64,000 nucleotides of DNA from an uncultured Saprospiraceae bacterium (GTDB lineage: Bacteria > Bacteroidota > Bacteroidia > Chitinophagales > Saprospiraceae): NCBI GenBank assembly GCA_937959275.1, contig CALGLU010000040.1, positions 1 to 64,000 on the forward strand. Direction: 5' to 3'. The position numbers were made by a program, and so were the translations under genes. The notes under the pieces are model-generated. The model saw only the letters and a program-made list of their open reading frames with translations, did not search any database and was not told the origin of the DNA. Below, piece after piece: positions 1 through 64,000 of the stretch. Within the stretch, counting starts at the first letter, position 1. The number at the start of each line of letters is the position of its first letter.

Positions 1-162
1 ATATTCACTATCTAAATCATAGATCGCATTAAATAGCTTCATCGCATAGTCACTCCTAGACTTATCACTGTCTTTGGCCTCAAAGAATTTACGCCGTGCA
101 TGTGCCAGACAACCCACTAATTGAATACCCTTTTCTGTATCTGCTATTTTATTATAAACTTG
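1..162 (-). pseudogene. IS66-family transposase remnant
   Basis: Read on the minus strand, this stretch is an open frame that runs off the left edge. It contains the segment GCLAHARRKFFEA followed by KSRSDYAMKLFNAIYDLDSEY-type sequence. A GC-AHARR-FFEA block followed by an L-N-IY-L-E segment is typical of the DDE core of IS66 transposases (TnpC). Upstream, in the same frame, a TAA stop at 169-171 ends the similarity, so the 5' part of the gene is missing. No terminal inverted repeat is visible. It lies beside a broken toxin-antitoxin pair, so this corner looks like decayed mobile DNA. The left part lies outside the window. Confidence 0.7.
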
Positions 163-239
163 ATTTGTTTACTCATTTATTTTTTGGAGTAAATTTAATA
201 GTAGAAACTCGGAAATTTAACACGTGGTTGCTGGAACGC

Positions 240-464
240 TTACTGATAAAATATAAGATAAGGAAATCTAGTCAAGCTAATCTTTCTACACCCGTATGTA
301 ATTGGATATAATTCAGGATGTTCCAAGGCTATCAGTAAATTCCGTTGAAGTTCTATGTAGAATCTTTTACTAAGAGAAGTAGAAACTTTGGCATACTATT
401 CTAATACTTCGTCTAAGTCTTTTTCAGCAAGGGGATGAAATTTTAATAATAGTTTAGATGCCAT
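240..464 (-). pseudogene. RelE/ParE-family toxin, broken by an internal stop
   Basis: The minus-strand frame starts MASKLLLKFHPLAEKDLDEVLE, then meets TAG at 396-398, where family members usually have Trp. It resumes as YAKVSTSLSKRFYIELQ and continues through EHPELYPITYGCRKI to RFPYLIFYQ and a stop. This is the RelE/ParE fold layout: an N-terminal strand plus helix with a D-VLEWY core, then HPELYP, then R-FPY-I-Y. The usual C-terminal strand (about 20 residues) is missing. The start overlaps the end of the upstream antitoxin frame by 11 bp, as is usual for toxin-antitoxin operons. With an amber codon and a truncation it is very probably inactive. Confidence 0.7.
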
Positions 465-677
465 GCTTTATTACCATTCGATCTAACACCTCTTTTCCGT
501 CTACAAGATCAGTATTGTTATTTTTGACATCGTTGATTCTAATGTTTAATTCAGTTTTTGGCCTGTAGATATCAGATAATCATTAACGTTATTACTTTTA
601 ATAATAGCATCTAGGATTTCATCACGGTCAAGCCGAGAAAGTTTTTGAACAGCATCAAGGATTTGATCTTTTGTCAT
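454..677 (-). pseudogene. addiction-module antitoxin, frameshifted
   Basis: The minus strand starts MTKDQILDAVQKLSRLDRDE and reaches a stop at 546-548 after 43 codons. A second frame picks up as LSDIYRPKTELNIRIND and ends DGKEVLDRMVIKHGI at 454-456. A small helical N-terminus followed by a DGKEVLDRM tail is the usual build of the short antitoxins paired with RelE/ParE toxins. The two halves sit in different frames, so one indel has broken the gene near position 555-575. Its end overlaps the toxin remnant. Confidence 0.55.
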
Positions 678-914
678 ATTTCAATAATACAATTTATAGC
701 TCCATGAAACAAATTTTGATTTACTATCTTGATTGTAATTATCCATTTTATAATTTGCAGACACAATGTTGGGAGTGTATATTGGAAAGAGTAATAAGGA
801 TGATTCGGATTTGAGGCAGTAATCCTAAGGTTCCAGAAAAGCAATTCTAACGACAACGAATAAAAGATATTAATTAAAAAAGAAATAGAACAACAACCCA
901 ATAAGTAATTAAAG

Positions 915-1418
915 ATGAATGATGTTGGTTTTTATGAAACGGACTCAATAGAAAATGAAAATTCTATTCACCGTCTTATGTATGCCTTTGTTAGTAAGGG
1001 GAAAACGGATATTAATAAATTGATTGTCTACAGTAAAATTAGACATCAAATCAAAGTGCCGTCTGTTGGTTTTATGACTGTTTACAATTTGGGTTTTGGA
1101 GATCAAAAAGAGAACTCTTTTGAAATAGATCATTTTGCAAGATCAAATAATGGGAACATGATACAAGTTTACAATACGGTAATCAATACAGTACCTCTCT
1201 TTTTTGAATTACACCCCAATACCTGCTTATTCGTTACGGGTAGTGATCAGAAAAGGAAGAATATTTATAGTGGTTATGTTTCACGACATTTTGCAACTTT
1301 TTCTACTGAATACACGTTTTTCGGACAGGAACAGGGCGCAAAATTTGTACCTTTTGAGTGTAGAAAGCCCTATGAAGGCTTGCTATTTTACCCAAATAGA
1401 CCTATAATGATACTATAA
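915..1418 (+). CDS. DUF6934-like protein, 167 aa
   Basis: The protein has no signal peptide or membrane segment and should be cytoplasmic. The middle reads VYNLGFGDQ, then FEIDHFARSNNGN, then VINTVPLFFELHPN, then FVTGSDQKRKNIY. I recognise this order (N-GFGD, D-NNGD, a helix, a YPN-like turn, GS-RTRLY) from the DUF6934 family, common in Bacteroidota and of unknown function. Length fits the family. The stop codon overlaps the start of the next small gene (TAATG), so the two are probably co-translated. It lies next to mobile-element and toxin-antitoxin debris, so it could belong to accessory DNA. Family assignment is from memory of the pattern. Confidence 0.75.
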   Translation: MNDVGFYETDSIENENSIHRLMYAFVSKGKTDINKLIVYSKIRHQIKVPSVGFMTVYNLGFGDQKENSFEIDHFARSNNGNMIQVYNTVINTVPLFFELHPNTCLFVTGSDQKRKNIYSGYVSRHFATFSTEYTFFGQEQGAKFVPFECRKPYEGLLFYPNRPIMIL

Positions 1419-1564
1419 TGGACCAAAAGAAGATCATAAAAGCTACAGTTAAGGACAAAGAACAGACTCAAAACTTATTGAATGAGATCAAGGACAAGCC
1501 TATCTTTCAAGAAAAAATAGAGGCAATTAATAAGCTATTCGAGAAGGCTTACATTGTAGAATAG
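1418..1564 (+). CDS. small 48-aa helical protein coupled to the DUF6934-like gene
   Basis: ATG overlaps the stop of the preceding gene (TAATG at 1416-1420). The 48 residues are highly charged, start MDQKKIIKATVKDKEQTQNL and end FEKAYIVE. They look like one or two amphipathic helices with no cysteine and no signal peptide. Overlap with the upstream gene is the main support that it is real. A small partner translated together with DUF6934 suggests a binding partner or regulator, but I recognise no family. Confidence 0.5.
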   Translation: MDQKKIIKATVKDKEQTQNLLNEIKDKPIFQEKIEAINKLFEKAYIVE

Positions 1565-1614
1565 AGTTTTAGTCGTTCAAAATAAGTAACACAGACAAGC
1601 CAATAACTACCCCA

Positions 1615-4356
1615 TCAATTACACCCTCCAATCTCCGCTAAAAACGTAGCATTTAATTCGACCGTAAATCCCTCATTCAGCCCAATCGATTCTCCAGCTC
1701 TGAAGTGAACATCCGTAGTAGAAGCAACAAGTCCATCTGATGTGATATTGATCTGAGCTTGGTACACATCCTGCGAAATAGTATTTTGTAAAACCATATA
1801 GTCCAGGCAGAGACCATCAGAAAATTCATCAGCGCCAATGTCCATGCCTCCGCCCATCACTCGATTATCACAATCTATATCTGTCGTGACCTCAGGCAAA
1901 ACTGTACCTGCGTCGACAATATTGCTCACCATACTTACAAGGTGATAATTGTAATTAGCAGCATCAACGAAAATACTATAATCGTTGATGGTATAATTAG
2001 TGCTTGTGGTTCCAGTAGATCCACTTGACCGATCAGATATACTTCCAGACACTAAGTTATTTATGATTTGCGCATTTGTTGTTGTTGGAAATCTGTACTC
2101 AATAGATCGAGGATAATTATCTGTCACAACAGTATTATTATAGACTTTAACATCAGGAGCAGATTCTAAACCAATGCCCACATCTCGATTCGTATGAACA
2201 AAATTATTCATGATCAATCCACCATCTGTGTGGCCACTTGCTAAATCGCTACCTAATCCATAACCGATACCTCTGTCACAATTAATAATGACATTCCCAC
2301 TCGCAGTTGTCCTTCCCGATTCTCTCCAAAAGTGAATGGCATGTTCGGCTAAAGTCCCATCAGGGGATCGAATACCTTTGAAAACATTGTTATGGACAGT
2401 CCAATCAAGAGATCTGTGCGCATCTATTCCGCCAGTATAATATTGATATGCAATACCAGCTGTAAATTCAAATTCGCAACATAATACTTTACCTCTGTCA
2501 GCAAATAGCGCGCCACCAGCTGAGACTTTTAACATCTGTTCCTTGATGTCTACAAACCTGACATTCTGAACCGTAAAATCATCTGCGTCATTTGGATTAC
2601 TATGTACCTGAATAGCGTGGTAAAAGACCTCTCCTATTGTCATATGTGCTGCAGTAAACCCATCAGCGGTTACATTAAAAATGTGAGTGACAGCATTGTT
2701 ATTCCAACCTAAGCCCTTTATAATAACATCGTCTCTATTACCAGTCGAGCCCATGATGGTGAGGTTCTCCATATTCGCACTGATGAATCTTAAATTCGAT
2801 TGAAGTTGATAAACGCCAGGTTCGATTAGAATCGTCATATTACCGTTTTGTATATCCGCTTGTTGTAAAGCATTATCGAGTTCAGCTACAGTTTGGACGG
2901 TGATTGTCGTATTCGCATTGTCTACAATATCTGGACAGAGACAAGTATTATTATTAACCGAAGGGCTCCCACTGCAACCACACAAACCATCTTCTATATC
3001 ATTAACTGTAGCAGGATTATTATCATCACAGACAGTGCCTTGCGCGGGACAGTTATTCACTACATTACCAATCTTATAAGCAGCAACTGCAGGTACTCGA
3101 TCATATGGACCAGTAGAGCCGCCATCATATATCGATAGATAGAGCATCCCGCTATTCTCATCAAACGCTCCTCCAACAATGGGATGAAATTCTGCTGTCT
3201 GCGTATATTGATCAGTCTGAAATGGTGCATTAAAAACACCATAATCATATGGCCTAACATCATGTGGACTGAGTGTGCCATTCTTGACCTGAAGTAAGTC
3301 ATTGACATCCCACAGCCAATAGTAATTATAATTATCATTAGCATCATATGAACATGGGCCACCGCACGCAGAGCCATCTCCATTTATCTGAATTGGCTTA
3401 TATCCAATCCCTGAGACATGCCCGCCTGAAGCTCCTATGGACAGATACGTCCTCGTGCCTGGTACAATAAAACCATAACTGGCTTGCGATTCTTCTGTCC
3501 ATAAGTCATTTTGCCCTGCAATTACATTCGCACTGACTGCAGTATGTCCAGTACCTAAATTTCCATTGCTTTGGATGACGTTATAATTGGCATCCTCGTA
3601 ACCAGTATAGTCTGCATACAGAGGATTACTTAAGGAGAAATCAAGTAATGAAACTGTAGGCACAATTCCAGCAGGTGTCCCACTAATATCTGAAGGATTA
3701 AAGGCAAAAGCGGTCAAGCCCATTGGTAAACGACTGTTGATAGAGTACCGACTCGAGTTACCCATAATGTAGCTAGTGCCAAGAAGTGCTTGCCACTCAC
3801 TAGGCACAGCTGAGATCCAACCTGATGCATGTGCAGCTCCGTCTAGCGAATAATAACCTTGTATTGTGCTATTAGCAATCTGCGCAGCATTGTCCACAAC
3901 TAGAGTCGTATGAGTATTGTCAGCAGCTGCGTCGTAGTAATCCAATCCATTCACAAAAAGCTTATCTCCAATCAATGTCATGCCTGTAATTCTATTGATA
4001 GATTGTGGATTTCCATCTGCTGTTCGGCTCAACACAGGTGTAAAATTTTGCAGTATAGTTGCGTCGTTTAAAACTGATGCATCTGTACTATTGACGAGCT
4101 GTGGCATGTCAAATTCCGCTACAACTCCATCAAGATTAAACCCTGACATAAAGAAAGAGGCATTCGTAGGATTATAGGCAATCGTACCAGATGAATAATT
4201 GGCACTTGATACGCCAAAATCATCTGATGGAAACTTAAATCCGCCCTCATATTCCAAGTCACTGATTTGCATCAAAGGCAAATTAGTTGGCTGCGCTAAT
4301 GCAATCAAATTTGATATACATATAAACATGACCAAAAAGAAATGTTGAAAATTCAT
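1615..4356 (-). CDS. large secreted protein with parallel beta-helix and C-terminal 3-coathanger-stack-like domain, 913 aa
   Basis: A signal peptide is clear (hydrophobic segment ending IALAQP). Residues about 25-430 form a repetitive beta-rich region with no motif I can name. After it comes a Cys-rich linker (about 435-475). Residues about 490-850 look like a right-handed parallel beta-helix of the pectate-lyase type: EPGVYQL, NLTIMGSTGN, FTVQNVRFVDI, VHNNVFKGI and VYNNTVVTDN are its typical turns. The last 60 residues (from about 853) match the 3-coathanger-stack module: VHFRAGESIGLNEGF, then FLAEIGGC. The same module sits inside the 1346-aa protein at 9881. Likely an exported surface or polysaccharide-binding protein; enzymatic activity cannot be told. 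Confidence 0.7.
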   Translation of the reverse strand: MNFQHFFLVMFICISNLIALAQPTNLPLMQISDLEYEGGFKFPSDDFGVSSANYSSGTIAYNPTNASFFMSGFNLDGVVAEFDMPQLVNSTDASVLNDATILQNFTPVLSRTADGNPQSINRITGMTLIGDKLFVNGLDYYDAAADNTHTTLVVDNAAQIANSTIQGYYSLDGAAHASGWISAVPSEWQALLGTSYIMGNSSRYSINSRLPMGLTAFAFNPSDISGTPAGIVPTVSLLDFSLSNPLYADYTGYEDANYNVIQSNGNLGTGHTAVSANVIAGQNDLWTEESQASYGFIVPGTRTYLSIGASGGHVSGIGYKPIQINGDGSACGGPCSYDANDNYNYYWLWDVNDLLQVKNGTLSPHDVRPYDYGVFNAPFQTDQYTQTAEFHPIVGGAFDENSGMLYLSIYDGGSTGPYDRVPAVAAYKIGNVVNNCPAQGTVCDDNNPATVNDIEDGLCGCSGSPSVNNNTCLCPDIVDNANTTITVQTVAELDNALQQADIQNGNMTILIEPGVYQLQSNLRFISANMENLTIMGSTGNRDDVIIKGLGWNNNAVTHIFNVTADGFTAAHMTIGEVFYHAIQVHSNPNDADDFTVQNVRFVDIKEQMLKVSAGGALFADRGKVLCCEFEFTAGIAYQYYTGGIDAHRSLDWTVHNNVFKGIRSPDGTLAEHAIHFWRESGRTTASGNVIINCDRGIGYGLGSDLASGHTDGGLIMNNFVHTNRDVGIGLESAPDVKVYNNTVVTDNYPRSIEYRFPTTTNAQIINNLVSGSISDRSSGSTGTTSTNYTINDYSIFVDAANYNYHLVSMVSNIVDAGTVLPEVTTDIDCDNRVMGGGMDIGADEFSDGLCLDYMVLQNTISQDVYQAQINITSDGLVASTTDVHFRAGESIGLNEGFTVELNATFLAEIGGCN

Positions 4357-4768
4357 CCTAAGTTAAAATTAGACGTGTTAATAATGTGATATAGTTGGAG
4401 GGAAACTTAAATGCAACAATAGCTAGCTAAAATAATCTAACTTACTTATGGTAGCAAAGCAATGATACGTAAAACTTAAGAAATAAAATGTCTTTTAGAA
4501 ATAGTAGTCTATTCTTGTTTGTCTATAACTTGCTGCCATGCGCTTTAAATTCCTAAGTGATTTCCGCGCTGCTGACACTTAGGCACCATAGGGCGAGCCT
4601 AGCACATTGAAATTTAATGCAATTTGTTATACGCACATTTAAGAATGGAATCATACATTTCACTATCTTAATTGCAAACTTATGATAAAGTTATAACTCA
4701 AGCTACGTATCTATTTTGTGCGCACCAGTCAATCAAGTGTTCACCATCAATATGAAAAATTCAGCCTC
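4357..4768. other. intergenic region with one hairpin
   Basis: Divergent promoter region between the 913-aa secreted protein and the aminotransferase-fold gene. An 8-bp inverted repeat, CCTAAGTG at 4552-4559 and CACTTAGG at 4576-4583, encloses a GC-richer 16-nt loop. I see no gene here. Confidence 0.4.
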
Positions 4769-6031
4769 ATGAATAAAAGATCATTTTTAAAACAACTTGC
4801 AGCTGCCGGGATGACATCCATCCCAGCTTTCAAACAACTACAAGACATTGTTTCTAGAGTTGAGCACATCGCTCCCACCGAGCTAGCCAAAGATGAAGAC
4901 TTCTGGGCTCAAATCAGAAGTGGCTATCGACTCAAGCCCGATTATATCAATCTAGAAAATGGCTATTACTGCATCACACCACAAGAGACCCTTGAAAACT
5001 ATTTGCATCATGTGCGCGAAGTCAATTATCAAGGTTCCTACTACATGAGGACTGTACAGTGGGACAATAAAAAGGCGGTCGCGAGTAGACTAGCAGAAAT
5101 TGCTGATTGCTCACCGGAGGAACTTGTCATCACAAGAAACACAACTGAATCTTTGGACACCATCATAGCTGGCTATCCTTGGGAAGCGGGCGACGAAGCA
5201 GTGATGGCAGCACAGGATTATGGCGCCATGTTGAATCAGTTTAAGTTAGTCGCCAAGAGACACGGGATCGTCAATAAAATTGTATCCATCCCTAATCATC
5301 CAAGTTCGGATGAAGAAATCGTCAAGCTCTATGCAAGCCAGATCACCGATAAAACTAAACTCTTGATGGTCTGTCATATGATAAATATCACCGGACACAT
5401 TCTACCGGTTAGAAAAATCTGTGACATGGCTCATGCGAAGGGTGTCAAGGTACTTGTGGATGGCGCGCATGCCTTTGCACATATTCAGTTTTCGATGAAA
5501 GAGCTGGACTGTGACTATTATGGGGCTAGCTTGCACAAATGGCTTAGCACGCCACTCGGTGCGGGGATGCTTTTTGTCAAAAAAGAAAATATTTCAGAGA
5601 TATGGCCACTGTTTTCTGAATGGGGTGTTGATCAAAATGATATCAAAAAATTAAATCACACAGGTACGCATCCCGTCCATACAGACTTGGCGATTGATAA
5701 TGCCATTGAATATTATCTCAGATTGGGACCCGAACGAAAAGAAGCACGGCTGCGCTATCTTCAAAATTATTGGATTGATCAAGTCAGAGACATTCCAGGT
5801 ATCCGAGTCAATACACCAGTCGAAAAACATCGCTCTTGTGGGATTGGAAATGTTGGCCTTGAAAACATGTCACCAAAAGAGATGGCTGACACACTGCATA
5901 AGGAACATCGCATTTGGACTGTGGCAATTGATGGGCACGGTGTACATGGTTGTCGCATCACGCCGAATGTGTATACTTCGACGCGGGAGTTAGATGTTTT
6001 TGTGGAGGCTTTGAAGGAGATGAAGGGGTGA
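4769..6031 (+). CDS. PLP-dependent aminotransferase class V fold enzyme (isopenicillin-N-epimerase-like), exported
   Basis: I prefer the ATG at 4769 to the GTG at 4718, because the protein then opens with MNKRSFLKQLAAAGMTS. This is a twin-arginine-like signal (KRSFLK followed by a short hydrophobic stretch), common for this family in Bacteroidota. The fold is class V: NLENGYY near the start, ITRNTTESLD binding the PLP phosphate, DGAHAFAH with the Asp that contacts the pyridine ring, and SLHKWLSTPLGAGML with the Schiff-base Lys. Size (420 aa) fits. It resembles proteins annotated as isopenicillin N epimerase or cysteine desulfurase-like, but the true substrate is unknown. It stands alone. Confidence 0.75.
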   Translation: MNKRSFLKQLAAAGMTSIPAFKQLQDIVSRVEHIAPTELAKDEDFWAQIRSGYRLKPDYINLENGYYCITPQETLENYLHHVREVNYQGSYYMRTVQWDNKKAVASRLAEIADCSPEELVITRNTTESLDTIIAGYPWEAGDEAVMAAQDYGAMLNQFKLVAKRHGIVNKIVSIPNHPSSDEEIVKLYASQITDKTKLLMVCHMINITGHILPVRKICDMAHAKGVKVLVDGAHAFAHIQFSMKELDCDYYGASLHKWLSTPLGAGMLFVKKENISEIWPLFSEWGVDQNDIKKLNHTGTHPVHTDLAIDNAIEYYLRLGPERKEARLRYLQNYWIDQVRDIPGIRVNTPVEKHRSCGIGNVGLENMSPKEMADTLHKEHRIWTVAIDGHGVHGCRITPNVYTSTRELDVFVEALKEMKG

Positions 6032-6063
6032 GTTGGTGATTCGTGAATTAGTGGATTTGTAAG

Positions 6064-6110
6064 TGGTGGATTGGTGGATTGGTGGATTGATTGGTGGATT
6101 GATTGATTGG
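6064..6110 (+). repeat. short tandem repeat of GGTGGATT / GATT units
   Basis: Just after the aminotransferase-fold gene the plus strand has GGTGGATT repeated several times, mixed with GATT units. It is a simple-sequence tract in a convergent intergenic region, with no gene. Such tracts can change length by slippage. Confidence 0.6.
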
Positions 6111-6179
6111 TAAAGCCATACACGTAAAAGAAATTATTGGACTTTTGATGACATATTACAATAAACACAGAACAGACCA

Positions 6180-8525
6180 CTAGCGAATCACCGACACCTC
6201 ACCCTTAAATGTCGATACCATTCCATCCACATACTCCACCCGCGCCACATATACATACACCCCACTTTTGACTGGCTCCCCATCACTCAGGCCTGCCCAT
6301 CCCGACTCGATCATTCGCTCATCCGTCTCCGGCCCATCATATATCAATTTGCCCCAACGATCATAAACAGATATTTGACTAGAAGCGACAGTCAAACTCC
6401 CACCAATATTAAAGACATCATTCACCCCATCACCATTCGGCGAAATAGCATTCGGTATAAAGACTTGCCTGTCGATTTCTGTTTTAATAAACACTGAATC
6501 AATCGCTACACAAAACAGCTCATTCATACTCTCAAAAAATATCCACTCATCATCAGTAGCGAGATAAGTCAACTCCAAATCTGTCCCAAGAGTCTCGCCT
6601 TCCTTAAACCATTCACTTTCTATCAACCGCTCCCCACGCACTTCTGCCTCCAGCACAACACTCGACCCATAACTCAAGACTAGCTCCTCATCTAAATTAA
6701 TACGAGACAAATTTTCGGCAACCACTAAATCTAATAACACCAAACTATCGCATCCCATACTACTTTGCAAGTTATCTGTATACACACCCGCATCACTCAA
6801 ACTAGTATTCGCGAATAACCGCACGTCACCCATACAAATCGTATCTTTTATTTCATTAAGTACCTTTGGTAAAACTATCAATTCAATTTCAGTAATAATA
6901 GAATCACAACCACTCATTAAGGATGGTGTCCGCTCAAAATAAATACCATCGGTACGCACCCATTCCCCCTCGATCAATATTGAATCTGAAGGACAGAGAA
7001 CGATACTCGATCGCATCGTATCTGGAGGACCTATATCATAAGGATACCAGGATAACTCTTCTGTAACTGTCGTGACACATCCAAAATCATCTTCAAGAGT
7101 CAACTCTATCTGGTACTCTCCCCTAGTCACATACTCGTGCTCGAAGTCTTGCTCATCAGAACCACTGCCATCTCCCAAGTTCCAAGACAAGCTAACATCC
7201 TCTATATTATCTCCAAGTATTGAAAAAGAAACTGGCCCTGCCAGACAGGTATCATAAGTCATCTCAATAACAGCATCAATCTCTGGCAAGATTTGAATCA
7301 TCAGATGAGCAGTATCTGGGCAAGCGATCCCTTCATTTAAAATCATCAATCCTGTGTATATCCCCGGTCCAGGAAAATCAATTTGATAATCTCTAAGCGT
7401 CGAGCCATTCTCCTGCACCAACAACTCGCCTATGTCTGTATAAAACTGCCAATTATAACTCTGAATAAAACGTTCATCACCACTCTCATTAGCAAACGTA
7501 AAGCTTGTATCATCGCAAGATTCAAAATAGGCAATAGAATCTAAGCTGGAGATCTGTGTATCATAGATATATTCGTCGGTATAAACCTTAGCAAATAAAT
7601 TCTCTACACAATTCACAACATTAAACTCAAAATCTCTTCTTGTCCTAGAAAGCAAAATGCCATTTCGATATTCCTCCACACAAACAGCAACAACATAAGA
7701 ACCAGTTAAGGCTGGCACCCCACTAATTGTCCCTGTTTGATTATCAATAGATATCAGTGGATTGCCAAGCGGATTTGCTGCATCATACTCATCAAAATAC
7801 GTCACTTCAACATAAGGAGGTGAGCATAATTCTGGATCTGGATCTTGGCTCCCACAACTCCCCGGACCACTATCTTCAATACCACTGTACAAAGGCGAAC
7901 AAAACGAATACACAATCTCATCTCCGTCCGCATCTTGCACCGCATTGGTCACATTAATATCATAACCCGCACAAATAAAGATTGGTGGTAGATCAGTAAA
8001 GGCTGGGCTACTATTCCCATTCTGCAATGCCTCAGGTGTAATCAGAATATCATAAATAGAACCAATAACGCCACCTCCAATAATATTATTAATGGTGAAA
8101 TTGCGAAAGCCCTTTTGATAAACGATTAAATAGTCTGTTTGACCTAACTCGAGGCTAACGCTAAATGTATAATTCGCTGTTTGCAATCGCTCTTCATTAA
8201 GGCTCCGCAGCCTGCATGGGTCACTGCCTCTAGACACTTCTTGTACAGCAGATATAGGCACCTCTCGCACCACTTGATAAGAGCTCCAAACACCAGAGGA
8301 CTTTTGCACAAATACACCAAAATCAGCAAAGTCATCATAAGCGATTCCCTTCGGATCTCTGTATAACTTAAGGGTGACTTCATAATTAACAACTGTTCTG
8401 TCCTGATTATAACTCAAAAATTGGTAAGACATTTCGCCGCCAACAAGATGAGAGCAAATAGCTATCTCACAAGTCAGAAAAAAACATAAACATGTAAATA
8501 AAAGTAGTTGTGCAGCTCGACGCAT
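6180..8525 (-). CDS. large secreted protein with PKD-type domain and T9SS type B sorting domain, 781 aa
   Basis: The start MRRAAQLLLFTCLCFFLTCEIAIC is a signal peptide. SHLVGGEMSYQF follows, a beginning shared by many Bacteroidota gliding-type surface proteins. Residues about 40-320 are beta-rich and Cys-containing. A PKD-like domain lies near 450-520 (LSWNLGDGSGSDEQDFEHEY, then ITLEDDFGCV-like sequence). The last 90 residues are the T9SS type B (CHU_C, gliding motility-associated) sorting domain: FIPNAISPNGDGVNDVF, then VYDRWGKLIYDG, then GVYVYVARVEY. It should be exported through the outer membrane by T9SS and attached to the surface. Function beyond that, probably adhesion, is inferred. 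Confidence 0.85.
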   Translation of the reverse strand: MRRAAQLLLFTCLCFFLTCEIAICSHLVGGEMSYQFLSYNQDRTVVNYEVTLKLYRDPKGIAYDDFADFGVFVQKSSGVWSSYQVVREVPISAVQEVSRGSDPCRLRSLNEERLQTANYTFSVSLELGQTDYLIVYQKGFRNFTINNIIGGGVIGSIYDILITPEALQNGNSSPAFTDLPPIFICAGYDINVTNAVQDADGDEIVYSFCSPLYSGIEDSGPGSCGSQDPDPELCSPPYVEVTYFDEYDAANPLGNPLISIDNQTGTISGVPALTGSYVVAVCVEEYRNGILLSRTRRDFEFNVVNCVENLFAKVYTDEYIYDTQISSLDSIAYFESCDDTSFTFANESGDERFIQSYNWQFYTDIGELLVQENGSTLRDYQIDFPGPGIYTGLMILNEGIACPDTAHLMIQILPEIDAVIEMTYDTCLAGPVSFSILGDNIEDVSLSWNLGDGSGSDEQDFEHEYVTRGEYQIELTLEDDFGCVTTVTEELSWYPYDIGPPDTMRSSIVLCPSDSILIEGEWVRTDGIYFERTPSLMSGCDSIITEIELIVLPKVLNEIKDTICMGDVRLFANTSLSDAGVYTDNLQSSMGCDSLVLLDLVVAENLSRINLDEELVLSYGSSVVLEAEVRGERLIESEWFKEGETLGTDLELTYLATDDEWIFFESMNELFCVAIDSVFIKTEIDRQVFIPNAISPNGDGVNDVFNIGGSLTVASSQISVYDRWGKLIYDGPETDERMIESGWAGLSDGEPVKSGVYVYVARVEYVDGMVSTFKGEVSVIR

Positions 8526-8690
8526 TATAGACCTGGTTAAGGCTTTGTAAATGTTAAAAATGAAGGACTATAATTATGTGAGTAAGGTAAGAAAATATAT
8601 TAGTAAAATTCTACATATCATGCCATTTGTCAACCCTGCGTATTGACTTCAATTGTATCTCAATCATATGTGTATACATTTATAAACAAT

Positions 8691-8708
8691 ACCCCTAATT
8701 TCAGGGGT
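8691..8708. promoter_or_regulatory. palindrome ACCCCT-N6-AGGGGT upstream of the PAS-LuxR gene
   Basis: ACCCCT at 8691-8696 and AGGGGT at 8703-8708 are separated by exactly six bases, 72 bp before the regulator's start. The same half-sites with the same spacing recur at 9575-9592, in front of the next gene. LuxR-type HTH dimers bind inverted repeats of this size, so autoregulation is a fair inference. Confidence 0.5.
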
Positions 8709-8780
8709 GATTGGATTCCTTTGGATATGTATCTTTAATAAAAAGAAAATCACCTTAAAGAACTAAAATTTCTAAGACGC

Positions 8781-9452
8781 ATGTTTGACACCGAACAAAA
8801 GGAACTTTCATTTTACAGACAGCTATTCAGTAAAATGAATGCCGCAATCTACATTACAAACTTAGATCCCTTTAGCCTTAAGTGGGTCACAAATAATAAA
8901 TTATTAAATTCTGTACTCGGCCTAAACCAACAGCAAGTGCTTGACCAAGGAGATTTTATTGCCTCTCGTGTTTTAAAAAATCCTGATTTCGAAGAATCAA
9001 TTAATACTGCTGTCGAAGCGTTTAGTAAAAATCCTGATTCTACATGGACAGGTGCCTATCGAATCAAGAAAGAAAATTCATCCGAATATTCATGGGTGAT
9101 GTATAGCACTGCAACATTCGAAAAAGATGATCAAGGCAATCCAAAGACTGGAGTTGTTGTTGCCTTTGGCTTAAACGAATTTAATACACCTGGAGCCATG
9201 CAAGACTTTATCGCACACCTTAAAAGTAGAATTTTCGCAACACAGCGAACATCTTTAACTGCTCAACAACGTATTGTGATGTCCAAAATATTAGACAATA
9301 AAACAAGTGCTCAAATTGCTAAAGAATTATCCTTATCAAAATATACCATCGACGACCATCGTAAAGCGATTTATAAAAAACTTGGGTGTAAGAATAAATC
9401 AGAGCTATTTCAATATGCACAGAAAATTGGGTTTCAAGACAGCAAGACTTGA
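8781..9452 (+). CDS. PAS-domain / LuxR-type HTH transcription regulator, 223 aa
   Basis: Residues about 10-135 have a PAS-like layout (YITNLDPFSLKWVTN at the start, then WVMYSTATFEKDDQGNPKTGVVVAFGL as the terminal strands). Residues about 155-217 are a GerE/LuxR HTH: LTAQQRIVMSKILDNKTSAQ, then IAKELSLSKYTIDDHRKAIY, then KKLGCKNKSEL. This is a typical small Bacteroidota sensor-regulator with no receiver domain, so it probably senses a ligand directly through the PAS domain. Matching palindromes before this gene and before the neighbouring 1346-aa surface protein suggest it controls both. Transcribed alone. Confidence 0.85.
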   Translation: MFDTEQKELSFYRQLFSKMNAAIYITNLDPFSLKWVTNNKLLNSVLGLNQQQVLDQGDFIASRVLKNPDFEESINTAVEAFSKNPDSTWTGAYRIKKENSSEYSWVMYSTATFEKDDQGNPKTGVVVAFGLNEFNTPGAMQDFIAHLKSRIFATQRTSLTAQQRIVMSKILDNKTSAQIAKELSLSKYTIDDHRKAIYKKLGCKNKSELFQYAQKIGFQDSKT

Positions 9453-9574
9453 CCATCTACTTTATTTATTAACTGCATACTGATTTCAGGACTTCTTGAC
9501 CTTCCGACGTTTCTTCTCTTTGTTACTAAATATTTTTTTTGTAAAATTATTTTCTAGACAAGTCAGTCACTCAC

Positions 9575-9592
9575 ACCCCTTTTGAAAGGGGT
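9575..9592. promoter_or_regulatory. second ACCCCT-N6-AGGGGT palindrome, upstream of the 1346-aa surface protein
   Basis: ACCCCT at 9575-9580 and AGGGGT at 9587-9592 lie in the 428-bp gap after the PAS-LuxR gene. The half-sites and six-base spacer are the same as at 8691-8708. The site is about 290 bp before the start at 9881. It may link that gene to the neighbouring regulator. It lacks a T-run, which argues against a terminator. Confidence 0.5.
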
Positions 9593-9712
9593 ATTTTATA
9601 CTCAATTAATTTTTTACTTTTAAACGCTTCTAACTGGGTTACTTCCTTCTGATTTCTAACATACATGGTAGATGTATCACCAGTTCCTAGGAATTTTAAA
9701 ACAATTCAAATC

Positions 9713-9802
9713 ATGAAACACCTTAAACACATCACTTTATTGTGCCTTCTTAAGAATAGCTTTCAATACAGTCAGTCACAAGTTACACAGAATAGTTATT
9801 AA
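9713..9802 (+). other. orphan signal-peptide-like ORF of 29 codons
   Basis: In the gap before 9881 a short frame reads MKHLKHITLLCLLKNSFQYS and stops after 29 codons. It looks like the beginning of an exported protein whose body is absent. A repeated word (AACTGGGTTACTT near 9631 and again near 9809) brackets the stretch, so it may be the scar of a deletion. It could also be a short leader ORF. Weak support; the rest of 9453-9880 holds no gene. Confidence 0.25.
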
Positions 9803-9880
9803 TGAATTAACTGGGTTACTTAAAACTCATATAGACATATAGAGAGAATAATCCAACAATTTAATTTTAAAAAACAAAAC

Positions 9881-12800
9881 ATGAATCAGCTTAAGTATAC
9901 TACGTCTTTATACATTTATATTTTTTGTAACACTATTCTTTTTGGATATTCTGATACAAACAATATCATTATTGGTGATGAAATAAGCAATGGTATACCA
10001 ACTGAAACGATTGTATTTACATGTCAGGACGGTATACAAAATGGCGATGAAACAGGAATTGATTGTGGCGGTGCAATCTGTCCGCCATGTAATGGAAATG
10101 GCGCATGCGGATCAGCTGTGGAGTTTCCCATGGTCAGTGCGGCATTGGAATGCCATCCTAGTTTAGGTGTTTTATTTAATCTTTACTATGAAGGTGGTGG
10201 TGTTAGCGGCTATCAATTTACTAAGAATGTTGATGGAATTTTAGGTCAGTTTACTCTTTCTGATCCTTTGCCAAATATTGGAGATCAATTAAGTGGTGTT
10301 GTATTAGGTTTTGGTGGACTTTATGGTACCCAAGGTTATTCGTTTAATGTTGAGACATTTGGTTGTGACCCAAATCAAATTCTATTTAGTGAAACCATTC
10401 AATCGATTGATTGTCCCTCACCTTGTAATAGCAATGTGTCTTGTGGGTCTGCTGCAGAATTTCCTATGATTAGCACTTCTCTTACTTGTGATCCAAACGA
10501 GGGCCCAATCCTTACGTTTTTCTATGAAGGCGGGGGAGTTGGCGGCTATCAATTCACAGTAGATACAGACGGCATTCTTAGTCAGTTTACGCTCAGCTGT
10601 CCATTGCCAAATATTGGAGATCAACTATTTGGAATCGTATATAATCATCCCTCACAATTTGGTATTCCAGGGAACACCTTTGAAATTTCTGTTACTGGAT
10701 GTGACCCCAATATTATATTATACACTGAGTTTGTCCAATCGATTAATTGCTTACCTGCATGTAATGATCCTTCTGATTACATTGCTTTGCGCGCACTGTA
10801 TTTAAGTACAGATGGTGACAATTGGTCGGATAATAGTGGCTGGCCTGACGCGAATTTCTTTAATGCTAATCCAACGATTCCTTCAGGAGTGAACATGTCC
10901 TATTGGAATGGATTGACTTGCCAAGACGGCCGGATTAATAACTTACAGATACCGAATAATAATTTAAATGGCTTTATTCCAACTGAAATAGGGCTATTAT
11001 CAGAACTTGAGAATTTGATTTTAGGAAGTAATAATCTATCAGGACCAATTCCAATTGAATTATGGGATCTAACAAAATTGTACCACTTAGAACTAGACAA
11101 TGGGTCACTGACTGGCCAACTACCTTCTGAAATAGGAAACCTCAGTAAGCTAAGCGTCCTCCTTTTAGACAATAACAATCTAAGTGGATCATTGCCAATT
11201 GAAATGAAAGCGTTAATAAACATGCGTTGGATTACGCTTAATGACAACTCATTTTCTGGCACGATCGATGATGATTTTTTTGATAATTGGGAACAAGTCC
11301 ATGACATAAGATTTCAGAGCAATCAATTTTCTGGAGACCTGCCAAACTCTTTAGGCAATCGGACTTCACTACGGGTCGCACTGTTTGGAAACAATCAATT
11401 CACAGGTTGCTTCCCCTACAACTATAAAAACCTTTGTACGAATAAGGACAACTTTCCAAATGCAGGTTTTGATTTTTCTGGGAATGTAGCTTTGGGAACG
11501 AATGATGGAGATTTCGATGCATTTTGTAGTACGGAAGCAGGACTATGTGCAACAACAATCGATTGTCATTGGATAGAGCTAACAATAAATACTGGCAACA
11601 GCCCTTTATTTTTTAACTATAATCTGACACCCTTTGACTACAATTGCAATGGCGGCACACGACACACAGGGGAATATTATCTAAATACAGAACTTCCGAA
11701 CACAAGTTTGTCTTACGTTCATGAATTAGAAGAAAGCTGGTATGGAATGAACATCCAAAATGAATTATATGATGGCTCAGACCTAACTCAAACCATAGAA
11801 GTTAAAGACCTTAATTCGGGTGCTGTCATCGTACCTCAAACTCCAATCGAGTATTATTTTGGATCTGATGTTTTCCCTGTTTGTAATCCACAAATCATCA
11901 ATCAAAATTTGACAGTGACAAACAACAATGACAGCGGACCAGGTTCACTTAGACAAGCCATCACAGATGCGAATTGCACATATGGCAAAGACGACATCAC
12001 TATACTAACTACTGGTACAATTAATTTGACCTCATGCAATCTTGACAACCCGAATGGTTGCTTCATCATCTTACCAGATATTACAGATGATGTCTGTATA
12101 ACTGGTAACGGGATCACTCTAACTTCAAATACAACGGGACGACTTTTTTACAATCGTTCAAATCTCACCATTAAGGATATGACCATTGATAATATTAATT
12201 ACAGCACTTTCCAAGGTGGTACTGGCGGTGCTATTTGGAATGGTGGAAGCCTCGACCTTCAGAATGTTACGATCAGCAACACACATACTTCAGGAGCTGG
12301 GGCGATTTATAGTTACGGAGATGTAGACATAGAGAATTGTACCTTTTCAAATAATAGTGCAGGTGACAGTGGTGGCGCAATATTTATTAATACTGGAACA
12401 TGTCATATTAATCATGCTACATTTTCTGACAACAGTGCTCCAGAAGGAGGGGCGATTTATATCTGGGATAATGGAACAATTGATCTGGAGAACAGCATCG
12501 TAGCAAACAGTGTCGGAGACGGCGATATACATTCAACATCGACTCAAGGAATAAATGATATAAATCTCGTGGAATCTTGTGTAGGCAATTGTCCTACATT
12601 CCTAATTACAGCAGATCCCCAGCTTGGTCCTCTTCAGGATAATGGTGGTGTAACCTACACACATGCCTTGCAAGCTGGGACTCCAGGATCTGTTGTCACG
12701 AGAACCATTCTATTAGCCAATTTAGCAGGATTTGCGACTGAGATAATTAGCTATACACCAAATGGTTGTGGAGCCGTGACTGTATCAGTCGATCCTAGCA

Positions 12801-13921
12801 TTATACAATATCCATGTAATCTCGGTGATGATGGCATAATTGGCACTGCTGATGATGGGATATGTAACGCAGGATGCTCTTATGCAGATGATGGGAATGG
12901 GTCAGTCACCATTAGCTTACTTCCTAGTGGAGGTGATCCTAATGGTAATGAAATTCCTCAATCTGCAGTATGTATGATAACTGTTAACGTTGCGCAATGC
13001 AATAATTCAAGTCCGGCAATAGATGCTCTTGCTGTGGGTTCTGTTTTATTAGACCAGCGAGGCTATGACATATTTAATGGAGAAAAAGATTTGGGTGCAT
13101 ATGAATTTGGCGGAGTTGATGCGGATGGCTGTGACCTTGTAGAGTTTGAAGGAACAGATATTATGGGGAACACTGAAGAATCAATGGCACATCTTATGGT
13201 TGGCGGAGATAATACGATAGATATGAATGCGGATGTTTTGTATCAGGCAGGTGAATTGATTGATCTCAAACCTGGATTTGAAGTGGTGCAAGGCAGTGTG
13301 TTTGAGGCACAGATAGGTCCTTGTACTGGACCTTCATTTTTACCTGTTTTAAGCCCAGCGACAGGCAGAATATGGATGGATCGAAATTTGGGAGCGTCAC
13401 AAGTAGCTACGAGTAGTACGGATATTGATTCCTATGGTGATTATTATCAATGGGGAAGAGACATGGATGGGCATCAAGATAAAAATTCAAACACAACATC
13501 AACTCTGTCTGTTACCGATGACCCTGGACATGGTGATTACATTATTGGTGATACAGAGTGGCGTATTCCATTTAATCCCAATGTATGGCAGGGTGCCAAT
13601 GGCATAAACAACCCATGTCCAAGTGGCTATAGAATACCCACGAAAGATGAGTTTGAAGCGGAACTTCAAAGTTGGACTAGCACCGATGCGGCCGGAGCGA
13701 TGGCTTCTCCACTTAAACTTCCCTTAGCTGGCTATCGAAGTTGGACAGATGGTGACGGTATAACTCTAGCTAATTGGCGTGGAAATTACTGGGCTAATAC
13801 ATCTTTTTCTAGTGTTGGGTCCAATTCAATGGATTATCTCAGTATTAGCGTAGATAATGCAGCACTAACCTCAAATGCTGCATCAGGTGAGGGTCAATCT
13901 ATAAGATGTATAAAGGACTGA
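9881..13921 (+). CDS. giant modular surface protein with LRR, beta-helix, coathanger and FISUMP domains, 1346 aa
   Basis: A signal-like hydrophobic N-terminus is followed by a Cys-rich linker. Then comes a tandem duplication of about 110 residues (about 76-185 and 190-295), each starting CGSA-EFPM and containing YEGGGV-GYQFT and LPNIGDQL. Residues about 295-550 are leucine-rich repeats of the plant-like type (LSGPIP, LDNNNLSGSLP). Residues about 690-1080 contain the choice-of-anchor-Q beta-helix start (DSGPGSLRQAITDAN). Near 1090-1150 is a 3-coathanger-stack module. The last 190 residues are a FISUMP domain (GRIWMDRNLGAS, CPSGYRIPTKDEF, SIRCIKD). Such chains are adhesion or matrix proteins on the cell surface. 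No catalytic motif is seen. Confidence 0.8.
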   Translation: MNQLKYTTSLYIYIFCNTILFGYSDTNNIIIGDEISNGIPTETIVFTCQDGIQNGDETGIDCGGAICPPCNGNGACGSAVEFPMVSAALECHPSLGVLFNLYYEGGGVSGYQFTKNVDGILGQFTLSDPLPNIGDQLSGVVLGFGGLYGTQGYSFNVETFGCDPNQILFSETIQSIDCPSPCNSNVSCGSAAEFPMISTSLTCDPNEGPILTFFYEGGGVGGYQFTVDTDGILSQFTLSCPLPNIGDQLFGIVYNHPSQFGIPGNTFEISVTGCDPNIILYTEFVQSINCLPACNDPSDYIALRALYLSTDGDNWSDNSGWPDANFFNANPTIPSGVNMSYWNGLTCQDGRINNLQIPNNNLNGFIPTEIGLLSELENLILGSNNLSGPIPIELWDLTKLYHLELDNGSLTGQLPSEIGNLSKLSVLLLDNNNLSGSLPIEMKALINMRWITLNDNSFSGTIDDDFFDNWEQVHDIRFQSNQFSGDLPNSLGNRTSLRVALFGNNQFTGCFPYNYKNLCTNKDNFPNAGFDFSGNVALGTNDGDFDAFCSTEAGLCATTIDCHWIELTINTGNSPLFFNYNLTPFDYNCNGGTRHTGEYYLNTELPNTSLSYVHELEESWYGMNIQNELYDGSDLTQTIEVKDLNSGAVIVPQTPIEYYFGSDVFPVCNPQIINQNLTVTNNNDSGPGSLRQAITDANCTYGKDDITILTTGTINLTSCNLDNPNGCFIILPDITDDVCITGNGITLTSNTTGRLFYNRSNLTIKDMTIDNINYSTFQGGTGGAIWNGGSLDLQNVTISNTHTSGAGAIYSYGDVDIENCTFSNNSAGDSGGAIFINTGTCHINHATFSDNSAPEGGAIYIWDNGTIDLENSIVANSVGDGDIHSTSTQGINDINLVESCVGNCPTFLITADPQLGPLQDNGGVTYTHALQAGTPGSVVTRTILLANLAGFATEIISYTPNGCGAVTVSVDPSIIQYPCNLGDDGIIGTADDGICNAGCSYADDGNGSVTISLLPSGGDPNGNEIPQSAVCMITVNVAQCNNSSPAIDALAVGSVLLDQRGYDIFNGEKDLGAYEFGGVDADGCDLVEFEGTDIMGNTEESMAHLMVGGDNTIDMNADVLYQAGELIDLKPGFEVVQGSVFEAQIGPCTGPSFLPVLSPATGRIWMDRNLGASQVATSSTDIDSYGDYYQWGRDMDGHQDKNSNTTSTLSVTDDPGHGDYIIGDTEWRIPFNPNVWQGANGINNPCPSGYRIPTKDEFEAELQSWTSTDAAGAMASPLKLPLAGYRSWTDGDGITLANWRGNYWANTSFSSVGSNSMDYLSISVDNAALTSNAASGEGQSIRCIKD

Positions 13922-14263
13922 TAGAATATTGTACACTACTGTTTAAATGTAAAGAAGCACATGAGACCCGCATTGTCATAAATATGGCCAGATTTACCTT
14001 AATGGATAATAATTTTCACCTCTTAGTTGCTCAACCAGATATCTAGAAAAATGTATTCTCCTTTCCTAAATATTTTATAGCTCTTGAATTATTTACTGCC
14101 ATTAGCATCTCAAATAGTCATCGTTTCTCAAAAAAGACAAAGGCAACTAGAGGCTCAAACACTAATGTATTATAGTATAATGACGAGATGTTAATTATTG
14201 TATAAACTCCTTTTCTTACTTCATTATTCAAATACTCAACCGTCATAAGAGAAACACAATACT
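13922..14263. other. intergenic region, nothing recognised
   Basis: 342 bp of AT-rich sequence between the 1346-aa gene and the Lys/Glu-rich protein. I find no convincing open frame, hairpin with T-run or repeat array. It probably holds the promoter of the downstream gene. Confidence 0.3.
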
Positions 14264-14740
14264 ATGAAACAGATACTAATTTTACTAGCATTATTAGCAA
14301 CAACTCCAGAATTGATTTTCAGCCAAAGTCATAAAGCATCCAAAACGGAAAAGAAACTTGAGAAAGAGAGCGCTAAAGCTGACAAAGAAATCGAAAGAGA
14401 AATAGCAAAGGTTGAACGAGAAGTCCAGAAAAATGAAAGAAAGGCTGACAGAGAGGCTAAAAAAATACAAGATGAGGCAGACAAAGCTGAAAAGAAAATA
14501 GAAAAGAAAGATGAAGAAAATGAATTGAGCAAAGCTGAAAAGGAAGCTAGAAAAACTGATCGAGATGCTGAAAAAGAGGCTAGAAAAGCTCAACAAAAAG
14601 CTGAAAAAACGCGAAAGAAAGCTGAAAAGAAAGAAAAAAAAGCTCAACGCAAAGCAGCAAGAGCACAGAAAAAAATAGACAGGAAAGAAAGGAAAAGACT
14701 TAAGAAATTAGAAAAGGAACGAAAAAAAGCAGAAAAATAG
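14264..14740 (+). CDS. exported Lys/Glu/Ala-rich helical protein, 158 aa
   Basis: The first 21 residues (MKQILILLALLATTPELIFS) are a signal peptide. All the rest is a charged low-complexity helix of K, E, A and R, with repeating AEK-EKKA-KA patterns and no proline, glycine or cysteine. It should form a single long alpha-helix or coiled coil in the periplasm. The low complexity makes homology meaningless. Similar proteins are often unannotated or carry misleading TolA-like names. No operon partner is evident; the next gene starts 236 bp downstream with its own repeat array. Confidence 0.65.
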   Translation: MKQILILLALLATTPELIFSQSHKASKTEKKLEKESAKADKEIEREIAKVEREVQKNERKADREAKKIQDEADKAEKKIEKKDEENELSKAEKEARKTDRDAEKEARKAQQKAEKTRKKAEKKEKKAQRKAARAQKKIDRKERKRLKKLEKERKKAEK

Positions 14741-14841
14741 TCAGCTAAACCTAAATAAGATTATACTGACAATGAATGGGAATTGCACTGCAAGATCGCA
14801 TTCTTATTTTTTAGCAAAATTGAATCGACTAAGTATTTAGT

Positions 14842-14933
14842 GAATTAAAACAGAATTAAGTCTCATTCCCACCAGAATGGAAATAACTTAGAATTAAGCT
14901 GGCACTAAAATGTAAACAACCTAGAATAGTGGA
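14842..14933 (+). promoter_or_regulatory. 11-bp phased repeat array A, upstream of the possible LytTR gene
   Basis: Five 11-bp units run without a gap from 14879 to 14933; four fit the core GGAAATAA / AGAATTAA / GTAAACAA. Two further GAATTAA units start at 14842 and 14853, also 11 bp apart. The array ends 43 bp before the start at 14977. The same unit recurs at 32551, 36891, 42931 and 44740, always in front of a transcription unit of the same locus. One unit per helical turn suggests a regulator that sits repeatedly on one face of the DNA. Confidence 0.6.
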
Positions 14934-14976
14934 ATAAGACCAAATAGCCACATATATTTAATTCACAAACTGAACT

Positions 14977-15288
14977 ATGACTGTAATCACTCAAAATAAG
15001 GCCGTTCAGAAGCTGAGAAATCAGATACCCCAGCAAATAAAAGCATTAATGGCCACACTTGAAGACGGCTCACTTATATGCGTAAGACAAACTGATACAA
15101 CCAATTATATAATAGATAATAAAAATAGGGTTTTTACAAGCCGACTAGGGGAAAACCCTAATATGTTAAAAAGTCTTAATGTACTACTTTGGACACAGGG
15201 AATGAATACTAAGGTATTCTACGAAACGAGACATATTCATATCGTTTATTCATCTCATCTACAGCTCCAAAAAAAAATGGTAGCTTAA
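14977..15288 (+). CDS. small protein, possibly a stand-alone LytTR-type DNA-binding protein, 103 aa
   Basis: No signal peptide or membrane segment. The order of features is like LytTR domains: a strand (LICVRQTD), then NYIIDNKNRVFTSRL in the place of the usual Y-V-DG-V--R-T segment, a helix (NMLKSLNVLL), then KVFYETRHIHIVYSSHL in the place of F-R-HRSYIVN---I. The length (103 aa) equals one LytTR domain. Similarity is partial and I rate it as a possibility only. Its promoter carries the richest 11-bp array in the window. LytTR proteins bind direct repeats spaced by about two helical turns, so it is a candidate regulator for the whole 16-47 kb locus and for itself. Confidence 0.4.
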   Translation: MTVITQNKAVQKLRNQIPQQIKALMATLEDGSLICVRQTDTTNYIIDNKNRVFTSRLGENPNMLKSLNVLLWTQGMNTKVFYETRHIHIVYSSHLQLQKKMVA

Positions 15289-15443
15289 GTTGTAAGTAAA
15301 ACAAAACGCATTGAAAACAAAAGCAATTGAAATACATTTTTTGGAAGATTTATAAAGTATAAATTTTCAAAACTCAGATTAACACCTACTTCCCTTCCAA
15401 ATGTCAATCTGATTCTATTTATCATCACCTCAAAGAAATTAAC

Positions 15444-16244
15444 ATGAATCATGACTACTTGTCAGTACTGGTCACTGAATTGCGATGCCATAAACGAATT
15501 AAATGCGAACCCCAACTCGCTTGTGAACATTGGAATAAAAGCTCATACGAATTGTGCACTAAAATTATAAGTGAGACATTACTCAATTCATTTAGCGACG
15601 AGGACATGTTTAAATATGGCACATCTATTTCTTACAAGACACTTCAATCAATCTTTAGAAAAGAGTATAAACTTAAATATCCAATAGACCCAAGATCTTT
15701 GAGTACGCTTACTAAAATCGTTCGCTTTTTGGGATATAATTCTTGGGCAGGCTTCATATCTGAAACCAATAAATCATCTGAACAAAATGATACGGTACAT
15801 AATGAAGAATCTCAGCTTATTAATTTTGTTAAGTCTGCAGTCAATAATTCATTTGAAGCCATATCAGAATTAACAACAACAGCGCTCGAATCCTATTATG
15901 ACAACCAGTACTCAGCATTCAAAGTACTAAACGAAATTATTAGTCACAATAAGGATCAGAAAAATATTATTAATAACCCGGCAAACCCATCCACAGTAGA
16001 AATACTAGATATCGAAATCGAAAATATAGGTGAAAACTCAGCTCGCGTAAAAACAAAAGAATATTGGCTACTTTGCTGGTGGAATAAAGAGCAGCAAAAA
16101 TACACTACCAGATTGAAAGATATCAACGATCATATTTACACCGTCATCAAAGACAAAAAAGACTGGAGAATATTGAATGATGCAACAATGAGTGATAAAT
16201 ATGAGCTCCAAGTATCTAAGGGAAATTCTGCAAATTCACAATAA
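15444..16244 (+). CDS. 266-aa protein with a possible N-terminal DNA-binding domain
   Basis: Residues about 60-115 read SISYKTLQSIFRKEYKLKYP, then DPRSLSTLTKIVRFLGYNSW. The pattern (S-TL-R-F, then P---TL--L--FLGY-SW--F) is a common N-terminal module of Bacteroidota proteins that I take as an HTH-like DNA-binding domain. The middle (about 130-180) is helical. The last 90 residues (VEILDIEIENIGENSARVKT to YTVIKDKKDWRIL) form a beta-rich domain like the NTF2/SnoaL-type effector folds, which is a guess. No signal peptide. It is encoded between the possible LytTR gene and the large minus-strand operon and could be a second regulator of that locus. A hairpin (16254-16278) follows the stop. Confidence 0.45.
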   Translation: MNHDYLSVLVTELRCHKRIKCEPQLACEHWNKSSYELCTKIISETLLNSFSDEDMFKYGTSISYKTLQSIFRKEYKLKYPIDPRSLSTLTKIVRFLGYNSWAGFISETNKSSEQNDTVHNEESQLINFVKSAVNNSFEAISELTTTALESYYDNQYSAFKVLNEIISHNKDQKNIINNPANPSTVEILDIEIENIGENSARVKTKEYWLLCWWNKEQQKYTTRLKDINDHIYTVIKDKKDWRILNDATMSDKYELQVSKGNSANSQ

Positions 16245-16253
16245 GAAAAAACC

Positions 16254-16278
16254 ATCAAATATCCTATAACTATTTGAT
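16254..16278 (+). terminator. weak hairpin after the 266-aa gene
   Basis: ATCAAATA at 16254-16261 pairs perfectly with TATTTGAT at 16271-16278 across a 9-nt loop, ten bases after the stop codon. The stem is AT-only and no real T-run follows, so it is a weak candidate terminator. Confidence 0.3.
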
Positions 16279-16401
16279 ACTTCTATGTTACATGCATTAG
16301 CTTTTGCTTCCAAATTTTTTATATCCACTAAATTAAGGAATCACAAGGTTTCTGCTTTGTGTGCAGATGCGAGACCATTCGTTCGATGAAGGAAGAAATG
16401 A

Positions 16402-16512
16402 TCACGATTCCCGCAGCAAATACTTGATCACTGCTTCACAGGAGTAAAAGTTTCCTTTTTCTGAAGGGGTGCCATCCAGTTGCAAGGCGAGGTGGTCAGA
16501 CAAGTAAGCCAT
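16402..16512 (-). other. 36-codon ORF in a GC-richer patch, possible gene remnant
   Basis: Between the 266-aa gene and the operon end, the minus strand reads MAYLSDHLALQLDGTPSEKG and stops after 36 codons. Base composition is visibly higher in G+C than the flanks, unlike random intergenic DNA here. I recognise no family. It could be a scar of an older gene or a small ORF. The remainder of 16245-16542 holds nothing I can name. Confidence 0.2.
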
Positions 16513-16542
16513 AACCTCACTAATAAATAGTATAAGTAATAT

Positions 16543-16908
16543 TTACAAGGTTTCGTTAAGTCTTTCTATCTGAGCATTATATACAAGATCGCTATCGAGA
16601 CAATTAAGATGACTTGGCTTCTTTGTCCAAGCTATCAATTCAGAGATAAGTTGTTTGTTGTCTTTACTGCCATTTATTTTCTCAATTAAAAGAGCATATT
16701 CTGCTTGCAGATTTTCACAAGCATTTGTTATCGCCGTACCCTCACTAAGATTAGCTTCGCCAAAAATAGTAGGTTCTTCAGTGTTTGCATTTTGAGGACT
16801 TACAATATTCTCCTCTTCACCTTTCGGCTCAATAATAGTACTATTATGGCATGCACAAAACAAACAAGACATGACGGCAAAACTTAAGTATACATAATTT
16901 GATCTCAT
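16543..16908 (-). CDS. small predicted lipoprotein, last gene of the envelope operon, 121 aa
   Basis: The N-terminus has a charged start, a hydrophobic stretch (YLSFAVMSCLF) and then CAC, so Cys20 is a plausible lipidation site. The rest is short and polar, with two further cysteines near the end (NACENL and LNCLDS) that may form a disulfide. The charged EPKGEEENI linker suggests a flexible tether. It follows the FtsX-like gene by 6 bp and so belongs to the same transcript. I recognise no family. Its place after an ABC/FtsX pair suggests an outer- or inner-membrane accessory of that complex. Confidence 0.55.
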   Translation of the reverse strand: MRSNYVYLSFAVMSCLFCACHNSTIIEPKGEEENIVSPQNANTEEPTIFGEANLSEGTAITNACENLQAEYALLIEKINGSKDNKQLISELIAWTKKPSHLNCLDSDLVYNAQIERLNETL

Positions 16909-16914
16909 AATAAA

Positions 16915-18366
16915 TTATCGTTTATAAATTAAATCACCTGGCGTCTTATTTAGCATAAACCGTAAAATCTTACTGCAAAAGAAAAATATAGACACAAAAG
17001 AAGCAACCCAAGAAAAAAGAATGACAGATGAGTAGACTGATATAATATCCAAGGATAATCTATCAGTAATGACTTGAAATATATAGAGTGTAACAAGTGC
17101 AATTACACTAGAATATAAAAATAATTTACCGCAGATCACTGAATATGATCTGATTATCTTTTCATTCGGTAAGCCAAATGCCTTTAAGGTGCCTATGCTC
17201 TTCCGTATTCTAGTAATATGACTTTCCAAAATATGATATAAGAACAACATAATAGATGACAAACTAAGAATAACAATAATGATTGAAGTCGACATAGCCA
17301 TCTTAGCTACTTTAACAAAGTTTTGTTTAGACTTGACATCATGCAACGAAATTAGAAAGCCATGTTTTTTTTCTAAATAATCCTGTAACTCCCCTACTTT
17401 TTCCAAGGAGTTAAAATTAAATGTCAAATAATATGGATCTTCTATTTTACATGCTTTGTGGGAGTTACATTCAAAATCAGTAACCGGCAAAACCTGCTTT
17501 CGCTTCGCAAATTTATACACCTCATCCTGATCATAAAATGTATCAAGACTCATCGTGAGCCAGTTGTAGTAAAATTCATTAATCTTTTTACGTTTTATAT
17601 CAGAATAGACAACATTAGCACCACTGGCCTCTTCGAAGTCCTTTATAAATCCCTCGACCTCAATAGAATCTCTTAATAAAGTTTTGACATTATTCGTATT
17701 AGTAGTTGGCCTTAATTTATGATTAGCGCATTGCAGCTGAAGTATACCCATCATATGCTCAGAGACAAGCACATCACAATTATCTGGCAGCTGATCTGCA
17801 GATCCAATGATAGGTAAGTAAGTATACTTATCATCAAGAATGGAAACAAACAAGTTATCTTTTCTTCGTTTATCAGTTCCATATATATTTGGATTAATAA
17901 TGACCCAACATTCATTTTCAAGTTCAGCCTGACTAACCTGAATCTTGTTCTCCTCCATTATTCTTTCAAGAAGTTTAGAATTCGTGTCTATAGATCTGAT
18001 GCGTAGTTTCCCAAGTGACTGTTTAGTAATTTCATTGATTGCTTCGATATGTTGGATATTATAATAGGTCACTGTGTCCAACAAGTACTCTTCTCGCAAT
18101 GACTCTCCTTCAAACGAGCTAATGATTTGTTCAGCCTCTAATACTTTATGGTTAGGGATATCCAATGACACCCAATTCGTATATGGATTTTCCATTTCTA
18201 CCCTCAGATTATCTATATAATTCTGAAGGAAGCTTAATGCAAAATAGCCTACCAATAAAATAGATGTTAATATCAAGAGATTATATTTTCTAACTCCTAA
18301 TAACTTCTTGAACTCTTGTTTGTAAAACAGTTGATCAAAATAATTTCTCCTTCTTTTCTCTTCCAT
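16915..18366 (-). CDS. FtsX/MacB-type ABC permease, 483 aa
   Basis: One TM segment near residues 29-49 (LLILTSILLVGYFALSFLQ) is followed by a long extracytoplasmic domain (about 50-350). Three more TM segments follow (about 360-385, 410-430 and 445-470). This 1+3 arrangement with a large periplasmic domain between TM1 and TM2 is that of FtsX/MacB/LolE permeases. The segment RIRKSIGTLKAFGLPNEKII between TM2 and TM3 is the typical coupling region contacting the ATPase. It lies 9 bp after the ABC ATPase gene. It probably forms a mechanotransmission-type complex with it, driving the envelope machine rather than importing a solute. Confidence 0.8.
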   Translation of the reverse strand: MEEKRRRNYFDQLFYKQEFKKLLGVRKYNLLILTSILLVGYFALSFLQNYIDNLRVEMENPYTNWVSLDIPNHKVLEAEQIISSFEGESLREEYLLDTVTYYNIQHIEAINEITKQSLGKLRIRSIDTNSKLLERIMEENKIQVSQAELENECWVIINPNIYGTDKRRKDNLFVSILDDKYTYLPIIGSADQLPDNCDVLVSEHMMGILQLQCANHKLRPTTNTNNVKTLLRDSIEVEGFIKDFEEASGANVVYSDIKRKKINEFYYNWLTMSLDTFYDQDEVYKFAKRKQVLPVTDFECNSHKACKIEDPYYLTFNFNSLEKVGELQDYLEKKHGFLISLHDVKSKQNFVKVAKMAMSTSIIIVILSLSSIMLFLYHILESHITRIRKSIGTLKAFGLPNEKIIRSYSVICGKLFLYSSVIALVTLYIFQVITDRLSLDIISVYSSVILFSWVASFVSIFFFCSKILRFMLNKTPGDLIYKR

Positions 18367-18375
18367 TTGTCTACT

Positions 18376-19143
18376 TTAATGAGCGACCAGCATCTTATCT
18401 ACATCTTGTGCCCAGCGATGGGATGTAAAATCTAATAGCTCCCCTGAATTCGCAATTCCTTCATTTTCATGAATTACATAAATGAAATCTGCATATTTAT
18501 TAGCTAGCGCTATATCGTGCGAAACAATAATTGCAGACTTATTCGTTTCTACAATATTTTGTTGAAGCGTGTTGAATAATTTATCGCCAGTTTCAGCATC
18601 AAGATTTCCGGTTGGCTCATCTGCTATTAGGAGCTTATAGTTACCAACTATGGCTCTGATAAAAGCAACCCTCTGACGTTGCCCTCCTGATAAATGCGTG
18701 ACATTTTTATCGAATGTATCAGATGGCAGTTCAAATTCCTGAATCAGCTTCGTAATGATGTCTTTTGACTCAATTAAACTGACACCAGACATCAATAATG
18801 GAAATGCCATATTCTCCCCTGCGCTATAATAATCCAGAAGATTGGGAGATTGGAATAAAAAAGAAAAATACTTCTCTCTAATTTTTGCAAGGACTTTACT
18901 TGGATATTCCCAAAGCGTATACAGATCATGAAATGTGCCTTCAATATTCAGCTTACAATCAGAGTCAGGATGAACCGTATCATTCATAAGTCCGAGAGCT
19001 TCTATCAGCGTACTCTTACCCACACCAGATTTGCCTAGAATAAAATAAATTTTACCTTCCTCTATCACCAGATTATTAATATGAATAAGTTCTCCAGACC
19101 CATCATACGAGCATCTCAAATTCTGTATATCGTATAGTATCAA
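18376..19143 (-). CDS. ABC transporter ATPase of the LolD/MacB/FtsE class, 255 aa
   Basis: The full set of nucleotide-binding motifs is present: Walker A GKSGVGKST at 37-45, Q-loop Gln near 98 (FLFQSPNLL), signature LSGGQRQR at 151-158, Walker B LLIADEPTGNLD at 171-182, and a switch His in IVSHD near 203. PTGNLD and the short length are typical of ATPases that partner with FtsX/MacB/LolCE permeases, and such a permease is the next gene. It is cytoplasmic and energises the permease. Insert residues 56-90 are longer than usual for LolD. Encoded in the middle of the minus-strand envelope operon, 7 bp after the VWA-like protein gene. Confidence 0.9.
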   Translation of the reverse strand: MILYDIQNLRCSYDGSGELIHINNLVIEEGKIYFILGKSGVGKSTLIEALGLMNDTVHPDSDCKLNIEGTFHDLYTLWEYPSKVLAKIREKYFSFLFQSPNLLDYYSAGENMAFPLLMSGVSLIESKDIITKLIQEFELPSDTFDKNVTHLSGGQRQRVAFIRAIVGNYKLLIADEPTGNLDAETGDKLFNTLQQNIVETNKSAIIVSHDIALANKYADFIYVIHENEGIANSGELLDFTSHRWAQDVDKMLVAH

Positions 19144-19150
19144 AAACTAT

Positions 19151-21712
19151 TTATTTAGAAATTAATAAATCATCTAAAGGAATCCAGAAGTACGTATTCT
19201 CTTCATACAATTCAGAATTGGGAGATAGTTTTCCTGCATTGTAGGAAAACTCATGCTTTAGCCCTTCACCTTTAATTTTATTTAATTTGATCAATGATCT
19301 AGAGAAGTTTTGATATATCTTTTGCAGATTATCTCTGTCCAAGTTATAAATCTCACCAATTCTAAAATCCAATTCAGATTTAATATTATACCCTTGGTCA
19401 GCAATACCCTGAAGCAAATAATCCAAATATCCAATCGTCTTATTTTTAATATCCAAATCAGAAAGATCATCTCCGGATAATTTTTTCACCAACTCTAAGA
19501 TATTAGTATATAAGGCTTCTCTTTGTTTATCAACAGACATCGTTGCCGCTTCGTCCAATCGCTTAATCGTATTGATATATTCCAACAAGTCTTTTTGTGG
19601 CATAAACGCCACATACTTAAAAGCAGGGTATTCTGCATTATCACCATATGAAATAGGAAAATAAACCTCATGAAATAGCTTTATTTGTTCATTCACTACC
19701 TTCTTAATATCCACTTTATCAATCTCAGGATTATCCTTCATATAATCCATGATGATATTGGCGACATTTGGATTCCATGTACCAGAACTTACATCTTGTT
19801 TACTAAAAATTAAACCATTGCCTTCTCCAATAATTGAGGTGATTGAATTATGGGTCTGACTTGCCACTTGATGTACCAAAGACACATGCTTTTGGATAAA
19901 ATCCATGACGTGAGTAGGAGATAAAGTCATAGAAACTGTACTCGGATATAGTAAGGCCGACTGTACGATTCCGTGACTCAATGAAATTTCGCCACTACCG
20001 TCCAAACTTGGCATTGATGGATTAGGAATGTCGAAGTGTTCAAATTCATCTTTAATTTTACTATAGTCTTTAAAAGAGTCATTTGCAGAATTCAACATGA
20101 TTGAGCGCATATCAGCGGTTAACTTCTTAACACTTTGGTTTAATGATATACTTGGCTGTATTAAAAATGTATTCAATTCAAACGCTGACATTTTAGAAGA
20201 CAAGCTTGCCTCAGACACACTAAATTCATTTGTTTCATCATCTATTTGAAGTAACCGGGGCTTATCATGAGAAAAATCTCTATTCTCTGCCATGACTAAT
20301 AATATATTGGAGCTATTCTCACCAAATCCTGCCATCTGACAGCTTTTGTCCAAAGCATAATACAGATTCGTCCAACTATCTTCATTTGATAAATGCTCCT
20401 CAATGTCCCAATTGTCTAAATAATTAATTGTCGAACGCTTATCTCCTGATAACTCTTTAAACTGAAATGATTTATCCTTTTTAATATTAAAATCATCATA
20501 TATCCCAATACCAATTTTAATATTAGCATCTGTCAACTCATAATCAATATCCTTTATGAATTGCTTAATGCTCTCCTTATACTCCCCAATTAATTTAGAA
20601 TTTTCAAGTAAAAAGAAAATGTTGATATTATCACGCTTTTGTCGAGTTCGATTTGTAATACTATGAAGACTCGCATAAACAAATTCACTGGATATAGGCC
20701 CTATGAAGTCTTGATCTTCTTTCAATATCGAATTCAAACCTGCATCAATCACTTCAGTTTGCACTTCCCCAACTGCGGCACTATGAAAAACATTATCATC
20801 CTTTTCAATTACAGGATACCTTAACACCATTCCTTTATGCCTTCTTGGATTCGAATTAGACATTTTATATCCTGGAATATTGACAGGGTCATTTTCCATA
20901 ATCGTTGGTGGGTTTCCACCTTGATATGCCATCTGTGCATCTTCTAGACTACGGTACGCCTTTATCTGACTCGCTGGACTAGCTTTTCGTTCTTCATAAG
21001 CCAACTCATCAAAATTGGGCTCTAAGGCCAAACGTGTTTTCCACAAATGAATTTTATCTTTATCTACCCAACCAATAATATCTTCTTGGGATAGCGTCCG
21101 ATTAATCACTAATTCCTTAGATATTAAATAGCGATCTTTAGATGCCTTGAGAATGAAAAAATAATTATAAAGATTAATATTATCGATAGCAAAATCAGAA
21201 TCCGGATGGTCATATATCTTAGCTATTTGTCTTGTTTTAGAATTCTTGACTTTTTCATAGTTTTTAAGTTTATTCAAAGTCAGACCCTTCACATGAATAC
21301 CATTATTTTCATTTTGAAGAGCCGTATTCCACAACAATAAGTGTTCACAGCTAATCCAGCCATAATCTTTAAACCCAGCAAGTTTTCTATTATTCTGTGT
21401 TATCCCGCTGGCCAATCTTACCCAGTGATCTTTCTTATCGATCACATAATAGTATTGTTTATAGTCAAGCTTTGTTTTGACCTTACTATTCTTTGATGGT
21501 TGAATATGGGTCGTATTTTCTTCTCTATCAGAAAACACTATCCATTCTTGCTTTAGCAATCTTGAGCTAAGTCCTTCTGATATATATTGTATCATTTTCG
21601 AATCATCTTCAAAATATTTTGGATGAGAAAAAAAACTAGGCAAGGAGTGTACTCTTTGCGAAAATCCAACTACAGTGAAAAGACAAAAAATGAATGTAAT
21701 AATTTGTTTCAT
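19151..21712 (-). CDS. large exported protein with SH3-like repeats and a degenerate VWA-like domain, 853 aa
   Basis: A signal peptide ends near residue 19 (VVGFSQ). Two SH3-like segments follow, at about 85-135 (YYYVIDKKDHWVRL, then GWISCEHLLLWNTAL) and about 190-245 (GWVDKDKIHLWKTRLALEPN). Residues about 345-510 look like a von Willebrand A fold: INIFFLLENSKLIGEYKESI, then IGIGIYDDF, then NILLVMAENRDF. The metal-site DxSxS is replaced by EN-S, so it is probably not a standard MIDAS. The C-terminal 300 residues are helical. The SH3-plus-VWA build recalls proteins annotated as TssR in Bacteroidota type VI loci. I am unsure of this, and no other T6SS core gene is visible in the window. Confidence 0.5.
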   Translation of the reverse strand: MKQIITFIFCLFTVVGFSQRVHSLPSFFSHPKYFEDDSKMIQYISEGLSSRLLKQEWIVFSDREENTTHIQPSKNSKVKTKLDYKQYYYVIDKKDHWVRLASGITQNNRKLAGFKDYGWISCEHLLLWNTALQNENNGIHVKGLTLNKLKNYEKVKNSKTRQIAKIYDHPDSDFAIDNINLYNYFFILKASKDRYLISKELVINRTLSQEDIIGWVDKDKIHLWKTRLALEPNFDELAYEERKASPASQIKAYRSLEDAQMAYQGGNPPTIMENDPVNIPGYKMSNSNPRRHKGMVLRYPVIEKDDNVFHSAAVGEVQTEVIDAGLNSILKEDQDFIGPISSEFVYASLHSITNRTRQKRDNINIFFLLENSKLIGEYKESIKQFIKDIDYELTDANIKIGIGIYDDFNIKKDKSFQFKELSGDKRSTINYLDNWDIEEHLSNEDSWTNLYYALDKSCQMAGFGENSSNILLVMAENRDFSHDKPRLLQIDDETNEFSVSEASLSSKMSAFELNTFLIQPSISLNQSVKKLTADMRSIMLNSANDSFKDYSKIKDEFEHFDIPNPSMPSLDGSGEISLSHGIVQSALLYPSTVSMTLSPTHVMDFIQKHVSLVHQVASQTHNSITSIIGEGNGLIFSKQDVSSGTWNPNVANIIMDYMKDNPEIDKVDIKKVVNEQIKLFHEVYFPISYGDNAEYPAFKYVAFMPQKDLLEYINTIKRLDEAATMSVDKQREALYTNILELVKKLSGDDLSDLDIKNKTIGYLDYLLQGIADQGYNIKSELDFRIGEIYNLDRDNLQKIYQNFSRSLIKLNKIKGEGLKHEFSYNAGKLSPNSELYEENTYFWIPLDDLLISK

Positions 21713-21714
21713 AA

Positions 21715-23214
21715 TTAGTATTTTAAAATAATGCCAAAGTCTATAAGCATTGAATTAATCTTTAATGGTTCTAGAGAATTAGTAATTATTGGGCTTAGGT
21801 GGGTATCTAATGTGTTATTGCTTTGCTGCCATATTTGTAATCTATGAGACAACTTAGAACTTATAGAAAATCGATCACCTATTTTATATTCAATCAGTAA
21901 ACTTGCTGCACCATTTAATTCAAAACGATCTATATCATAAAGTGCAACAGTCTCGTTTTCACTTACTACATAACTTGGATTTTCAAGTACTGTCGGATCA
22001 ATTGAGTTAATAATATCCATACTTGGAAAATATAGATTATCAGGCAGCTTGTAAGCTTCAACATCCGTCAGCTCTCTAGATCCACCCTTATAAATTAAGC
22101 GTCCAGGTAATACATCAGCACCTACGTAAATAGATAAACCAGAAATATCAACTTTTTTGCTCAAGCCCAGACTAACAATTAACCTTCGATAATCAGCATA
22201 TTCCTGGATGTTTCCAGATTTAGTACTAACAGTTGTAAAATTCAATTCTTCATTCAGCTCAAGCACGTGCCCTCTAGAGGTACTCACATATGAGATCGGG
22301 TCATTGTTTACGAAATTAATGTCATTACTAACTATTTTCGAAGTAATCCGCTTGTTAGTCATCTCCAAACCACCATTCCAGTATAAATTCGTGGTGCCGA
22401 TAGGCTTATAGAGTGTGATTGCTAAATTTGTAGAGTTCGTATTGGAGGATGAAAAATCAGAATTAGAAAAATTGGATCCAAATAGTTTACCACCACTAAA
22501 TCTCAAAAAAAGAGACGGCATATTGATACTAGAAGTTCTTGGTTTATGACCTGATACCTGTTCATAAACTGGTTCAGAAGTCATTACGACAGCACCCTTA
22601 GCTGGAGACATTGAAGTAACCAACTGAATTGGTTTAGCTAGATCATTTGATATCTTACTAATTTTATACGTATTAGTTTCAAGATCAATCTCCACAAACA
22701 TATCAAATTTAACATGTTGACCATCTTTAAAAAAGATACGTTCTCCATTAATAGCTATTTTGCTATACACTATTTTTTGTATTGCTAAGTGCCCTATGAA
22801 TTGATTACGATCAGCATTACTTTGTAGAGATATTAATCCAGCATAATCTATCGTAACATCTAGGCCATAATCACCAAATGACTCTTGAACAACATTAACA
22901 TATTCATCTGGATATAACTCTTCGTAGCTTAGATGTAAATCTGAATATACACGTGCATCCTCTTTAAATAAATTTAAAAACAAACTTGTATTCACATCAG
23001 AAAATGTACCTTCTTCATTTTGAAACGAGCTGTATTCGATATATTCTTTTAATAGCTGTGTCAGCTTCTTCCCTATAATTGAAATCTCATTCTCAGATAA
23101 TACTGAACTATACTCAGCATGATCCATCTCAATGACAATTCTTCTTGCCTGTGATTTGGCTTGCAAAAAACTTAAGCACCCAAACAATATGATGTATACT
23201 ATTTTCTGAATCAT
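21715..23214 (-). CDS. putative outer-membrane beta-barrel protein of the envelope operon, 499 aa
   Basis: A signal peptide (VYIILFGCLSFLQAKSQA) precedes a soluble-looking domain of about 200 residues (RIVIEMDHAEYSSVL through IDLETNTYKISKIS). From about 225 to the end, alternating hydrophobic/polar beta strands rich in Tyr, Ser and Asn follow, and the protein ends in an aromatic residue (FGIILKY). This is the usual layout of a periplasmic N-domain plus outer-membrane barrel. No family recognised. Overlap or near-overlap with both neighbours (4 bp with the T9SS-sorted gene, 2 bp gap to the VWA-like gene) shows tight coupling. Probably an outer-membrane component of the machine. Confidence 0.5.
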   Translation of the reverse strand: MIQKIVYIILFGCLSFLQAKSQARRIVIEMDHAEYSSVLSENEISIIGKKLTQLLKEYIEYSSFQNEEGTFSDVNTSLFLNLFKEDARVYSDLHLSYEELYPDEYVNVVQESFGDYGLDVTIDYAGLISLQSNADRNQFIGHLAIQKIVYSKIAINGERIFFKDGQHVKFDMFVEIDLETNTYKISKISNDLAKPIQLVTSMSPAKGAVVMTSEPVYEQVSGHKPRTSSINMPSLFLRFSGGKLFGSNFSNSDFSSSNTNSTNLAITLYKPIGTTNLYWNGGLEMTNKRITSKIVSNDINFVNNDPISYVSTSRGHVLELNEELNFTTVSTKSGNIQEYADYRRLIVSLGLSKKVDISGLSIYVGADVLPGRLIYKGGSRELTDVEAYKLPDNLYFPSMDIINSIDPTVLENPSYVVSENETVALYDIDRFELNGAASLLIEYKIGDRFSISSKLSHRLQIWQQSNNTLDTHLSPIITNSLEPLKINSMLIDFGIILKY

Positions 23215-24599
23215 TGCTTAATTACTTTTTGAGATAATAAAGTAAATCCTTGATGACTCAATTGTATAAAGTAAATACCTGTAGGAAATTCTAGTGTTGG
23301 AAGATTAATTAAGAACCCATTAGTAGTTTCCACTTTACTCTGATAAAATCGCTTTCCACTAGCATCAATAATACTCAAATCGAGTTGTTCAAATCCACTA
23401 AGCTTGCTAGAAGAAATATTGATGTTATCCACGAATGGATTAGGAAAGGCATTCAGATTGATTCCTGACAACTGGCTATTCGCCTGGCTTCTATATATAG
23501 GCATTTTTGCGCTGTTAAATAATAAACTATTATAGCATTCCTCTCCAAGAGCATTGTACTCCACAAATAATAGATACTCAGAATCAATACCTTTCTCAAT
23601 TAAATCCACAACCTGTACAGTGTGACTACCTGCAAAATAATGCATGCCGTCAGCAGATACAGATTCACTAGCAGCATATGTTTTCTCACCTACTGAATTG
23701 AGCCAACCCCAACGGTATTCTAATTCCGGGCTATTACTTTTAATTGAAAATATATTTCCTGGCCACCAATTTATTTCTACATCCTGCGCTGGTGCCTCCC
23801 CACTAAAAGGCAATGGAATTTCAGAGACGATCTGACATTCTGAATTATTCTCAGCAATAACTTTTAAGACATTATCATCAATTGAATTCCCCAAGTTAAG
23901 TTGTACTATATTAGACGGAGAGAATACAATTTGCTCATCATTAAAATAGACTTCTTTAATAACACCCTGGCCCACTGTTAATTCAACAACTTCATCTAGT
24001 TTATTATAGCAATAACTTTTATCAGGATACATAAGACTAACGTGAGGTAGTTCTTCTACTTGCACATGCAATGTGTCCCGCTCATAGCACCCTTCAACTA
24101 ACGCTTTAGCTACAACAGTTACGCTATTATTATCTGTAATCTCAAGACTTGTTTCAGTCGCATTAAAATTTATAATAGAAGAATTGATCGTCCACGTTGA
24201 TGAAAAAGTTGAATTCATCTTAATCGTCTCACCGTTGCATGTCGTAACAGGACCTTCTATAACGTTCTTCCAAGAATCAATCACAACTGGATTCTCAACC
24301 ACTATTTCTGGACACGAATTGACCCTATCTGTTATCGAGATCTGACCATACGTACCAGGAGCTAATGAATAAATACTTAATGTCCCATATTCATTGGCTG
24401 TATAGGAATATGATCTTTCATTAATTAAAATAGTATATGGCGTTTTAGCTTTTAAGTTCTTTATGGTTAAAACACCATTATTAAAATAACTACAGGATTT
24501 CTCAGTTCGTATTACAATCTCATTCAACGATAGACATTGACTCGACACTTCAATAGACCAGAGAATACAGAATACTAAAAATTGATATTTATAAATCAT
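23211..24599 (-). CDS. T9SS type A sorted cell-surface protein, 462 aa
   Basis: A signal peptide (CILWSIEVSSQ) is followed by Ig-like/beta-sandwich segments with cysteines. The last 75 residues are the T9SS type A sorting domain: NAFPNPFVDNINISS, then LSIIDASGKRFYQ, then FPTGIYFIQLSHQG and a basic end KVIKQ. It should be secreted by the T9SS and possibly anchored. A T9SS cargo inside an operon of an ABC/FHA/VWA machine means the assembled system likely includes a surface-exposed part. Start and stop overlap neighbouring genes by 4 bp each. Confidence 0.8.
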   Translation of the reverse strand: MIYKYQFLVFCILWSIEVSSQCLSLNEIVIRTEKSCSYFNNGVLTIKNLKAKTPYTILINERSYSYTANEYGTLSIYSLAPGTYGQISITDRVNSCPEIVVENPVVIDSWKNVIEGPVTTCNGETIKMNSTFSSTWTINSSIINFNATETSLEITDNNSVTVVAKALVEGCYERDTLHVQVEELPHVSLMYPDKSYCYNKLDEVVELTVGQGVIKEVYFNDEQIVFSPSNIVQLNLGNSIDDNVLKVIAENNSECQIVSEIPLPFSGEAPAQDVEINWWPGNIFSIKSNSPELEYRWGWLNSVGEKTYAASESVSADGMHYFAGSHTVQVVDLIEKGIDSEYLLFVEYNALGEECYNSLLFNSAKMPIYRSQANSQLSGINLNAFPNPFVDNINISSSKLSGFEQLDLSIIDASGKRFYQSKVETTNGFLINLPTLEFPTGIYFIQLSHQGFTLLSQKVIKQ

Positions 24600-26017
24600 T
24601 GTATTTCGATTTCATAAGTTAATCCATAAAATGCATTGTGATCATCCAAATACCGAATTACAATTTCATTAGAATGAGTTGCCACGCTCTTACACGCTGA
24701 AAACAAATTCACATCTCCCCTATTCTTTGTTTTATATTCAATCAAATAGGCTTCATTAGCTTCTAATAAGCCAAGTGCTGTCAAGCCAATCTGATTCTCT
24801 CCCTTATTCAAAGACACACTAAACGAAGTCACAATATTTCCAAGCTGAGACAAGGTGATTGTCATTTCAGAGTTTTCTGCTGCATAACAATACACATCAT
24901 ATAGCGTAATGGTCTTATGTGGTTTAATTGACATTGTAAATAGATCTGTTTGAGATTCTATTCGACTTGCAGTTCTAATACAAGACTTCTTAATCCCAAT
25001 CGTCTTTGTGTCAAACAAATTGACATTTGTTATTGGTTTAGTGATAGCTGCGTTGCTAATCGCCATACTGGCAGGAGACTCAATTGGTGCAGAATAAACC
25101 TCGGCAGAATGATCTGCGACAGTATTTTCTTCTATATCAAGACGAATTGAATTACCTGCGTGCTCTGTGACTTCTAATCTAGGAACAGGACTGTGCGGCT
25201 CTTTGTCTTGGGTAATTCTATTCTCTAATTTCACATCAACGACAGATGCATGTTGAGACACTTTTTCCTCTGACTGCCTTGGCCTTAGGAGCTTGGTAGT
25301 CTTAATAACAGTTTCTGTTTCTTTCAACTCCCTTACCGTAGTCGCTTGCAAAGGCTTCGTATTTTTTTGCTCATCCTCTTGCCTTATCACTTCCAATCGT
25401 TCTGGAAGAGCTTTAACCTTCTCTGGATTGACAGTAGCGAGCTGCTTAACAGGAACCGCATCGTCATCAGACACAACAATAGGATCATCATCCACCTCCT
25501 TTTCTGTTAATCCTAATTCCTCAGAAATAATAGAATTCTCTACGACATCAACAGGTTTTCCTATAATGCTTACCATCCCACAATCCCTAACACTAGATAA
25601 ATCAATAGGAAATGAAACATCAGTACTATTATTTTTAAAGCAAGCATCTGAAAAGATGAGATTTAATAAAACATAGTCAGGAAGGGAATTGACAGTAATT
25701 TTAGAATCACCCCAAGGCAAAACTGATATAGTGCCATTGACTGTGTATTGTACTTGCTTTGCTTGAATGACACCTGAATTATCTAAAGCTTCTAATTGAT
25801 AGCTTTCATTATCAACTTTACAATAATGAATGCTTATAGATTCACTGATTTCATCATAAGTAAGAATAGCAGGACACTCAGCACTTTGACTTGATGAAAA
25901 ATTTACAAGACTAATTGCAATAACAAGAAAGCCAACTACTATAATAAATGGATTCCTAAATACAGAATTAAATAATTTGCTTTCCTGTACCTTATCCTTG
26001 ATGCTATTCAAATTCAT
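24596..26017 (-). CDS. membrane-anchored protein with a single N-terminal TM segment, 473 aa
   Basis: Residues about 24-42 (FIIVVGFLVIAISLVNF) form one TM helix with a short basic cytoplasmic tail before it. The remainder is probably periplasmic. Residues about 50-150 are beta-rich. A long polar, probably disordered stretch (about 160-330, rich in E, V, K, S and P) leads to a second beta-rich domain at about 340-473. The plan of one TM, a disordered spacer and a terminal domain resembles TonB- or FtsN-like spanning proteins, which is only an analogy. No family recognised. It overlaps the T9SS cargo gene by 4 bp. Confidence 0.5.
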   Translation of the reverse strand: MNLNSIKDKVQESKLFNSVFRNPFIIVVGFLVIAISLVNFSSSQSAECPAILTYDEISESISIHYCKVDNESYQLEALDNSGVIQAKQVQYTVNGTISVLPWGDSKITVNSLPDYVLLNLIFSDACFKNNSTDVSFPIDLSSVRDCGMVSIIGKPVDVVENSIISEELGLTEKEVDDDPIVVSDDDAVPVKQLATVNPEKVKALPERLEVIRQEDEQKNTKPLQATTVRELKETETVIKTTKLLRPRQSEEKVSQHASVVDVKLENRITQDKEPHSPVPRLEVTEHAGNSIRLDIEENTVADHSAEVYSAPIESPASMAISNAAITKPITNVNLFDTKTIGIKKSCIRTASRIESQTDLFTMSIKPHKTITLYDVYCYAAENSEMTITLSQLGNIVTSFSVSLNKGENQIGLTALGLLEANEAYLIEYKTKNRGDVNLFSACKSVATHSNEIVIRYLDDHNAFYGLTYEIEIQ

Positions 26018-26038
26018 ATGCTGTTATTTTGTGTAATC

Positions 26039-26278
26039 TTAAAATAATTCGTTGTCAATAATAATTGACTTTAAGAAATGAAATTCATCATGGTGTCCTA
26101 TGACAATAGAATCATTTGTATGCTTGTCAGGGCCTGGCATATCTTCAATATCTGACTTAGCCGATATTTTAATCTGACTTCTCTGTGTTGATTCGATACC
26201 ATTAATTTTTATCGATGGCATTTGCGTGTGAATCATTTGTTCTTCATTTCGATTAATGCTGTTAATTTTGATTGACAT
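26039..26278 (-). CDS. small polar protein with SIKIN repeats, 79 aa
   Basis: No signal peptide and no TM segment. Near its start the protein repeats SIKINSI (residues 2-8) and SIKINGI (about 22-28). IKISAKSDIE and then an acidic/His stretch and a hydrophobic end (FLKSIIIDNELF) follow. Such short internal repeats suggest a beta-hairpin or an oligomerising peptide. Spacing of 14 and 21 bp to the neighbours supports it as a real gene of the operon. No function can be assigned. Confidence 0.5.
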   Translation of the reverse strand: MSIKINSINRNEEQMIHTQMPSIKINGIESTQRSQIKISAKSDIEDMPGPDKHTNDSIVIGHHDEFHFLKSIIIDNELF

Positions 26279-26292
26279 AATTTTAGATTTAT

Positions 26293-27267
26293 TTAGTTAA
26301 ATAATATTCCTTTAGATTTTATTTCATTGAATTTATCCACCTCGTATGAGAGATCATTGTTTTCACTAAAAACTTTATCAATAGTATCTTGTATTGCAGG
26401 ATATTTCACATAACGTCCAGTAAAAACAATTGAATTCAACTTTAACTTTTGCACTAGATCTTTAACTCGCAACATCGCATCCATCAAAAATGTATTGACA
26501 GCTTCTAGTGGAGTTGTAAGAATCATATAATCATCCCGAAGAAGAATATGATATTCTTTCCTCACTGTATTGTTAAGAATGTTTGATTTAATTTTTTTCA
26601 GCTCAGAATTAATCAAGTATAATTCAATTAAATCAAAATGTTTAGAATCACCGAGGTCTGACTTATTTTCCTTCACTATTTGATTCATCAACACCTCATT
26701 TAATCCGCTATAACCTTCCACTGCTTCATCAAAATCTCCGAGCACCGTAATTAGCTCTTCAGATAAATTAATGAATACAGGAACAGCTACATCATTACCT
26801 ACTACTTTATTGAATTGTTTACACGCACTCTGATATTCGATGTGCTTTGTTTCTAAAACCCCATTAGCTTTAAGGCTTTTAGTAATATCCTCCAACAAAT
26901 GCTCTTCACTATTCGGAGGCAATGAAATATATGCTTCAGTCAATTGCTGTATAGAGCTCGAATTCAAATCATGCACCATCTTCTTAAACAGAATCGCCAT
27001 TAACTGTCTATTATTCCATACCGCCCCTTTCACAGTTTTGAACTCTTGATCTGGCTTCGTCAATATATGATCAAACACAACAAGCTTAGGATTTGCTAAT
27101 TTCACATTTTCTAATGTCTTAGTCGTATAACTAAAATTATCTTCCATAATCAAAGTCAATTCATATTCATCTCTGTGTGCACTCTGCTTTAATATGGCAG
27201 GCTTCCCATCCTTATCAATAAAGGATGTTTTAATAAAATTATCTTCTATGACAAATCCAACAATCAT
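26293..27267 (-). CDS. degenerate actin/Hsp70-like ATPase-fold protein, 324 aa
   Basis: The opening MIVGFVIEDNFIKTSFIDKD sits where Hsp70/actin-fold proteins have the first phosphate loop, but the G-D-G-T-type residues are not conserved. VPVFINLSEELITVLGDFDE occupies the position of phosphate 2 (DLGGGT-type), again altered. Near the end, LNSIVFTGRYVKYPAIQDTI matches the adenosine-binding ---TGG-S--P-I segment with the second Gly changed. The fold is probable but catalysis is doubtful; it may be a pseudo-ATPase scaffold. Start overlaps the upstream coiled-coil gene by 4 bp. Actin-like proteins beside FHA-domain membrane proteins suggest a cytoplasmic platform. Confidence 0.5.
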   Translation of the reverse strand: MIVGFVIEDNFIKTSFIDKDGKPAILKQSAHRDEYELTLIMEDNFSYTTKTLENVKLANPKLVVFDHILTKPDQEFKTVKGAVWNNRQLMAILFKKMVHDLNSSSIQQLTEAYISLPPNSEEHLLEDITKSLKANGVLETKHIEYQSACKQFNKVVGNDVAVPVFINLSEELITVLGDFDEAVEGYSGLNEVLMNQIVKENKSDLGDSKHFDLIELYLINSELKKIKSNILNNTVRKEYHILLRDDYMILTTPLEAVNTFLMDAMLRVKDLVQKLKLNSIVFTGRYVKYPAIQDTIDKVFSENNDLSYEVDKFNEIKSKGILFN

Positions 27268-29201
27268 ATATTCGTTGTTATAGTTTTGAAATACTCCTTC
27301 CCCACTTCGTAAATATCCTTTTGTGTGGTTGTGATATTATTCATTTCCGATTGAAATAATTTCTCTCTTGCCTTATACAATTTCATCTCCTTGACACGCT
27401 CTTTCTCTTCGTGCTGCATTAATTCGGCATAATAAGAGTCTATTGCTCGGCTTGCGCGTTCGTTATACTCTTTAAAGTAAGTTCTTACATGAGCTTTGGC
27501 TTGTGTTTCAGATAATTTAATTAAGCTTTGAATCTCAGACAGTTTATTCTTTTTCAATTCTCCCGTTTCATTCATCTGTGTAGATACATTCTGTTCATTC
27601 ATACTTTTTCTTTTTGAATAGATAAACCACATGATCAAGCTCATAAATAAAGGGCCAAAAAAGCGCTCAAAAGGGCCAAGTATTTTTGGTATCTTCTTAA
27701 CCTCAGCTACGATGTTCAATCGCATCTGAATTGTCAATATATTATCCATTAAAATCTTAGCTGCCATTTCTCGATCAGAGTAAACTGGAAGAATAACGTA
27801 AGGCATTTGGTTGCCACTTTTCATGGTTGAGTACTGAACAGTCTTTCTACCTTTCTCATCTATCGAATACTTAAACATATCCTTGCCTGTATCCCGATTT
27901 ACGAGATCACCATTCTTTAGCGCATCATTTACTGCCGCTACAAATTTTGTTACGCTCTTACCATATGTATCTGGAATTTCAGAAACGGCGACAACAGATT
28001 GACCTTCAAACGTCATAATACTATTATCAATCGCACCCACATCTGACGAAGGGATGAACCTGGCTATCATAATTAAAGGAAACAATGCATAAATAGGGGT
28101 CCTTAATGCAGAAAAAATAGCAGACATCCCATTATACCCAGCTTTCCTTTCATCAGTCCTTATACATTCGACATCCTTCCGCGCACCCTTTTCATATTGC
28201 TCTAACCCGATAGATATTGGAGGAAACTGGACTGTCTTTTCACTAGAGCTTATGTGACTTAAAATCTTATCCTGAATCGCTCGTAAGTTATCAGAAATAG
28301 ACACAGTCATGTTTTCAAACACTTGAACAGAAGTCTGTAGACACTTTCCTCTAAATGTATCTATATACTCTATCGGATACGAGAAACTAATTATCTTTCC
28401 TTCTATCGATTCATTATATCCTACATAATCCGTGATCTCATCGGCAAGTTCTTTAAATTCATCTTGTTCTAAATTATATATCTTATCCGTATTGTTTTCA
28501 ACTTCTTGTAAAACACCTTTAACGGAATTATTAAACTCCATTTTAACTTTAGATAATTCAATCTGAAGTTGTTTAGCTTTATTACTCAGTAAACTAATTT
28601 CTTTACCCTTATTTAGAATGATATTCCCATTCAAAATGGCATTTCTTCTCCTCAGTGTTTTGTAAATAACTTTCATCTCATTATGAATGAATGCCTCTTT
28701 ATGGCTATACAATTGTTTTAGACACCAAGAACTATTAAGAAATTGTAAAATACAGGCCCACTTTTTACTGCCTCCACCTTCAACACAAAAAATATTTTTA
28801 TTTGACTGTAGGCTAGCCATTACTCGATCATCTACTGCCCGATCAATTAAAAGAGCATAATTCACACCTTTGTTTTTCAACAACAAAGGGATACTGAATT
28901 CAGAAAAATTAAGTACATGAATCGATAAAGACACATCTTCCTCATACTGATCATCAGAAAGACGTCGACAAGAAATCTCAATTTGGTGCTCATTACAAAA
29001 CTCGCTACACAATTCCCCAATTTTAAGAAGATCATCTTCAGTTATCTGTTGCTTAAAATTCAATCGCAACTGGGTCTTTTCTTGTGCCATCCTATTAACT
29101 ACATCATCTACAAGTTTACTATCTTGAATAGAATGTATCAGAGACAAATGCTTCTTCTTTACAAGATTGAATGCTGTAGATATGTTTGTTCGCTTACCCA
29201 T
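27264..29201 (-). CDS. large membrane protein with coiled coils, 645 aa
   Basis: Residues 1-190 are mixed alpha/beta without signal peptide. Residues about 195-260 are a strong coiled coil (KAKQLQIELSKVKMEFNNSV and around). A TM segment is likely near 375-395 (TPIYALFPLIMIARFI), then an extracytoplasmic stretch, then a second TM near 545-562 (GPLFMSLIMWFIYSK). A final charged coiled coil (about 570-640, with many E and K) is cytoplasmic. This is a membrane-spanning scaffold with both ends inside. No family recognised. It is encoded between the VWA/FHA protein (3 bp gap) and the actin-like protein (4 bp overlap), which makes a physical complex of the three likely. Confidence 0.5.
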   Translation of the reverse strand: MGKRTNISTAFNLVKKKHLSLIHSIQDSKLVDDVVNRMAQEKTQLRLNFKQQITEDDLLKIGELCSEFCNEHQIEISCRRLSDDQYEEDVSLSIHVLNFSEFSIPLLLKNKGVNYALLIDRAVDDRVMASLQSNKNIFCVEGGGSKKWACILQFLNSSWCLKQLYSHKEAFIHNEMKVIYKTLRRRNAILNGNIILNKGKEISLLSNKAKQLQIELSKVKMEFNNSVKGVLQEVENNTDKIYNLEQDEFKELADEITDYVGYNESIEGKIISFSYPIEYIDTFRGKCLQTSVQVFENMTVSISDNLRAIQDKILSHISSSEKTVQFPPISIGLEQYEKGARKDVECIRTDERKAGYNGMSAIFSALRTPIYALFPLIMIARFIPSSDVGAIDNSIMTFEGQSVVAVSEIPDTYGKSVTKFVAAVNDALKNGDLVNRDTGKDMFKYSIDEKGRKTVQYSTMKSGNQMPYVILPVYSDREMAAKILMDNILTIQMRLNIVAEVKKIPKILGPFERFFGPLFMSLIMWFIYSKRKSMNEQNVSTQMNETGELKKNKLSEIQSLIKLSETQAKAHVRTYFKEYNERASRAIDSYYAELMQHEEKERVKEMKLYKAREKLFQSEMNNITTTQKDIYEVGKEYFKTITTNI

Positions 29202-29204
29202 AGT

Positions 29205-31418
29205 CTATAAATTGATGATGGTAAAATGAGAAATACTAGCTTCGCCAAATTTGATCTCGTCGCTTCCCGTTATCGTCGTCTTCTCAAATATTTGATTACT
29301 ATTTATATAGAGTTTACCCTCTTTTGGTTCAATTTCAAATTGTTCACCTGTCTTAGTAATTTTAGCATGATTCATTTCCACATCTACATCCAACCATTTA
29401 ATGTATAAGTCTGAATCCGGATTCTTTCCAATTGAAAATTCACATTTCAATTGATTCTGAAAATGTTGCTCTAAATTAAAGATGTCTCTCTCGATTTCAG
29501 GAGGGCTAACGACTTTAAGGCCTAATACATGTTGATCTTCTTTTTGATACCTTATAAACAAACAACCAATGCCTGAGAAAAATATAAAACTTGCAATCTG
29601 AAATACCAGGTTGTCAGCAAAATAAGAGCTTAGCACATAAAATGATATAAACTGATACGCGAGGTAAGCCATCAAACAAATACATATATACTGCTGAAAC
29701 GCAGCTACACTTAATTGGCGAGGTGATCCAAAATAACTCAGTTTGATATAAAGACCTATAATTGCAATTAGTATCCAGCTATATGGAATATGCGGTATCT
29801 CGAATTGGTGTGCATAATAAACACAGGCCAGACTCAGAGCACTGATAACTGGCAGACTTAAACATATAATAACATTTCTTTTAATGTTAATTGATTTTGT
29901 CCGACTCCACTTGATTGTCTCAACTACAATCTGCGATCCCATCAAAATAAATAAAACAAGTATTGCATTACTTAATAATGGTAATTCTCCTGAAACTTGG
30001 CGCTCAATCATATTGTATAATTCTATTGACTGCCAATTACTAAACACATTTTGTGTAAACACTATATAAATCAAACTAACTACCGTAGCAATGACACTTC
30101 CTAACCAAAATGCAAGCACATATTTAAATGGACCTTTTCGCTGATCAAATAAATCCCCATCAACTGAATCGACATAAAAGTGATTGTATTCTTTTGCATA
30201 CTTAGGGTTAGACATATTGTCTTTAATATACTTCCAAGACTCTAGCAACATGATGTGCTGCCCATAACGCACCACTTGGTCATCATCCTTAATTTTTGAC
30301 ATTTTTAATGGATCACTATGAGTGACACCTTCTTCTTTGATATCCAGGTATTGAAAAACATGATTGTTTTTAAATGAGATTCTATTAAAGAATGGAATCA
30401 AGGCAAACAGAAAGACACTGAACAGAATACCATAAAACAGACTCATTTTTATAGCACTTGTCTTCGTACCAACAGTCGTGTTTATAATGGCACTAGTAAA
30501 TGGACGCAGCACACCGATATAATCTCCAACAAAATCTGAGCCTTGGCCATCATATTCAACAGTTAAGCTATATGGCTTATTAGTTAAGGGAGACGCTATT
30601 GTTTGTTGGTACTTAAGCAGTAGGAGTTGACTATCATACGGACTTAGAGGCTTTGGCATTTCTCCGCCCGGCACAAACCCAAATGAAGGTCTAGTCACAG
30701 ACATATAATTAAGTCCATCTAAATATGTAAAGAAGGTTTCATTTAAACTAGTCTCCTTTGACAGAGGTATGATCTGTGTATTACCTAATTTATCCCTATC
30801 AATAATATCATCATACACGTGCATGCTATTATTTAGAATTGGGCTATTCCCATTTGTTAACAAATAGAATTTTTTATATTTCTGAACATCAACTGATTTG
30901 AATAAACGGTTGAAATCTGTAGCGACATCTATATCGGCTGAGCTTTTTAAATCTAATAGGATTGTTTCTAAGGTATACTTTGAAACTCTACGGACTGAAG
31001 ACAATCTATTTGTTATTACGGCAATATCAAAAACACATCCCTCCGGATGCTTTGAAATAATTTCAGCAGCTAATTGGCGGTAGTTAACTAACAATTTTTC
31101 TGATGAATTATGTATGCCTTGATCAATCACAATTAAGACCGCGTTAGGAATAGTAGACTTCTTCTCCGAGACATTTACCAAGCCTTTTGAAATACCAGTC
31201 AGTTCAAAATCAGATTCCTGTTGACCATCAAATCTGAAGTGTATATTCTCATAATTCGCATAAAGTTGTTCTATCGCATCAGTCTCGCTATGTAGTATAA
31301 CATCAAGTGTATTGGTTTCAATATTCCAGTATGAGCTAGTAATTGAATATTCAACAATGTCCTCCCCTTGTAGAGACGTGACTATCATCAAAAACAATAT
31401 GTTTAGGACTACTTTCAT
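29205..31418 (-). CDS. VWA-like / multi-TM / C-terminal FHA protein, 737 aa
   Basis: Signal peptide, then a VWA-like domain at about 80-260 (NAVLIVIDQGIHNSSEKLL, then FDIAVITNRL, then KKFYLLTNGNSP). The DxSxS metal site is only partly kept. A TM is near 325-345 and a cluster of TM helices lies at about 435-640. The last 90 residues are an FHA domain: CEFSIGKNPDSDLYI, then VEMNHAKITK, then LYINSNQIF. The usual phosphate-binding Arg of GR is Lys and the SR-H motif is MNH, so phospho-Thr binding is uncertain. It likely joins a periplasmic sensor or scaffold to a cytoplasmic partner. Overlaps the barrel gene by 4 bp. Confidence 0.65.
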   Translation of the reverse strand: MKVVLNILFLMIVTSLQGEDIVEYSITSSYWNIETNTLDVILHSETDAIEQLYANYENIHFRFDGQQESDFELTGISKGLVNVSEKKSTIPNAVLIVIDQGIHNSSEKLLVNYRQLAAEIISKHPEGCVFDIAVITNRLSSVRRVSKYTLETILLDLKSSADIDVATDFNRLFKSVDVQKYKKFYLLTNGNSPILNNSMHVYDDIIDRDKLGNTQIIPLSKETSLNETFFTYLDGLNYMSVTRPSFGFVPGGEMPKPLSPYDSQLLLLKYQQTIASPLTNKPYSLTVEYDGQGSDFVGDYIGVLRPFTSAIINTTVGTKTSAIKMSLFYGILFSVFLFALIPFFNRISFKNNHVFQYLDIKEEGVTHSDPLKMSKIKDDDQVVRYGQHIMLLESWKYIKDNMSNPKYAKEYNHFYVDSVDGDLFDQRKGPFKYVLAFWLGSVIATVVSLIYIVFTQNVFSNWQSIELYNMIERQVSGELPLLSNAILVLFILMGSQIVVETIKWSRTKSINIKRNVIICLSLPVISALSLACVYYAHQFEIPHIPYSWILIAIIGLYIKLSYFGSPRQLSVAAFQQYICICLMAYLAYQFISFYVLSSYFADNLVFQIASFIFFSGIGCLFIRYQKEDQHVLGLKVVSPPEIERDIFNLEQHFQNQLKCEFSIGKNPDSDLYIKWLDVDVEMNHAKITKTGEQFEIEPKEGKLYINSNQIFEKTTITGSDEIKFGEASISHFTIINL

Positions 31419-32461
31419 TTGCTTAAAGAATAGTTTAATACAAGTCTATGTGAATAGCTAGAACCTTGTTTTAAATTTGTTCTGCCGATATCCCTATTAT
31501 TTTGCTGGCTTAAATCTTGGAAAAAAAGATTATCGTCATCAATAAACTCAGATGTAATTCCTAAAGACAATCCAGCTATGACATTAAATCTAAGAGCGAC
31601 GTTAGCATTAATATCCAAATGTTTTTTCTCTCCATTATAATTATAGAAAAATCTAGTCTGTGCTTGTACCAGTAATTTTTTATCTATGATTTCCTTGTTA
31701 TACTCTAATGACAATTGGGAGCCATAAAATATTCTTGACTTCTTGTATGATGTTGTACGTTGTTGCTCTTCATCATAAATGAGATCATTACCATGCAAAG
31801 ATGATCCTAAGTAAATCGTTGTGTCAGATGTACTATGTAATGCTGGTGTAGCAGCTATTTCATCATTACCGACATAAATGATCTTTGTCGTAAACGGTGA
31901 AAAATAGATGACATAGTCAAAATCATTTCTTTTTTCGTAACCAATAGACACGGTAGCAGTCATTGGCGAAATAAATTGAGCTAAACGAACATACTCTTCC
32001 GTATGCCCTTTTAAATAATTGTCAGTATAAGAAGGCAATAATTGAGTATTTATAAAAGATTCCCCCGCAATATAATTATTGCTATAACCCAGTTGTTTTG
32101 AATATTTTGTCTTTAAGGTGAGATAATCGTAATTCTTTTTATATGGATTAATTGTTTTATTTTCTTGAGGCAACTCAATAACATCAGACGGACTTTTAGC
32201 AATGCCTAGATTAAGTATAAAACTATTTTCGAATATAAAATCGGTATCAATATTAATATTACTTATTTCTAAATCCAGACCTAGTTGAATTGAATTTCCC
32301 TCTTGCCCAACCTTTGGATTGATTGAAAAATTACTATTCGCAGAAACGCCGAGATTAATTAAGTGATTCCAGCCAGTGTAGAGATCACTCTTATTCTGGG
32401 CTTGCAACAACAGGAGTAGCTGAGTATTAAAAAATAGTATTAAAATTGTTTTAAGAATCAT
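31415..32461 (-). CDS. DUF3078-like outer-membrane protein, first gene of the envelope operon, 348 aa
   Basis: A signal peptide (ILILFFNTQLLLLLQAQ) is followed by YTGWNHLINLGVSANSNF. The protein then shows regular amphipathic beta strands throughout, with long polar loops (YDEEQQRTTSYKKSRIFYGS). The last segment HRLVLNYSLSK gives a terminal strand. N-terminal W followed by L-N-G-S-AN resembles DUF3078 proteins, which I think are Bacteroidota outer-membrane barrels. It heads the minus-strand operon and overlaps the VWA/FHA gene by 4 bp. Array B lies 90-145 bp upstream of its start. Likely the outer-membrane anchor of the machine. Confidence 0.6.
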   Translation of the reverse strand: MILKTILILFFNTQLLLLLQAQNKSDLYTGWNHLINLGVSANSNFSINPKVGQEGNSIQLGLDLEISNINIDTDFIFENSFILNLGIAKSPSDVIELPQENKTINPYKKNYDYLTLKTKYSKQLGYSNNYIAGESFINTQLLPSYTDNYLKGHTEEYVRLAQFISPMTATVSIGYEKRNDFDYVIYFSPFTTKIIYVGNDEIAATPALHSTSDTTIYLGSSLHGNDLIYDEEQQRTTSYKKSRIFYGSQLSLEYNKEIIDKKLLVQAQTRFFYNYNGEKKHLDINANVALRFNVIAGLSLGITSEFIDDDNLFFQDLSQQNNRDIGRTNLKQGSSYSHRLVLNYSLSK

Positions 32462-32550
32462 GTTTATTCAATAATTAGAGACGATTCGCCTTAATATTTG
32501 CTAACTATTCGCTAATGTATGAGCCTTTAAATATTATTTTATCATGTTGA

Positions 32551-32605
32551 AAGACGATTCCAGAATGATTCTATATTGTTTCCTTCTTAATTCTAATTTA
32601 ATTCT
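32551..32605 (-). promoter_or_regulatory. 11-bp phased repeat array B in the divergent promoter region
   Basis: Read on the minus strand, five abutting 11-bp units of the form AGAATTAA / GGAAACAA / AGAATCAT / GGAATCGT fill 32551-32605 without a gap. The array ends directly before the E1 start codon and lies 90-145 bp upstream of the envelope operon start, so it may control both. A 22-bp part (32562-32583) agrees at 17 of 22 positions with 44762-44783 in array E. If the array is an activator site for the minus operon, its position fits well. For the plus operon, an E1 start at the second Met (32657) would leave room for a leader. Confidence 0.65.
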
Positions 32606-33745
32606 ATGCAGAAGATAAAATATAAAGCCAAAGAGTGGGATTATAGCTTTAAATCTATGACCTGGTGGAACAGAGATAAAGTGAAAAATGCAAAAGTCAT
32701 GGTCGTTGGCTGTGGAGCATTGGGCAATGAGGTCATTAAAAATTTAGTATTAATGAATGTTTCAAACATTGTAATTGTAGATTTTGATGAGATAGAATAT
32801 TCTAATCTCTCAAGGTCTATTCTATTTGACCATTCGCATGTGACTAACTCGTCTAGGAAAGTCGATGCGGTTAAGCACAAAGTTGAACAGATCAACCCAA
32901 CTGTAACTGTAGAGGCTCTGCATGCTGATGTATGTCATGGCGTGGGTCTATCCTATTTTGAAGAGGTAGATGTCATTATCTCCTGTCTTGACAATAGACA
33001 AGCCCGATTATTTTTAAATAGATATGCGTTTCAATTTTCTACACCTTGGATAGATGGTGCCATAGAGAATGTCTCCGGTACAGTCAAAATATATCGGAAA
33101 GGAGAAAACTGTTATGAATGTAATCTAACAGATATAGAACGACAAGAGATAAAAGCCAAACTAGCCTGTGCAGATGTTGCAGCGCAATATGAATCACACG
33201 GAAGTATTCCAACAACTTCCATTTCCGCCTCAATTATAGGAGCCATACAAGTCCAGGAAGCACTTAAAATAATACATGGATACGAAGATGAATTGATGAC
33301 ACAAAGCCTCTATTATGAGGGCTTTCACAATCTATACCTGAATTATACTGAGACAATGACGAATCCTGATTGTCACTGTCAAATGGAGGATATACACCTA
33401 TTAAGGACCGAATTAAGTCACAAAGCAACAATAGAGAGTCTGTTTGAAGAGATGCATAAATCACTAGAAGAATCAGATCCGATCATTATGCTACGTAGTC
33501 CATTGATCCTTAAGGTACAAACGATGAATCAAGACAAGACTGCCGAGATAAGCATTCCAAAATATAAGTTGAAGGATTATTTCGATGAAGATCTTATGAT
33601 TCTAAATCAAGTGGATCGCATTGACCACAGCTTCTCAGACAAGACGTTAACGCTTGAAGACATAGGAATAGCAAGCAACGATATTATAAAATATATAAGT
33701 AAAGAAGGAACTATGAAATTTTTAAAATTAAAACTAAACTCATGA
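32606..33745 (+). CDS. E1-like ubiquitin-activating enzyme (ThiF/MoeB fold), 379 aa
   Basis: The adenylation domain is complete: VVGCGALGN at 34-41 (nucleotide-binding Gly loop), VDFDEIEYSNLSR at 58-70 with the Asp that binds ATP ribose and the N--R motif, and CLDN at 127-130. Cys169-x2-Cys172 and Cys256-x-Cys258 probably bind zinc as in MoeB/ThiF. Cys188 (KLACADVA), before the PTTSISASIIGAIQVQEALK helix, corresponds to the region of the active Cys in MoeB-like enzymes. A C-terminal extension of about 120 residues is unique to this protein and may contact E2 or the ubiquitin-like partner. Expected reaction: adenylation and thioester formation of the Ubl encoded next (4-bp ATGA overlap). Confidence 0.85.
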   Translation: MQKIKYKAKEWDYSFKSMTWWNRDKVKNAKVMVVGCGALGNEVIKNLVLMNVSNIVIVDFDEIEYSNLSRSILFDHSHVTNSSRKVDAVKHKVEQINPTVTVEALHADVCHGVGLSYFEEVDVIISCLDNRQARLFLNRYAFQFSTPWIDGAIENVSGTVKIYRKGENCYECNLTDIERQEIKAKLACADVAAQYESHGSIPTTSISASIIGAIQVQEALKIIHGYEDELMTQSLYYEGFHNLYLNYTETMTNPDCHCQMEDIHLLRTELSHKATIESLFEEMHKSLEESDPIIMLRSPLILKVQTMNQDKTAEISIPKYKLKDYFDEDLMILNQVDRIDHSFSDKTLTLEDIGIASNDIIKYISKEGTMKFLKLKLNS

Positions 33746-34017
33746 CACAGGATATACCAGTTATCGTCCGCGTGATGCCAAGTGCTGATGAATTAGAAAT
33801 AAGCATCCCTAGTTCAGCAACACCCAGAGAATTAATAAATCACATACTTGACGCAGACATTGGGGTGCCAAAAACAGATGCACAATCGAATCAAGTTGTA
33901 TATCAACTGATACCTAAAGGCAAAAACGAAGTCCTTAAGGAGTCTGAAACATTTTCTCAAGGAGATGTCCAAGCTAATGATGTCATTCTCATGATCCCCA
34001 AAGTAATTGCGGGATAA
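33742..34017 (+). CDS. ubiquitin-like modifier (beta-grasp), 91 aa
   Basis: The order of elements fits a beta-grasp: strand PVIVRVMP (5-12), strand ELEISIP (17-23), helix TPRELINHILDA (27-38), strand VVYQLIPKG (53-61), then L-E-ETFSQGDVQANDVILMIPK, much like the small YukD/EsaB class. It ends ...IPKVIAG, so the natural C-terminus is Ala-Gly with no tail to remove. Canonical modifiers end in Gly-Gly. It overlaps the E1 gene by 4 bp and its stop overlaps the E2 start (TAATG), so the three proteins are made together. Likely the modifier of the conjugation pathway; its target is unknown. Confidence 0.75.
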   Translation: MTQDIPVIVRVMPSADELEISIPSSATPRELINHILDADIGVPKTDAQSNQVVYQLIPKGKNEVLKESETFSQGDVQANDVILMIPKVIAG

Positions 34018-34637
34018 TGAAGTATCAAGATCCTTGGTTAAGTAGATTGCAGATGGAGCACGATGCCATCAAAGAATATTGTGAGAATTCAGATCTAGTC
34101 AATTTTTCAGCTTCTTTATTGAGAGAGGGCCTTCCGCCTGATCGATATCTAGTCCACTACAATATTAAAAGCATTACAAGCATAGATTCGGATCAACGTC
34201 CAATTTATGGTTATGATCACTATGTTAGCATAGACCTACCTCATGATTACCCTATGGTATCTGGTCCTATATGCAAAATGAACTCTCAAATATGGCACCC
34301 AAACATTAGACATGATGGACAATTCAAAGGTAGAATATGTATCAATTCCAATGCATTGGGTTCTTGGTTTACACTTGACATGCTTGTGCATCATTTGGGA
34401 GAAATGATTCAATACAAGAACTACCATGCAGAACCGATACAACCCTATCCTGAAGATCCAAAGGTTGCCAATTGGATCAAACAATATGCAGAGCCATCAG
34501 GCCTCTTAAACAAGAATCAGTCTAAAGCAATAGATGATCGCCCCTTGCAAAAGCCATCACAAGAATGGCTGTCTAAAAGGCAAAAAACGATTAGCATTAA
34601 AAGAAGAAATTTAAACAGGAAACCCTTATATAAATGA
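34017..34637 (+). CDS. E2-like ubiquitin-conjugating enzyme (UBC fold), 206 aa
   Basis: The core is recognisably UBC: strand/loop HYVSIDLPHDYPMVSGP at 68-84, HPN at 94-96 (the oxyanion Asn motif of eukaryotic E2s), then Cys108 in GRICIN as catalytic Cys. SWFTLDMLVHHLGEM at 116-130 is in the place of the W-P--T----L crossover helix, and PEDP near 145-148 matches the usual N-DP. HPN and Cys are four residues further apart than in typical E2s. After residue 165 a basic tail (SKRQKTISIKRRNLNRK) is added, perhaps for membrane or nucleic-acid contact. Start chosen at the ATG overlapping the Ubl stop. Expected to carry Ubl as a thioester; no E3 is visible. Confidence 0.85.
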   Translation: MKYQDPWLSRLQMEHDAIKEYCENSDLVNFSASLLREGLPPDRYLVHYNIKSITSIDSDQRPIYGYDHYVSIDLPHDYPMVSGPICKMNSQIWHPNIRHDGQFKGRICINSNALGSWFTLDMLVHHLGEMIQYKNYHAEPIQPYPEDPKVANWIKQYAEPSGLLNKNQSKAIDDRPLQKPSQEWLSKRQKTISIKRRNLNRKPLYK

Positions 34638-36175
34638 AGTCCTTATACTACACCATACTATTTCTCTTAATATCTACTTATTGTTTTACACAAAACACCA
34701 TTGATTTTGAATACTTCAGAAGAGCAGGAAAGGTAGATGTGAATTACTATGTGAAAAATGAACAATCAAAATCACAAATTCCTGTCCAACATGAAGTCAC
34801 TTTAGAAAACACATCCGAACATCAATATTTCATTGTTGAACTTAGCAATTTAAGATTAGGTCTCGATAAGAATACGTCCGAACAAAAACAAATAAAAGAT
34901 GCCATAAATTATATGGTACATGTGCCTATTGATCCATCTTCGATTACACTCAGCACAGAATCCTTAAAATTTAGCAACATAACAAACGATGGATTGCTAG
35001 CAGCAATGAGTACGGATAAAGCCAATAAGAAAATAGAAATTTATTATGAATATAAAAACACACTAGCTGTTAATAGTATTTCCGACCTCCAGATCAAATT
35101 TAAAGTTGAAGCGATTGAGGGATACAGACCATTAAAAGAAGAACACAAAGGTGGTGAAATAATAAAATGTAAAATAACTGTAAAACCAAATAAACATTAT
35201 CATCAACAAAAAGAAATAGCAACTGCTGAAAATAAATTATTCTCAAATTACCTAAATACTTCAGAGACGGCATACAAAATAAAATATGCTCGAGACTATT
35301 TATCAAAATTTCCAAATTCAAATCAAGATAGACTAGAAGACATACAGGTTTTTTTATCTGGCATGGCGAGTTATATCAACCCAATTGATCATGACAAAAA
35401 AATGTATAAACAGATTATAAAATTCTGCGTAGACGAACAAGAAAAAAGCAGATGCCAAACTCTCTGCACGCAATATCAAGACTTTGTCTGGGATGAGCCT
35501 CAGCATTACAAAGGAACATACTTAGAAAGAGCATATTTACATAGGATTCAATTGTTTGCCGACTCTCCAAATCAAGAATGGCTGAGCTGGTGTGAAAAAT
35601 ATATACAAAAATTCCCTAGTTCTAAGGATAGCTATGCAGTACAAACATTAAAAGATGAATACTTGCAATCCATTGAAGACCAGAAGAATAAGTCTCGATC
35701 ACCCTTCATCCAAAGGAGTACATCTAGCTATAACCAAACTGATATAAAGGAGCTTACAATCGACTCCATAGATGTTGCAGAAATTGAAGTAGAAGAAGAA
35801 ATACTCATTCCACAAAAAAAAGACTGGGCAACAATTTTAATTCATGATGACAAGTCAGGTATAATCGTTAGGACAGGTGGACTATCAGATGAAGGCTATG
35901 TTATAGAATTTAGAAATGTTACAGATCAGCTAGTCGAATACGACCCCTCTTTTGTAGGAGAAAAAGAGTCAGTGGAATTAGATGAAGTCCTTGATGGAAG
36001 GTTTAAAGATGGTCATTACAAAATCTCAGTCTTTAGTAAGATGGACAGACAATTATTAGATACAAATATGATTGAGTATAATTCTACTAAACTGTCTCCT
36101 GAATTTACATATATATTACTGGTCAGTTTTATCGCTCTTGGATTCTTTAGCTATAAAAAATATTATAAACTATAG
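34634..36175 (+). CDS. exported protein with C-terminal TM anchor inside the conjugation operon, 513 aa
   Basis: Signal peptide (TILFLLISTYCFTQ) at the start and one TM helix at the end (about 490-508, YILLVSFIALGFF) followed by KKYYKL, so the bulk is periplasmic and anchored in the inner membrane. Residues about 20-180 are beta-rich and about 185-340 helical, with a repeated KYAR/CEKYIQKFP type of helix (DYLSKFPNS and KYIQKFPSS). The latter suggests TPR-like repeats. Residues about 390-480 form a second beta domain. It sits between E2 (4-bp overlap) and the JAMM gene (5 bp), so it links cytoplasmic Ubl chemistry to the envelope. No family recognised. Confidence 0.55.
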   Translation: MKSLYYTILFLLISTYCFTQNTIDFEYFRRAGKVDVNYYVKNEQSKSQIPVQHEVTLENTSEHQYFIVELSNLRLGLDKNTSEQKQIKDAINYMVHVPIDPSSITLSTESLKFSNITNDGLLAAMSTDKANKKIEIYYEYKNTLAVNSISDLQIKFKVEAIEGYRPLKEEHKGGEIIKCKITVKPNKHYHQQKEIATAENKLFSNYLNTSETAYKIKYARDYLSKFPNSNQDRLEDIQVFLSGMASYINPIDHDKKMYKQIIKFCVDEQEKSRCQTLCTQYQDFVWDEPQHYKGTYLERAYLHRIQLFADSPNQEWLSWCEKYIQKFPSSKDSYAVQTLKDEYLQSIEDQKNKSRSPFIQRSTSSYNQTDIKELTIDSIDVAEIEVEEEILIPQKKDWATILIHDDKSGIIVRTGGLSDEGYVIEFRNVTDQLVEYDPSFVGEKESVELDEVLDGRFKDGHYKISVFSKMDRQLLDTNMIEYNSTKLSPEFTYILLVSFIALGFFSYKKYYKL

Positions 36176-36180
36176 CCAAA

Positions 36181-36720
36181 GTGAAAAAACTAAACATCTG
36201 TAATGATCAATTCAATTATCACAAAATACAATTATCAGAATATTGGCGTGACACACTCATTGAAGTTGTCTATGTATCTACTAAAATATTTGATCTATTA
36301 AATGAATATTATGTCAACGATTCTCATGCAACTCATGACCCTCATATAGAGCATGGAGCTTTTCTATTGGGCGATTACTCACGCACAGAGTCTGGCCAGT
36401 ATGATATCACCATCGACCACTTAATTCTCGTCGAAGCAGAAGAACAATCCATTACAAATATTCAATTTGGTTCTGCCGCATGGCTTAAACTTGACAATGC
36501 ATTAGAGGATAATCCTGGATCTAAAATCGTAGGTTGGTTTCACACCCATCCCGGACATGGTATTTTTTTAAGCAGAGATGATTTAAATGTCTCGTATACT
36601 TATTTTAATAAACCATATCAAATTGCATTATTATTAGATAATCAGATTTCCCTAAAAAACAACCAATTAGAATTAGGGATATTTTCCTTCAAAGAAAACG
36701 GAGAAATCAATAATTATTAA
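36181..36720 (+). CDS. JAMM/JAB-type metalloprotease, probable Ubl deconjugase, 179 aa
   Basis: The zinc site is intact: Glu57 in IEHGAFLLG, then His121-x-His123-Pro and Ser131-x2-Asp134 in HTHPGHGIFLSRDD, which fits the JAMM pattern H-x-H-x7-S-x2-D. The WFHTHPG context is typical of bacterial JAB/Mov34 peptidases. Length fits a single domain. The start is a GTG at 36181; there is no other Met in the protein, so the choice is forced. It lies 5 bp after the membrane-anchored protein gene and ends the operon. Likely role: removal or processing of the ubiquitin-like modifier. The Ubl ends directly in Gly, so processing may not be needed for activation and deconjugation is more likely. Confidence 0.85.
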   Translation: MKKLNICNDQFNYHKIQLSEYWRDTLIEVVYVSTKIFDLLNEYYVNDSHATHDPHIEHGAFLLGDYSRTESGQYDITIDHLILVEAEEQSITNIQFGSAAWLKLDNALEDNPGSKIVGWFHTHPGHGIFLSRDDLNVSYTYFNKPYQIALLLDNQISLKNNQLELGIFSFKENGEINNY

Positions 36721-36890
36721 ATTCTATACCTAAGGGATTTGGGGTTGACCTGTTTAAGGTGAGAATATTTTTTAAGATCAAGATACAAAACGTAGAAATA
36801 GTATTGCTATTACGAGGCTTTGTAACGCAGAAATTAAAAAAATAGGCAGCAGTAAATAGGTCAAATTCAAGTACGTTGGATATATATAAA

Positions 36891-36923
36891 GGAATTATCA
36901 TGGAATTAATTTGGAATTAATAA
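36891..36923 (+). promoter_or_regulatory. 11-bp phased repeat array C
   Basis: GGAATT starts at 36891, 36902 and 36913, i.e. three units with an 11-bp period (GGAATTATCAT and close variants). The array lies 44 bp before the 380-aa gene at 36967. It is preceded by 170 bp in which I see no gene. Confidence 0.55.
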
Positions 36924-36966
36924 ATCCATCTAAAATGAACTTTACATTTACTTCAAACATCGTAAA

Positions 36967-38109
36967 ATGGATACAATATTTGTTCACATTAATTCTGCAA
37001 AGCAGTTTATTTCGCAAGGTGTCCAAATACTCGTTGGTACAATTCTTCAAACAGGAAGCCCATCAAATCCACACATTACAAATCCGACATTAGGGCCAAA
37101 CTCAGATTTACCACATTATAATCCACAACCTTGGGGAGACCCACAACCATTGACAGAAGACAATTCTTATACAATAGTTACGAGATCATTTGCACCTGAT
37201 TCTACTTTTGGAGGTGGCTTTGAAGGCAACGATAGAGGATTTAGTACAGACATAGATGCTGGTTCCAAAGTAAGTCAAGAAATCGGTATAGACTTAGATG
37301 AAGAGCAACCGATAACGAGCTTTGAAGAGCATAGTGATGAAACGACTCATCGTCTGGTACCAGAGAGAATTCATTCTCCTACAGAAGTCCCTGAAGGCGG
37401 CATTCTACATCAAAATGTGATTCAGGATGGAGATAAAACCATCTTACAATTTGGAACAGAGATAGATGCAGAGAATCCTTTTATACCAAATCCCTTTTCT
37501 GATCACAACCCTGCACCTTCAATAGATGTCTTTACAGAATATGAAATTGTACAAGATAAAGAGTCCAATACGCTAACCATTGCTGGGACGATAACGGGTG
37601 ATGACTTTCCTGCAACGGAAGCATTAATCTACGATGCCAATGGTCAGCCATTGTTTTTAGGTGTTGGTGCCCCTCCTGAATTAGCAAGCCCACTGACAAC
37701 TTTATTAGGAGAAAATCACAGGCCAATAACTGATTTTGATATCGTCGTCAATACAGACGAGCAAGGCAATTTTGAATCAGTCATATCTGAAGGGCAAGAA
37801 TATACGATTGAAGAATGGAATGAATCATTCACTTCTCAAGAAGTGGAGTTTACCGACCCATTGACAGATCCTATTAACGGAAGTATAGAAGAAATAAATG
37901 AAGCTGCAGGCGAAGTATCTGATGAATTCGATGAGGCTGGTCAAGAGATCAGAGATGCAGATGGATTCATCGACACCACTGGTGAAATCATAGAAGGTGG
38001 TGGAGAAATTCTGGGTGAAGTCGGAGAAGGAATTGCTGAGACAGGAGACGCCTTTGTAGACGGTGTTGGGGATACAATTGGTGGGGTCAGAGACGTTTTG
38101 GGCATCTAA
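36967..38109 (+). CDS. leader-bearing acidic protein A, 380 aa
   Basis: It begins MDTIFVHINSAKQFISQGVQ, the leader shared with the proteins at 38158, 41143 and 43046 (M-D/E-x-I-x-x-H/G-x-x-x-A-K/R pattern). LGPNSDLPHYNP follows near residue 40 and also occurs in the 373-aa protein. The body is acidic, with beta-rich segments around 180-300 and a helical, Gly/Glu-rich C-terminal part (EIIEGGGEILGEVGEGIAET, then DTIGGVRDVLGI). There is no conventional signal peptide, no TM segment and no cysteine of note. First gene of a unit that ends with an ATP-grasp ligase. Probably a substrate or effector of the locus; no family recognised. Confidence 0.55.
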   Translation: MDTIFVHINSAKQFISQGVQILVGTILQTGSPSNPHITNPTLGPNSDLPHYNPQPWGDPQPLTEDNSYTIVTRSFAPDSTFGGGFEGNDRGFSTDIDAGSKVSQEIGIDLDEEQPITSFEEHSDETTHRLVPERIHSPTEVPEGGILHQNVIQDGDKTILQFGTEIDAENPFIPNPFSDHNPAPSIDVFTEYEIVQDKESNTLTIAGTITGDDFPATEALIYDANGQPLFLGVGAPPELASPLTTLLGENHRPITDFDIVVNTDEQGNFESVISEGQEYTIEEWNESFTSQEVEFTDPLTDPINGSIEEINEAAGEVSDEFDEAGQEIRDADGFIDTTGEIIEGGGEILGEVGEGIAETGDAFVDGVGDTIGGVRDVLGI

Positions 38110-38157
38110 ACAAAAAGAAAGAATTCAAATTATAAATCATAAATCACTACACTTAAA

Positions 38158-41124
38158 ATGGACTCAATATTTTCTGGCATACAATCAGCAAGACAACATG
38201 TGCAAGACGCAAAATCTAAACTTAGTGCCGCAATCGCAGCCTACACCGCAGACTTAGCAAACAACACTGGCGGCCATCAAGGCAGCGATGTGGGTAATGG
38301 TGACTATGGAGGCTACCAAGGTGTTACAATAGCTAACTCTGGTGTAACGCAGATAGCAAATGACAATCAAAATGCATACGAGAATGCTGCATATGGGAAC
38401 GGAGACAATTCCAACTCCAATCAAGGCGACATCGCATCTAATAATTTTGTCACAGAAAGCGCGTATAATAATCAAGACGCATACGAGAATGCAGCTTATG
38501 GGAACGGAGACAACTCCAACTCCAACTCCAATCAAAACACATTAACAACTAATAATTTTGTCACAGACAGCGCAAATAATAATCAAGACGCATACGAGAA
38601 TGCAGCTTATGGAGGCAATAATGGAATCGCAGGGACTCAAGGAACTAACGCAGGCACTTCTCTTGACGTTATCGGCAACGACACAGATAACGATGCCGGT
38701 AACGGTGCTTATAGTGGTCCTCAGGGCGGTGAACTCTATCCTTCAAATCCTGAAGTAGTAGGTGAAAGTTACAGCGGCGAACAAGGTGGGACGCCTGGAT
38801 CAGTTCCTGATAACGCAACTGGTGGACCTAACAGTCTATCCACAGGCCATACAACAAATCCTGAATCGGTTGTCGGACTCGATAGCAACACTATGAATGG
38901 ACTTAACAATACAGATAGCAATGATGCGGGTACAATGACTACAGATGAACACACGGTTAATGCAGGAGTCGACCTAGGCGTTGTCAGTGGTTCTGTAGGT
39001 CAGACAACTGGCAGTGCAGAACAAGTAACCCACAATGCAGATGGCACCTCATCTGTTATTAGTCAAGACAACATCAATACTGGTGTAACTGGTGGCGTGG
39101 GTGTAGTTGTTGCCAACATTGAATCTGGCTCAGCACACACTAATATTCACAGTGTAGAAAATTCTGGTCCAACTGAGCAATTACAAGATAGTATTAATGA
39201 TAATGGAGGGCTCCTCGACACATCTGACATTTCAGCTATACCAGAAGGAATAACTGTCACAGAGATTGGTGAACCTGGCTTTGGTCTGTTCGATGGTGGA
39301 GATACAGACACCGCATCTCTCAGCACTGGAGTATCGGTTGGAGTCGAACTACCTGGCGATATTGGCGCAGAATTCTCTTCTGAGAGCACAGCAACCGTGA
39401 GTACTACAAATGTTGGTGGCCTTGACACTACAATTGCTACAAATAACGGAGACACTACAACGGTGGCCACAGGTGAAACGTCTATTACAGAGACAACTCA
39501 TTCAGTTCAGAACTCAGACGGCGTTTCGGTAGGGGACTCAGGTCCAGTATCATCAGATACATTTGCTGCTACAAACACGAGCCAACACACAGTAACTGAA
39601 GGAATGGACTACCCGAATACTGCGGACGGACAAAACGCTGCACAGACTCACGCAGATACTGGTGATCTTACTCTAGACGAGAGCGGTCAATATGATGTGA
39701 CGACTCAAACCACAAACACGCACACTGAAACCATGACTCAAGGAGGCATTTCTGTAAATACACCTGGCTCAACTATATCAGGTGGGGCTCCCGAAGTTCT
39801 CAATTCTGAAGTTGAACAGATGACTACAGTGGAGCATATGCAAGGTGATCCAAATAGTGGCACAAATCATTGGCCAGAAATGTTTGGTGGTGACCAAGTC
39901 CTAGGCACTTCAACATCACACTCTATGACTGAGAGTCCACAAAATGGAGAAGATGGATTTGCTGTAACTCAAACATCTGATTTCCAGGGACAGGGTACTC
40001 CAAATATAGAAGAAGTACAAGTTGATACAACTGGTGGTTTGTCATATGATATGACTCCTGCAGAAATGCAAGAACATGCCCAGACCGCCTTGCACTTTGA
40101 CCCAGACAATCAAGTATTACAAGATATAGCAAATGGCGAATCAGCCCCTGAAGCAATCAGCAATAGTGGTAATCCATTAACTGATACTTTCGTTGGTAAT
40201 GACAATGCACCAACTAATGCAGCACTTGAATCGATTGCCACTCTCGGTGATCCGCAGGCAATGTATGAAGCACAGTCTGGAGTTGCAGATGCGAATTGGG
40301 GAGGATCAACTACTGATACAAATTCGGACTCTAGCGGAGACGGAGCTGGTACTGGTTCGACTGTTAATACTTCTGTCGCAGAGAGTGCAAATAACAATCA
40401 GGATTCTTACGAAAATGAAGCATACGGTAGTTCTGACACTGGATCTGATTCGGACAGTGATTCTGATTCTAGTACGAATAGTGGATCAACTACTAGTAGT
40501 TCAGTAACTGAGAGTGCTAATAGTAATCAAGATTCTTACGAAAATGAAGCGTATGGTAATACTGACTCTAGTTCTGATTCAAACTCTAGTACTGATTCAG
40601 ACAGTGACTCTAGTACGGATAGTGGCACGACGACTAGCGGTTCCGTGACAGAGAGTGCTAATGATAATCAGGATTCTTACGAAAATGCAGCGTACGGTAA
40701 TACTGATACTACAACTACAACTACTTCAGATAGTGATTCTGATGACGATGATGACGATGATGACGATGGTGGTTGTTTTCTGACTACCTCAGCATGTGAA
40801 CACCGTGGGCTTTCTGATGATTGTCATGAGCTGACAGTGCTACGCGGATTCCGTGATACATGGATGCATGCGACACCTGAATTACAAGAGCAGGTACAGG
40901 AGTACTACCGCGTCGCACCAGCAGTTGTCGAATCTATACAGGCGATGCCTGATCGAACTGTTATTCTTGAGTCCATGTTTACAGAATATATTCGCCCAAG
41001 TGTTGAGGCCATTGAGCGTGGCGAAAATGATATGGCATACGATATCTATGTAAAGATGTTGTCTAACGTTCAAAAGTTGACGGCAGCAAACATGTCTTCT
41101 ACTGCTATATCAATAGAGGCTTAA
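38158..41124 (+). CDS. leader-bearing giant repeat protein with CFI-box-like C-terminus, 988 aa
   Basis: Leader MDSIFSGIQSARQHVQDAKS. A repeat of the form NNQDAYENAAYGN occurs three times near residues 70-160 and three times near 740-860, each followed by a Ser/Asp/Asn-rich linker. The long middle is Thr/Ser/Gly/Asp-rich and beta-prone without cysteines. A poly-Asp run leads to the last 115 residues: GGCFLTTSACE, then CHELTVLRGFRDTWM, then VQEYYRVAPAVVESI. This resembles the CFI-box C-terminal domain (CFI-TAAYG, then L--LR-FRD, then YY--SP--A--I). It is probably an extracellular filament or adhesin whose terminal box is a processing or anchoring point. It is the second gene of the unit and lies 48 bp after the 380-aa gene. 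Confidence 0.6.
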   Translation: MDSIFSGIQSARQHVQDAKSKLSAAIAAYTADLANNTGGHQGSDVGNGDYGGYQGVTIANSGVTQIANDNQNAYENAAYGNGDNSNSNQGDIASNNFVTESAYNNQDAYENAAYGNGDNSNSNSNQNTLTTNNFVTDSANNNQDAYENAAYGGNNGIAGTQGTNAGTSLDVIGNDTDNDAGNGAYSGPQGGELYPSNPEVVGESYSGEQGGTPGSVPDNATGGPNSLSTGHTTNPESVVGLDSNTMNGLNNTDSNDAGTMTTDEHTVNAGVDLGVVSGSVGQTTGSAEQVTHNADGTSSVISQDNINTGVTGGVGVVVANIESGSAHTNIHSVENSGPTEQLQDSINDNGGLLDTSDISAIPEGITVTEIGEPGFGLFDGGDTDTASLSTGVSVGVELPGDIGAEFSSESTATVSTTNVGGLDTTIATNNGDTTTVATGETSITETTHSVQNSDGVSVGDSGPVSSDTFAATNTSQHTVTEGMDYPNTADGQNAAQTHADTGDLTLDESGQYDVTTQTTNTHTETMTQGGISVNTPGSTISGGAPEVLNSEVEQMTTVEHMQGDPNSGTNHWPEMFGGDQVLGTSTSHSMTESPQNGEDGFAVTQTSDFQGQGTPNIEEVQVDTTGGLSYDMTPAEMQEHAQTALHFDPDNQVLQDIANGESAPEAISNSGNPLTDTFVGNDNAPTNAALESIATLGDPQAMYEAQSGVADANWGGSTTDTNSDSSGDGAGTGSTVNTSVAESANNNQDSYENEAYGSSDTGSDSDSDSDSSTNSGSTTSSSVTESANSNQDSYENEAYGNTDSSSDSNSSTDSDSDSSTDSGTTTSGSVTESANDNQDSYENAAYGNTDTTTTTTSDSDSDDDDDDDDDGGCFLTTSACEHRGLSDDCHELTVLRGFRDTWMHATPELQEQVQEYYRVAPAVVESIQAMPDRTVILESMFTEYIRPSVEAIERGENDMAYDIYVKMLSNVQKLTAANMSSTAISIEA

Positions 41125-41142
41125 AACCATTAAAATAAAACC

Positions 41143-41928
41143 ATGGAGAATATCATTTCACATTTAGAAATAGCAAAGCAAGAGATCAGTGCAGGTATAG
41201 CATCTCTTGGCATCATAATAAGTCAAGGTGGATCTGCTGGTTCCCCTTCATCGGGTACTCCAAACCCTGGTCCACAATTTATTCACCCTCCAAATGAAGC
41301 GACAACGTTGGCTAAAGGTGAGGAGGATGGTACTCCAATTATTCCACCAATGGAAAGCATAACACATGCCCGAGGTGAAGAACAGTGTGGTGGAGGAATT
41401 GAAGCCTCAACCCTTGCCAGAGGTGAGGAAGAGGGCGGCGGTTCAATCGACTACTCTACTCTAGCGATAGGTGAAGAAGATACCAAACCTCCTGGTCATG
41501 AAATATATACTCGGGCACTTGGAGAAGAAGCAGGTAGCAGTCCCCCGTTTGAACTGTCGTCAGCAAGCCTAGGTGAAGAAGATGGCAGTGACAGCCCCTA
41601 CGATACAGTAACAACACTTATGTTTGGTGAAGAGGATGGGGCTATCGATACTCCAGTTGAAGCAACGACACTTATGACTGGTGAAGAGGATGGCAGCGGC
41701 AAACCCTATGATACAGTAACATCACATATGCTTGGTGAAGAGGATGGAGCTATCGATACTCCAGTTGAAGTAACTACGCTTATGACCGGTGAAGAGGATG
41801 GTAGTGGCAAACCGTTTGATACAGTAACGACACTTATGCTTGGAGAAGAGGATGGGGCTTTCGATACTACAGTTGATGCACCTACGCTTATGACTGGTGA
41901 AGAAGATGGCAATCCATATGTGAAATAG
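41143..41928 (+). CDS. graspetide (plesiocin-like) precursor with twelve core repeats, 261 aa
   Basis: Leader MENIISHLEIAKQEISAGIA, then a Gly/Pro/Ser spacer to about residue 52. From 54 to 256 a core of the form TTLxxGEEDG repeats twelve times; GEE is invariant, the second Thr/Ser is kept in all, and the first Thr varies (TT, ST, SS, IT, YT, PT). Known plesiocin-type graspetides have the core TTxxxxEE, in which an ATP-grasp ligase joins Thr side chains to Glu side chains by ester bonds. The last six cores form three near-identical 36-codon blocks (period 108 bp), so the array grew by duplication. The ligase gene follows 43 bp later. Modification is inferred. Confidence 0.75.
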   Translation: MENIISHLEIAKQEISAGIASLGIIISQGGSAGSPSSGTPNPGPQFIHPPNEATTLAKGEEDGTPIIPPMESITHARGEEQCGGGIEASTLARGEEEGGGSIDYSTLAIGEEDTKPPGHEIYTRALGEEAGSSPPFELSSASLGEEDGSDSPYDTVTTLMFGEEDGAIDTPVEATTLMTGEEDGSGKPYDTVTSHMLGEEDGAIDTPVEVTTLMTGEEDGSGKPFDTVTTLMLGEEDGAFDTTVDAPTLMTGEEDGNPYVK

Positions 41929-41971
41929 ATTTAGAAATTTTAATACGACAAACTGTCTTTAAACCCTTTGT

Positions 41972-42871
41972 ATGTTTCTTTTATTTGGTGGTAAAAATGA
42001 TTTTAATATTCAGGCATTTGCAAAGCAATTAAGAGCTAAGCAGGTGGAGCATCAATCCATAATTATAGAAGAAGACAACATTCCATCTATTCATTGGGAC
42101 TTAAATAAAGACAAACTCTTGATAAACGATAAATTCATTAATCCGAGTTCAATATTTCTAAGGGACGATGTATTTGGATCAGTCACTTCAAACCCAAGTT
42201 CTAGTTATAGTTGGTATACTACCTTGCGCTCTTGGGCCTTATCCCATTATAGAACGTCAATGTTCAACAAGCATTATATTGGTATGAATAAATCCTATAA
42301 TCTTGTCTTAGCACAATCAGTCGGATTTGATATTCCAAAAACAATCATTACCAATGACACAGACCAGTTAAGTGCCATTAAAAAGAAACAGAATTATATT
42401 ATTAAACCCGTCTCTGGTGGACAGTATACTAGAGATTTAACGAATTATTTAAATACAGCAATACCAGCTAAAAAAAATCATACGAGTTTAACGTATTTAC
42501 AGAATAAATTAATCCAACCAGAGATGCGCATTTTTGGAATTGGTGAACTGTTTTATGGCTTTTGGATAAAATCAAATTTACTTGATTATAGAGAGGATAA
42601 GAAAGCACAAATTATTGCCTGCAAAGCTCCACTAGATTTAAGTCAAAAATTATCAAGATTAATGAAAGAATTAAAACTTGATTTTGTAGCTGCTGATTTT
42701 AAAACCTGTCCCCAAACGAATAAATTACTTTTTCTAGAAGTCAACTCAGGTCCAATGTTTGGAAGTTTTGATTATTACAGTCGTGGAGCCTTGACCAAAG
42801 CTATGATTTCATGGCATTTGAAAAGAGCTAAAAAATTAGCACCTACTGGAATCACTGCTAAAGCCAGTTAG
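41972..42871 (+). CDS. ATP-grasp ligase, probable graspetide-type macrocyclase, 299 aa
   Basis: ATP-grasp features: NYIIKPVSGGQYTR at about 132-145 (the ATP-binding Lys and Gly-rich loop), then DFVAADFKTCPQ and LFLEVNSGPMFGSF at about 230-262, with the D and E-x-N metal ligands. The overall size and the F-LRDD-FGS segment near residue 70, where graspetide ligases have a WYRR-like motif, fit the MvdC/MvdD/PsnB group. It is directly downstream of the twelve-core precursor and should join Thr/Ser to Glu side chains in it. It may also act on the other proteins with the same leader. No signal peptide; cytoplasmic. Confidence 0.75.
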   Translation: MFLLFGGKNDFNIQAFAKQLRAKQVEHQSIIIEEDNIPSIHWDLNKDKLLINDKFINPSSIFLRDDVFGSVTSNPSSSYSWYTTLRSWALSHYRTSMFNKHYIGMNKSYNLVLAQSVGFDIPKTIITNDTDQLSAIKKKQNYIIKPVSGGQYTRDLTNYLNTAIPAKKNHTSLTYLQNKLIQPEMRIFGIGELFYGFWIKSNLLDYREDKKAQIIACKAPLDLSQKLSRLMKELKLDFVAADFKTCPQTNKLLFLEVNSGPMFGSFDYYSRGALTKAMISWHLKRAKKLAPTGITAKAS

Positions 42872-42930
42872 CTTACCAAGTATAATTTTTTATTGTGATT
42901 CAAACTCAGCTTACTGGTTTAAATATTTAG

Positions 42931-42952
42931 AATTTAATTCCATCTTGTTTCT
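42931..42952 (-). promoter_or_regulatory. 11-bp phased repeat array D
   Basis: On the minus strand, units AGAAACAAGAT and GGAATTAAATT abut at 42931-42952, about 94 bp before the 373-aa gene. The second unit agrees with the first unit of array B at all but one position. Two units only, so weaker than arrays A, B and E. Confidence 0.45.
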
Positions 42953-43045
42953 TATAAAATACATGGCATTAATCAAACATCAGCATATGTTTAATAGAAT
43001 TATCCTAAAAAATCGAACATACATTTAAGCAAAAAGAAATAAAAC

Positions 43046-44167
43046 ATGGAAGCCATTATTTCACATCTGGTAGCTGCAAAAGGATTTGTCTCTAGTGGAC
43101 AGTCCGCACTCGACACAGCAGCTAGTGGAAGTCAGGTCACTGATCCTAGACTAGGTCCAAATTCTGATCTTCCACACTATAGACCGGACATACCGTATGC
43201 ACCTGAATTAAATGTCGGACCAAATACAGATCTACCTCATTATAATCCCCTGCCAAGTAGTGCAGATCCTGGCAGTGGTGCTACCGATGACTTAGGTCCT
43301 TCAAGCAGCTCAGGATTCGACCATTCATATCAAGAAGAAGTCATTACTGAATTTGGGAATGAACCTGAAGATGGCCCATTGGTAGATAGCGTCGGCGTAT
43401 ATGAACATGACCTTGGACAATGGAGTGATTCTGTTCATTCAGTCGATTTATCTGCTGTACCTGGCGACGCGGAATTGAACTTTCTTGGTTACGATGCTAA
43501 TGGAGCTGCAGTCGTTTCTATCGGAGCAGATGGTGTAGTTGTCACCTTAGAAGGCGAAGCTTCAGCATATCTTGCACAATTAAATCACAGCATAGAGGCT
43601 GGTCCATTAGGTATAACCGTAGAAGCCTTAGTCGGCGCTAGTGCCAGTGCATCTGCAGACTTTATAATTAACCCAACTGAAGGAGATTTCAAAGTTGAAT
43701 TACAGGCAGGAGTGGTTGTTGGAGCTACGATTGATGCGAATGGAGAATTAGAATTGGGTCACCTCACCGTTGAAGGTGGAGTCACTGGAGTTGCCGGTTT
43801 TGCCGCAGATGTCAACCTAGATGTTGGATTTGAGGATTGGACATTTGAATTTGATGGTGGAGGAAAATTAGCTTTTCTACTTGGCGGTGGAGCAGATGTT
43901 AGTTTCTCCCTTGATGGAAGAGCAATTGTAGCAGATGTTGGCGATGTGGGCAAAGTTGTCTGGGATCAGAGTGGAAATATTATTGGTGGCGCTATAGACT
44001 TTGGAGATGGCGTTGTTGAATTCGGAGGCGATGTTGGAGGAGCCATTCTAGACTTTGGAAATGATGTCGGTGGTGCCGCAGTAGATCTTGGAAGTGATGC
44101 TGGCGGAGCTGTGTTAGATTTTGGAGGTGATGTCGGCGGAGCTATCTGGGGTGCGTTCACTGATTAA
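43046..44167 (+). CDS. leader-bearing acidic protein with 11-residue C-terminal repeats, 373 aa
   Basis: It opens MEAIISHLVAAKGFVSSGQS, the shared leader. LGPNSDLPHYRP and VGPNTDLPHYNP follow (near 40 and 65), the motif also seen once in the 380-aa protein. The centre (about 145-315) is a smooth beta-rich, Ala/Gly/Val/Asp-rich domain (GVVVTLEGEASAYLAQL, then LEGLTVEGG-type strands). The last 65 residues repeat an 11-residue unit, GGDVGGAILDF-like, five times. No signal peptide and no Cys. Its neighbour, 23 bp downstream, is a DcrB/EagR-like small protein that may be its chaperone. No family recognised. Confidence 0.5.
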   Translation: MEAIISHLVAAKGFVSSGQSALDTAASGSQVTDPRLGPNSDLPHYRPDIPYAPELNVGPNTDLPHYNPLPSSADPGSGATDDLGPSSSSGFDHSYQEEVITEFGNEPEDGPLVDSVGVYEHDLGQWSDSVHSVDLSAVPGDAELNFLGYDANGAAVVSIGADGVVVTLEGEASAYLAQLNHSIEAGPLGITVEALVGASASASADFIINPTEGDFKVELQAGVVVGATIDANGELELGHLTVEGGVTGVAGFAADVNLDVGFEDWTFEFDGGGKLAFLLGGGADVSFSLDGRAIVADVGDVGKVVWDQSGNIIGGAIDFGDGVVEFGGDVGGAILDFGNDVGGAAVDLGSDAGGAVLDFGGDVGGAIWGAFTD

Positions 44168-44190
44168 TTAATACATAATAAATCAATTTT

Positions 44191-44640
44191 ATGAAAACAA
44201 TACATTTCAAAAACATAAGCCTTGAGGTTTTAGATTCTTGGAAAGAATCGAAAATAAATGTTAATTATATTTTCATTCAATCAAAAAAGATTGGTGAGTC
44301 TTATTGCACACTTTCTTTATACCATTTTAAAGATCCAGAAAGAGAATTAAATGAAGTCTATCAGACTACACTTGACAAGTATGCAAAACTTAAGAAATAT
44401 AAATTAATAGCACAGAATTCGATCGTCTCTGATGGTATTAATTATAACGACCGTAAGTTGTCCTTTTATGATAAAAAAAGAAAAAGTACAATAATCATTC
44501 AAGAGAAAATAATGGATATCGATGGAGAATTATATGTTATATCAGCACAAATGCATGAGTGCCCATTATTGTCTGTCTATAAAAAAGTAATACCGGAAAC
44601 ATTTAATTCTTTGACTATTCACACGTCAATTGTAGAATAA
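44191..44640 (+). CDS. DcrB/EagR (DUF1795)-like small protein, possible chaperone, 149 aa
   Basis: It begins MKTIHFKNISLEVLDSW, then VNYIFIQSKK, TLSLYHFKDPE, SIVSDGINYNDRKLSFY and TIIIQEKIMDIDGELYVISAQ. The order (F--FSLE-P--W-D-S, then YQR--F, then I-Q--, then DG---V---) is like DcrB/DUF1795 proteins. In type VI systems, members of this fold (EagR) are effector chaperones. It has no signal peptide. It lies 23 bp downstream of the leader-bearing 373-aa protein, so a chaperone/substrate pair is a fair guess. Family assignment is moderate; it could be another PsbP-like fold. Confidence 0.45.
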   Translation: MKTIHFKNISLEVLDSWKESKINVNYIFIQSKKIGESYCTLSLYHFKDPERELNEVYQTTLDKYAKLKKYKLIAQNSIVSDGINYNDRKLSFYDKKRKSTIIIQEKIMDIDGELYVISAQMHECPLLSVYKKVIPETFNSLTIHTSIVE

Positions 44641-44700
44641 ATTATTTTCGATCATGATGTAATTTGATTACTTAAATTTTTAAGTAGATAGTTTTTCATT

Positions 44701-44735
44701 GCATTTTCACTTCACTGTGAAAATGCATTTTTTTA
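44701..44735 (+). terminator. strong rho-independent terminator
   Basis: GCATTTTCAC (44701-44710) pairs perfectly with GTGAAAATGC (44717-44726) across a six-base loop, and a run of seven T follows. It ends the 43046-44640 unit, so the gene at 44887 has its own promoter. Confidence 0.85.
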
Positions 44736-44739
44736 TCTT

Positions 44740-44783
44740 TTATTTCTTCCACTTTATTTCTCGAATGATTCCAAGTTGTTTCC
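44740..44783 (-). promoter_or_regulatory. 11-bp phased repeat array E
   Basis: On the minus strand, four units in series: GGAAACAACTT, GGAATCATTCG, then two weaker ones (AGAAATAAAGT, GGAAGAAATAA). The first two match array B at 17 of 22 positions. The array lies directly after the terminator and about 104 bp before the 803-aa gene. Confidence 0.6.
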
Positions 44784-44886
44784 AGTGATATTTAATTAAT
44801 ACATGATATATGTAGATAGATTTGGATAAATATGTTTACTAAAACACGTTCAGAAATAAATTATTCATAAAACTTAAAATCTTGGT

Positions 44887-47298
44887 ATGTCATTACAATC
44901 GACACACAGTATTCAGGATATGTCGCAAGAAGCTCTACAGGAGATTCAAACGATGTTAGAGAATATAACACAACTACAGTCAGAAGCCGAAGCAGCCAGG
45001 GAGGCTGCTGTTTCTGCACAACAAGAAGCGGAGACTTCCGCTTCTGCTGCTGAATCTTCCGCAACAGCGGCTGATTCATTTGCTACATCTGCTGAACAAT
45101 TTGCACAATCTGCTGATTCGTTTGCAGATGCTTCACAGATATCTGCTGAAGCTTCAGAGGGTTCTGCTGGAGAAGCTGCCAGTTCTGCTGGTGAAGCTGC
45201 CGCATCTGCTGGTGAAGCTGCCGCATCTGCTGGTGAAGCTGCCGCATCTGCTGGTGAAGCTGCTGGTTCCGCTGGTGAAGCTGCCGCATCCGCTGGAGAA
45301 GCTGCTGGTTCTGCTGGAGAAGCTGCCGGTTCTGCTGGTGAAGCTGCTGGTTCCGCTGGAGAGGCTGCTGGTTCTGCTGGTGAAGCTGCTGGTTCTGCTG
45401 GTGAAGCTGCTGGTTCCGCTGGAGAAGCTGCTGGTTCTGCTGGTGAAGCTGCCGGTTCTGCTGGAGAAGCTGCTGGTTCCGCTGGAGAAGCTGCTGGTTC
45501 TGCTGGAGAGGCTGCCGCATCTGCTGGCGAAGCTGCTGGTTCTGCTGGTGAAGCTGCTGGTTCCGCTGGAGAGGCTGCTGGTTCTGCTGGTGAGGCTGCT
45601 GGTTCCGCTGGAGAAGCTGCCGGTTCTGCTGGAGAAGCTGCCGGTTCTGCTGGAGAGGCTGCCGGTTCTGCTGGTGAAGCTGCCGGTTCTGCTGGTGAGG
45701 CTGCTGGTTCTGCTGGTGAAGCTGCCGCATCTGCTGGCGAAGCTGCTGGTTCCGCTGGAGAGGCTGCCGGTTCTGCTGGAGAAGCTGCCGGTTCTGCTGG
45801 TGAGGCTGCTGGTTCTGCTGGAGAAGCTGCCGGTTCTGCTGGTGAAGCTGCTGGTTCTGCTGGAGAAGCTGCTGGTTCTGCTGGAGAGGCTGCCGCATCT
45901 GCTGGTGAAGCTGCTGGTTCCGCTGGAGAAGCTGCTGCATCTGCTGGAGAAGCTGCGGGTTCCGCTGGAGAGGCTGCTGGTTCTGCTGGTGAAGCTGCTG
46001 GTTCTGCTGGTGAAGCTGCTGGTTCCGCTGGAGAGGCTGCTGGTTCTGCTGGTGAAGCTGCCGGTTCCGCTGGAGAAGCTGCCGGTTCTGCTGGTGAAGC
46101 TGCCGGTTCTGCTGGTGAAGCTGCCGGTTCTGCTGGTGAAGCTGCTGGTTCTGCTGGAGAAGCTGCGGGTTCCGCTGGAGAAGCTGCTGGTTCTGCTGGA
46201 GAAGCTGCCGCATCTGCTGGTGAAGCTGCTGGTTCCGCTGGAGAGGCTGCTGGTTCCGCTGGAGAGGCTGCTGGTTCTGCTGGTGACGCTGCTGGTTCCG
46301 CTGGAGAAGCTGCTGCATCTGCTGGAGAAGCTGCCGGTTCTGCTGGTGAGGCTGCTGGTTCTGCTGGTGAAGCTGCCGGTTCCGCTGGAGAAGCTGCCGG
46401 TTCTGCTGGTGAAGCTGCCGGTTCTGCTGGTGAAGCTGCCGGTTCCGCTGGAGAAGCTGCCGGTTCTGCTGGTGAAGCTGCCGGTTCCGCTGGAGAAGCT
46501 GCTGGTTCCGCTGGAGAAGCTGCTGGTTCCGCTGGAGAAGCTGCTGGTTCCGCTGGAGAAGCTGCTGGTTCTGCAGGAGAAGCTGCTGGTTCTGCAGGAG
46601 AGGCTGCCGCATCTGCTGGTGAAGCAGAAGCTGCTAAAGAAAGCATAAACTCAGCATTAGGTGAGGTTGAATCTGCATTAGATGCAACGCAAGCCCACGC
46701 TGAAGAAGTAAAAGGTGAATTAGAAACAATTCAAACGGAAGCTGAAACGTCATTGGAAGCAACTCAGACTGCACAGACTGACGCTGAAACTGCTCAAACT
46801 GCTGCTGAAACTGCTCAAGCGAGTTCGGAAACTGCACAAGCCGCTGCCGAAACGGCACAAGCTGCTACAGAAACCGCTCAAGCTGCCGCAGAAACGGCTC
46901 AAGCTGCTGCGGAAACTGCACAAGCTGCTGCAGAAACTGCACAAGCCGCTTCTGAAACTGCTCAGGAATTAGCTGAAACAGGACAAGCTGGAGCTGAAGC
47001 TGCACAAGCTGCCGCAGAAACGGCTCAAGCTGCATCTGAAGCCGCTCAAGCTGCATCCGAAACTGCACAAGCTGCATCCGAAGCTGCCCAAGCTGCTGCT
47101 GAATCAGCACAAGGAGAAGCCGAAGGATCTGCAAGCGATGCTGCTAGTTCTGCCGCTGACGCTGCAAGTTCTGCTGCCGATGCTGCAAGTTCTGCTGCTG
47201 ATGCTGCAAGCTCTGCCGCTGACGCTAACTCGTCACAAGCATCTGCTGAAAGTGCATCTAGTGTTGCATGGCAAGCAGCTAGTGCGATTGCTGGATAG
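44887..47298 (+). CDS. giant heptad-repeat protein (about 70 GSAGEAA units), 803 aa
   Basis: Residues 1-90 are a charged helical head (MSLQSTHSIQDMSQEALQE at the start). From residue 92 to about 580 an unbroken run of about 70 heptads GSAGEAA follows, with only A/G, A/S and E/D changes. Residues about 600-640 are an ordinary charged helix. From about 650 to 735 a second heptad family (ETAQAAA) occurs, and the C-terminus repeats SSAADAA and ends AWQAASAIAG. An Ala-rich heptad with Gly at one position should form a long, thin alpha-helical bundle or fibre. There is no signal peptide and the protein lacks the shared leader of its neighbours. It is monocistronic, with a repeat array before and a strong terminator after it. 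Its length may vary between strains. Confidence 0.6.
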   Translation: MSLQSTHSIQDMSQEALQEIQTMLENITQLQSEAEAAREAAVSAQQEAETSASAAESSATAADSFATSAEQFAQSADSFADASQISAEASEGSAGEAASSAGEAAASAGEAAASAGEAAASAGEAAGSAGEAAASAGEAAGSAGEAAGSAGEAAGSAGEAAGSAGEAAGSAGEAAGSAGEAAGSAGEAAGSAGEAAGSAGEAAGSAGEAAASAGEAAGSAGEAAGSAGEAAGSAGEAAGSAGEAAGSAGEAAGSAGEAAGSAGEAAGSAGEAAGSAGEAAASAGEAAGSAGEAAGSAGEAAGSAGEAAGSAGEAAGSAGEAAGSAGEAAGSAGEAAASAGEAAGSAGEAAASAGEAAGSAGEAAGSAGEAAGSAGEAAGSAGEAAGSAGEAAGSAGEAAGSAGEAAGSAGEAAGSAGEAAGSAGEAAGSAGEAAGSAGEAAASAGEAAGSAGEAAGSAGEAAGSAGDAAGSAGEAAASAGEAAGSAGEAAGSAGEAAGSAGEAAGSAGEAAGSAGEAAGSAGEAAGSAGEAAGSAGEAAGSAGEAAGSAGEAAGSAGEAAGSAGEAAGSAGEAAASAGEAEAAKESINSALGEVESALDATQAHAEEVKGELETIQTEAETSLEATQTAQTDAETAQTAAETAQASSETAQAAAETAQAATETAQAAAETAQAAAETAQAAAETAQAASETAQELAETGQAGAEAAQAAAETAQAASEAAQAASETAQAASEAAQAAAESAQGEAEGSASDAASSAADAASSAADAASSAADAASSAADANSSQASAESASSVAWQAASAIAG
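45161..46625 (+). repeat. 21-bp minisatellite encoding GSAGEAA heptads
   Basis: About 70 tandem copies of a 21-bp unit (GGTTCTGCTGGAGAAGCTGCC type). Most variation is in third positions (GCT/GCC, GGT/GGA, GAA/GAG, TCT/TCC), which keeps the peptide nearly constant and may limit recombination. The tract stays in frame throughout. Confidence 0.85.
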
Positions 47299-47327
47299 AC
47301 AATTCGTTGTGAATTCGAATATAGTCA

Positions 47328-47359
47328 GGCTGCCTCCCTCAACGGAGGCAGCCTTTTTT
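47328..47359 (+). terminator. strong rho-independent terminator after the 803-aa gene
   Basis: A perfect 10-bp stem, GGCTGCCTCC (47328-47337) with GGAGGCAGCC (47344-47353), a six-base loop, and T x6 following. It closes the locus that started at 16.5 kb. Confidence 0.9.
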
Positions 47360-47460
47360 CATTCAATCTTGTTTAGTCTTCCCCAAAATGCAGCCATCAA
47401 TTATTAAGTCATCCAACAGCTCCACGAAAAGTTTAACTTTATAATTATATTCATTGCATT

Positions 47461-48069
47461 ATGGGTAAGAAAAAGGATAAAGAAATAACAGCGAGTGATT
47501 TCGATAAGGAAAAAGCCAAGCTAGAAAAATTTGACCCGAGAGGCGTTCAGACTTTATTCAGAACTTTATCCAGAAATCACTATAATATTTTACGGATGAT
47601 AGATGGCAAAGCCAGTATCATTCTCACTGTCAACTCTATCATCATTTCTCTACTCATGGGCGTCATTTATATGGCACCTGATGAGCAAAAGGGAGTTCTT
47701 CAAATCGGATCTAAAATTCTTTTGAATTGTGGCATGGCTTCAATGGTTTTTGCTTTATTAGCAATGTTGCCTCATAAATATGCCTCCTATATTAAACAGT
47801 TTCCTGACTATAAAGGAAGTCTCTATGGCAATAATTTTAGCAAATTATCCATGGATGAATATAAGCAGGAGATGAAGCGCATTATCAACAACGGTAATAC
47901 GGTATACGAAGAAATGACAATGGATTTGTATTACCTCGGTAAAACTATAGCCAAGAAGCAACGATTTATCTTTATATCAGTTGGCTTTTTTTTAATTGGC
48001 TTGGTTGGTTCAATTGCTCACACCTTATATCACGGCATCATGATAGAGAAAATATTTTTCAATAATTAG
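47461..48069 (+). CDS. DUF5706/PycTM-like membrane protein, 202 aa
   Basis: After a charged N-terminus, NHYNILRMIDGKASIILTVN leads into a TM helix (SIIISLLMGVIYMA). A second TM follows near 75-100, an intracellular stretch from about 105, and a final TM pair near 165-195. The R-NH---L---AD-KA-IL---N motif just before the first TM is typical of DUF5706, the membrane part of Pycsar effectors and of related stand-alone proteins. No cyclase is visible nearby, so I do not call it a Pycsar system. Its gene has no 11-bp array and is outside the regulon. Confidence 0.65.
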   Translation: MGKKKDKEITASDFDKEKAKLEKFDPRGVQTLFRTLSRNHYNILRMIDGKASIILTVNSIIISLLMGVIYMAPDEQKGVLQIGSKILLNCGMASMVFALLAMLPHKYASYIKQFPDYKGSLYGNNFSKLSMDEYKQEMKRIINNGNTVYEEMTMDLYYLGKTIAKKQRFIFISVGFFLIGLVGSIAHTLYHGIMIEKIFFNN

Positions 48070-48145
48070 CTTTATTGTAAACTGAATGTACTTAGAGTAA
48101 TGAACAGACTGTTCTTAAATCACTTTATGTAATAAAAATGGATTC

Positions 48146-48721
48146 TTGAAAACACTCCTCCAACAAATATCTGCCTGCACTCTTTGTAAAGCGCATTTAA
48201 ATCATGATCCAAGACCCATCGTCTCCGCACATCAAAAAAGTAAAATTGTAATCATCGGCCAAGCTCCCGGCTCCATAGTTCACCGCACAGGCATTCCTTG
48301 GGATGATAAAAGCGGAGAAAATTTAAGACGTTGGATGGATATTGATTCAAACACCTTCTATGATGCTTCACAAATTGCAATTATTCCCATGGGCTTTTGC
48401 TATCCTGGTAAAGGAAAATCTGGAGACTTACCGCCTCGAAAAGAATGCGCCCCTCAGTGGCATGGCCCCTTATTAAATAAGTTAACCAATGTCCAATTGA
48501 CACTGCTTATCGGTCAGTACGCTCAACGCTATTATTTACCTCAAGCGCGAAAATTGACGCTTACAACTACAGTAAAACAATTCAAAGACTACCTGCCACA
48601 ATTTTTCGTATTACCTCATCCGTCGCCAAGAAATAATATTTGGATGAAAAAAAATGAGTGGTTTAAGCAAGAGGTTTTACCAGAATTAAAACTGGTTGTT
48701 AAGGACATACTTACATGTTAA
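48146..48721 (+). CDS. uracil-DNA-glycosylase-superfamily protein, 191 aa
   Basis: The start is TTG (48146); the ATG at 48138 is out of frame and stops at once. Motifs of the UDG superfamily: GQAPGSIVHRTGIPWDDKSG near 38-57 (the active-site GQ-PG loop, then G-PF-D-SG) and VLPHPSPRNN near 155-164 (the HPS-RN loop). Two Cys at the start (ACTLCKAH) resemble half of the iron-sulfur site of family 4 enzymes, while the other pair is less clear. The substrate is uncertain, and some such proteins act in RNA or nucleobase chemistry. Expected to be cytoplasmic. Confidence 0.75.
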   Translation: MKTLLQQISACTLCKAHLNHDPRPIVSAHQKSKIVIIGQAPGSIVHRTGIPWDDKSGENLRRWMDIDSNTFYDASQIAIIPMGFCYPGKGKSGDLPPRKECAPQWHGPLLNKLTNVQLTLLIGQYAQRYYLPQARKLTLTTTVKQFKDYLPQFFVLPHPSPRNNIWMKKNEWFKQEVLPELKLVVKDILTC

Positions 48722-48882
48722 GTAGTGTATAAAACCAATTGTCAGACTATTTGTGATTGCTGTTTTCAAAACTCGAATGGTATTTAACCAACTTTTTTAT
48801 CGTAAATTCAGTGATAAAATCTCATGGAAAAATACTATCGTTCTGATACATATTAAATGCGGAGATTTTAATAAACTATAGC

Positions 48883-50169
48883 TTGATGATTAAATTTTTA
48901 TGGCTTGCACTTGCCTCATTTACTGCCTTCAATAGTGCAGCCCAAACCTACGAAGGAAAATTTTTAGAAGCCAACTATGACGAAGCTAAAGTGCCCGAAT
49001 ATAAGCTACCTGATGTCCTTTCCTCGTTTGACGGTAAAACAATAAAAACAGTTGAAGATTGGGAGCGTCTCAGAAGACCAGAAATCGTTGATTTTTTTAC
49101 CCAAAATATGTTTGGCGAAATACCCACGCCATCGAGCCCCATCAAAAAATCGTTTAAATTACTGTCCGAAGACACAAGCATTTTTAATGGTCTATGCACC
49201 AGAAAAGATGTGCTGATAACTTTTGAAAACGAACGTGGTCAAGTCACCATGCCACTAGTGCTTTTTGTGCCGACCAATGCCAAAGATAAAGTCCCTGTAA
49301 TCTTACTCGCCACCGGCAATGACATCAACCGAACAGGTCTTACATTAAATGATTCGCAGAGTTATGGCAGAACCGCAAATGGAATTCCATTACATCAATT
49401 AATCAGTCGTGGAATAGCTGTCGCAGCTGTCGATTACCAGGCATTTGGAATCGATAACAGACAAAAAGAAGGCAAGGTTAGCGGCGGAATTTCAACTCTC
49501 TTTTTTAAAGATGGACAGACATTTACTAAAGAAAATGAATGGGGAATGATCGCAATCTGGGCGTATGCTGTACGCGCCGGAATGGATTATTTAGTAACTG
49601 ATAAGGATGTACAGGAAAACCAGGTGGCAACGCTTGGCTGCTCAATTGGTGGAAAAGTCGCTCTCTGGGCCGCAGTGACAGACACACGTTTTGCAATGAC
49701 ACTGCTAGCAACCGCAGGTCACGGAGGTGATGCAATCTGGCGCCGAGAATATGGTGAAACCCTACAAAACATGTGCGACCACCTACCAACTTGGATTTGC
49801 AGAAATGCAAAGCAATATGCCGCAAATGTGCACGCTCTCCCTGTTGATCAACATACATTATTAGCTACATTAGCGCCGCGCCCGTTTTATGTAAGTAATG
49901 CACACCACGACTTATGGGCCGACCAAAAAGGCCAATGGATTGGTACCTACAATGCAGCTCCTTCCTACCAACTTTATAAAAAAGATGTGGCATTTACATC
50001 TGCAATACAACCTGCGATAAACCTGCCAATTATTAAAAGTATGATTGGATACCACCTACGCTCAGGTGTACACGGACTTGAACTGTATGATTGGGAACAG
50101 TATATGAAATTTATAGAATATCATTTTTTGAAGATTGAACCGAGAAGTGTAGATGAGGTATATAAATAG
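48883..50169 (+). CDS. CE15-like glucuronoyl esterase / acetylxylan-esterase-type hydrolase, exported, 428 aa
   Basis: Signal peptide (WLALASFTAFNSAAQ). The middle reads GCSIGGKVALWAAVTDTRFA (Ser in GCS-GGK, the CE15 nucleophile motif), followed by LATAGHGGDAIWRREYGETL, HLPTWICRNAKQYAAN and LPVDQHTLLATLAPRPFYV, then HDLWADQKGQW. This series matches the CE15 family, with Ser as nucleophile, the Glu/Asp near ERR-GE, and His near LPVDQH. Such enzymes hydrolyse glucuronoyl esters in plant cell walls, though members vary. Alone in its transcript, with no CAZyme neighbours. Periplasmic or extracellular. Confidence 0.75.
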   Translation: MMIKFLWLALASFTAFNSAAQTYEGKFLEANYDEAKVPEYKLPDVLSSFDGKTIKTVEDWERLRRPEIVDFFTQNMFGEIPTPSSPIKKSFKLLSEDTSIFNGLCTRKDVLITFENERGQVTMPLVLFVPTNAKDKVPVILLATGNDINRTGLTLNDSQSYGRTANGIPLHQLISRGIAVAAVDYQAFGIDNRQKEGKVSGGISTLFFKDGQTFTKENEWGMIAIWAYAVRAGMDYLVTDKDVQENQVATLGCSIGGKVALWAAVTDTRFAMTLLATAGHGGDAIWRREYGETLQNMCDHLPTWICRNAKQYAANVHALPVDQHTLLATLAPRPFYVSNAHHDLWADQKGQWIGTYNAAPSYQLYKKDVAFTSAIQPAINLPIIKSMIGYHLRSGVHGLELYDWEQYMKFIEYHFLKIEPRSVDEVYK

Positions 50170-50361
50170 CTTGTCATCTCCGGAATGTCGTTGATCAGGA
50201 GACCAACAACGACAAGGATATTCGGGGTTTTCAACCTCGAATCAATATGATTGGATTTCAATCGTATGCCTCTGACGTTGAAAACATCAGAGATCCGTTT
50301 CTTGAATGATACACGATATATTTCTACTATCCTGTAGATACCTAATAGGAAATAATGGTAC
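50170..50361. repeat. short hairpin-rich repeat region between convergent genes
   Basis: 192 bp between the esterase and the AI-2E-type gene. GTCGTTG (about 50187) and CAACAACGAC (about 50204) form a hairpin with GGAGACC in the loop, the same GTTGG..CCAAC element type as at 60490-60830. A second hairpin uses CTCTGA and TCAGAG. No gene is seen. Confidence 0.45.
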
Positions 50362-51678
50362 TTACAAATTCTTCGTAATCTGCTGAACAATTTTAAATTC
50401 GCTCATAAACACTTTAGCAATCACGCGCAATATCGTATACACTGGAATCGCTAATACCATTCCTAAAATACCGCCGACCTTAGCGCCCATCAAGACAACG
50501 ATAAATATTTCTAATGGATGTGCTTTTACGCTCTTTCCAAAAATAAACGGTTGAAAAATAAAATTATCTAATACTTGCATGAGCATAAAGACGCCCAAGA
50601 CTTTCAATATCATTGGTAATAAATCTCTATAGAATGATGCCTGTTGCACAACTCCATTGACGGCATCCGCGATCTCGGGGGCAGCTCCTGCATTTGAGGA
50701 AATGGTTATAATCACACCAAAAGCCGCACCTAATATCGGACCCAAATACGGGATCACATTCATCAACGCTGCGAAGAAGCCGATGAGCAATGCATTTTTA
50801 ATTCCCAATATAGTTAAGGCCAATGTCACAAATGTTGTAATCACAACAATCTGAATGGTAACCCCAATAAAGTATCTAATTAAAAGTTTTGATGAATCTT
50901 CAATGGCATGGATGCCTTTTAATTCATATTTATTAGGAAGTATCGTCGATATAATATTGCTAAATAATCCTTGTTCTTTGAGAAAGAAAAAAGAGACAAA
51001 AAATATAGACATGATAGCAATGAATAAATTACTAAAAAAGCCAATTGCTGATCCAAACAATTCAGGAATTTTAGAGGGGTCAAGAAAATTATAAATATTC
51101 TCCTTGACCTTATCAAAAAATGATTTGGATGCTTCTATTTCTTTTTCGGTTGGCGCTGCTTCTTGATCTTGCTGCTCCATCTGAATGATAACTGCAATAT
51201 CAGGAATCATTGATGTAGAGTCCCCATCTAAATATAAACTATCTATGCGGATTACCTTTGTGATATAATCCTCCTCCGTCTGAATCGGTTTCTCGACTTC
51301 AATGAGCGACGAGTCAATTGGTTCTAAAAGGCCTCGATTGACAAGCCATTGATTCCAATCATTAATCGGTTCTTCTAGGTTTTTAATCACCGCATTATAA
51401 TCGACGCCTGCCAGATTTCTTGCTTGCTGCAATAGAGGAGGCATGATTAGATAGACGATTAAAAATAAAAACAGCACAAACGACATCAACGTCATCACAG
51501 CTGAAGCATTCTTACCTATAAATTTAAACTTGTTGAAAAACCGAAAGAAGGGTGCACCTATCATCGAAACGACCCATGCCAACGAAACATAAATCACGAT
51601 GTCAGGAAAGAAAAATAGAAAAATGAGCATGACTGCCAATGGAAAAAGAGCAATCAAGTACTTCTTATCAAATGCCAT
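50362..51678 (-). CDS. AI-2E family (TqsA/YdiK-like) membrane transporter, 438 aa
   Basis: Two TM helices at the start (LFPLAVMLIFLFFFPDIVIY), a third near 60-85, then a long extracytoplasmic/linker domain (about 90-215). A cluster of TMs follows from 215 to 420. The segment GFFAALMNVIPYLGPILGA near 293-311 is the signature of PF01594, and P-Y-LGP is nearly invariant in that family. Members export small molecules such as AI-2 or are of unknown substrate; some take part in pH or sodium tolerance. Transcribed together with the VanZ-like gene upstream (20 bp apart). Confidence 0.85.
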   Translation of the reverse strand: MAFDKKYLIALFPLAVMLIFLFFFPDIVIYVSLAWVVSMIGAPFFRFFNKFKFIGKNASAVMTLMSFVLFLFLIVYLIMPPLLQQARNLAGVDYNAVIKNLEEPINDWNQWLVNRGLLEPIDSSLIEVEKPIQTEEDYITKVIRIDSLYLDGDSTSMIPDIAVIIQMEQQDQEAAPTEKEIEASKSFFDKVKENIYNFLDPSKIPELFGSAIGFFSNLFIAIMSIFFVSFFFLKEQGLFSNIISTILPNKYELKGIHAIEDSSKLLIRYFIGVTIQIVVITTFVTLALTILGIKNALLIGFFAALMNVIPYLGPILGAAFGVIITISSNAGAAPEIADAVNGVVQQASFYRDLLPMILKVLGVFMLMQVLDNFIFQPFIFGKSVKAHPLEIFIVVLMGAKVGGILGMVLAIPVYTILRVIAKVFMSEFKIVQQITKNL

Positions 51679-51698
51679 AAACCAAAATTAACGAAATG

Positions 51699-52538
51699 TT
51701 AGCGTTCTGGAGGTATACTTTCATATCCTCTCTCCAATCCTGAGTAAAATAAAATAAGCACCGATGTGATGATAAGTCCTTCTATAGGTTTGATCACATG
51801 AAACCAGTTCACAAGACGATCTCTTTTCCAAAAGCCAATCGTATCTTCTTTTATAAAACTAAATAAGGCATCAGGATCAGATCCATATGATAGGATTCCA
51901 GAGATTAATCCTATACATAAACAAGCAACTATTCCTATTAAGACATACATTTCTTTTGAACCTAAAAAATCTCCAAAGCTAAACGAAACTGCAGGCCTGC
52001 GGAATGTTCGGATCACAATTAAACCAATGCCTGCCCCAACCGTATTAATCACTACATCGTTAAAATCATAGTAGTCAGTCCTCTCAGGTGCAAGCCAGAC
52101 ATACTGATACAATTCATCCATTGCGCCTGCCAAAACAGTCCAAAACATAGTTCTGAAATAGCTCGAATTCAGTTGAAAACAGATGATGGCAAACAGAGCA
52201 TATTGAATAAAATGTATGCCTTCTACATTGATCACAAACAACATATTAATGCAGAGCCCAATTAGGACAACGGTCAATAAAGAATAGGTCAGCAATAATT
52301 TTCTATCAGAAGATTGAGCGTTAATCGTTAACCAACTAGCTATCCCTATGAATACAATAGATAGTAAACCAAGTATAACACCATCAAAATAAGCACGAGG
52401 ATCAGTTAAAAAGAGACTTGAAATCCATTTACCAATTACCTCATGCGGTAGTACCACCATCAAATAATAAGCAAGTAAAAGTAAATAATATCTAATTTTC
52501 ATCCCTTTTCGAAGAATTCTTACTGACAATGATTGCAT
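51699..52538 (-). CDS. VanZ-like membrane protein, 279 aa
   Basis: At least five TM helices. The VanZ-type motif is clear: GAMDELYQYVWLAPERTDYY followed by FNDVVINTVGAGIGL, i.e. D-E--Q---P-R---D--DV--N--G. The C-terminal half adds two further TM helices (about 200-220 and 250-270). VanZ proteins confer low-level teicoplanin resistance in some bacteria, but most homologues are of unknown function, and there are no van neighbours here. Read as the first gene of a pair with the AI-2E-type transporter. Confidence 0.7.
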   Translation of the reverse strand: MQSLSVRILRKGMKIRYYLLLLAYYLMVVLPHEVIGKWISSLFLTDPRAYFDGVILGLLSIVFIGIASWLTINAQSSDRKLLLTYSLLTVVLIGLCINMLFVINVEGIHFIQYALFAIICFQLNSSYFRTMFWTVLAGAMDELYQYVWLAPERTDYYDFNDVVINTVGAGIGLIVIRTFRRPAVSFSFGDFLGSKEMYVLIGIVACLCIGLISGILSYGSDPDALFSFIKEDTIGFWKRDRLVNWFHVIKPIEGLIITSVLILFYSGLERGYESIPPER

Positions 52539-52638
52539 TTAATTGACTGAATGCTACCCAACGTGTTGTCAAAACATTATATTGTAGGTATAAAATGGCG
52601 CTAACCACTTTTTTCTAAGTGTCCAATCAAGATTAACT

Positions 52639-53595
52639 ATGAAACAAAGCTACAAACTCGTTCTATTTTCTCTTATATTTTTACTTGCGTTTCAAAATAT
52701 TACGCAAGCACAGTTCGGTAATTTAGAAGCCATAGAACCCACTGATATTTTTGACGTAGACGTACTCGTTCCAGGCACGGTCTATACCATCGCCTTAAAA
52801 TATGATACAGTGCTTACACCAGGGGCAGATGTGGTTGATTCAGAGACAATTGATATCACAGTACTTCCAAGTGGAGGTATCACGATACTTTCAGGACCAA
52901 CATTAGCTGAAGATGGTTGTACAATAATTACGACGTTTACCCCATTGGTAAATAATGTTGAGGTTTTAATTTGTGCTGACGACAATACACCGCTTACAGT
53001 TGGAAGTAAGGCAATCTATCGAACTGCTGCTTTATCCGTGCCTGTTCAATTCTCAGAGCTATATGGCTCGCAACAAAATAATGAAGTCAAATTAGAATGG
53101 GAAACAGCTATCGAGGTTGGTAATGAAAAATTTATTGTCGAGAGAGCTTATGCAGATAGTGGCTTTCAGCCCATTGGTGAATTAAAAGGAGCTGGTAATA
53201 GCATCCGTAATCTTACTTATGACTTTATGGATTTAAATCCTAAAAGTGGAATCAATGCGTATCGTATTAAGCAAGTTGATTTCAATGGGACTAGCGATTA
53301 TAGTGAGACGGTTAGAGTTATCTACTTCTCCGCGAAAGACATCCAATTAGCGCCGAATCCTGCATCCATATCTCAGGACAATCCGATGTTGTATATACAT
53401 TCAGATCATTCAAATACAGTATCTGTGGGCATCTACAATGTTATTGGAAAATTAATGTCTGATCAAACATACACTGTTAATGAGGGTCAAAACCGATTTG
53501 CTATTCGATCTCAGGATCTTCACGAAGGGCTTTATTTGATTAAAATTAATATGGGTGACTATTCTTCGACTCAGAAGTTGTATTTAGAAAAGTAG
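52639..53595 (+). CDS. T9SS type A sorted secreted protein, 318 aa
   Basis: Signal peptide ending ITQAQ near residue 28. A beta-sandwich region is followed by VQFSELYGSQQNNEVKLEWE, a beginning common before the Fn3-like T9SS spacer (A---N--V-L-W-TA-E---G-F-VER). The last 80 residues are the type A sorting domain: LAPNPASISQDNPM, then VGIYNVIGKLMS, then LHEGLYLIKINMG and a basic end LYLEK. It should be surface-anchored or released. The role is unknown. Confidence 0.8.
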   Translation: MKQSYKLVLFSLIFLLAFQNITQAQFGNLEAIEPTDIFDVDVLVPGTVYTIALKYDTVLTPGADVVDSETIDITVLPSGGITILSGPTLAEDGCTIITTFTPLVNNVEVLICADDNTPLTVGSKAIYRTAALSVPVQFSELYGSQQNNEVKLEWETAIEVGNEKFIVERAYADSGFQPIGELKGAGNSIRNLTYDFMDLNPKSGINAYRIKQVDFNGTSDYSETVRVIYFSAKDIQLAPNPASISQDNPMLYIHSDHSNTVSVGIYNVIGKLMSDQTYTVNEGQNRFAIRSQDLHEGLYLIKINMGDYSSTQKLYLEK

Positions 53596-53633
53596 CAATT
53601 CCAAGATTTTACTTTTATATAGATGTTCCAATC

Positions 53634-53802
53634 CTAGTGCTCTGTCAAGATATAACTGACTAGTGCTTTTGACGTATTTTTCACATGCACGTCGTTACAG
53701 AACCGGCCTTGATAGCTAGGCTATCAGACCGAACCTGCGCCTAGTTCATGCACACACTACGCTCAAATTCAACTAGTCAATCTATGCTTGACAAAGCACT
53801 AG
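53634..53802. mobile_element. MITE-like element, 169 bp, with 31-bp imperfect terminal inverted repeats
   Basis: The left end reads CTAGTGCTCTGTCAAGATA and the right end, read from the other strand, CTAGTGCTTTGTCAAGCAT. The match extends to TGACTAGT over about 31 bp with six mismatches. Beyond the ends, the two halves remain partly complementary, so the element can fold into one long hairpin. No coding sequence is inside. It occupies most of the 250-bp gap between the T9SS protein and queG. Its transposase source is not visible in the window. Confidence 0.6.
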
Positions 53803-53846
53803 ATTAATCATGTTTGAAGGATGGACGATAATGATATCAAGTTCTT

Positions 53847-54800
53847 TTAATCAGGATTTGTCTCCTCGTTCATCGCAAATTTTATATTCTGCTTCAACTT
53901 TTGAAAGCCCGCTCGCTTAACGGGAGAGCCCATAAATAAATCATCAAACTCCTCTTCTGTCAATGCCTGCCAAGATTCCTTGTCCTTTGACATGAGTTCA
54001 TCTTTAGGCTTAAATGCATCTTCTTCATGTGGTGTAGAAAATCGATTCCAAGGACAAACTGCTTGACAAATATCACAGCCAAACATCCATTGCTCCAGAC
54101 TGTCTTGATAGGCTGCTGGTATATCTTCCTTTAATTCAATTGTTAAATAGGAGATACATTTGGACGCATCTAAGTGATAACCATTTTTACTAATCGCCAG
54201 CGTCGGGCAAGCATCTATACATCGGGTACAGGTGCCACAGTGATCAGGGACCTGCTCTTGAATTGTATCTATCTCTACATCAACAATTAACTCCGCCAGA
54301 AAAAAATAAGACCCTGCTCGCTGATTGATCAATAAGGTATGCTTGCCCATCCAACCCAATCCTGCCCGCCGCGCCCAATCCCTCTCCATCACTGGCGCTG
54401 AATCCACAAAGCCGCGCCCTGCCACTTCCCCCACATGCTCATTCATCCACTGCAAGATTAGCTTCAACTTCTTTTTAATCACCTTATGATAATCCCGTCC
54501 ATAGGCATACATCGATAATTTTGGAGCAGACGCATCTAGCTGAACCGTAGACGTATAATAATTATAGAGTAAACTAATGACTGTTTTAGCTCCCGGCACA
54601 AGCTTGGTCGGATCTGTTCTTAATTCAAAATGATTAGCCATGTACGCCATCTTGCCATGGATCCCGCTTTCGAGCCACGCTTCGAGTTGCCTCGCTTCTG
54701 GCTCCATAAACTCAGCTTTGGCAGCACCCATATCTAGAAAACCCATCTCTTGAATGCAAAAAGACTTGAGTTGTGCAAACTGTTCGATACTGAGCTTCAT
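53847..54800 (-). CDS. queG: epoxyqueuosine reductase QueG, 317 aa
   Basis: Two [4Fe-4S] motifs are visible: CGTCTRCIDACP near residue 189 and CDICQAVCPWNRF near 244. Both are typical of QueG. The N-terminal half has KLVPGAKTVISLLYNYY and GRDYHKVIKKKLKLIL, then FVDSAPVMERDWARRAGLGW, which hold the cobalamin-binding part and the catalytic Asp. QueG reduces epoxyqueuosine to queuosine in tRNA. The length is about 60 residues shorter than E. coli QueG, as is usual in Bacteroidota, which lack the C-terminal HEAT domain. It follows the helicase gene by 3 bp on the minus strand. Confidence 0.9.
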   Translation of the reverse strand: MKLSIEQFAQLKSFCIQEMGFLDMGAAKAEFMEPEARQLEAWLESGIHGKMAYMANHFELRTDPTKLVPGAKTVISLLYNYYTSTVQLDASAPKLSMYAYGRDYHKVIKKKLKLILQWMNEHVGEVAGRGFVDSAPVMERDWARRAGLGWMGKHTLLINQRAGSYFFLAELIVDVEIDTIQEQVPDHCGTCTRCIDACPTLAISKNGYHLDASKCISYLTIELKEDIPAAYQDSLEQWMFGCDICQAVCPWNRFSTPHEEDAFKPKDELMSKDKESWQALTEEEFDDLFMGSPVKRAGFQKLKQNIKFAMNEETNPD

Positions 54801-54803
54801 GGA

Positions 54804-57068
54804 TCAATCCAATATTTGAAGCTTAGCGTATTGTAGCATAATTCGTTTTTTAGGATTGACTGTCACCTGTTCGAATTCGATGGTGGCGACGAAGCGTTCG
54901 TCAATATCCAAGACTTTCCCTGCTCCAAATTTGAGATGCATCACATTCATCCCGGCCTTGATTTTAGAGGAGTCATCCGGATGAAAATTTTGAGGGTCGA
55001 CTGATACTTTATTGAGTCGCTTCAGACCAGTGGGCTTAAAATTGCCTAATATTTTGGGCTGCCCAAATTCTTTCTTCTCTTTTAGTGGCACGACAGCATC
55101 TATCGTCTCCGGTGGTAGCTCTTCTAAAAATCGACTTGGATCATTGAAGCGCATTTGGCCATGTTGGTATCGACTATTCGCATAGGTTATTGTTAAAAAC
55201 TCCTCGGCCCGAGTAATCGCTACATAAAACAGTCGCCGCTCTTCTTCGATTTGATCCGGCGAGGATAAAGACATATAGGACGGAAATAAATTCTCCTCCA
55301 TCCCAACCACAAACACAGACTTAAACTCTAGTCCTTTGCAAGCATGTGTGGACATCAACGAGACCACTTCTGTCTCTTCTGATTCTTTATCCATATCCGT
55401 AATCAATGCGATGCTCTGGAGATAGGCCGACAATGATTTATCGAGTGGATTGTCTTCATCTAGTATTTCATCATTCTCAACAAAGTCTTTCATGCCATCT
55501 AATAAGGCATTTACATTTTCTAGTCGGCTCAGACCTTCCATGGTATTATCCACTTTTAGGGCAGAGACTAGGCCTGCACGCTTTGAGATCATGACTGCTA
55601 GATCGTAAGCATTTTTACCTTCCGACATGACCTTTCTAAACGTTGCAATTAAAGCAGCAAACTCTGCTAATAAACTTGTTGCTCGTTTGCTGAGCTGCAC
55701 ATGTGGGATGGTTTGCCACAAGCTGACTTGGTTATCATCTGCCAGTGCAATTATTTTATTGACTGTGGATGCGCCTATGCCACGCTTGGGATAATTGACA
55801 ACTCGTTTGAATGCTTCATCATCATTGGGATTAATCGTCAATCTCAAATACGCAATCAAATCTTTGACTTCTTTACGCTGATAAAAAGATAAGCCACCAT
55901 AGATTCTATATTGAATATTTTGGCGTCTTAAGAATTCTTCAAAGACTCTTGACTGCGCATTGGTTCGGTACAAAATAGCAATATCAGTATTCTTTAAATT
56001 ATACCGATGCTTCTGTTCGATAATCATATCCGCAATACGCCTACCCTCTTCATTATCCGAAATCGTTTTTACAATTTTGATTTTACTTTCAGCGGGCTTA
56101 TCAGTCCATATCTTTTTTTCGATCTGTCTGCGGTTAAATCCGATGATACCATTAGCTGCATCAACAATATGCTGAGAAGAGCGATAATTCTGTTCGAGTT
56201 TGAATGTTTTTAATGTGGGAAAGTCCGTTTCGAATTGCAATATATTTTCAATTGTAGCCCCACGAAATGAATAGATACTCTGTGCATCATCTCCTACAAT
56301 ACATACATTTTGAGGACTCCTTTCATAATTCACAAATTGCTTTAAGATTTCGTATTGCAAAAAGTTAGTATCCTGAAACTCATCTACCAACACATGTGAA
56401 AATTGCTTTTGGTATTTATCCTTTACTTGATCAGGATTTTCATAAAGCAAACGAAACATCTGGAGTAACAAGTCATCAAAATCCATTGCGCCTGATCGCT
56501 TGCACCGATTGACATACTTCTCATAGATCTTATAGGTCAATGGACGACGATTCATTTTATCATAGTTCAGCATGTCTTCGTTTTGGACATATGCTTTGGG
56601 TGTGATTAGATTACTTTTTGATGCAGAGATACGAGAGCGGATGGCGTTAGCGTTGTAGACTTTTTTGTCTAGGTCCATTGTTTTGATGAGTTCATTAATT
56701 AAACTTTTAGAATCATCAGAATCGTAAATTGTAAAGTCATTCGGATAGCCGATACGGTGAGCTTCGACGCGGAGGATTCTAGCGAAGAGTGAGTGGAATG
56801 TACCAGCCCAAACTTTTCGAGCTGATCCGCCAACGACTTTCTCAATTCTGGCCTTCATTTCCTTGGCCGCCTTATTCGTAAATGTTAGGGCAAGGATTTG
56901 CCAGGGCGGCACACCGACATTGATGAGGTGCGCTATTTTATAAGTAAGTACACGAGTCTTACCTGAGCCAGGCCCAGCGATCACCATGATGGGACCATCC
57001 GTCTGTACGACAGCTGCCCGTTGGATTTCATTGAGTTCATCTAAGTAAGAATGACCGACTTCCTGCAT
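54804..57068 (-). CDS. PcrA/UvrD-type superfamily 1A DNA helicase
   Basis: I choose the start at 57068 (MQEVGHSYLDELNEIQRAAV). A longer frame back to 57155 would overlap the divergent protease gene. The helicase motifs are complete: motif I AGPGSGKT; motif Ia LALTFTNKAAKEM; motif II VDEFQDTN; motif III GDDAQSIYSFRGA; motif IV EQNYRSS; motif V STHACKGLEF; motif VI YVAITRAEEFL. About 754 residues. A 3'-5' helicase of UvrD/PcrA class acting in repair and replication. The C-terminal KAGMNVMHLKFGAGKVLDID is the tudor-like RNA polymerase-binding domain. Co-transcribed with queG. Confidence 0.9.
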   Translation of the reverse strand: MQEVGHSYLDELNEIQRAAVVQTDGPIMVIAGPGSGKTRVLTYKIAHLINVGVPPWQILALTFTNKAAKEMKARIEKVVGGSARKVWAGTFHSLFARILRVEAHRIGYPNDFTIYDSDDSKSLINELIKTMDLDKKVYNANAIRSRISASKSNLITPKAYVQNEDMLNYDKMNRRPLTYKIYEKYVNRCKRSGAMDFDDLLLQMFRLLYENPDQVKDKYQKQFSHVLVDEFQDTNFLQYEILKQFVNYERSPQNVCIVGDDAQSIYSFRGATIENILQFETDFPTLKTFKLEQNYRSSQHIVDAANGIIGFNRRQIEKKIWTDKPAESKIKIVKTISDNEEGRRIADMIIEQKHRYNLKNTDIAILYRTNAQSRVFEEFLRRQNIQYRIYGGLSFYQRKEVKDLIAYLRLTINPNDDEAFKRVVNYPKRGIGASTVNKIIALADDNQVSLWQTIPHVQLSKRATSLLAEFAALIATFRKVMSEGKNAYDLAVMISKRAGLVSALKVDNTMEGLSRLENVNALLDGMKDFVENDEILDEDNPLDKSLSAYLQSIALITDMDKESEETEVVSLMSTHACKGLEFKSVFVVGMEENLFPSYMSLSSPDQIEEERRLFYVAITRAEEFLTITYANSRYQHGQMRFNDPSRFLEELPPETIDAVVPLKEKKEFGQPKILGNFKPTGLKRLNKVSVDPQNFHPDDSSKIKAGMNVMHLKFGAGKVLDIDERFVATIEFEQVTVNPKKRIMLQYAKLQILD

Positions 57069-57132
57069 TTTAGTTATTTTACGAACCAGATTTGATTCAT
57101 ATACGTTAAAAAACAAATATAAGCTAATCCTC

Positions 57133-57927
57133 ATGTCCAGTCCTCCCAAAAGCATACTAATTGATATTTATGAGTTCTTAAAATGGCCTAGGCGCCAAAT
57201 TGAGAGAGCACCAATGAATCTAGAGACATTTATTCGACTAGTCGGGGTTCATTATTTGTTCTTATTGGCTGCTATAATACTCTTGTCGCTGGGTACATTT
57301 ATATTTAAAATAGACCAACTGGAGCATAGTATTGAAAATCTGCTAAAAGATTCTTCGGCACTCCAGTTTTTATTCATGTTGGCTGTCTTGGCTCCTATTT
57401 TAGAAGAGCTCATTTTCAGGTTCCCTTTGCGATTTAGGCGAGGCTCCTTATTTATCTTGTTGACGGTATCTACTCTTCTCGTGTATTTGGTGAGTGCTAC
57501 ATTCTTGCCTCCGATGCATGAACTAATTCCACAAGACCAGCCGGCAGATGTGGTTGAATTGCTGCAAGGAGCAAATTTTAGTGCAATTGGTCTGTCAAGT
57601 GTTTGGTTTCTATTTGGGCTATTTGGGCTGTTTATCATAAGTGCCAGTAAAAGCCTTCTGGAAAAGACTGGTCGGTACGTAGATCATATTTTTCCTTATA
57701 TATTTTATATCTCAGCGATGATTTTTGGCTATGTCCATTTTACAAATTTTGCGGGAGAGATGAAGTGGTTTTGGATTCCCTTTTTGATTATGCCACAATT
57801 TATGATGGGGCTTGTTATGGGCTATGCGCGTTTGCGCTTTGGTATGCCTTCGAATATTTTATTGCATGCTGTTAATAATCTGATTCCTGGGTTGTTTATG
57901 TTGGGTTTTATGGGGATGGAAGGGTAG
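57133..57927 (+). CDS. CPBP-family intramembrane metalloprotease, 264 aa
   Basis: Six or so TM segments. The family motifs are EELIFRFPLR near 94-103 (EE---R), then a FGYVH-like motif (IFGYVHFTNF, near 197) and HAVNNLIPGL near 248, giving the Glu-Glu, His and His/Asn zinc ligands of CPBP (Abi, CAAX) proteases. These cleave within the membrane, and in bacteria some process peptides or confer immunity to bacteriocins. The substrate is unknown. Divergent to the helicase gene with a 64-bp gap. Confidence 0.85.
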   Translation: MSSPPKSILIDIYEFLKWPRRQIERAPMNLETFIRLVGVHYLFLLAAIILLSLGTFIFKIDQLEHSIENLLKDSSALQFLFMLAVLAPILEELIFRFPLRFRRGSLFILLTVSTLLVYLVSATFLPPMHELIPQDQPADVVELLQGANFSAIGLSSVWFLFGLFGLFIISASKSLLEKTGRYVDHIFPYIFYISAMIFGYVHFTNFAGEMKWFWIPFLIMPQFMMGLVMGYARLRFGMPSNILLHAVNNLIPGLFMLGFMGMEG

Positions 57928-58034
57928 CCTTAAAGCTAGGGATTCCTAAGCTTAACCAGAGGGAAAGATTAGTAAGCCCGGTGCAGATAAGGATTGAACC
58001 ACATAGATTGATAGATATATAGATTAAAAAAGGT

Positions 58035-58194
58035 GAACCACATAGACACATTGAGAACATAGAATTTGATGTGGAACACTACCGTTTAGCATACTTTCCA
58101 TTTTACAATTTCTACAAAAAGCATAATAATTAACGACACATTTTAGGTCATCTACTACTGCCTTCTCTATGTGTACTATGTGTCTATGTGGTTC
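58035..58194. repeat. 17-bp perfect inverted repeat, stem-loop of 160 bp
   Basis: GAACCACATAGACACAT at 58035-58051 is perfectly complementary to ATGTGTCTATGTGGTTC at 58178-58194. A related half (TGAACCACATAGA) lies near 57995. A degenerate copy (GTGGTTCACCC, then ATGGTTCAGTC) occurs near 59485-59525. It looks like a dispersed palindromic family of unknown function in this genome. No gene is inside. Confidence 0.6.
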
Positions 58195-58300
58195 AAACCC
58201 TCTTTGTCTATGCCCTTCAAGCTGTATGAAAAAACTATTAAAACCCGGAATAAAACAAATTTTGCCTATTTTTAATATATCCAATTCATGATAATCTCCT

Positions 58301-58939
58301 ATGCAAAGGCAAGATCAATATCAAGAATATGTCAGAAAACTGAAGCAAGCTCAGCTCAGTGACTCTTCAGATCAGTTGCTCAAACAGATGAGTGATAAGG
58401 CCGATTATATGCTTCATTATATGAAGACTCGACTGCCAACTCAGAGATACACAAGCTTGATGTGGTACTTTATTGGTGCTTTTACACTTGTCTCATTTAT
58501 ATCCTTTTTCAAATTTGGAGGCTTTATTCGTTTCCTCCCCTTAAGCCTGTCAATTCTTTACATCATCTATAATCGTCATCAAAATATTCAGCTAAGCAAG
58601 TCGAATTCATTTGACCGCTTGAAAGATGACGAGGCAATTAATAGTATCAGATATGTAGAAGGAAAAGTGAATCATGTCCGCAAAGGGATAGAGATGAAGT
58701 GCCATCGCATTCTACAAGTTAAATACCTCTATATTCTTTTTTTTCCGCTCATGTTATTTTTTATTGGAGAGCTGATACTCGGTAAATTCCCTTTTAATAA
58801 TTTTTGGATTGCTTTGATCATTGCACTCATGATGGGCAGCGTTGTGTGGAAATATATTTTCGATGACGATTTGGAAGAACTAGATCAGTTTGACAATTCG
58901 CTGATAGGAGATTTAGAAATATATCGTCAGAGAGCCTGA
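58301..58939 (+). CDS. membrane protein with two TM pairs, 212 aa
   Basis: Charged helical N-terminus (QEYVRKLKQAQLSDSSDQLL). TMs near 62-85 (YFIGAFTLVSFISFFKFG) and 88-106 form the first hairpin, and TMs near 150-170 and 172-190 the second. The rest is cytoplasmic and ends in an acidic tail. No family recognised. It ends 13 bp inside the convergent DUF1232 gene. Confidence 0.6.
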   Translation: MQRQDQYQEYVRKLKQAQLSDSSDQLLKQMSDKADYMLHYMKTRLPTQRYTSLMWYFIGAFTLVSFISFFKFGGFIRFLPLSLSILYIIYNRHQNIQLSKSNSFDRLKDDEAINSIRYVEGKVNHVRKGIEMKCHRILQVKYLYILFFPLMLFFIGELILGKFPFNNFWIALIIALMMGSVVWKYIFDDDLEELDQFDNSLIGDLEIYRQRA

Positions 58940-59313
58940 TCCACGGCTGCTATTGTATCCTTGTCTACAGTATCAAAAAATGCATGCAGCTTAATGAGTG
59001 CTTTCTCTCTAACACCCTGATCGATATAGCAGGCTATCGACACCAAGGCAAAACTCAATACTCCAATATCATCAGTCATTCCAAGAAATGGAGTCAAATC
59101 TGGTATTGAATCAAGAGGAGAGACAAAATAAGCGAATGCACCAATCACGATGTTTTTTGCCCAACCTGGTGTCTCCGATCGTCTATAAGCATAGAATAAT
59201 AAGAGTATGCTATACACCAACTTCTGCCCTAAGGTGCCAGTATATCGACTGATCCATGACCACAAAACATCCGGCCGAAAAGGATTCTTCTTATTCTGTC
59301 TATTCGTGTTCAT
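58927..59313 (-). CDS. DUF1232 (YkvA-like) membrane protein, 128 aa
   Basis: The core YFVSPLDSIPDLTPFLGMTD followed by DIGVLSFAL is the DUF1232 signature (Y--SPIDLIPD-IPVLG--DD). One TM helix is near 38-55 and another within the motif. Function is unknown; the family is widespread. It overlaps the convergent neighbour by 13 bp. Confidence 0.85.
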   Translation of the reverse strand: MNTNRQNKKNPFRPDVLWSWISRYTGTLGQKLVYSILLLFYAYRRSETPGWAKNIVIGAFAYFVSPLDSIPDLTPFLGMTDDIGVLSFALVSIACYIDQGVREKALIKLHAFFDTVDKDTIAAVDQAL

Positions 59314-59646
59314 CTAATGGTTTAAAGAATTAACGACAATATAAATATAAAGGTTCTAGTCACTGCATTTATTGGATAAACGTCAATTAATGGTCGATAC
59401 CCGACGAAATCCTATATCCCAACCCCAATGTGCCCAATGTAATATGTAGTATGTAGTATAACTATGCGCACTATCATCCTTTGTGGTTCACCCTTGTATA
59501 TGTTCTCTCATGTGCCCTATATGGTTCAGTCCCTAAATGCCTTCCTAATAAAAAAGCCCACTACAGTGAAAAGAGTGGGCCTTGTTGTTTCTGAAAAACC
59601 GCAAGCAACAAAATAAAGTGTTATCAGTCAAAGACTATCAGTAGCA
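59314..59646. other. intergenic region with repeat debris
   Basis: 333 bp between the DUF1232 gene and the secreted protein gene. It holds degenerate copies of the ACCACATAG repeat family (about 59485-59525) and a terminator hairpin for the minus-strand gene on its right. No gene is seen. Confidence 0.4.
59550..59581 (-). terminator. rho-independent terminator of the 60330-59647 gene
   Basis: GCCCACT at 59556-59562 pairs with AGTGGGC at 59574-59580. On the minus strand the stem is followed by a run of T (from the A-run at 59550-59555), about 65 bp after the stop. Confidence 0.75.
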
Positions 59647-60330
59647 TCACGGACAAGTTATAGATGTAAACATAGGATTGCCAGAGTTGTCAACTCCCAG
59701 TTTCCAACAATTGCCATTAGGCGAATTCATGATGACACCAGCTTGATTTCCTTCGAGAAGAATATCCCCATTTAATAGATGAAGTTTTGCTTTTGGATCC
59801 ATTGTACCAATACCAACACGATTTTGAAATGGGGTTGCTTGGCTTGGACCTAAATAAAATATGGGATCAAAGACTAGACCATCATCACCAAAGACATTAT
59901 TAACACTTAAGCCTCTTCTCGTATCCGTTTTTGTAATCGTCTCCATTGTCCAAAAATCAACATTTGGTGCAACTGGAAATTCTCCAGCTGGTGGATTGAG
60001 TTTAGTGAAGTTGAAATTAAGTGAGTTAATCTTAAAATTTGATCGAAAGCTGGGATCGGATACAAATTGATTGATTTCCAGTCCATCTCTTCCCATTGTG
60101 GAATTCATTAAATCGTCTCCTGCCTGAAGTTTGCCATTGGCACCAGAGACGAAATTGAAATCCTGAAAAACACTAAACCCGTTGAGACCAAAATTAGCCG
60201 CACTCATGGGCACCGAGCTGTCCACTATGAATAGCTGGTCATTTTGAAGTTCGGAAGTTTGTTGTGAATACATTGAATTGAAACAAAATGATGTACAGAG
60301 TACAATCATCACGGATGTGTAAACATTCAT
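59647..60330 (-). CDS. secreted protein with an S74/chaperone-adjacent type beta motif
   Basis: I choose the internal start at 60330 (MNVYTSVMIVLCTSFCFNSM...SQQ), which gives a clean signal peptide. From about residue 170 it contains NRVGIGTMDPKAKLHLLNGD, a motif found in many Bacteroidota surface proteins near a tail-fibre-type C-terminal domain (RVGIGT-NP--KL-V-G), and it ends in PNGNCWKLGVDNSGN. The usual S74 autochaperone domain itself is missing. No further function known. Confidence 0.6.
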   Translation of the reverse strand: MNVYTSVMIVLCTSFCFNSMYSQQTSELQNDQLFIVDSSVPMSAANFGLNGFSVFQDFNFVSGANGKLQAGDDLMNSTMGRDGLEINQFVSDPSFRSNFKINSLNFNFTKLNPPAGEFPVAPNVDFWTMETITKTDTRRGLSVNNVFGDDGLVFDPIFYLGPSQATPFQNRVGIGTMDPKAKLHLLNGDILLEGNQAGVIMNSPNGNCWKLGVDNSGNPMFTSITCP

Positions 60331-60489
60331 AATTGATATTTTGGAAGTTGAATAATAGTGCACGATTCAGAAGAGCTAAAACATGCATTTCATTACGAAT
60401 GTAGTTAAAATTTAATACTAAACATCAACTCTCAACTGCCCCTCCTTGGACCAGATTCAATAAGATTTGAGATTGCAATAACAGGCTCG

Positions 60490-60830
60490 CCCTCGTTGGA
60501 CTCCGATCCAATGAGATCTGCGATTAAATCATACCATTTAATAACGTGCTGTTGGTTCGGAGACCAACAGCGGCAACCATAAAGTTAATACGGTAAACAA
60601 AAATGCCGGTAGTTCGGAGACCAACGGCGGCATTAGTTGTTGCTCCTAAAAACCGTGCCCTCGTTGGACTCCGATCCAACGAGATCTGCGATTAAATCAT
60701 ACCATTTAATAACGTGCTGTTGGTTCGGAGACCAACAGCGGCAACCATAAAGTTAATACGGTAAACAAAATATGCTATTGGTTCGGAGACCAACGGCGGC
60801 AATGTTAGACTCCGATCCAACGAGTTTAAA
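60490..60830. repeat. 113-bp direct repeats with GTTGG/CCAAC hairpins
   Basis: A 113-bp segment (60490-60602) recurs almost unchanged at 60658-60770, 168 bp downstream. Each copy holds two hairpins: GTTGGACTCCGATCCAAC and GTTGGTTCGGAGACCAAC. Further half-copies lie at 60609-60632 and 60777-60825. The GTTGG-CTCCG-CCAAC element also appears at 50182-50215, so it belongs to a genome-wide palindromic family. No gene is seen in 60364-60891. Confidence 0.75.
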
Positions 60831-60832
60831 AA

Positions 60833-60872
60833 TAAAAAAGCCCGCTAAATTGAATTTAGCAGGCTTTTATAT
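60833..60872 (-). terminator. rho-independent terminator after atpC
   Basis: AGCC-GCTAAAT (60839-60850) pairs with ATTTAGC-GGCT (60854-60865) with one mismatch. On the minus strand, T-rich sequence follows (from the A-run at 60834-60839). It lies 27 bp after the atpC stop. Confidence 0.75.
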
Positions 60873-60891
60873 GTCTTTATAAATCTATTTC

Positions 60892-61140
60892 TTATTCTGT
60901 CAATCCTTGTACAAGTAAAGAGACCTCATTATACAAGACTTCAATGAATCCTTTTTCGATCGTATAATTGATTGTCTTGCTGTCAGCTGTAATGATCCGA
61001 ACCGGACCAGCACCTAAGGCAGAGACAATCGCTGCGTGGCCTTGTAAGATTTCAAACTGACCATTGATGCCAGGGACTTTCACCGAAGTGATTTCTCCTG
61101 AGTAAACTTCTTTGCCTGGTGTAAGTACTGATAAATTCAC
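60892..61140 (-). CDS. atpC: ATP synthase F1 epsilon subunit, 82 aa
   Basis: It reads MNLSVLTPGKEVYSGEITSV at the start, then VPGINGQFEILQGHAAIVSA, then GPVRIITADSKTINYTIEKG and FIEVLYNEVSLLV. This is the N-terminal beta-sandwich of epsilon (V-TP---VF-GE---V--P---G-F-ILP-HA). The C-terminal helical hairpin that other bacteria have is missing, as is usual in short Bacteroidota epsilon subunits. It lies 3 bp after atpD, on the same transcript. Confidence 0.9.
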   Translation of the reverse strand: MNLSVLTPGKEVYSGEITSVKVPGINGQFEILQGHAAIVSALGAGPVRIITADSKTINYTIEKGFIEVLYNEVSLLVQGLTE

Positions 61141-61143
61141 GAT

Positions 61144-62670
<1,527 letters not shown>

Positions 62671-62825
62671 TTAGTTTTTTGAATTAATTTGAGTGGTCTC
62701 GAAAATCGCTGCAAAGATAGTATTATAAGCCTTTTCTCGCCCTATTCTGACAATAATATTATGAAACTCTATTCCTACCCTCAGATTTTTGGCAAATCAT
62801 AGGCTAGACAACACTTTATAGCTAG

Positions 62826-63563
62826 CTAAAGGGGGTTTATCCAAAAATTATTTGTACCGATTCCTTGAGTTATAGCGACTAATTGGTTATTCAGTAAGTC
62901 TAAAAGTGCTAAAAAGGTAACGATCGCATGGATTCGATTCTCCATCGGTTTGAAGATATCTAGGAAAGTAGATTTCTCTTTCACCCGAATCCTATCAAGG
63001 ATATAGGTACTTTGACGTTCGACATCATAATCATATTTTACGATCTCGTGCTTGACTATATTAGATCGATTTTCATATCTGTCCATGACTGATTCAAACG
63101 CTTTGAGCAATTTGAACATCGTCAATGACTCGAGCTCTATATCAACCAAGGCTTTATTCGCTAAGGACTTTAACTCAGAGGCAACGCCACCTCGATCAAA
63201 CTTGAGCGACCTCTCCAATTCTAAGTTCGCTATTTCATCAAGGACACTTTTATATCGCTTATACTCTAAGAGTCGCTCCACCAATTCTTCTCGAGGGTCA
63301 ATCTCATTACCATCTTCATCGATCTCCTTACGGGGAATCAGCATTTTAGCTTTGATCCGCATAAGATTCGCCGCCATCAGGATAAATTCACTAGCTACAT
63401 TTAAATTCAGCTCTTCGAGCTGCTTGATGTAGATAAGAAAGTCTGCAGTAATCTTGGCAATAGGGATATCATAGATATCAATCTCATCTCTCTCTATGAA
63501 AAACAGAAGCAGGTCAAAAGGACCTTCAAACTGCTTTAATTTTATAGTATATGTCTCTTGCAT
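62826..63563 (-). CDS. scpA: segregation and condensation protein ScpA, 245 aa
   Basis: I choose the start at 63563 (MQETYTIKLKQFEGPFDLLL). A longer frame to 63725 exists but its first 54 residues read like untranslated repeat DNA. The core EGPFDLLLFFIERDEIDIYD, then IPIAKITADFL and LNVASEFILMAANLMRIKAK, is classical ScpA. Kleisin subunit of bacterial condensin, working with SMC and ScpB in chromosome segregation. Some residues of the C-terminal winged-helix region (IVTFLALLDLLNNQLVAITQ) are visible. Confidence 0.9.
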   Translation of the reverse strand: MQETYTIKLKQFEGPFDLLLFFIERDEIDIYDIPIAKITADFLIYIKQLEELNLNVASEFILMAANLMRIKAKMLIPRKEIDEDGNEIDPREELVERLLEYKRYKSVLDEIANLELERSLKFDRGGVASELKSLANKALVDIELESLTMFKLLKAFESVMDRYENRSNIVKHEIVKYDYDVERQSTYILDRIRVKEKSTFLDIFKPMENRIHAIVTFLALLDLLNNQLVAITQGIGTNNFWINPL

Positions 63564-63979
63564 TAGAATGGGACAAATATATAAAACTTTAGCTCCTTGC
63601 GGTCGCAATGTGGGAGGGAAGTGGACATCCCGTAATGACGTAGTGAATGGCGGGATTGAGTGTGCCCGAAGCTTGCGGAGGGACCTGCCTACCGCAGGCA
63701 GGTTGCTAAGCCCGGAGATACCCAAGGTTTAAATCCAACTACCTTCTATCCTAGTAAGAATCAAGTTTACTAAATCCGGGCTTACCAATCTCTTTCGAGC
63801 TTGGTAGCCCCTTCATGAATGCCATTATGACATATTATTTTACATTTTCGTGCCATTTTGTCACCATGATTCTCTTGTTCTTGTCAATTCGTCTCACATT
63901 CCACCCAATTTTTGGCATGGCACCGCAATTGATCTAATGTAGTCGTAATCATTTTTTAAAAACATAAAATCTAATTGAT
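63564..63979. other. intergenic region with a palindrome and a sigma-54-like promoter
   Basis: 416 bp. ACCTGCCT (63683-63690) and AGGCAGGT (63696-63703) form a stem with a five-base loop; it and the sequence around it are richer in G+C than the rest. A TAAGCCCGG word occurs here (around 63708 and again inverted near 63770) and also near 57974, so this is dispersed repeat debris. The promoter element is listed separately. Confidence 0.4.
63918..63933 (+). promoter_or_regulatory. sigma-54-like promoter element
   Basis: TGGCAC at 63918-63923, a five-base spacer, then TTGAT at 63929-63933. The -24/-12 consensus is TGGCAC-N5-TTGCA, so only the last two bases deviate. It lies 46 bp before the ATG at 63980. 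Confidence 0.4.
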
Positions 63980-64000
63980 ATGAATACGAACACATGTAAA
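63980..64000 (+). CDS. start of a gene cut by the right edge
   Basis: The last 21 bases read MNTNTCK. An A/T-rich leader and a sigma-54-like element precede it. Nothing can be said about the product from seven codons. Confidence 0.25.

What the first reader, a model, noticed from the sequence alone, without database searches (positions are those of the whole stretch)
41143..42871. Twelve-core graspetide precursor with its ATP-grasp ligase
The precursor carries twelve repeats of the TTLxxGEEDG type, and the GEE is invariant. This agrees with the plesiocin core TTxxxxEE, in which Thr-Glu ester rings are made. Described plesiocin precursors, as I recall, have far fewer cores (four). The last six cores are 108-bp duplicated blocks. 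The ligase is adjacent. The cores are embedded in a large protein rather than a short peptide, and its leader is shared with neighbouring proteins.
Basis: partly seen in the sequence, partly recalled or inferred. Interest (0 to 1): 0.85.

Follow-up and report, generated by a model that had tools for sequence, protein, structure and literature searches.

The report
Twelve-core graspetide precursor with shared leader
A bacterium, probably of the family Saprospiraceae, appears to encode a long protein carrying twelve copies of a short motif that a neighbouring enzyme should stitch into ester-linked hairpins, and this protein begins with a sequence it shares with otherwise unrelated neighbours.

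Summary
ORF 41143-41928 (261 aa) carries twelve GEE cores; the ligase at 41972-42871 begins 43 nt later. The ligase groups with PsnB, the plesiocin macrocyclase (98/96; five long rows dropped), its best solved relative (profile E 1.6e-18). Thr/Ser fills the inner-ring position in 12 of 12 cores and the outer in 9 of 12: at most 21 esters, not 24. Ring residues hold while codons vary (pS 0.71, pN 0.11; loop pN 0.54). Four other genomes pair this ligase with such cores; three have 80-aa, three-core precursors with a different, GG-ended leader. In the window the cores sit behind a 26-aa leader shared with three core-less neighbours and one distant paralogue. A same-genus genome carries that leader on a syntenic neighbour, with no ligase or cores in the 16.4 kb fetched. 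An E1-Ubl-E2-JAB cassette lies upstream. Plesiocin-type cores thus seem multiplied and moved onto another system's cargo signal. Chemistry and export are inferred. New variant of a known kind.

The parts
41143..41928 (+). multi-core graspetide precursor, 261 aa, 12 cores
41143..41220 (+). 26-aa N-terminal leader shared with 36967, 38158, 43046 and a paralogue on contig C31; GG follows at residues 29-30
41572..41911 (+). three 108-bp tandem units, two cores each
41972..42871 (+). ATP-grasp ligase of the PsnB lineage, 299 aa
36967..38109 (+). leader-bearing cargo protein A, no cores
38158..41124 (+). leader-bearing cargo protein B with CFI-box-CTERM, no cores
43046..44167 (+). leader-bearing cargo protein D, glycine-rich C-terminus, no cores; orthologue in G467 with no ligase in the 16.4 kb fetched
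44191..44640 (+). 149-aa protein next to D (orthologue next to D in G467)
44700..44727 (+). terminator-like hairpin with T run, after the 149-aa gene
   Evidence: 3 such sites found in the region, 5.1 expected by chance
32606..33745 (+). E1-like (ThiF) protein
33742..34017 (+). YukD-like ubiquitin-like protein, 91 aa, ends in Gly
34017..34637 (+). E2-like protein
34634..36175 (+). 513-aa protein of the cassette, hydrophobic at both ends (by eye)
36181..36720 (+). JAB peptidase with intact JAMM motif HTHPGHGIFLSRDD

Best explanation
The ligase at 41972 uses ATP to join Thr/Ser hydroxyls to Glu carboxylates in each TTxxxGEE core of the protein at 41143, giving a string of twelve hairpin-like ester-ringed modules: nine that can be bicyclic and three (cores 2, 5, 12) that can only be monocyclic, at most 21 esters. 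Shown: the repeats, the ligase lineage, its intact ATP-grasp residues, and the recurrence of the core-ligase pair in four other genomes. Inferred: the ester chemistry, and which Thr pairs with which Glu (nested pairing, recalled for plesiocin). The N-terminal segment (helical by look, not computed) is a cargo signal that belongs to the cargo set beside the E1-Ubl-E2-JAB cassette, not a ligase-specific leader; the cores were moved onto it and multiplied, perhaps from a three-core precursor like those of the relatives (direction inferred). The product is most likely an exported or delivered multivalent serine-protease inhibitor, by analogy with plesiocin, whose potency rises with core number according to PMC13097080.
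For: Twelve cores with the inner hydroxyl 12/12 and EE 12/12; with 12 cores of four relatives, inner hydroxyl 24/24, outer 20/24, Gly 23/24. Purifying selection on ring codons. Ligase with PsnB: 98/96 for 7 rows, after dropping 5 long rows; PsnB E 1.6e-18 over nearly the whole chain, next best 3e-12. K145, R186, D205, D242, E256 and N258 identical in all 50 rows compared; M262 and F266 in all 7 rows of the PsnB clade. 0 of 30 TIGR04187-type loci of the order (those that one search returned, not all its matches) carry clustered TTxxxxEE within about 1.5 kb. Leader: 5 copies in the genome, one with cores, while the genome has one such ligase. G467 has the leader on D; tblastn of JAB, A, B, C and ligase against its 16.4-kb stretch at E<=0.01 finds only A's first 53 residues, on D. 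The three-core relatives carry a different leader ending in GG, not matched by the leader profile even at E 100 (L090 and L092; the L091 row was out of frame there).
Against: No mass spectrum; esters and inhibition are untested. Three cores lack the outer hydroxyl. The ligase is far below every NCBIfam cut-off (59.5 of 350 bits for TIGR04187). With long rows kept, E. coli RimK and L061 also fell beside PsnB. The G232 precursor is cut by a contig end, so the precursor behind this leader is seen in one genome only. G467 was searched for the ligase only within the stretch fetched. How the ligase recognises a substrate with a foreign leader is open. No exporter for the leader was identified.
Confidence: 0.76

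Rival explanations
1. The shared N-terminal segment is itself the ligase-recognition leader, and proteins A, B and D are further substrates of the same ligase, modified at other residues.
For: All four lie in one strand-consistent run with the ligase; IISHL of the window leader looks a little like ILADL/VLSDL of the three-core relatives' leaders (by eye).
Against: A, B, D and the C31 paralogue have 0 TTxxxxEE or xTxxxxEE; in G467 the D orthologue stands without a ligase in the 16.4 kb examined; the leader profile does not match two relatives' leaders even at E 100.
Confidence: 0.12
2. The esters serve structure rather than inhibition: a cross-linked acidic repeat rod, a stable spacer or adhesin-like protein.
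For: Evenly spaced acidic repeats (pI 4.05); neighbours B and 44887-47298 are long proteins with repeats too; the large repeat graspetide corallotide tends to aggregate (PMC13097080, passage).
Against: The loop residues vary between cores (ten different loops among twelve, my count), as expected if loops face different proteases; plesiocin with the same core type inhibits serine proteases (PMC13097080, passage).
Confidence: 0.2
3. The ligase does another ATP-grasp reaction (for example adding glutamates, RimK-like) and no rings form.
For: Below curated cut-offs; the RimK family matches weakly (E 0.01); RimK fell near PsnB in the 52-row tree, probably by its long branch.
Against: All five PDB sequences found at E<=0.01 are graspetide enzymes (names from PMC10452190, passage); conserved hydroxyl-to-EE spacing in 24 of 24 cores.
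Confidence: 0.05

Closest known systems
Plesiocin (PsnA2/PsnB), group 2 graspetides
   Same: TTxxxxEE cores in tandem, single ATP-grasp ligase next to the precursor, ligase in the PsnB clade
   Different: 12 cores instead of 4; 261-aa protein; leader shared with core-less neighbours; no C39 peptidase domain in the window, although PMC13097080 reports NHLM-type transporters often beside group 2
   Same: closest ligases after G232 (36-38% identity), TT(L/M)xxGEE cores directly upstream (one core reads ATMMVGEE)
   Different: 80-aa precursors with a GG-ended leader, three cores; no E1/Ubl/E2/JAB recognised among the flanking ORFs listed (by reading only)
Corallotide and groups 34, 35 and 41 of PMC13097080
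   Same: unusually long precursors (34 and 35 with repeating motifs, corallotide with five repeats, 41 described as large)
   Different: corallotide uses KxxxD isopeptide units and a 2OG oxygenase; no leader shared with neighbours in the passages read
Bil / E1-E2-JAB ubiquitin-like operons
   Same: neighbouring E1, YukD-like Ubl, E2 and JAB genes; JAB matches the PADLOC BilC model weakly (21.4 bits)
   Different: this locus adds leader-bearing cargo and, in two genomes, a graspetide module; conjugation untested

Membership tests
Graspetide (plesiocin type) | ATP-grasp ligase within the graspetide clade, nearest to PsnB | tested here: met
   after dropping 5 long rows
Graspetide (plesiocin type) | catalytic ATP-grasp residues intact | tested here: met
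   (shared with RimK)
Graspetide (plesiocin type) | TTxxxxEE core | tested here: met
   9 of 12 with both hydroxyls, 12 of 12 with the inner one
Graspetide (plesiocin type) | leader of the kind borne by relatives of the same ligase | tested here: not met
   relatives' GG-ended leaders differ; two of three were scored against the leader profile. Not treated as strictly defining
Graspetide (plesiocin type) | side-chain ester bonds | not testable with these tools
   needs mass spectrometry
Graspetide (plesiocin type) | curated NCBIfam score | tested here: not met
   59.5 of 350 bits; 0 of 298 genomes of the order pass that cut-off either
Group 2 graspetide cluster | neighbouring NHLM-type/C39 transporter | tested here: not met
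   the one C39 match of the genome lies on contig C5, not in the window
Ubiquitin-like conjugation cassette | E1, Ubl, E2, JAB together | tested here: met
   ThiF 175 bits, UQ_con 30.5, Prok-JAB 27.1 over cut-off; Ubl under the YukD cut-off here (20.1 of 27) but over it in G232 (37.6) and G098 (34.5)
Ubiquitin-like conjugation cassette | conjugation activity | not testable with these tools
   needs biochemistry
T6SS cargo | PAAR protein in the genome | tested here: not met
   PAAR 0 in own genome, 3 of 14 control genomes rang; PAAR-like proteins beside E1 in L023-L025 were noted by eye

The most novel reading that the evidence does not exclude
A graspetide that is a delivered effector: a twelve-module ester-cross-linked protease inhibitor loaded, through the same N-terminal segment as its protein neighbours, into an export or delivery route tied to an E1-Ubl-E2-JAB system, so that leader and modification enzyme have been uncoupled.
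Probability: 0.35. Interest if true: 0.85.

Novelty: new variant of a known kind. Interest (0 to 1): 0.64.

Why it matters
In RiPPs the leader usually recruits the enzyme. Here the cores appear to have been moved, with their ligase, behind a segment that core-less proteins also carry, which would make leader-independent recognition and modular export of cross-linked repeats directly testable. With twelve cores in ten loop sequences, one gene would give a natural panel of constrained hairpins and a test of how inhibitor potency scales with valency. It also gives a clue to what the cargo beside the E1-Ubl-E2-JAB cassette may be for.

Tried and rejected
T6SS delivery: TssD gave nothing, but neither did any control genome, so uninformative; PAAR 0 in the genome, with 3 of 14 controls ringing. 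DcrB/Eag-type chaperone for the 149-aa protein: its positional counterpart in G232 just reaches PF08786 (27.6 of 27.2), but the window protein and its G467 orthologue do not, DcrB gave 0 matches in the genome at E<=0.01, and the two proteins do not align. AlphaFold2 of the ligase on two rows was useless (pLDDT 40), so no fold search was run. A viral-contig scan gave no relatives. The leader hits in G188 (E 0.0096, two places) are taken as chance: the one place looked at (L075) has no such neighbourhood; the other was not viewed. Individually the two G232 leaders are not recovered by a profile of the others (E 1.8 and 5.7), so leader homology is firm only within G000 and G467. The AU test against joining the window clade with the MvdC-type rows is borderline (p 0.049).

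Full report
Observation. The window protein at 41143-41928 translates to 261 aa beginning MENIISHLEIAKQEIS. GEE occurs 12 times, spaced 16-19 aa, against a mean of 0.65 and maximum of 6 in 20,000 shuffles. At position two of TTxxxxEE all 12 cores have Thr or Ser (10 Thr, 2 Ser); at position one 9 of 12 do, the others being Ile, Tyr and Pro in cores 2, 5 and 12. The last six cores lie in three 108-bp units. The first six differ enough to be informative. Among all twelve, synonymous differences in the ring codons are many while residues hold (pS 0.71, pN 0.11), unlike the three loop codons (pS 0.67, pN 0.54). This speaks for selection on the ring positions rather than for recent copying alone.

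The ligase. The 299-aa protein at 41972 has no Pfam hit at E<=1. The four best NCBIfam families are graspetide-type maturases, all under cut-off; RimK-type and D-Ala ligase families follow weakly. PDB chain 7drm is its best sequence match (E 1.5e-6); PMC10452190 names 7DRM as PsnB (passage). A profile of five relatives finds five distinct PDB sequences at E<=0.01: PsnB (1.6e-18, nearly whole length), AMdnB, CdnC, and 5ig8 and 5ig9, which PMC10452190 names MdnB and MdnC. In a maximum-likelihood tree of 47 rows and 202 columns, the window, G232 and three f39 ligases join PsnB and a Halocatena ligase with support 98/96. Microviridin MvdC and MvdD, CdnC and TgmB lie elsewhere. With RimK and four other long rows kept in (52 rows), the same group also took in E. 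coli RimK and L061, at 98/91 for 9 rows; I read this as long-branch behaviour, but it is a caveat. The PsnB, CdnC and AMdnB rows are partial. The ATP-grasp residues are intact, and M262 and F266 mark the PsnB lineage.

Relatives. Among 396 genomes of the order, 2 including the window's own have this ligase at E<=1e-12. Its precursor, cut by the contig end, shows TTLAIGEE, TTMALGEE and TTMAIPEE directly before the ligase. Among 395 genomes drawn across the phylum, 10 match the two-row profile at E<=1e-12; four exceed 190 bits: the window's own and G590, G609, G701. These three have 80-aa precursors with three cores and a different leader ending in GG, directly upstream of the ligase. Over all 24 cores the inner hydroxyl is kept in 24, the outer in 20, Gly in 23. 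As a control, 0 of 30 TIGR04187-type loci of the order (L037-L066, the loci that one search returned; roughly 1.5 kb each side, some cut by contig ends) show clustered TTxxxxEE. 53 of 298 genomes have some TIGR04187 match at E<=1e-6, none over its cut-off; E. coli and three archaeal controls ring too, so weak matches include other ATP-grasp enzymes.

The leader. A profile of the four window leaders finds those four and one further place in the genome, on contig C31 (E 0.0062): a paralogue of protein B with the same CFI-box C-terminus; the genome's one ligase of this kind is in the window. Left out of the profile, the precursor's leader is found again at E 3.6e-6 (Z = 6000 proteins). In 298 genomes of the family, the wider leader profile matches 4 at E<=0.01: G000 (5 hits), G232 (2, both in the profile), G467 (1, not in the profile) and a weak G188. 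G467, of the same genus (88% complete), is syntenic: E1 65%, Ubl 79%, E2 64%, the 512-aa protein 43%, cargo D 69% identity. JAB, A, B, the precursor and the ligase are missing from the 16.4 kb fetched; tblastn of these five at E<=0.01 finds only A's leader stretch, on D. A, B, D, the C31 paralogue and the G467 D have no core. So the leader exists without cores and without an adjacent ligase. The simplest reading is that it is a signal of the cargo set, and that plesiocin-type cores came to lie behind it. Whether the ligase has adapted to this leader is open.

The surroundings. Upstream lie an E1-like protein, a 91-aa YukD-like Ubl that my whole-window ORF list (minimum 140 aa) missed, an E2, a 513-aa protein and a JAB with an intact JAMM motif. 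The same cassette (E1 54%, E2 45%, JAB 44%) with other cargo stands in G232. JAB relatives at E<=1e-8 occur in 10 of 198 genomes of the order, the window's own included. In seven fetched stretches around them the genes were read by eye only; none was recognised as such a ligase. A terminator-like hairpin follows the 149-aa gene at 44700 (such sites are not more frequent than chance in the region). Strand and spacing suggest, but do not show, one transcript for A, B, precursor, ligase, D and the 149-aa gene.

Literature. Plesiocin is tetravalent and thuringinin trivalent (PMC12291112, passages). Plesiocin potency rises with core number (PMC13097080, passage). Long repeat precursors are known in groups 34 and 35 and in corallotide, and large ones in group 41 (PMC13097080, section 7 read; passages). 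A group 2 product that lacks one donor-acceptor set has been reported (PMC9576775, passage), which fits monocyclic cores. The main text of PMC8939145 (abstract, sections 5 and 7, and passages seen) has no occurrence of ThiF or ubiquitin. In the held library 9 papers mention plesiocin; I looked into passages or sections of six of them. A search that combined graspetide with Saprospir listed 20 of 32 papers, none of which holds that word. One that combined ATP-grasp with ThiF and JAB gave a single 2006 paper without ATP-grasp. PMC1779556 (passages) describes Ub-like/E1/E2/JAB operons in general. Key papers on group 2 (Lee 2020, Ramesh 2021) were not read, so whether a twelve-core precursor has been listed there is unknown.

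Verdict. The pair is a plesiocin-lineage graspetide system, a new variant by core number and above all by its leader. The ester chemistry is expected and untested. Delivery of the product as cargo is the boldest reading that the evidence leaves open.

Noticed in passing
window 33742-34017: 91-aa YukD-like ubiquitin-like protein between E1 and E2, ending in Gly; orthologues in G467 (79%), G232 and L029. Completes an E1-Ubl-E2-513aa-JAB cassette.
   Followed up: partly
L023, L024, L025 (first 3.5 kb): PAAR-like proteins (read by eye) next to E1-E2-JAB cassettes in three other genomes of the family, hinting at a link between this cassette and a contractile delivery system; none found in the window's genome.
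   Followed up: partly
L005 7753-8613 and L004 2631-2356 (-): The G232 precursor ends ..SSELIDLIKSWN and the lipase-like neighbour ends ..NNLRSLIQSWK: a possible shared C-terminal signal.
   Followed up: no
window 36967-38109, 43046-44167; L074 10025-11110: GPNSDLPHY-type motif once in A and twice in D and its G467 orthologue, just after the leader.
   Followed up: no
window 44887-47298: 803-aa protein with about 70 copies of a 21-bp repeat (SAGEAAG); a repetitive counterpart with a similar N-terminus at the same place in G467.
   Followed up: no
G000 contig C31, L035 7608-10220 (-): Lone paralogue of protein B with the leader and a CFI-box C-terminus, away from cassette and ligase.
   Followed up: partly
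window 19154-21712 (-): TssR-like protein (44 bits) beside ABC/FtsX-type genes; no other T6SS family among the neighbouring ORFs scanned.
   Followed up: no
window 60489-60801: 168-bp repeat, 1.9 copies, 95% matches, containing palindrome-like stretches (by eye).
   Followed up: no
L026 2578-6440: Two caspase-like proteins (by eye) near the E1-E2-JAB cassette of G170.
   Followed up: no
L005 10216-11523 (-): Cargo protein with HELVH metallopeptidase-like motif (eCIS_core hit under cut-off, E 0.00056) in the G232 locus.
   Followed up: no
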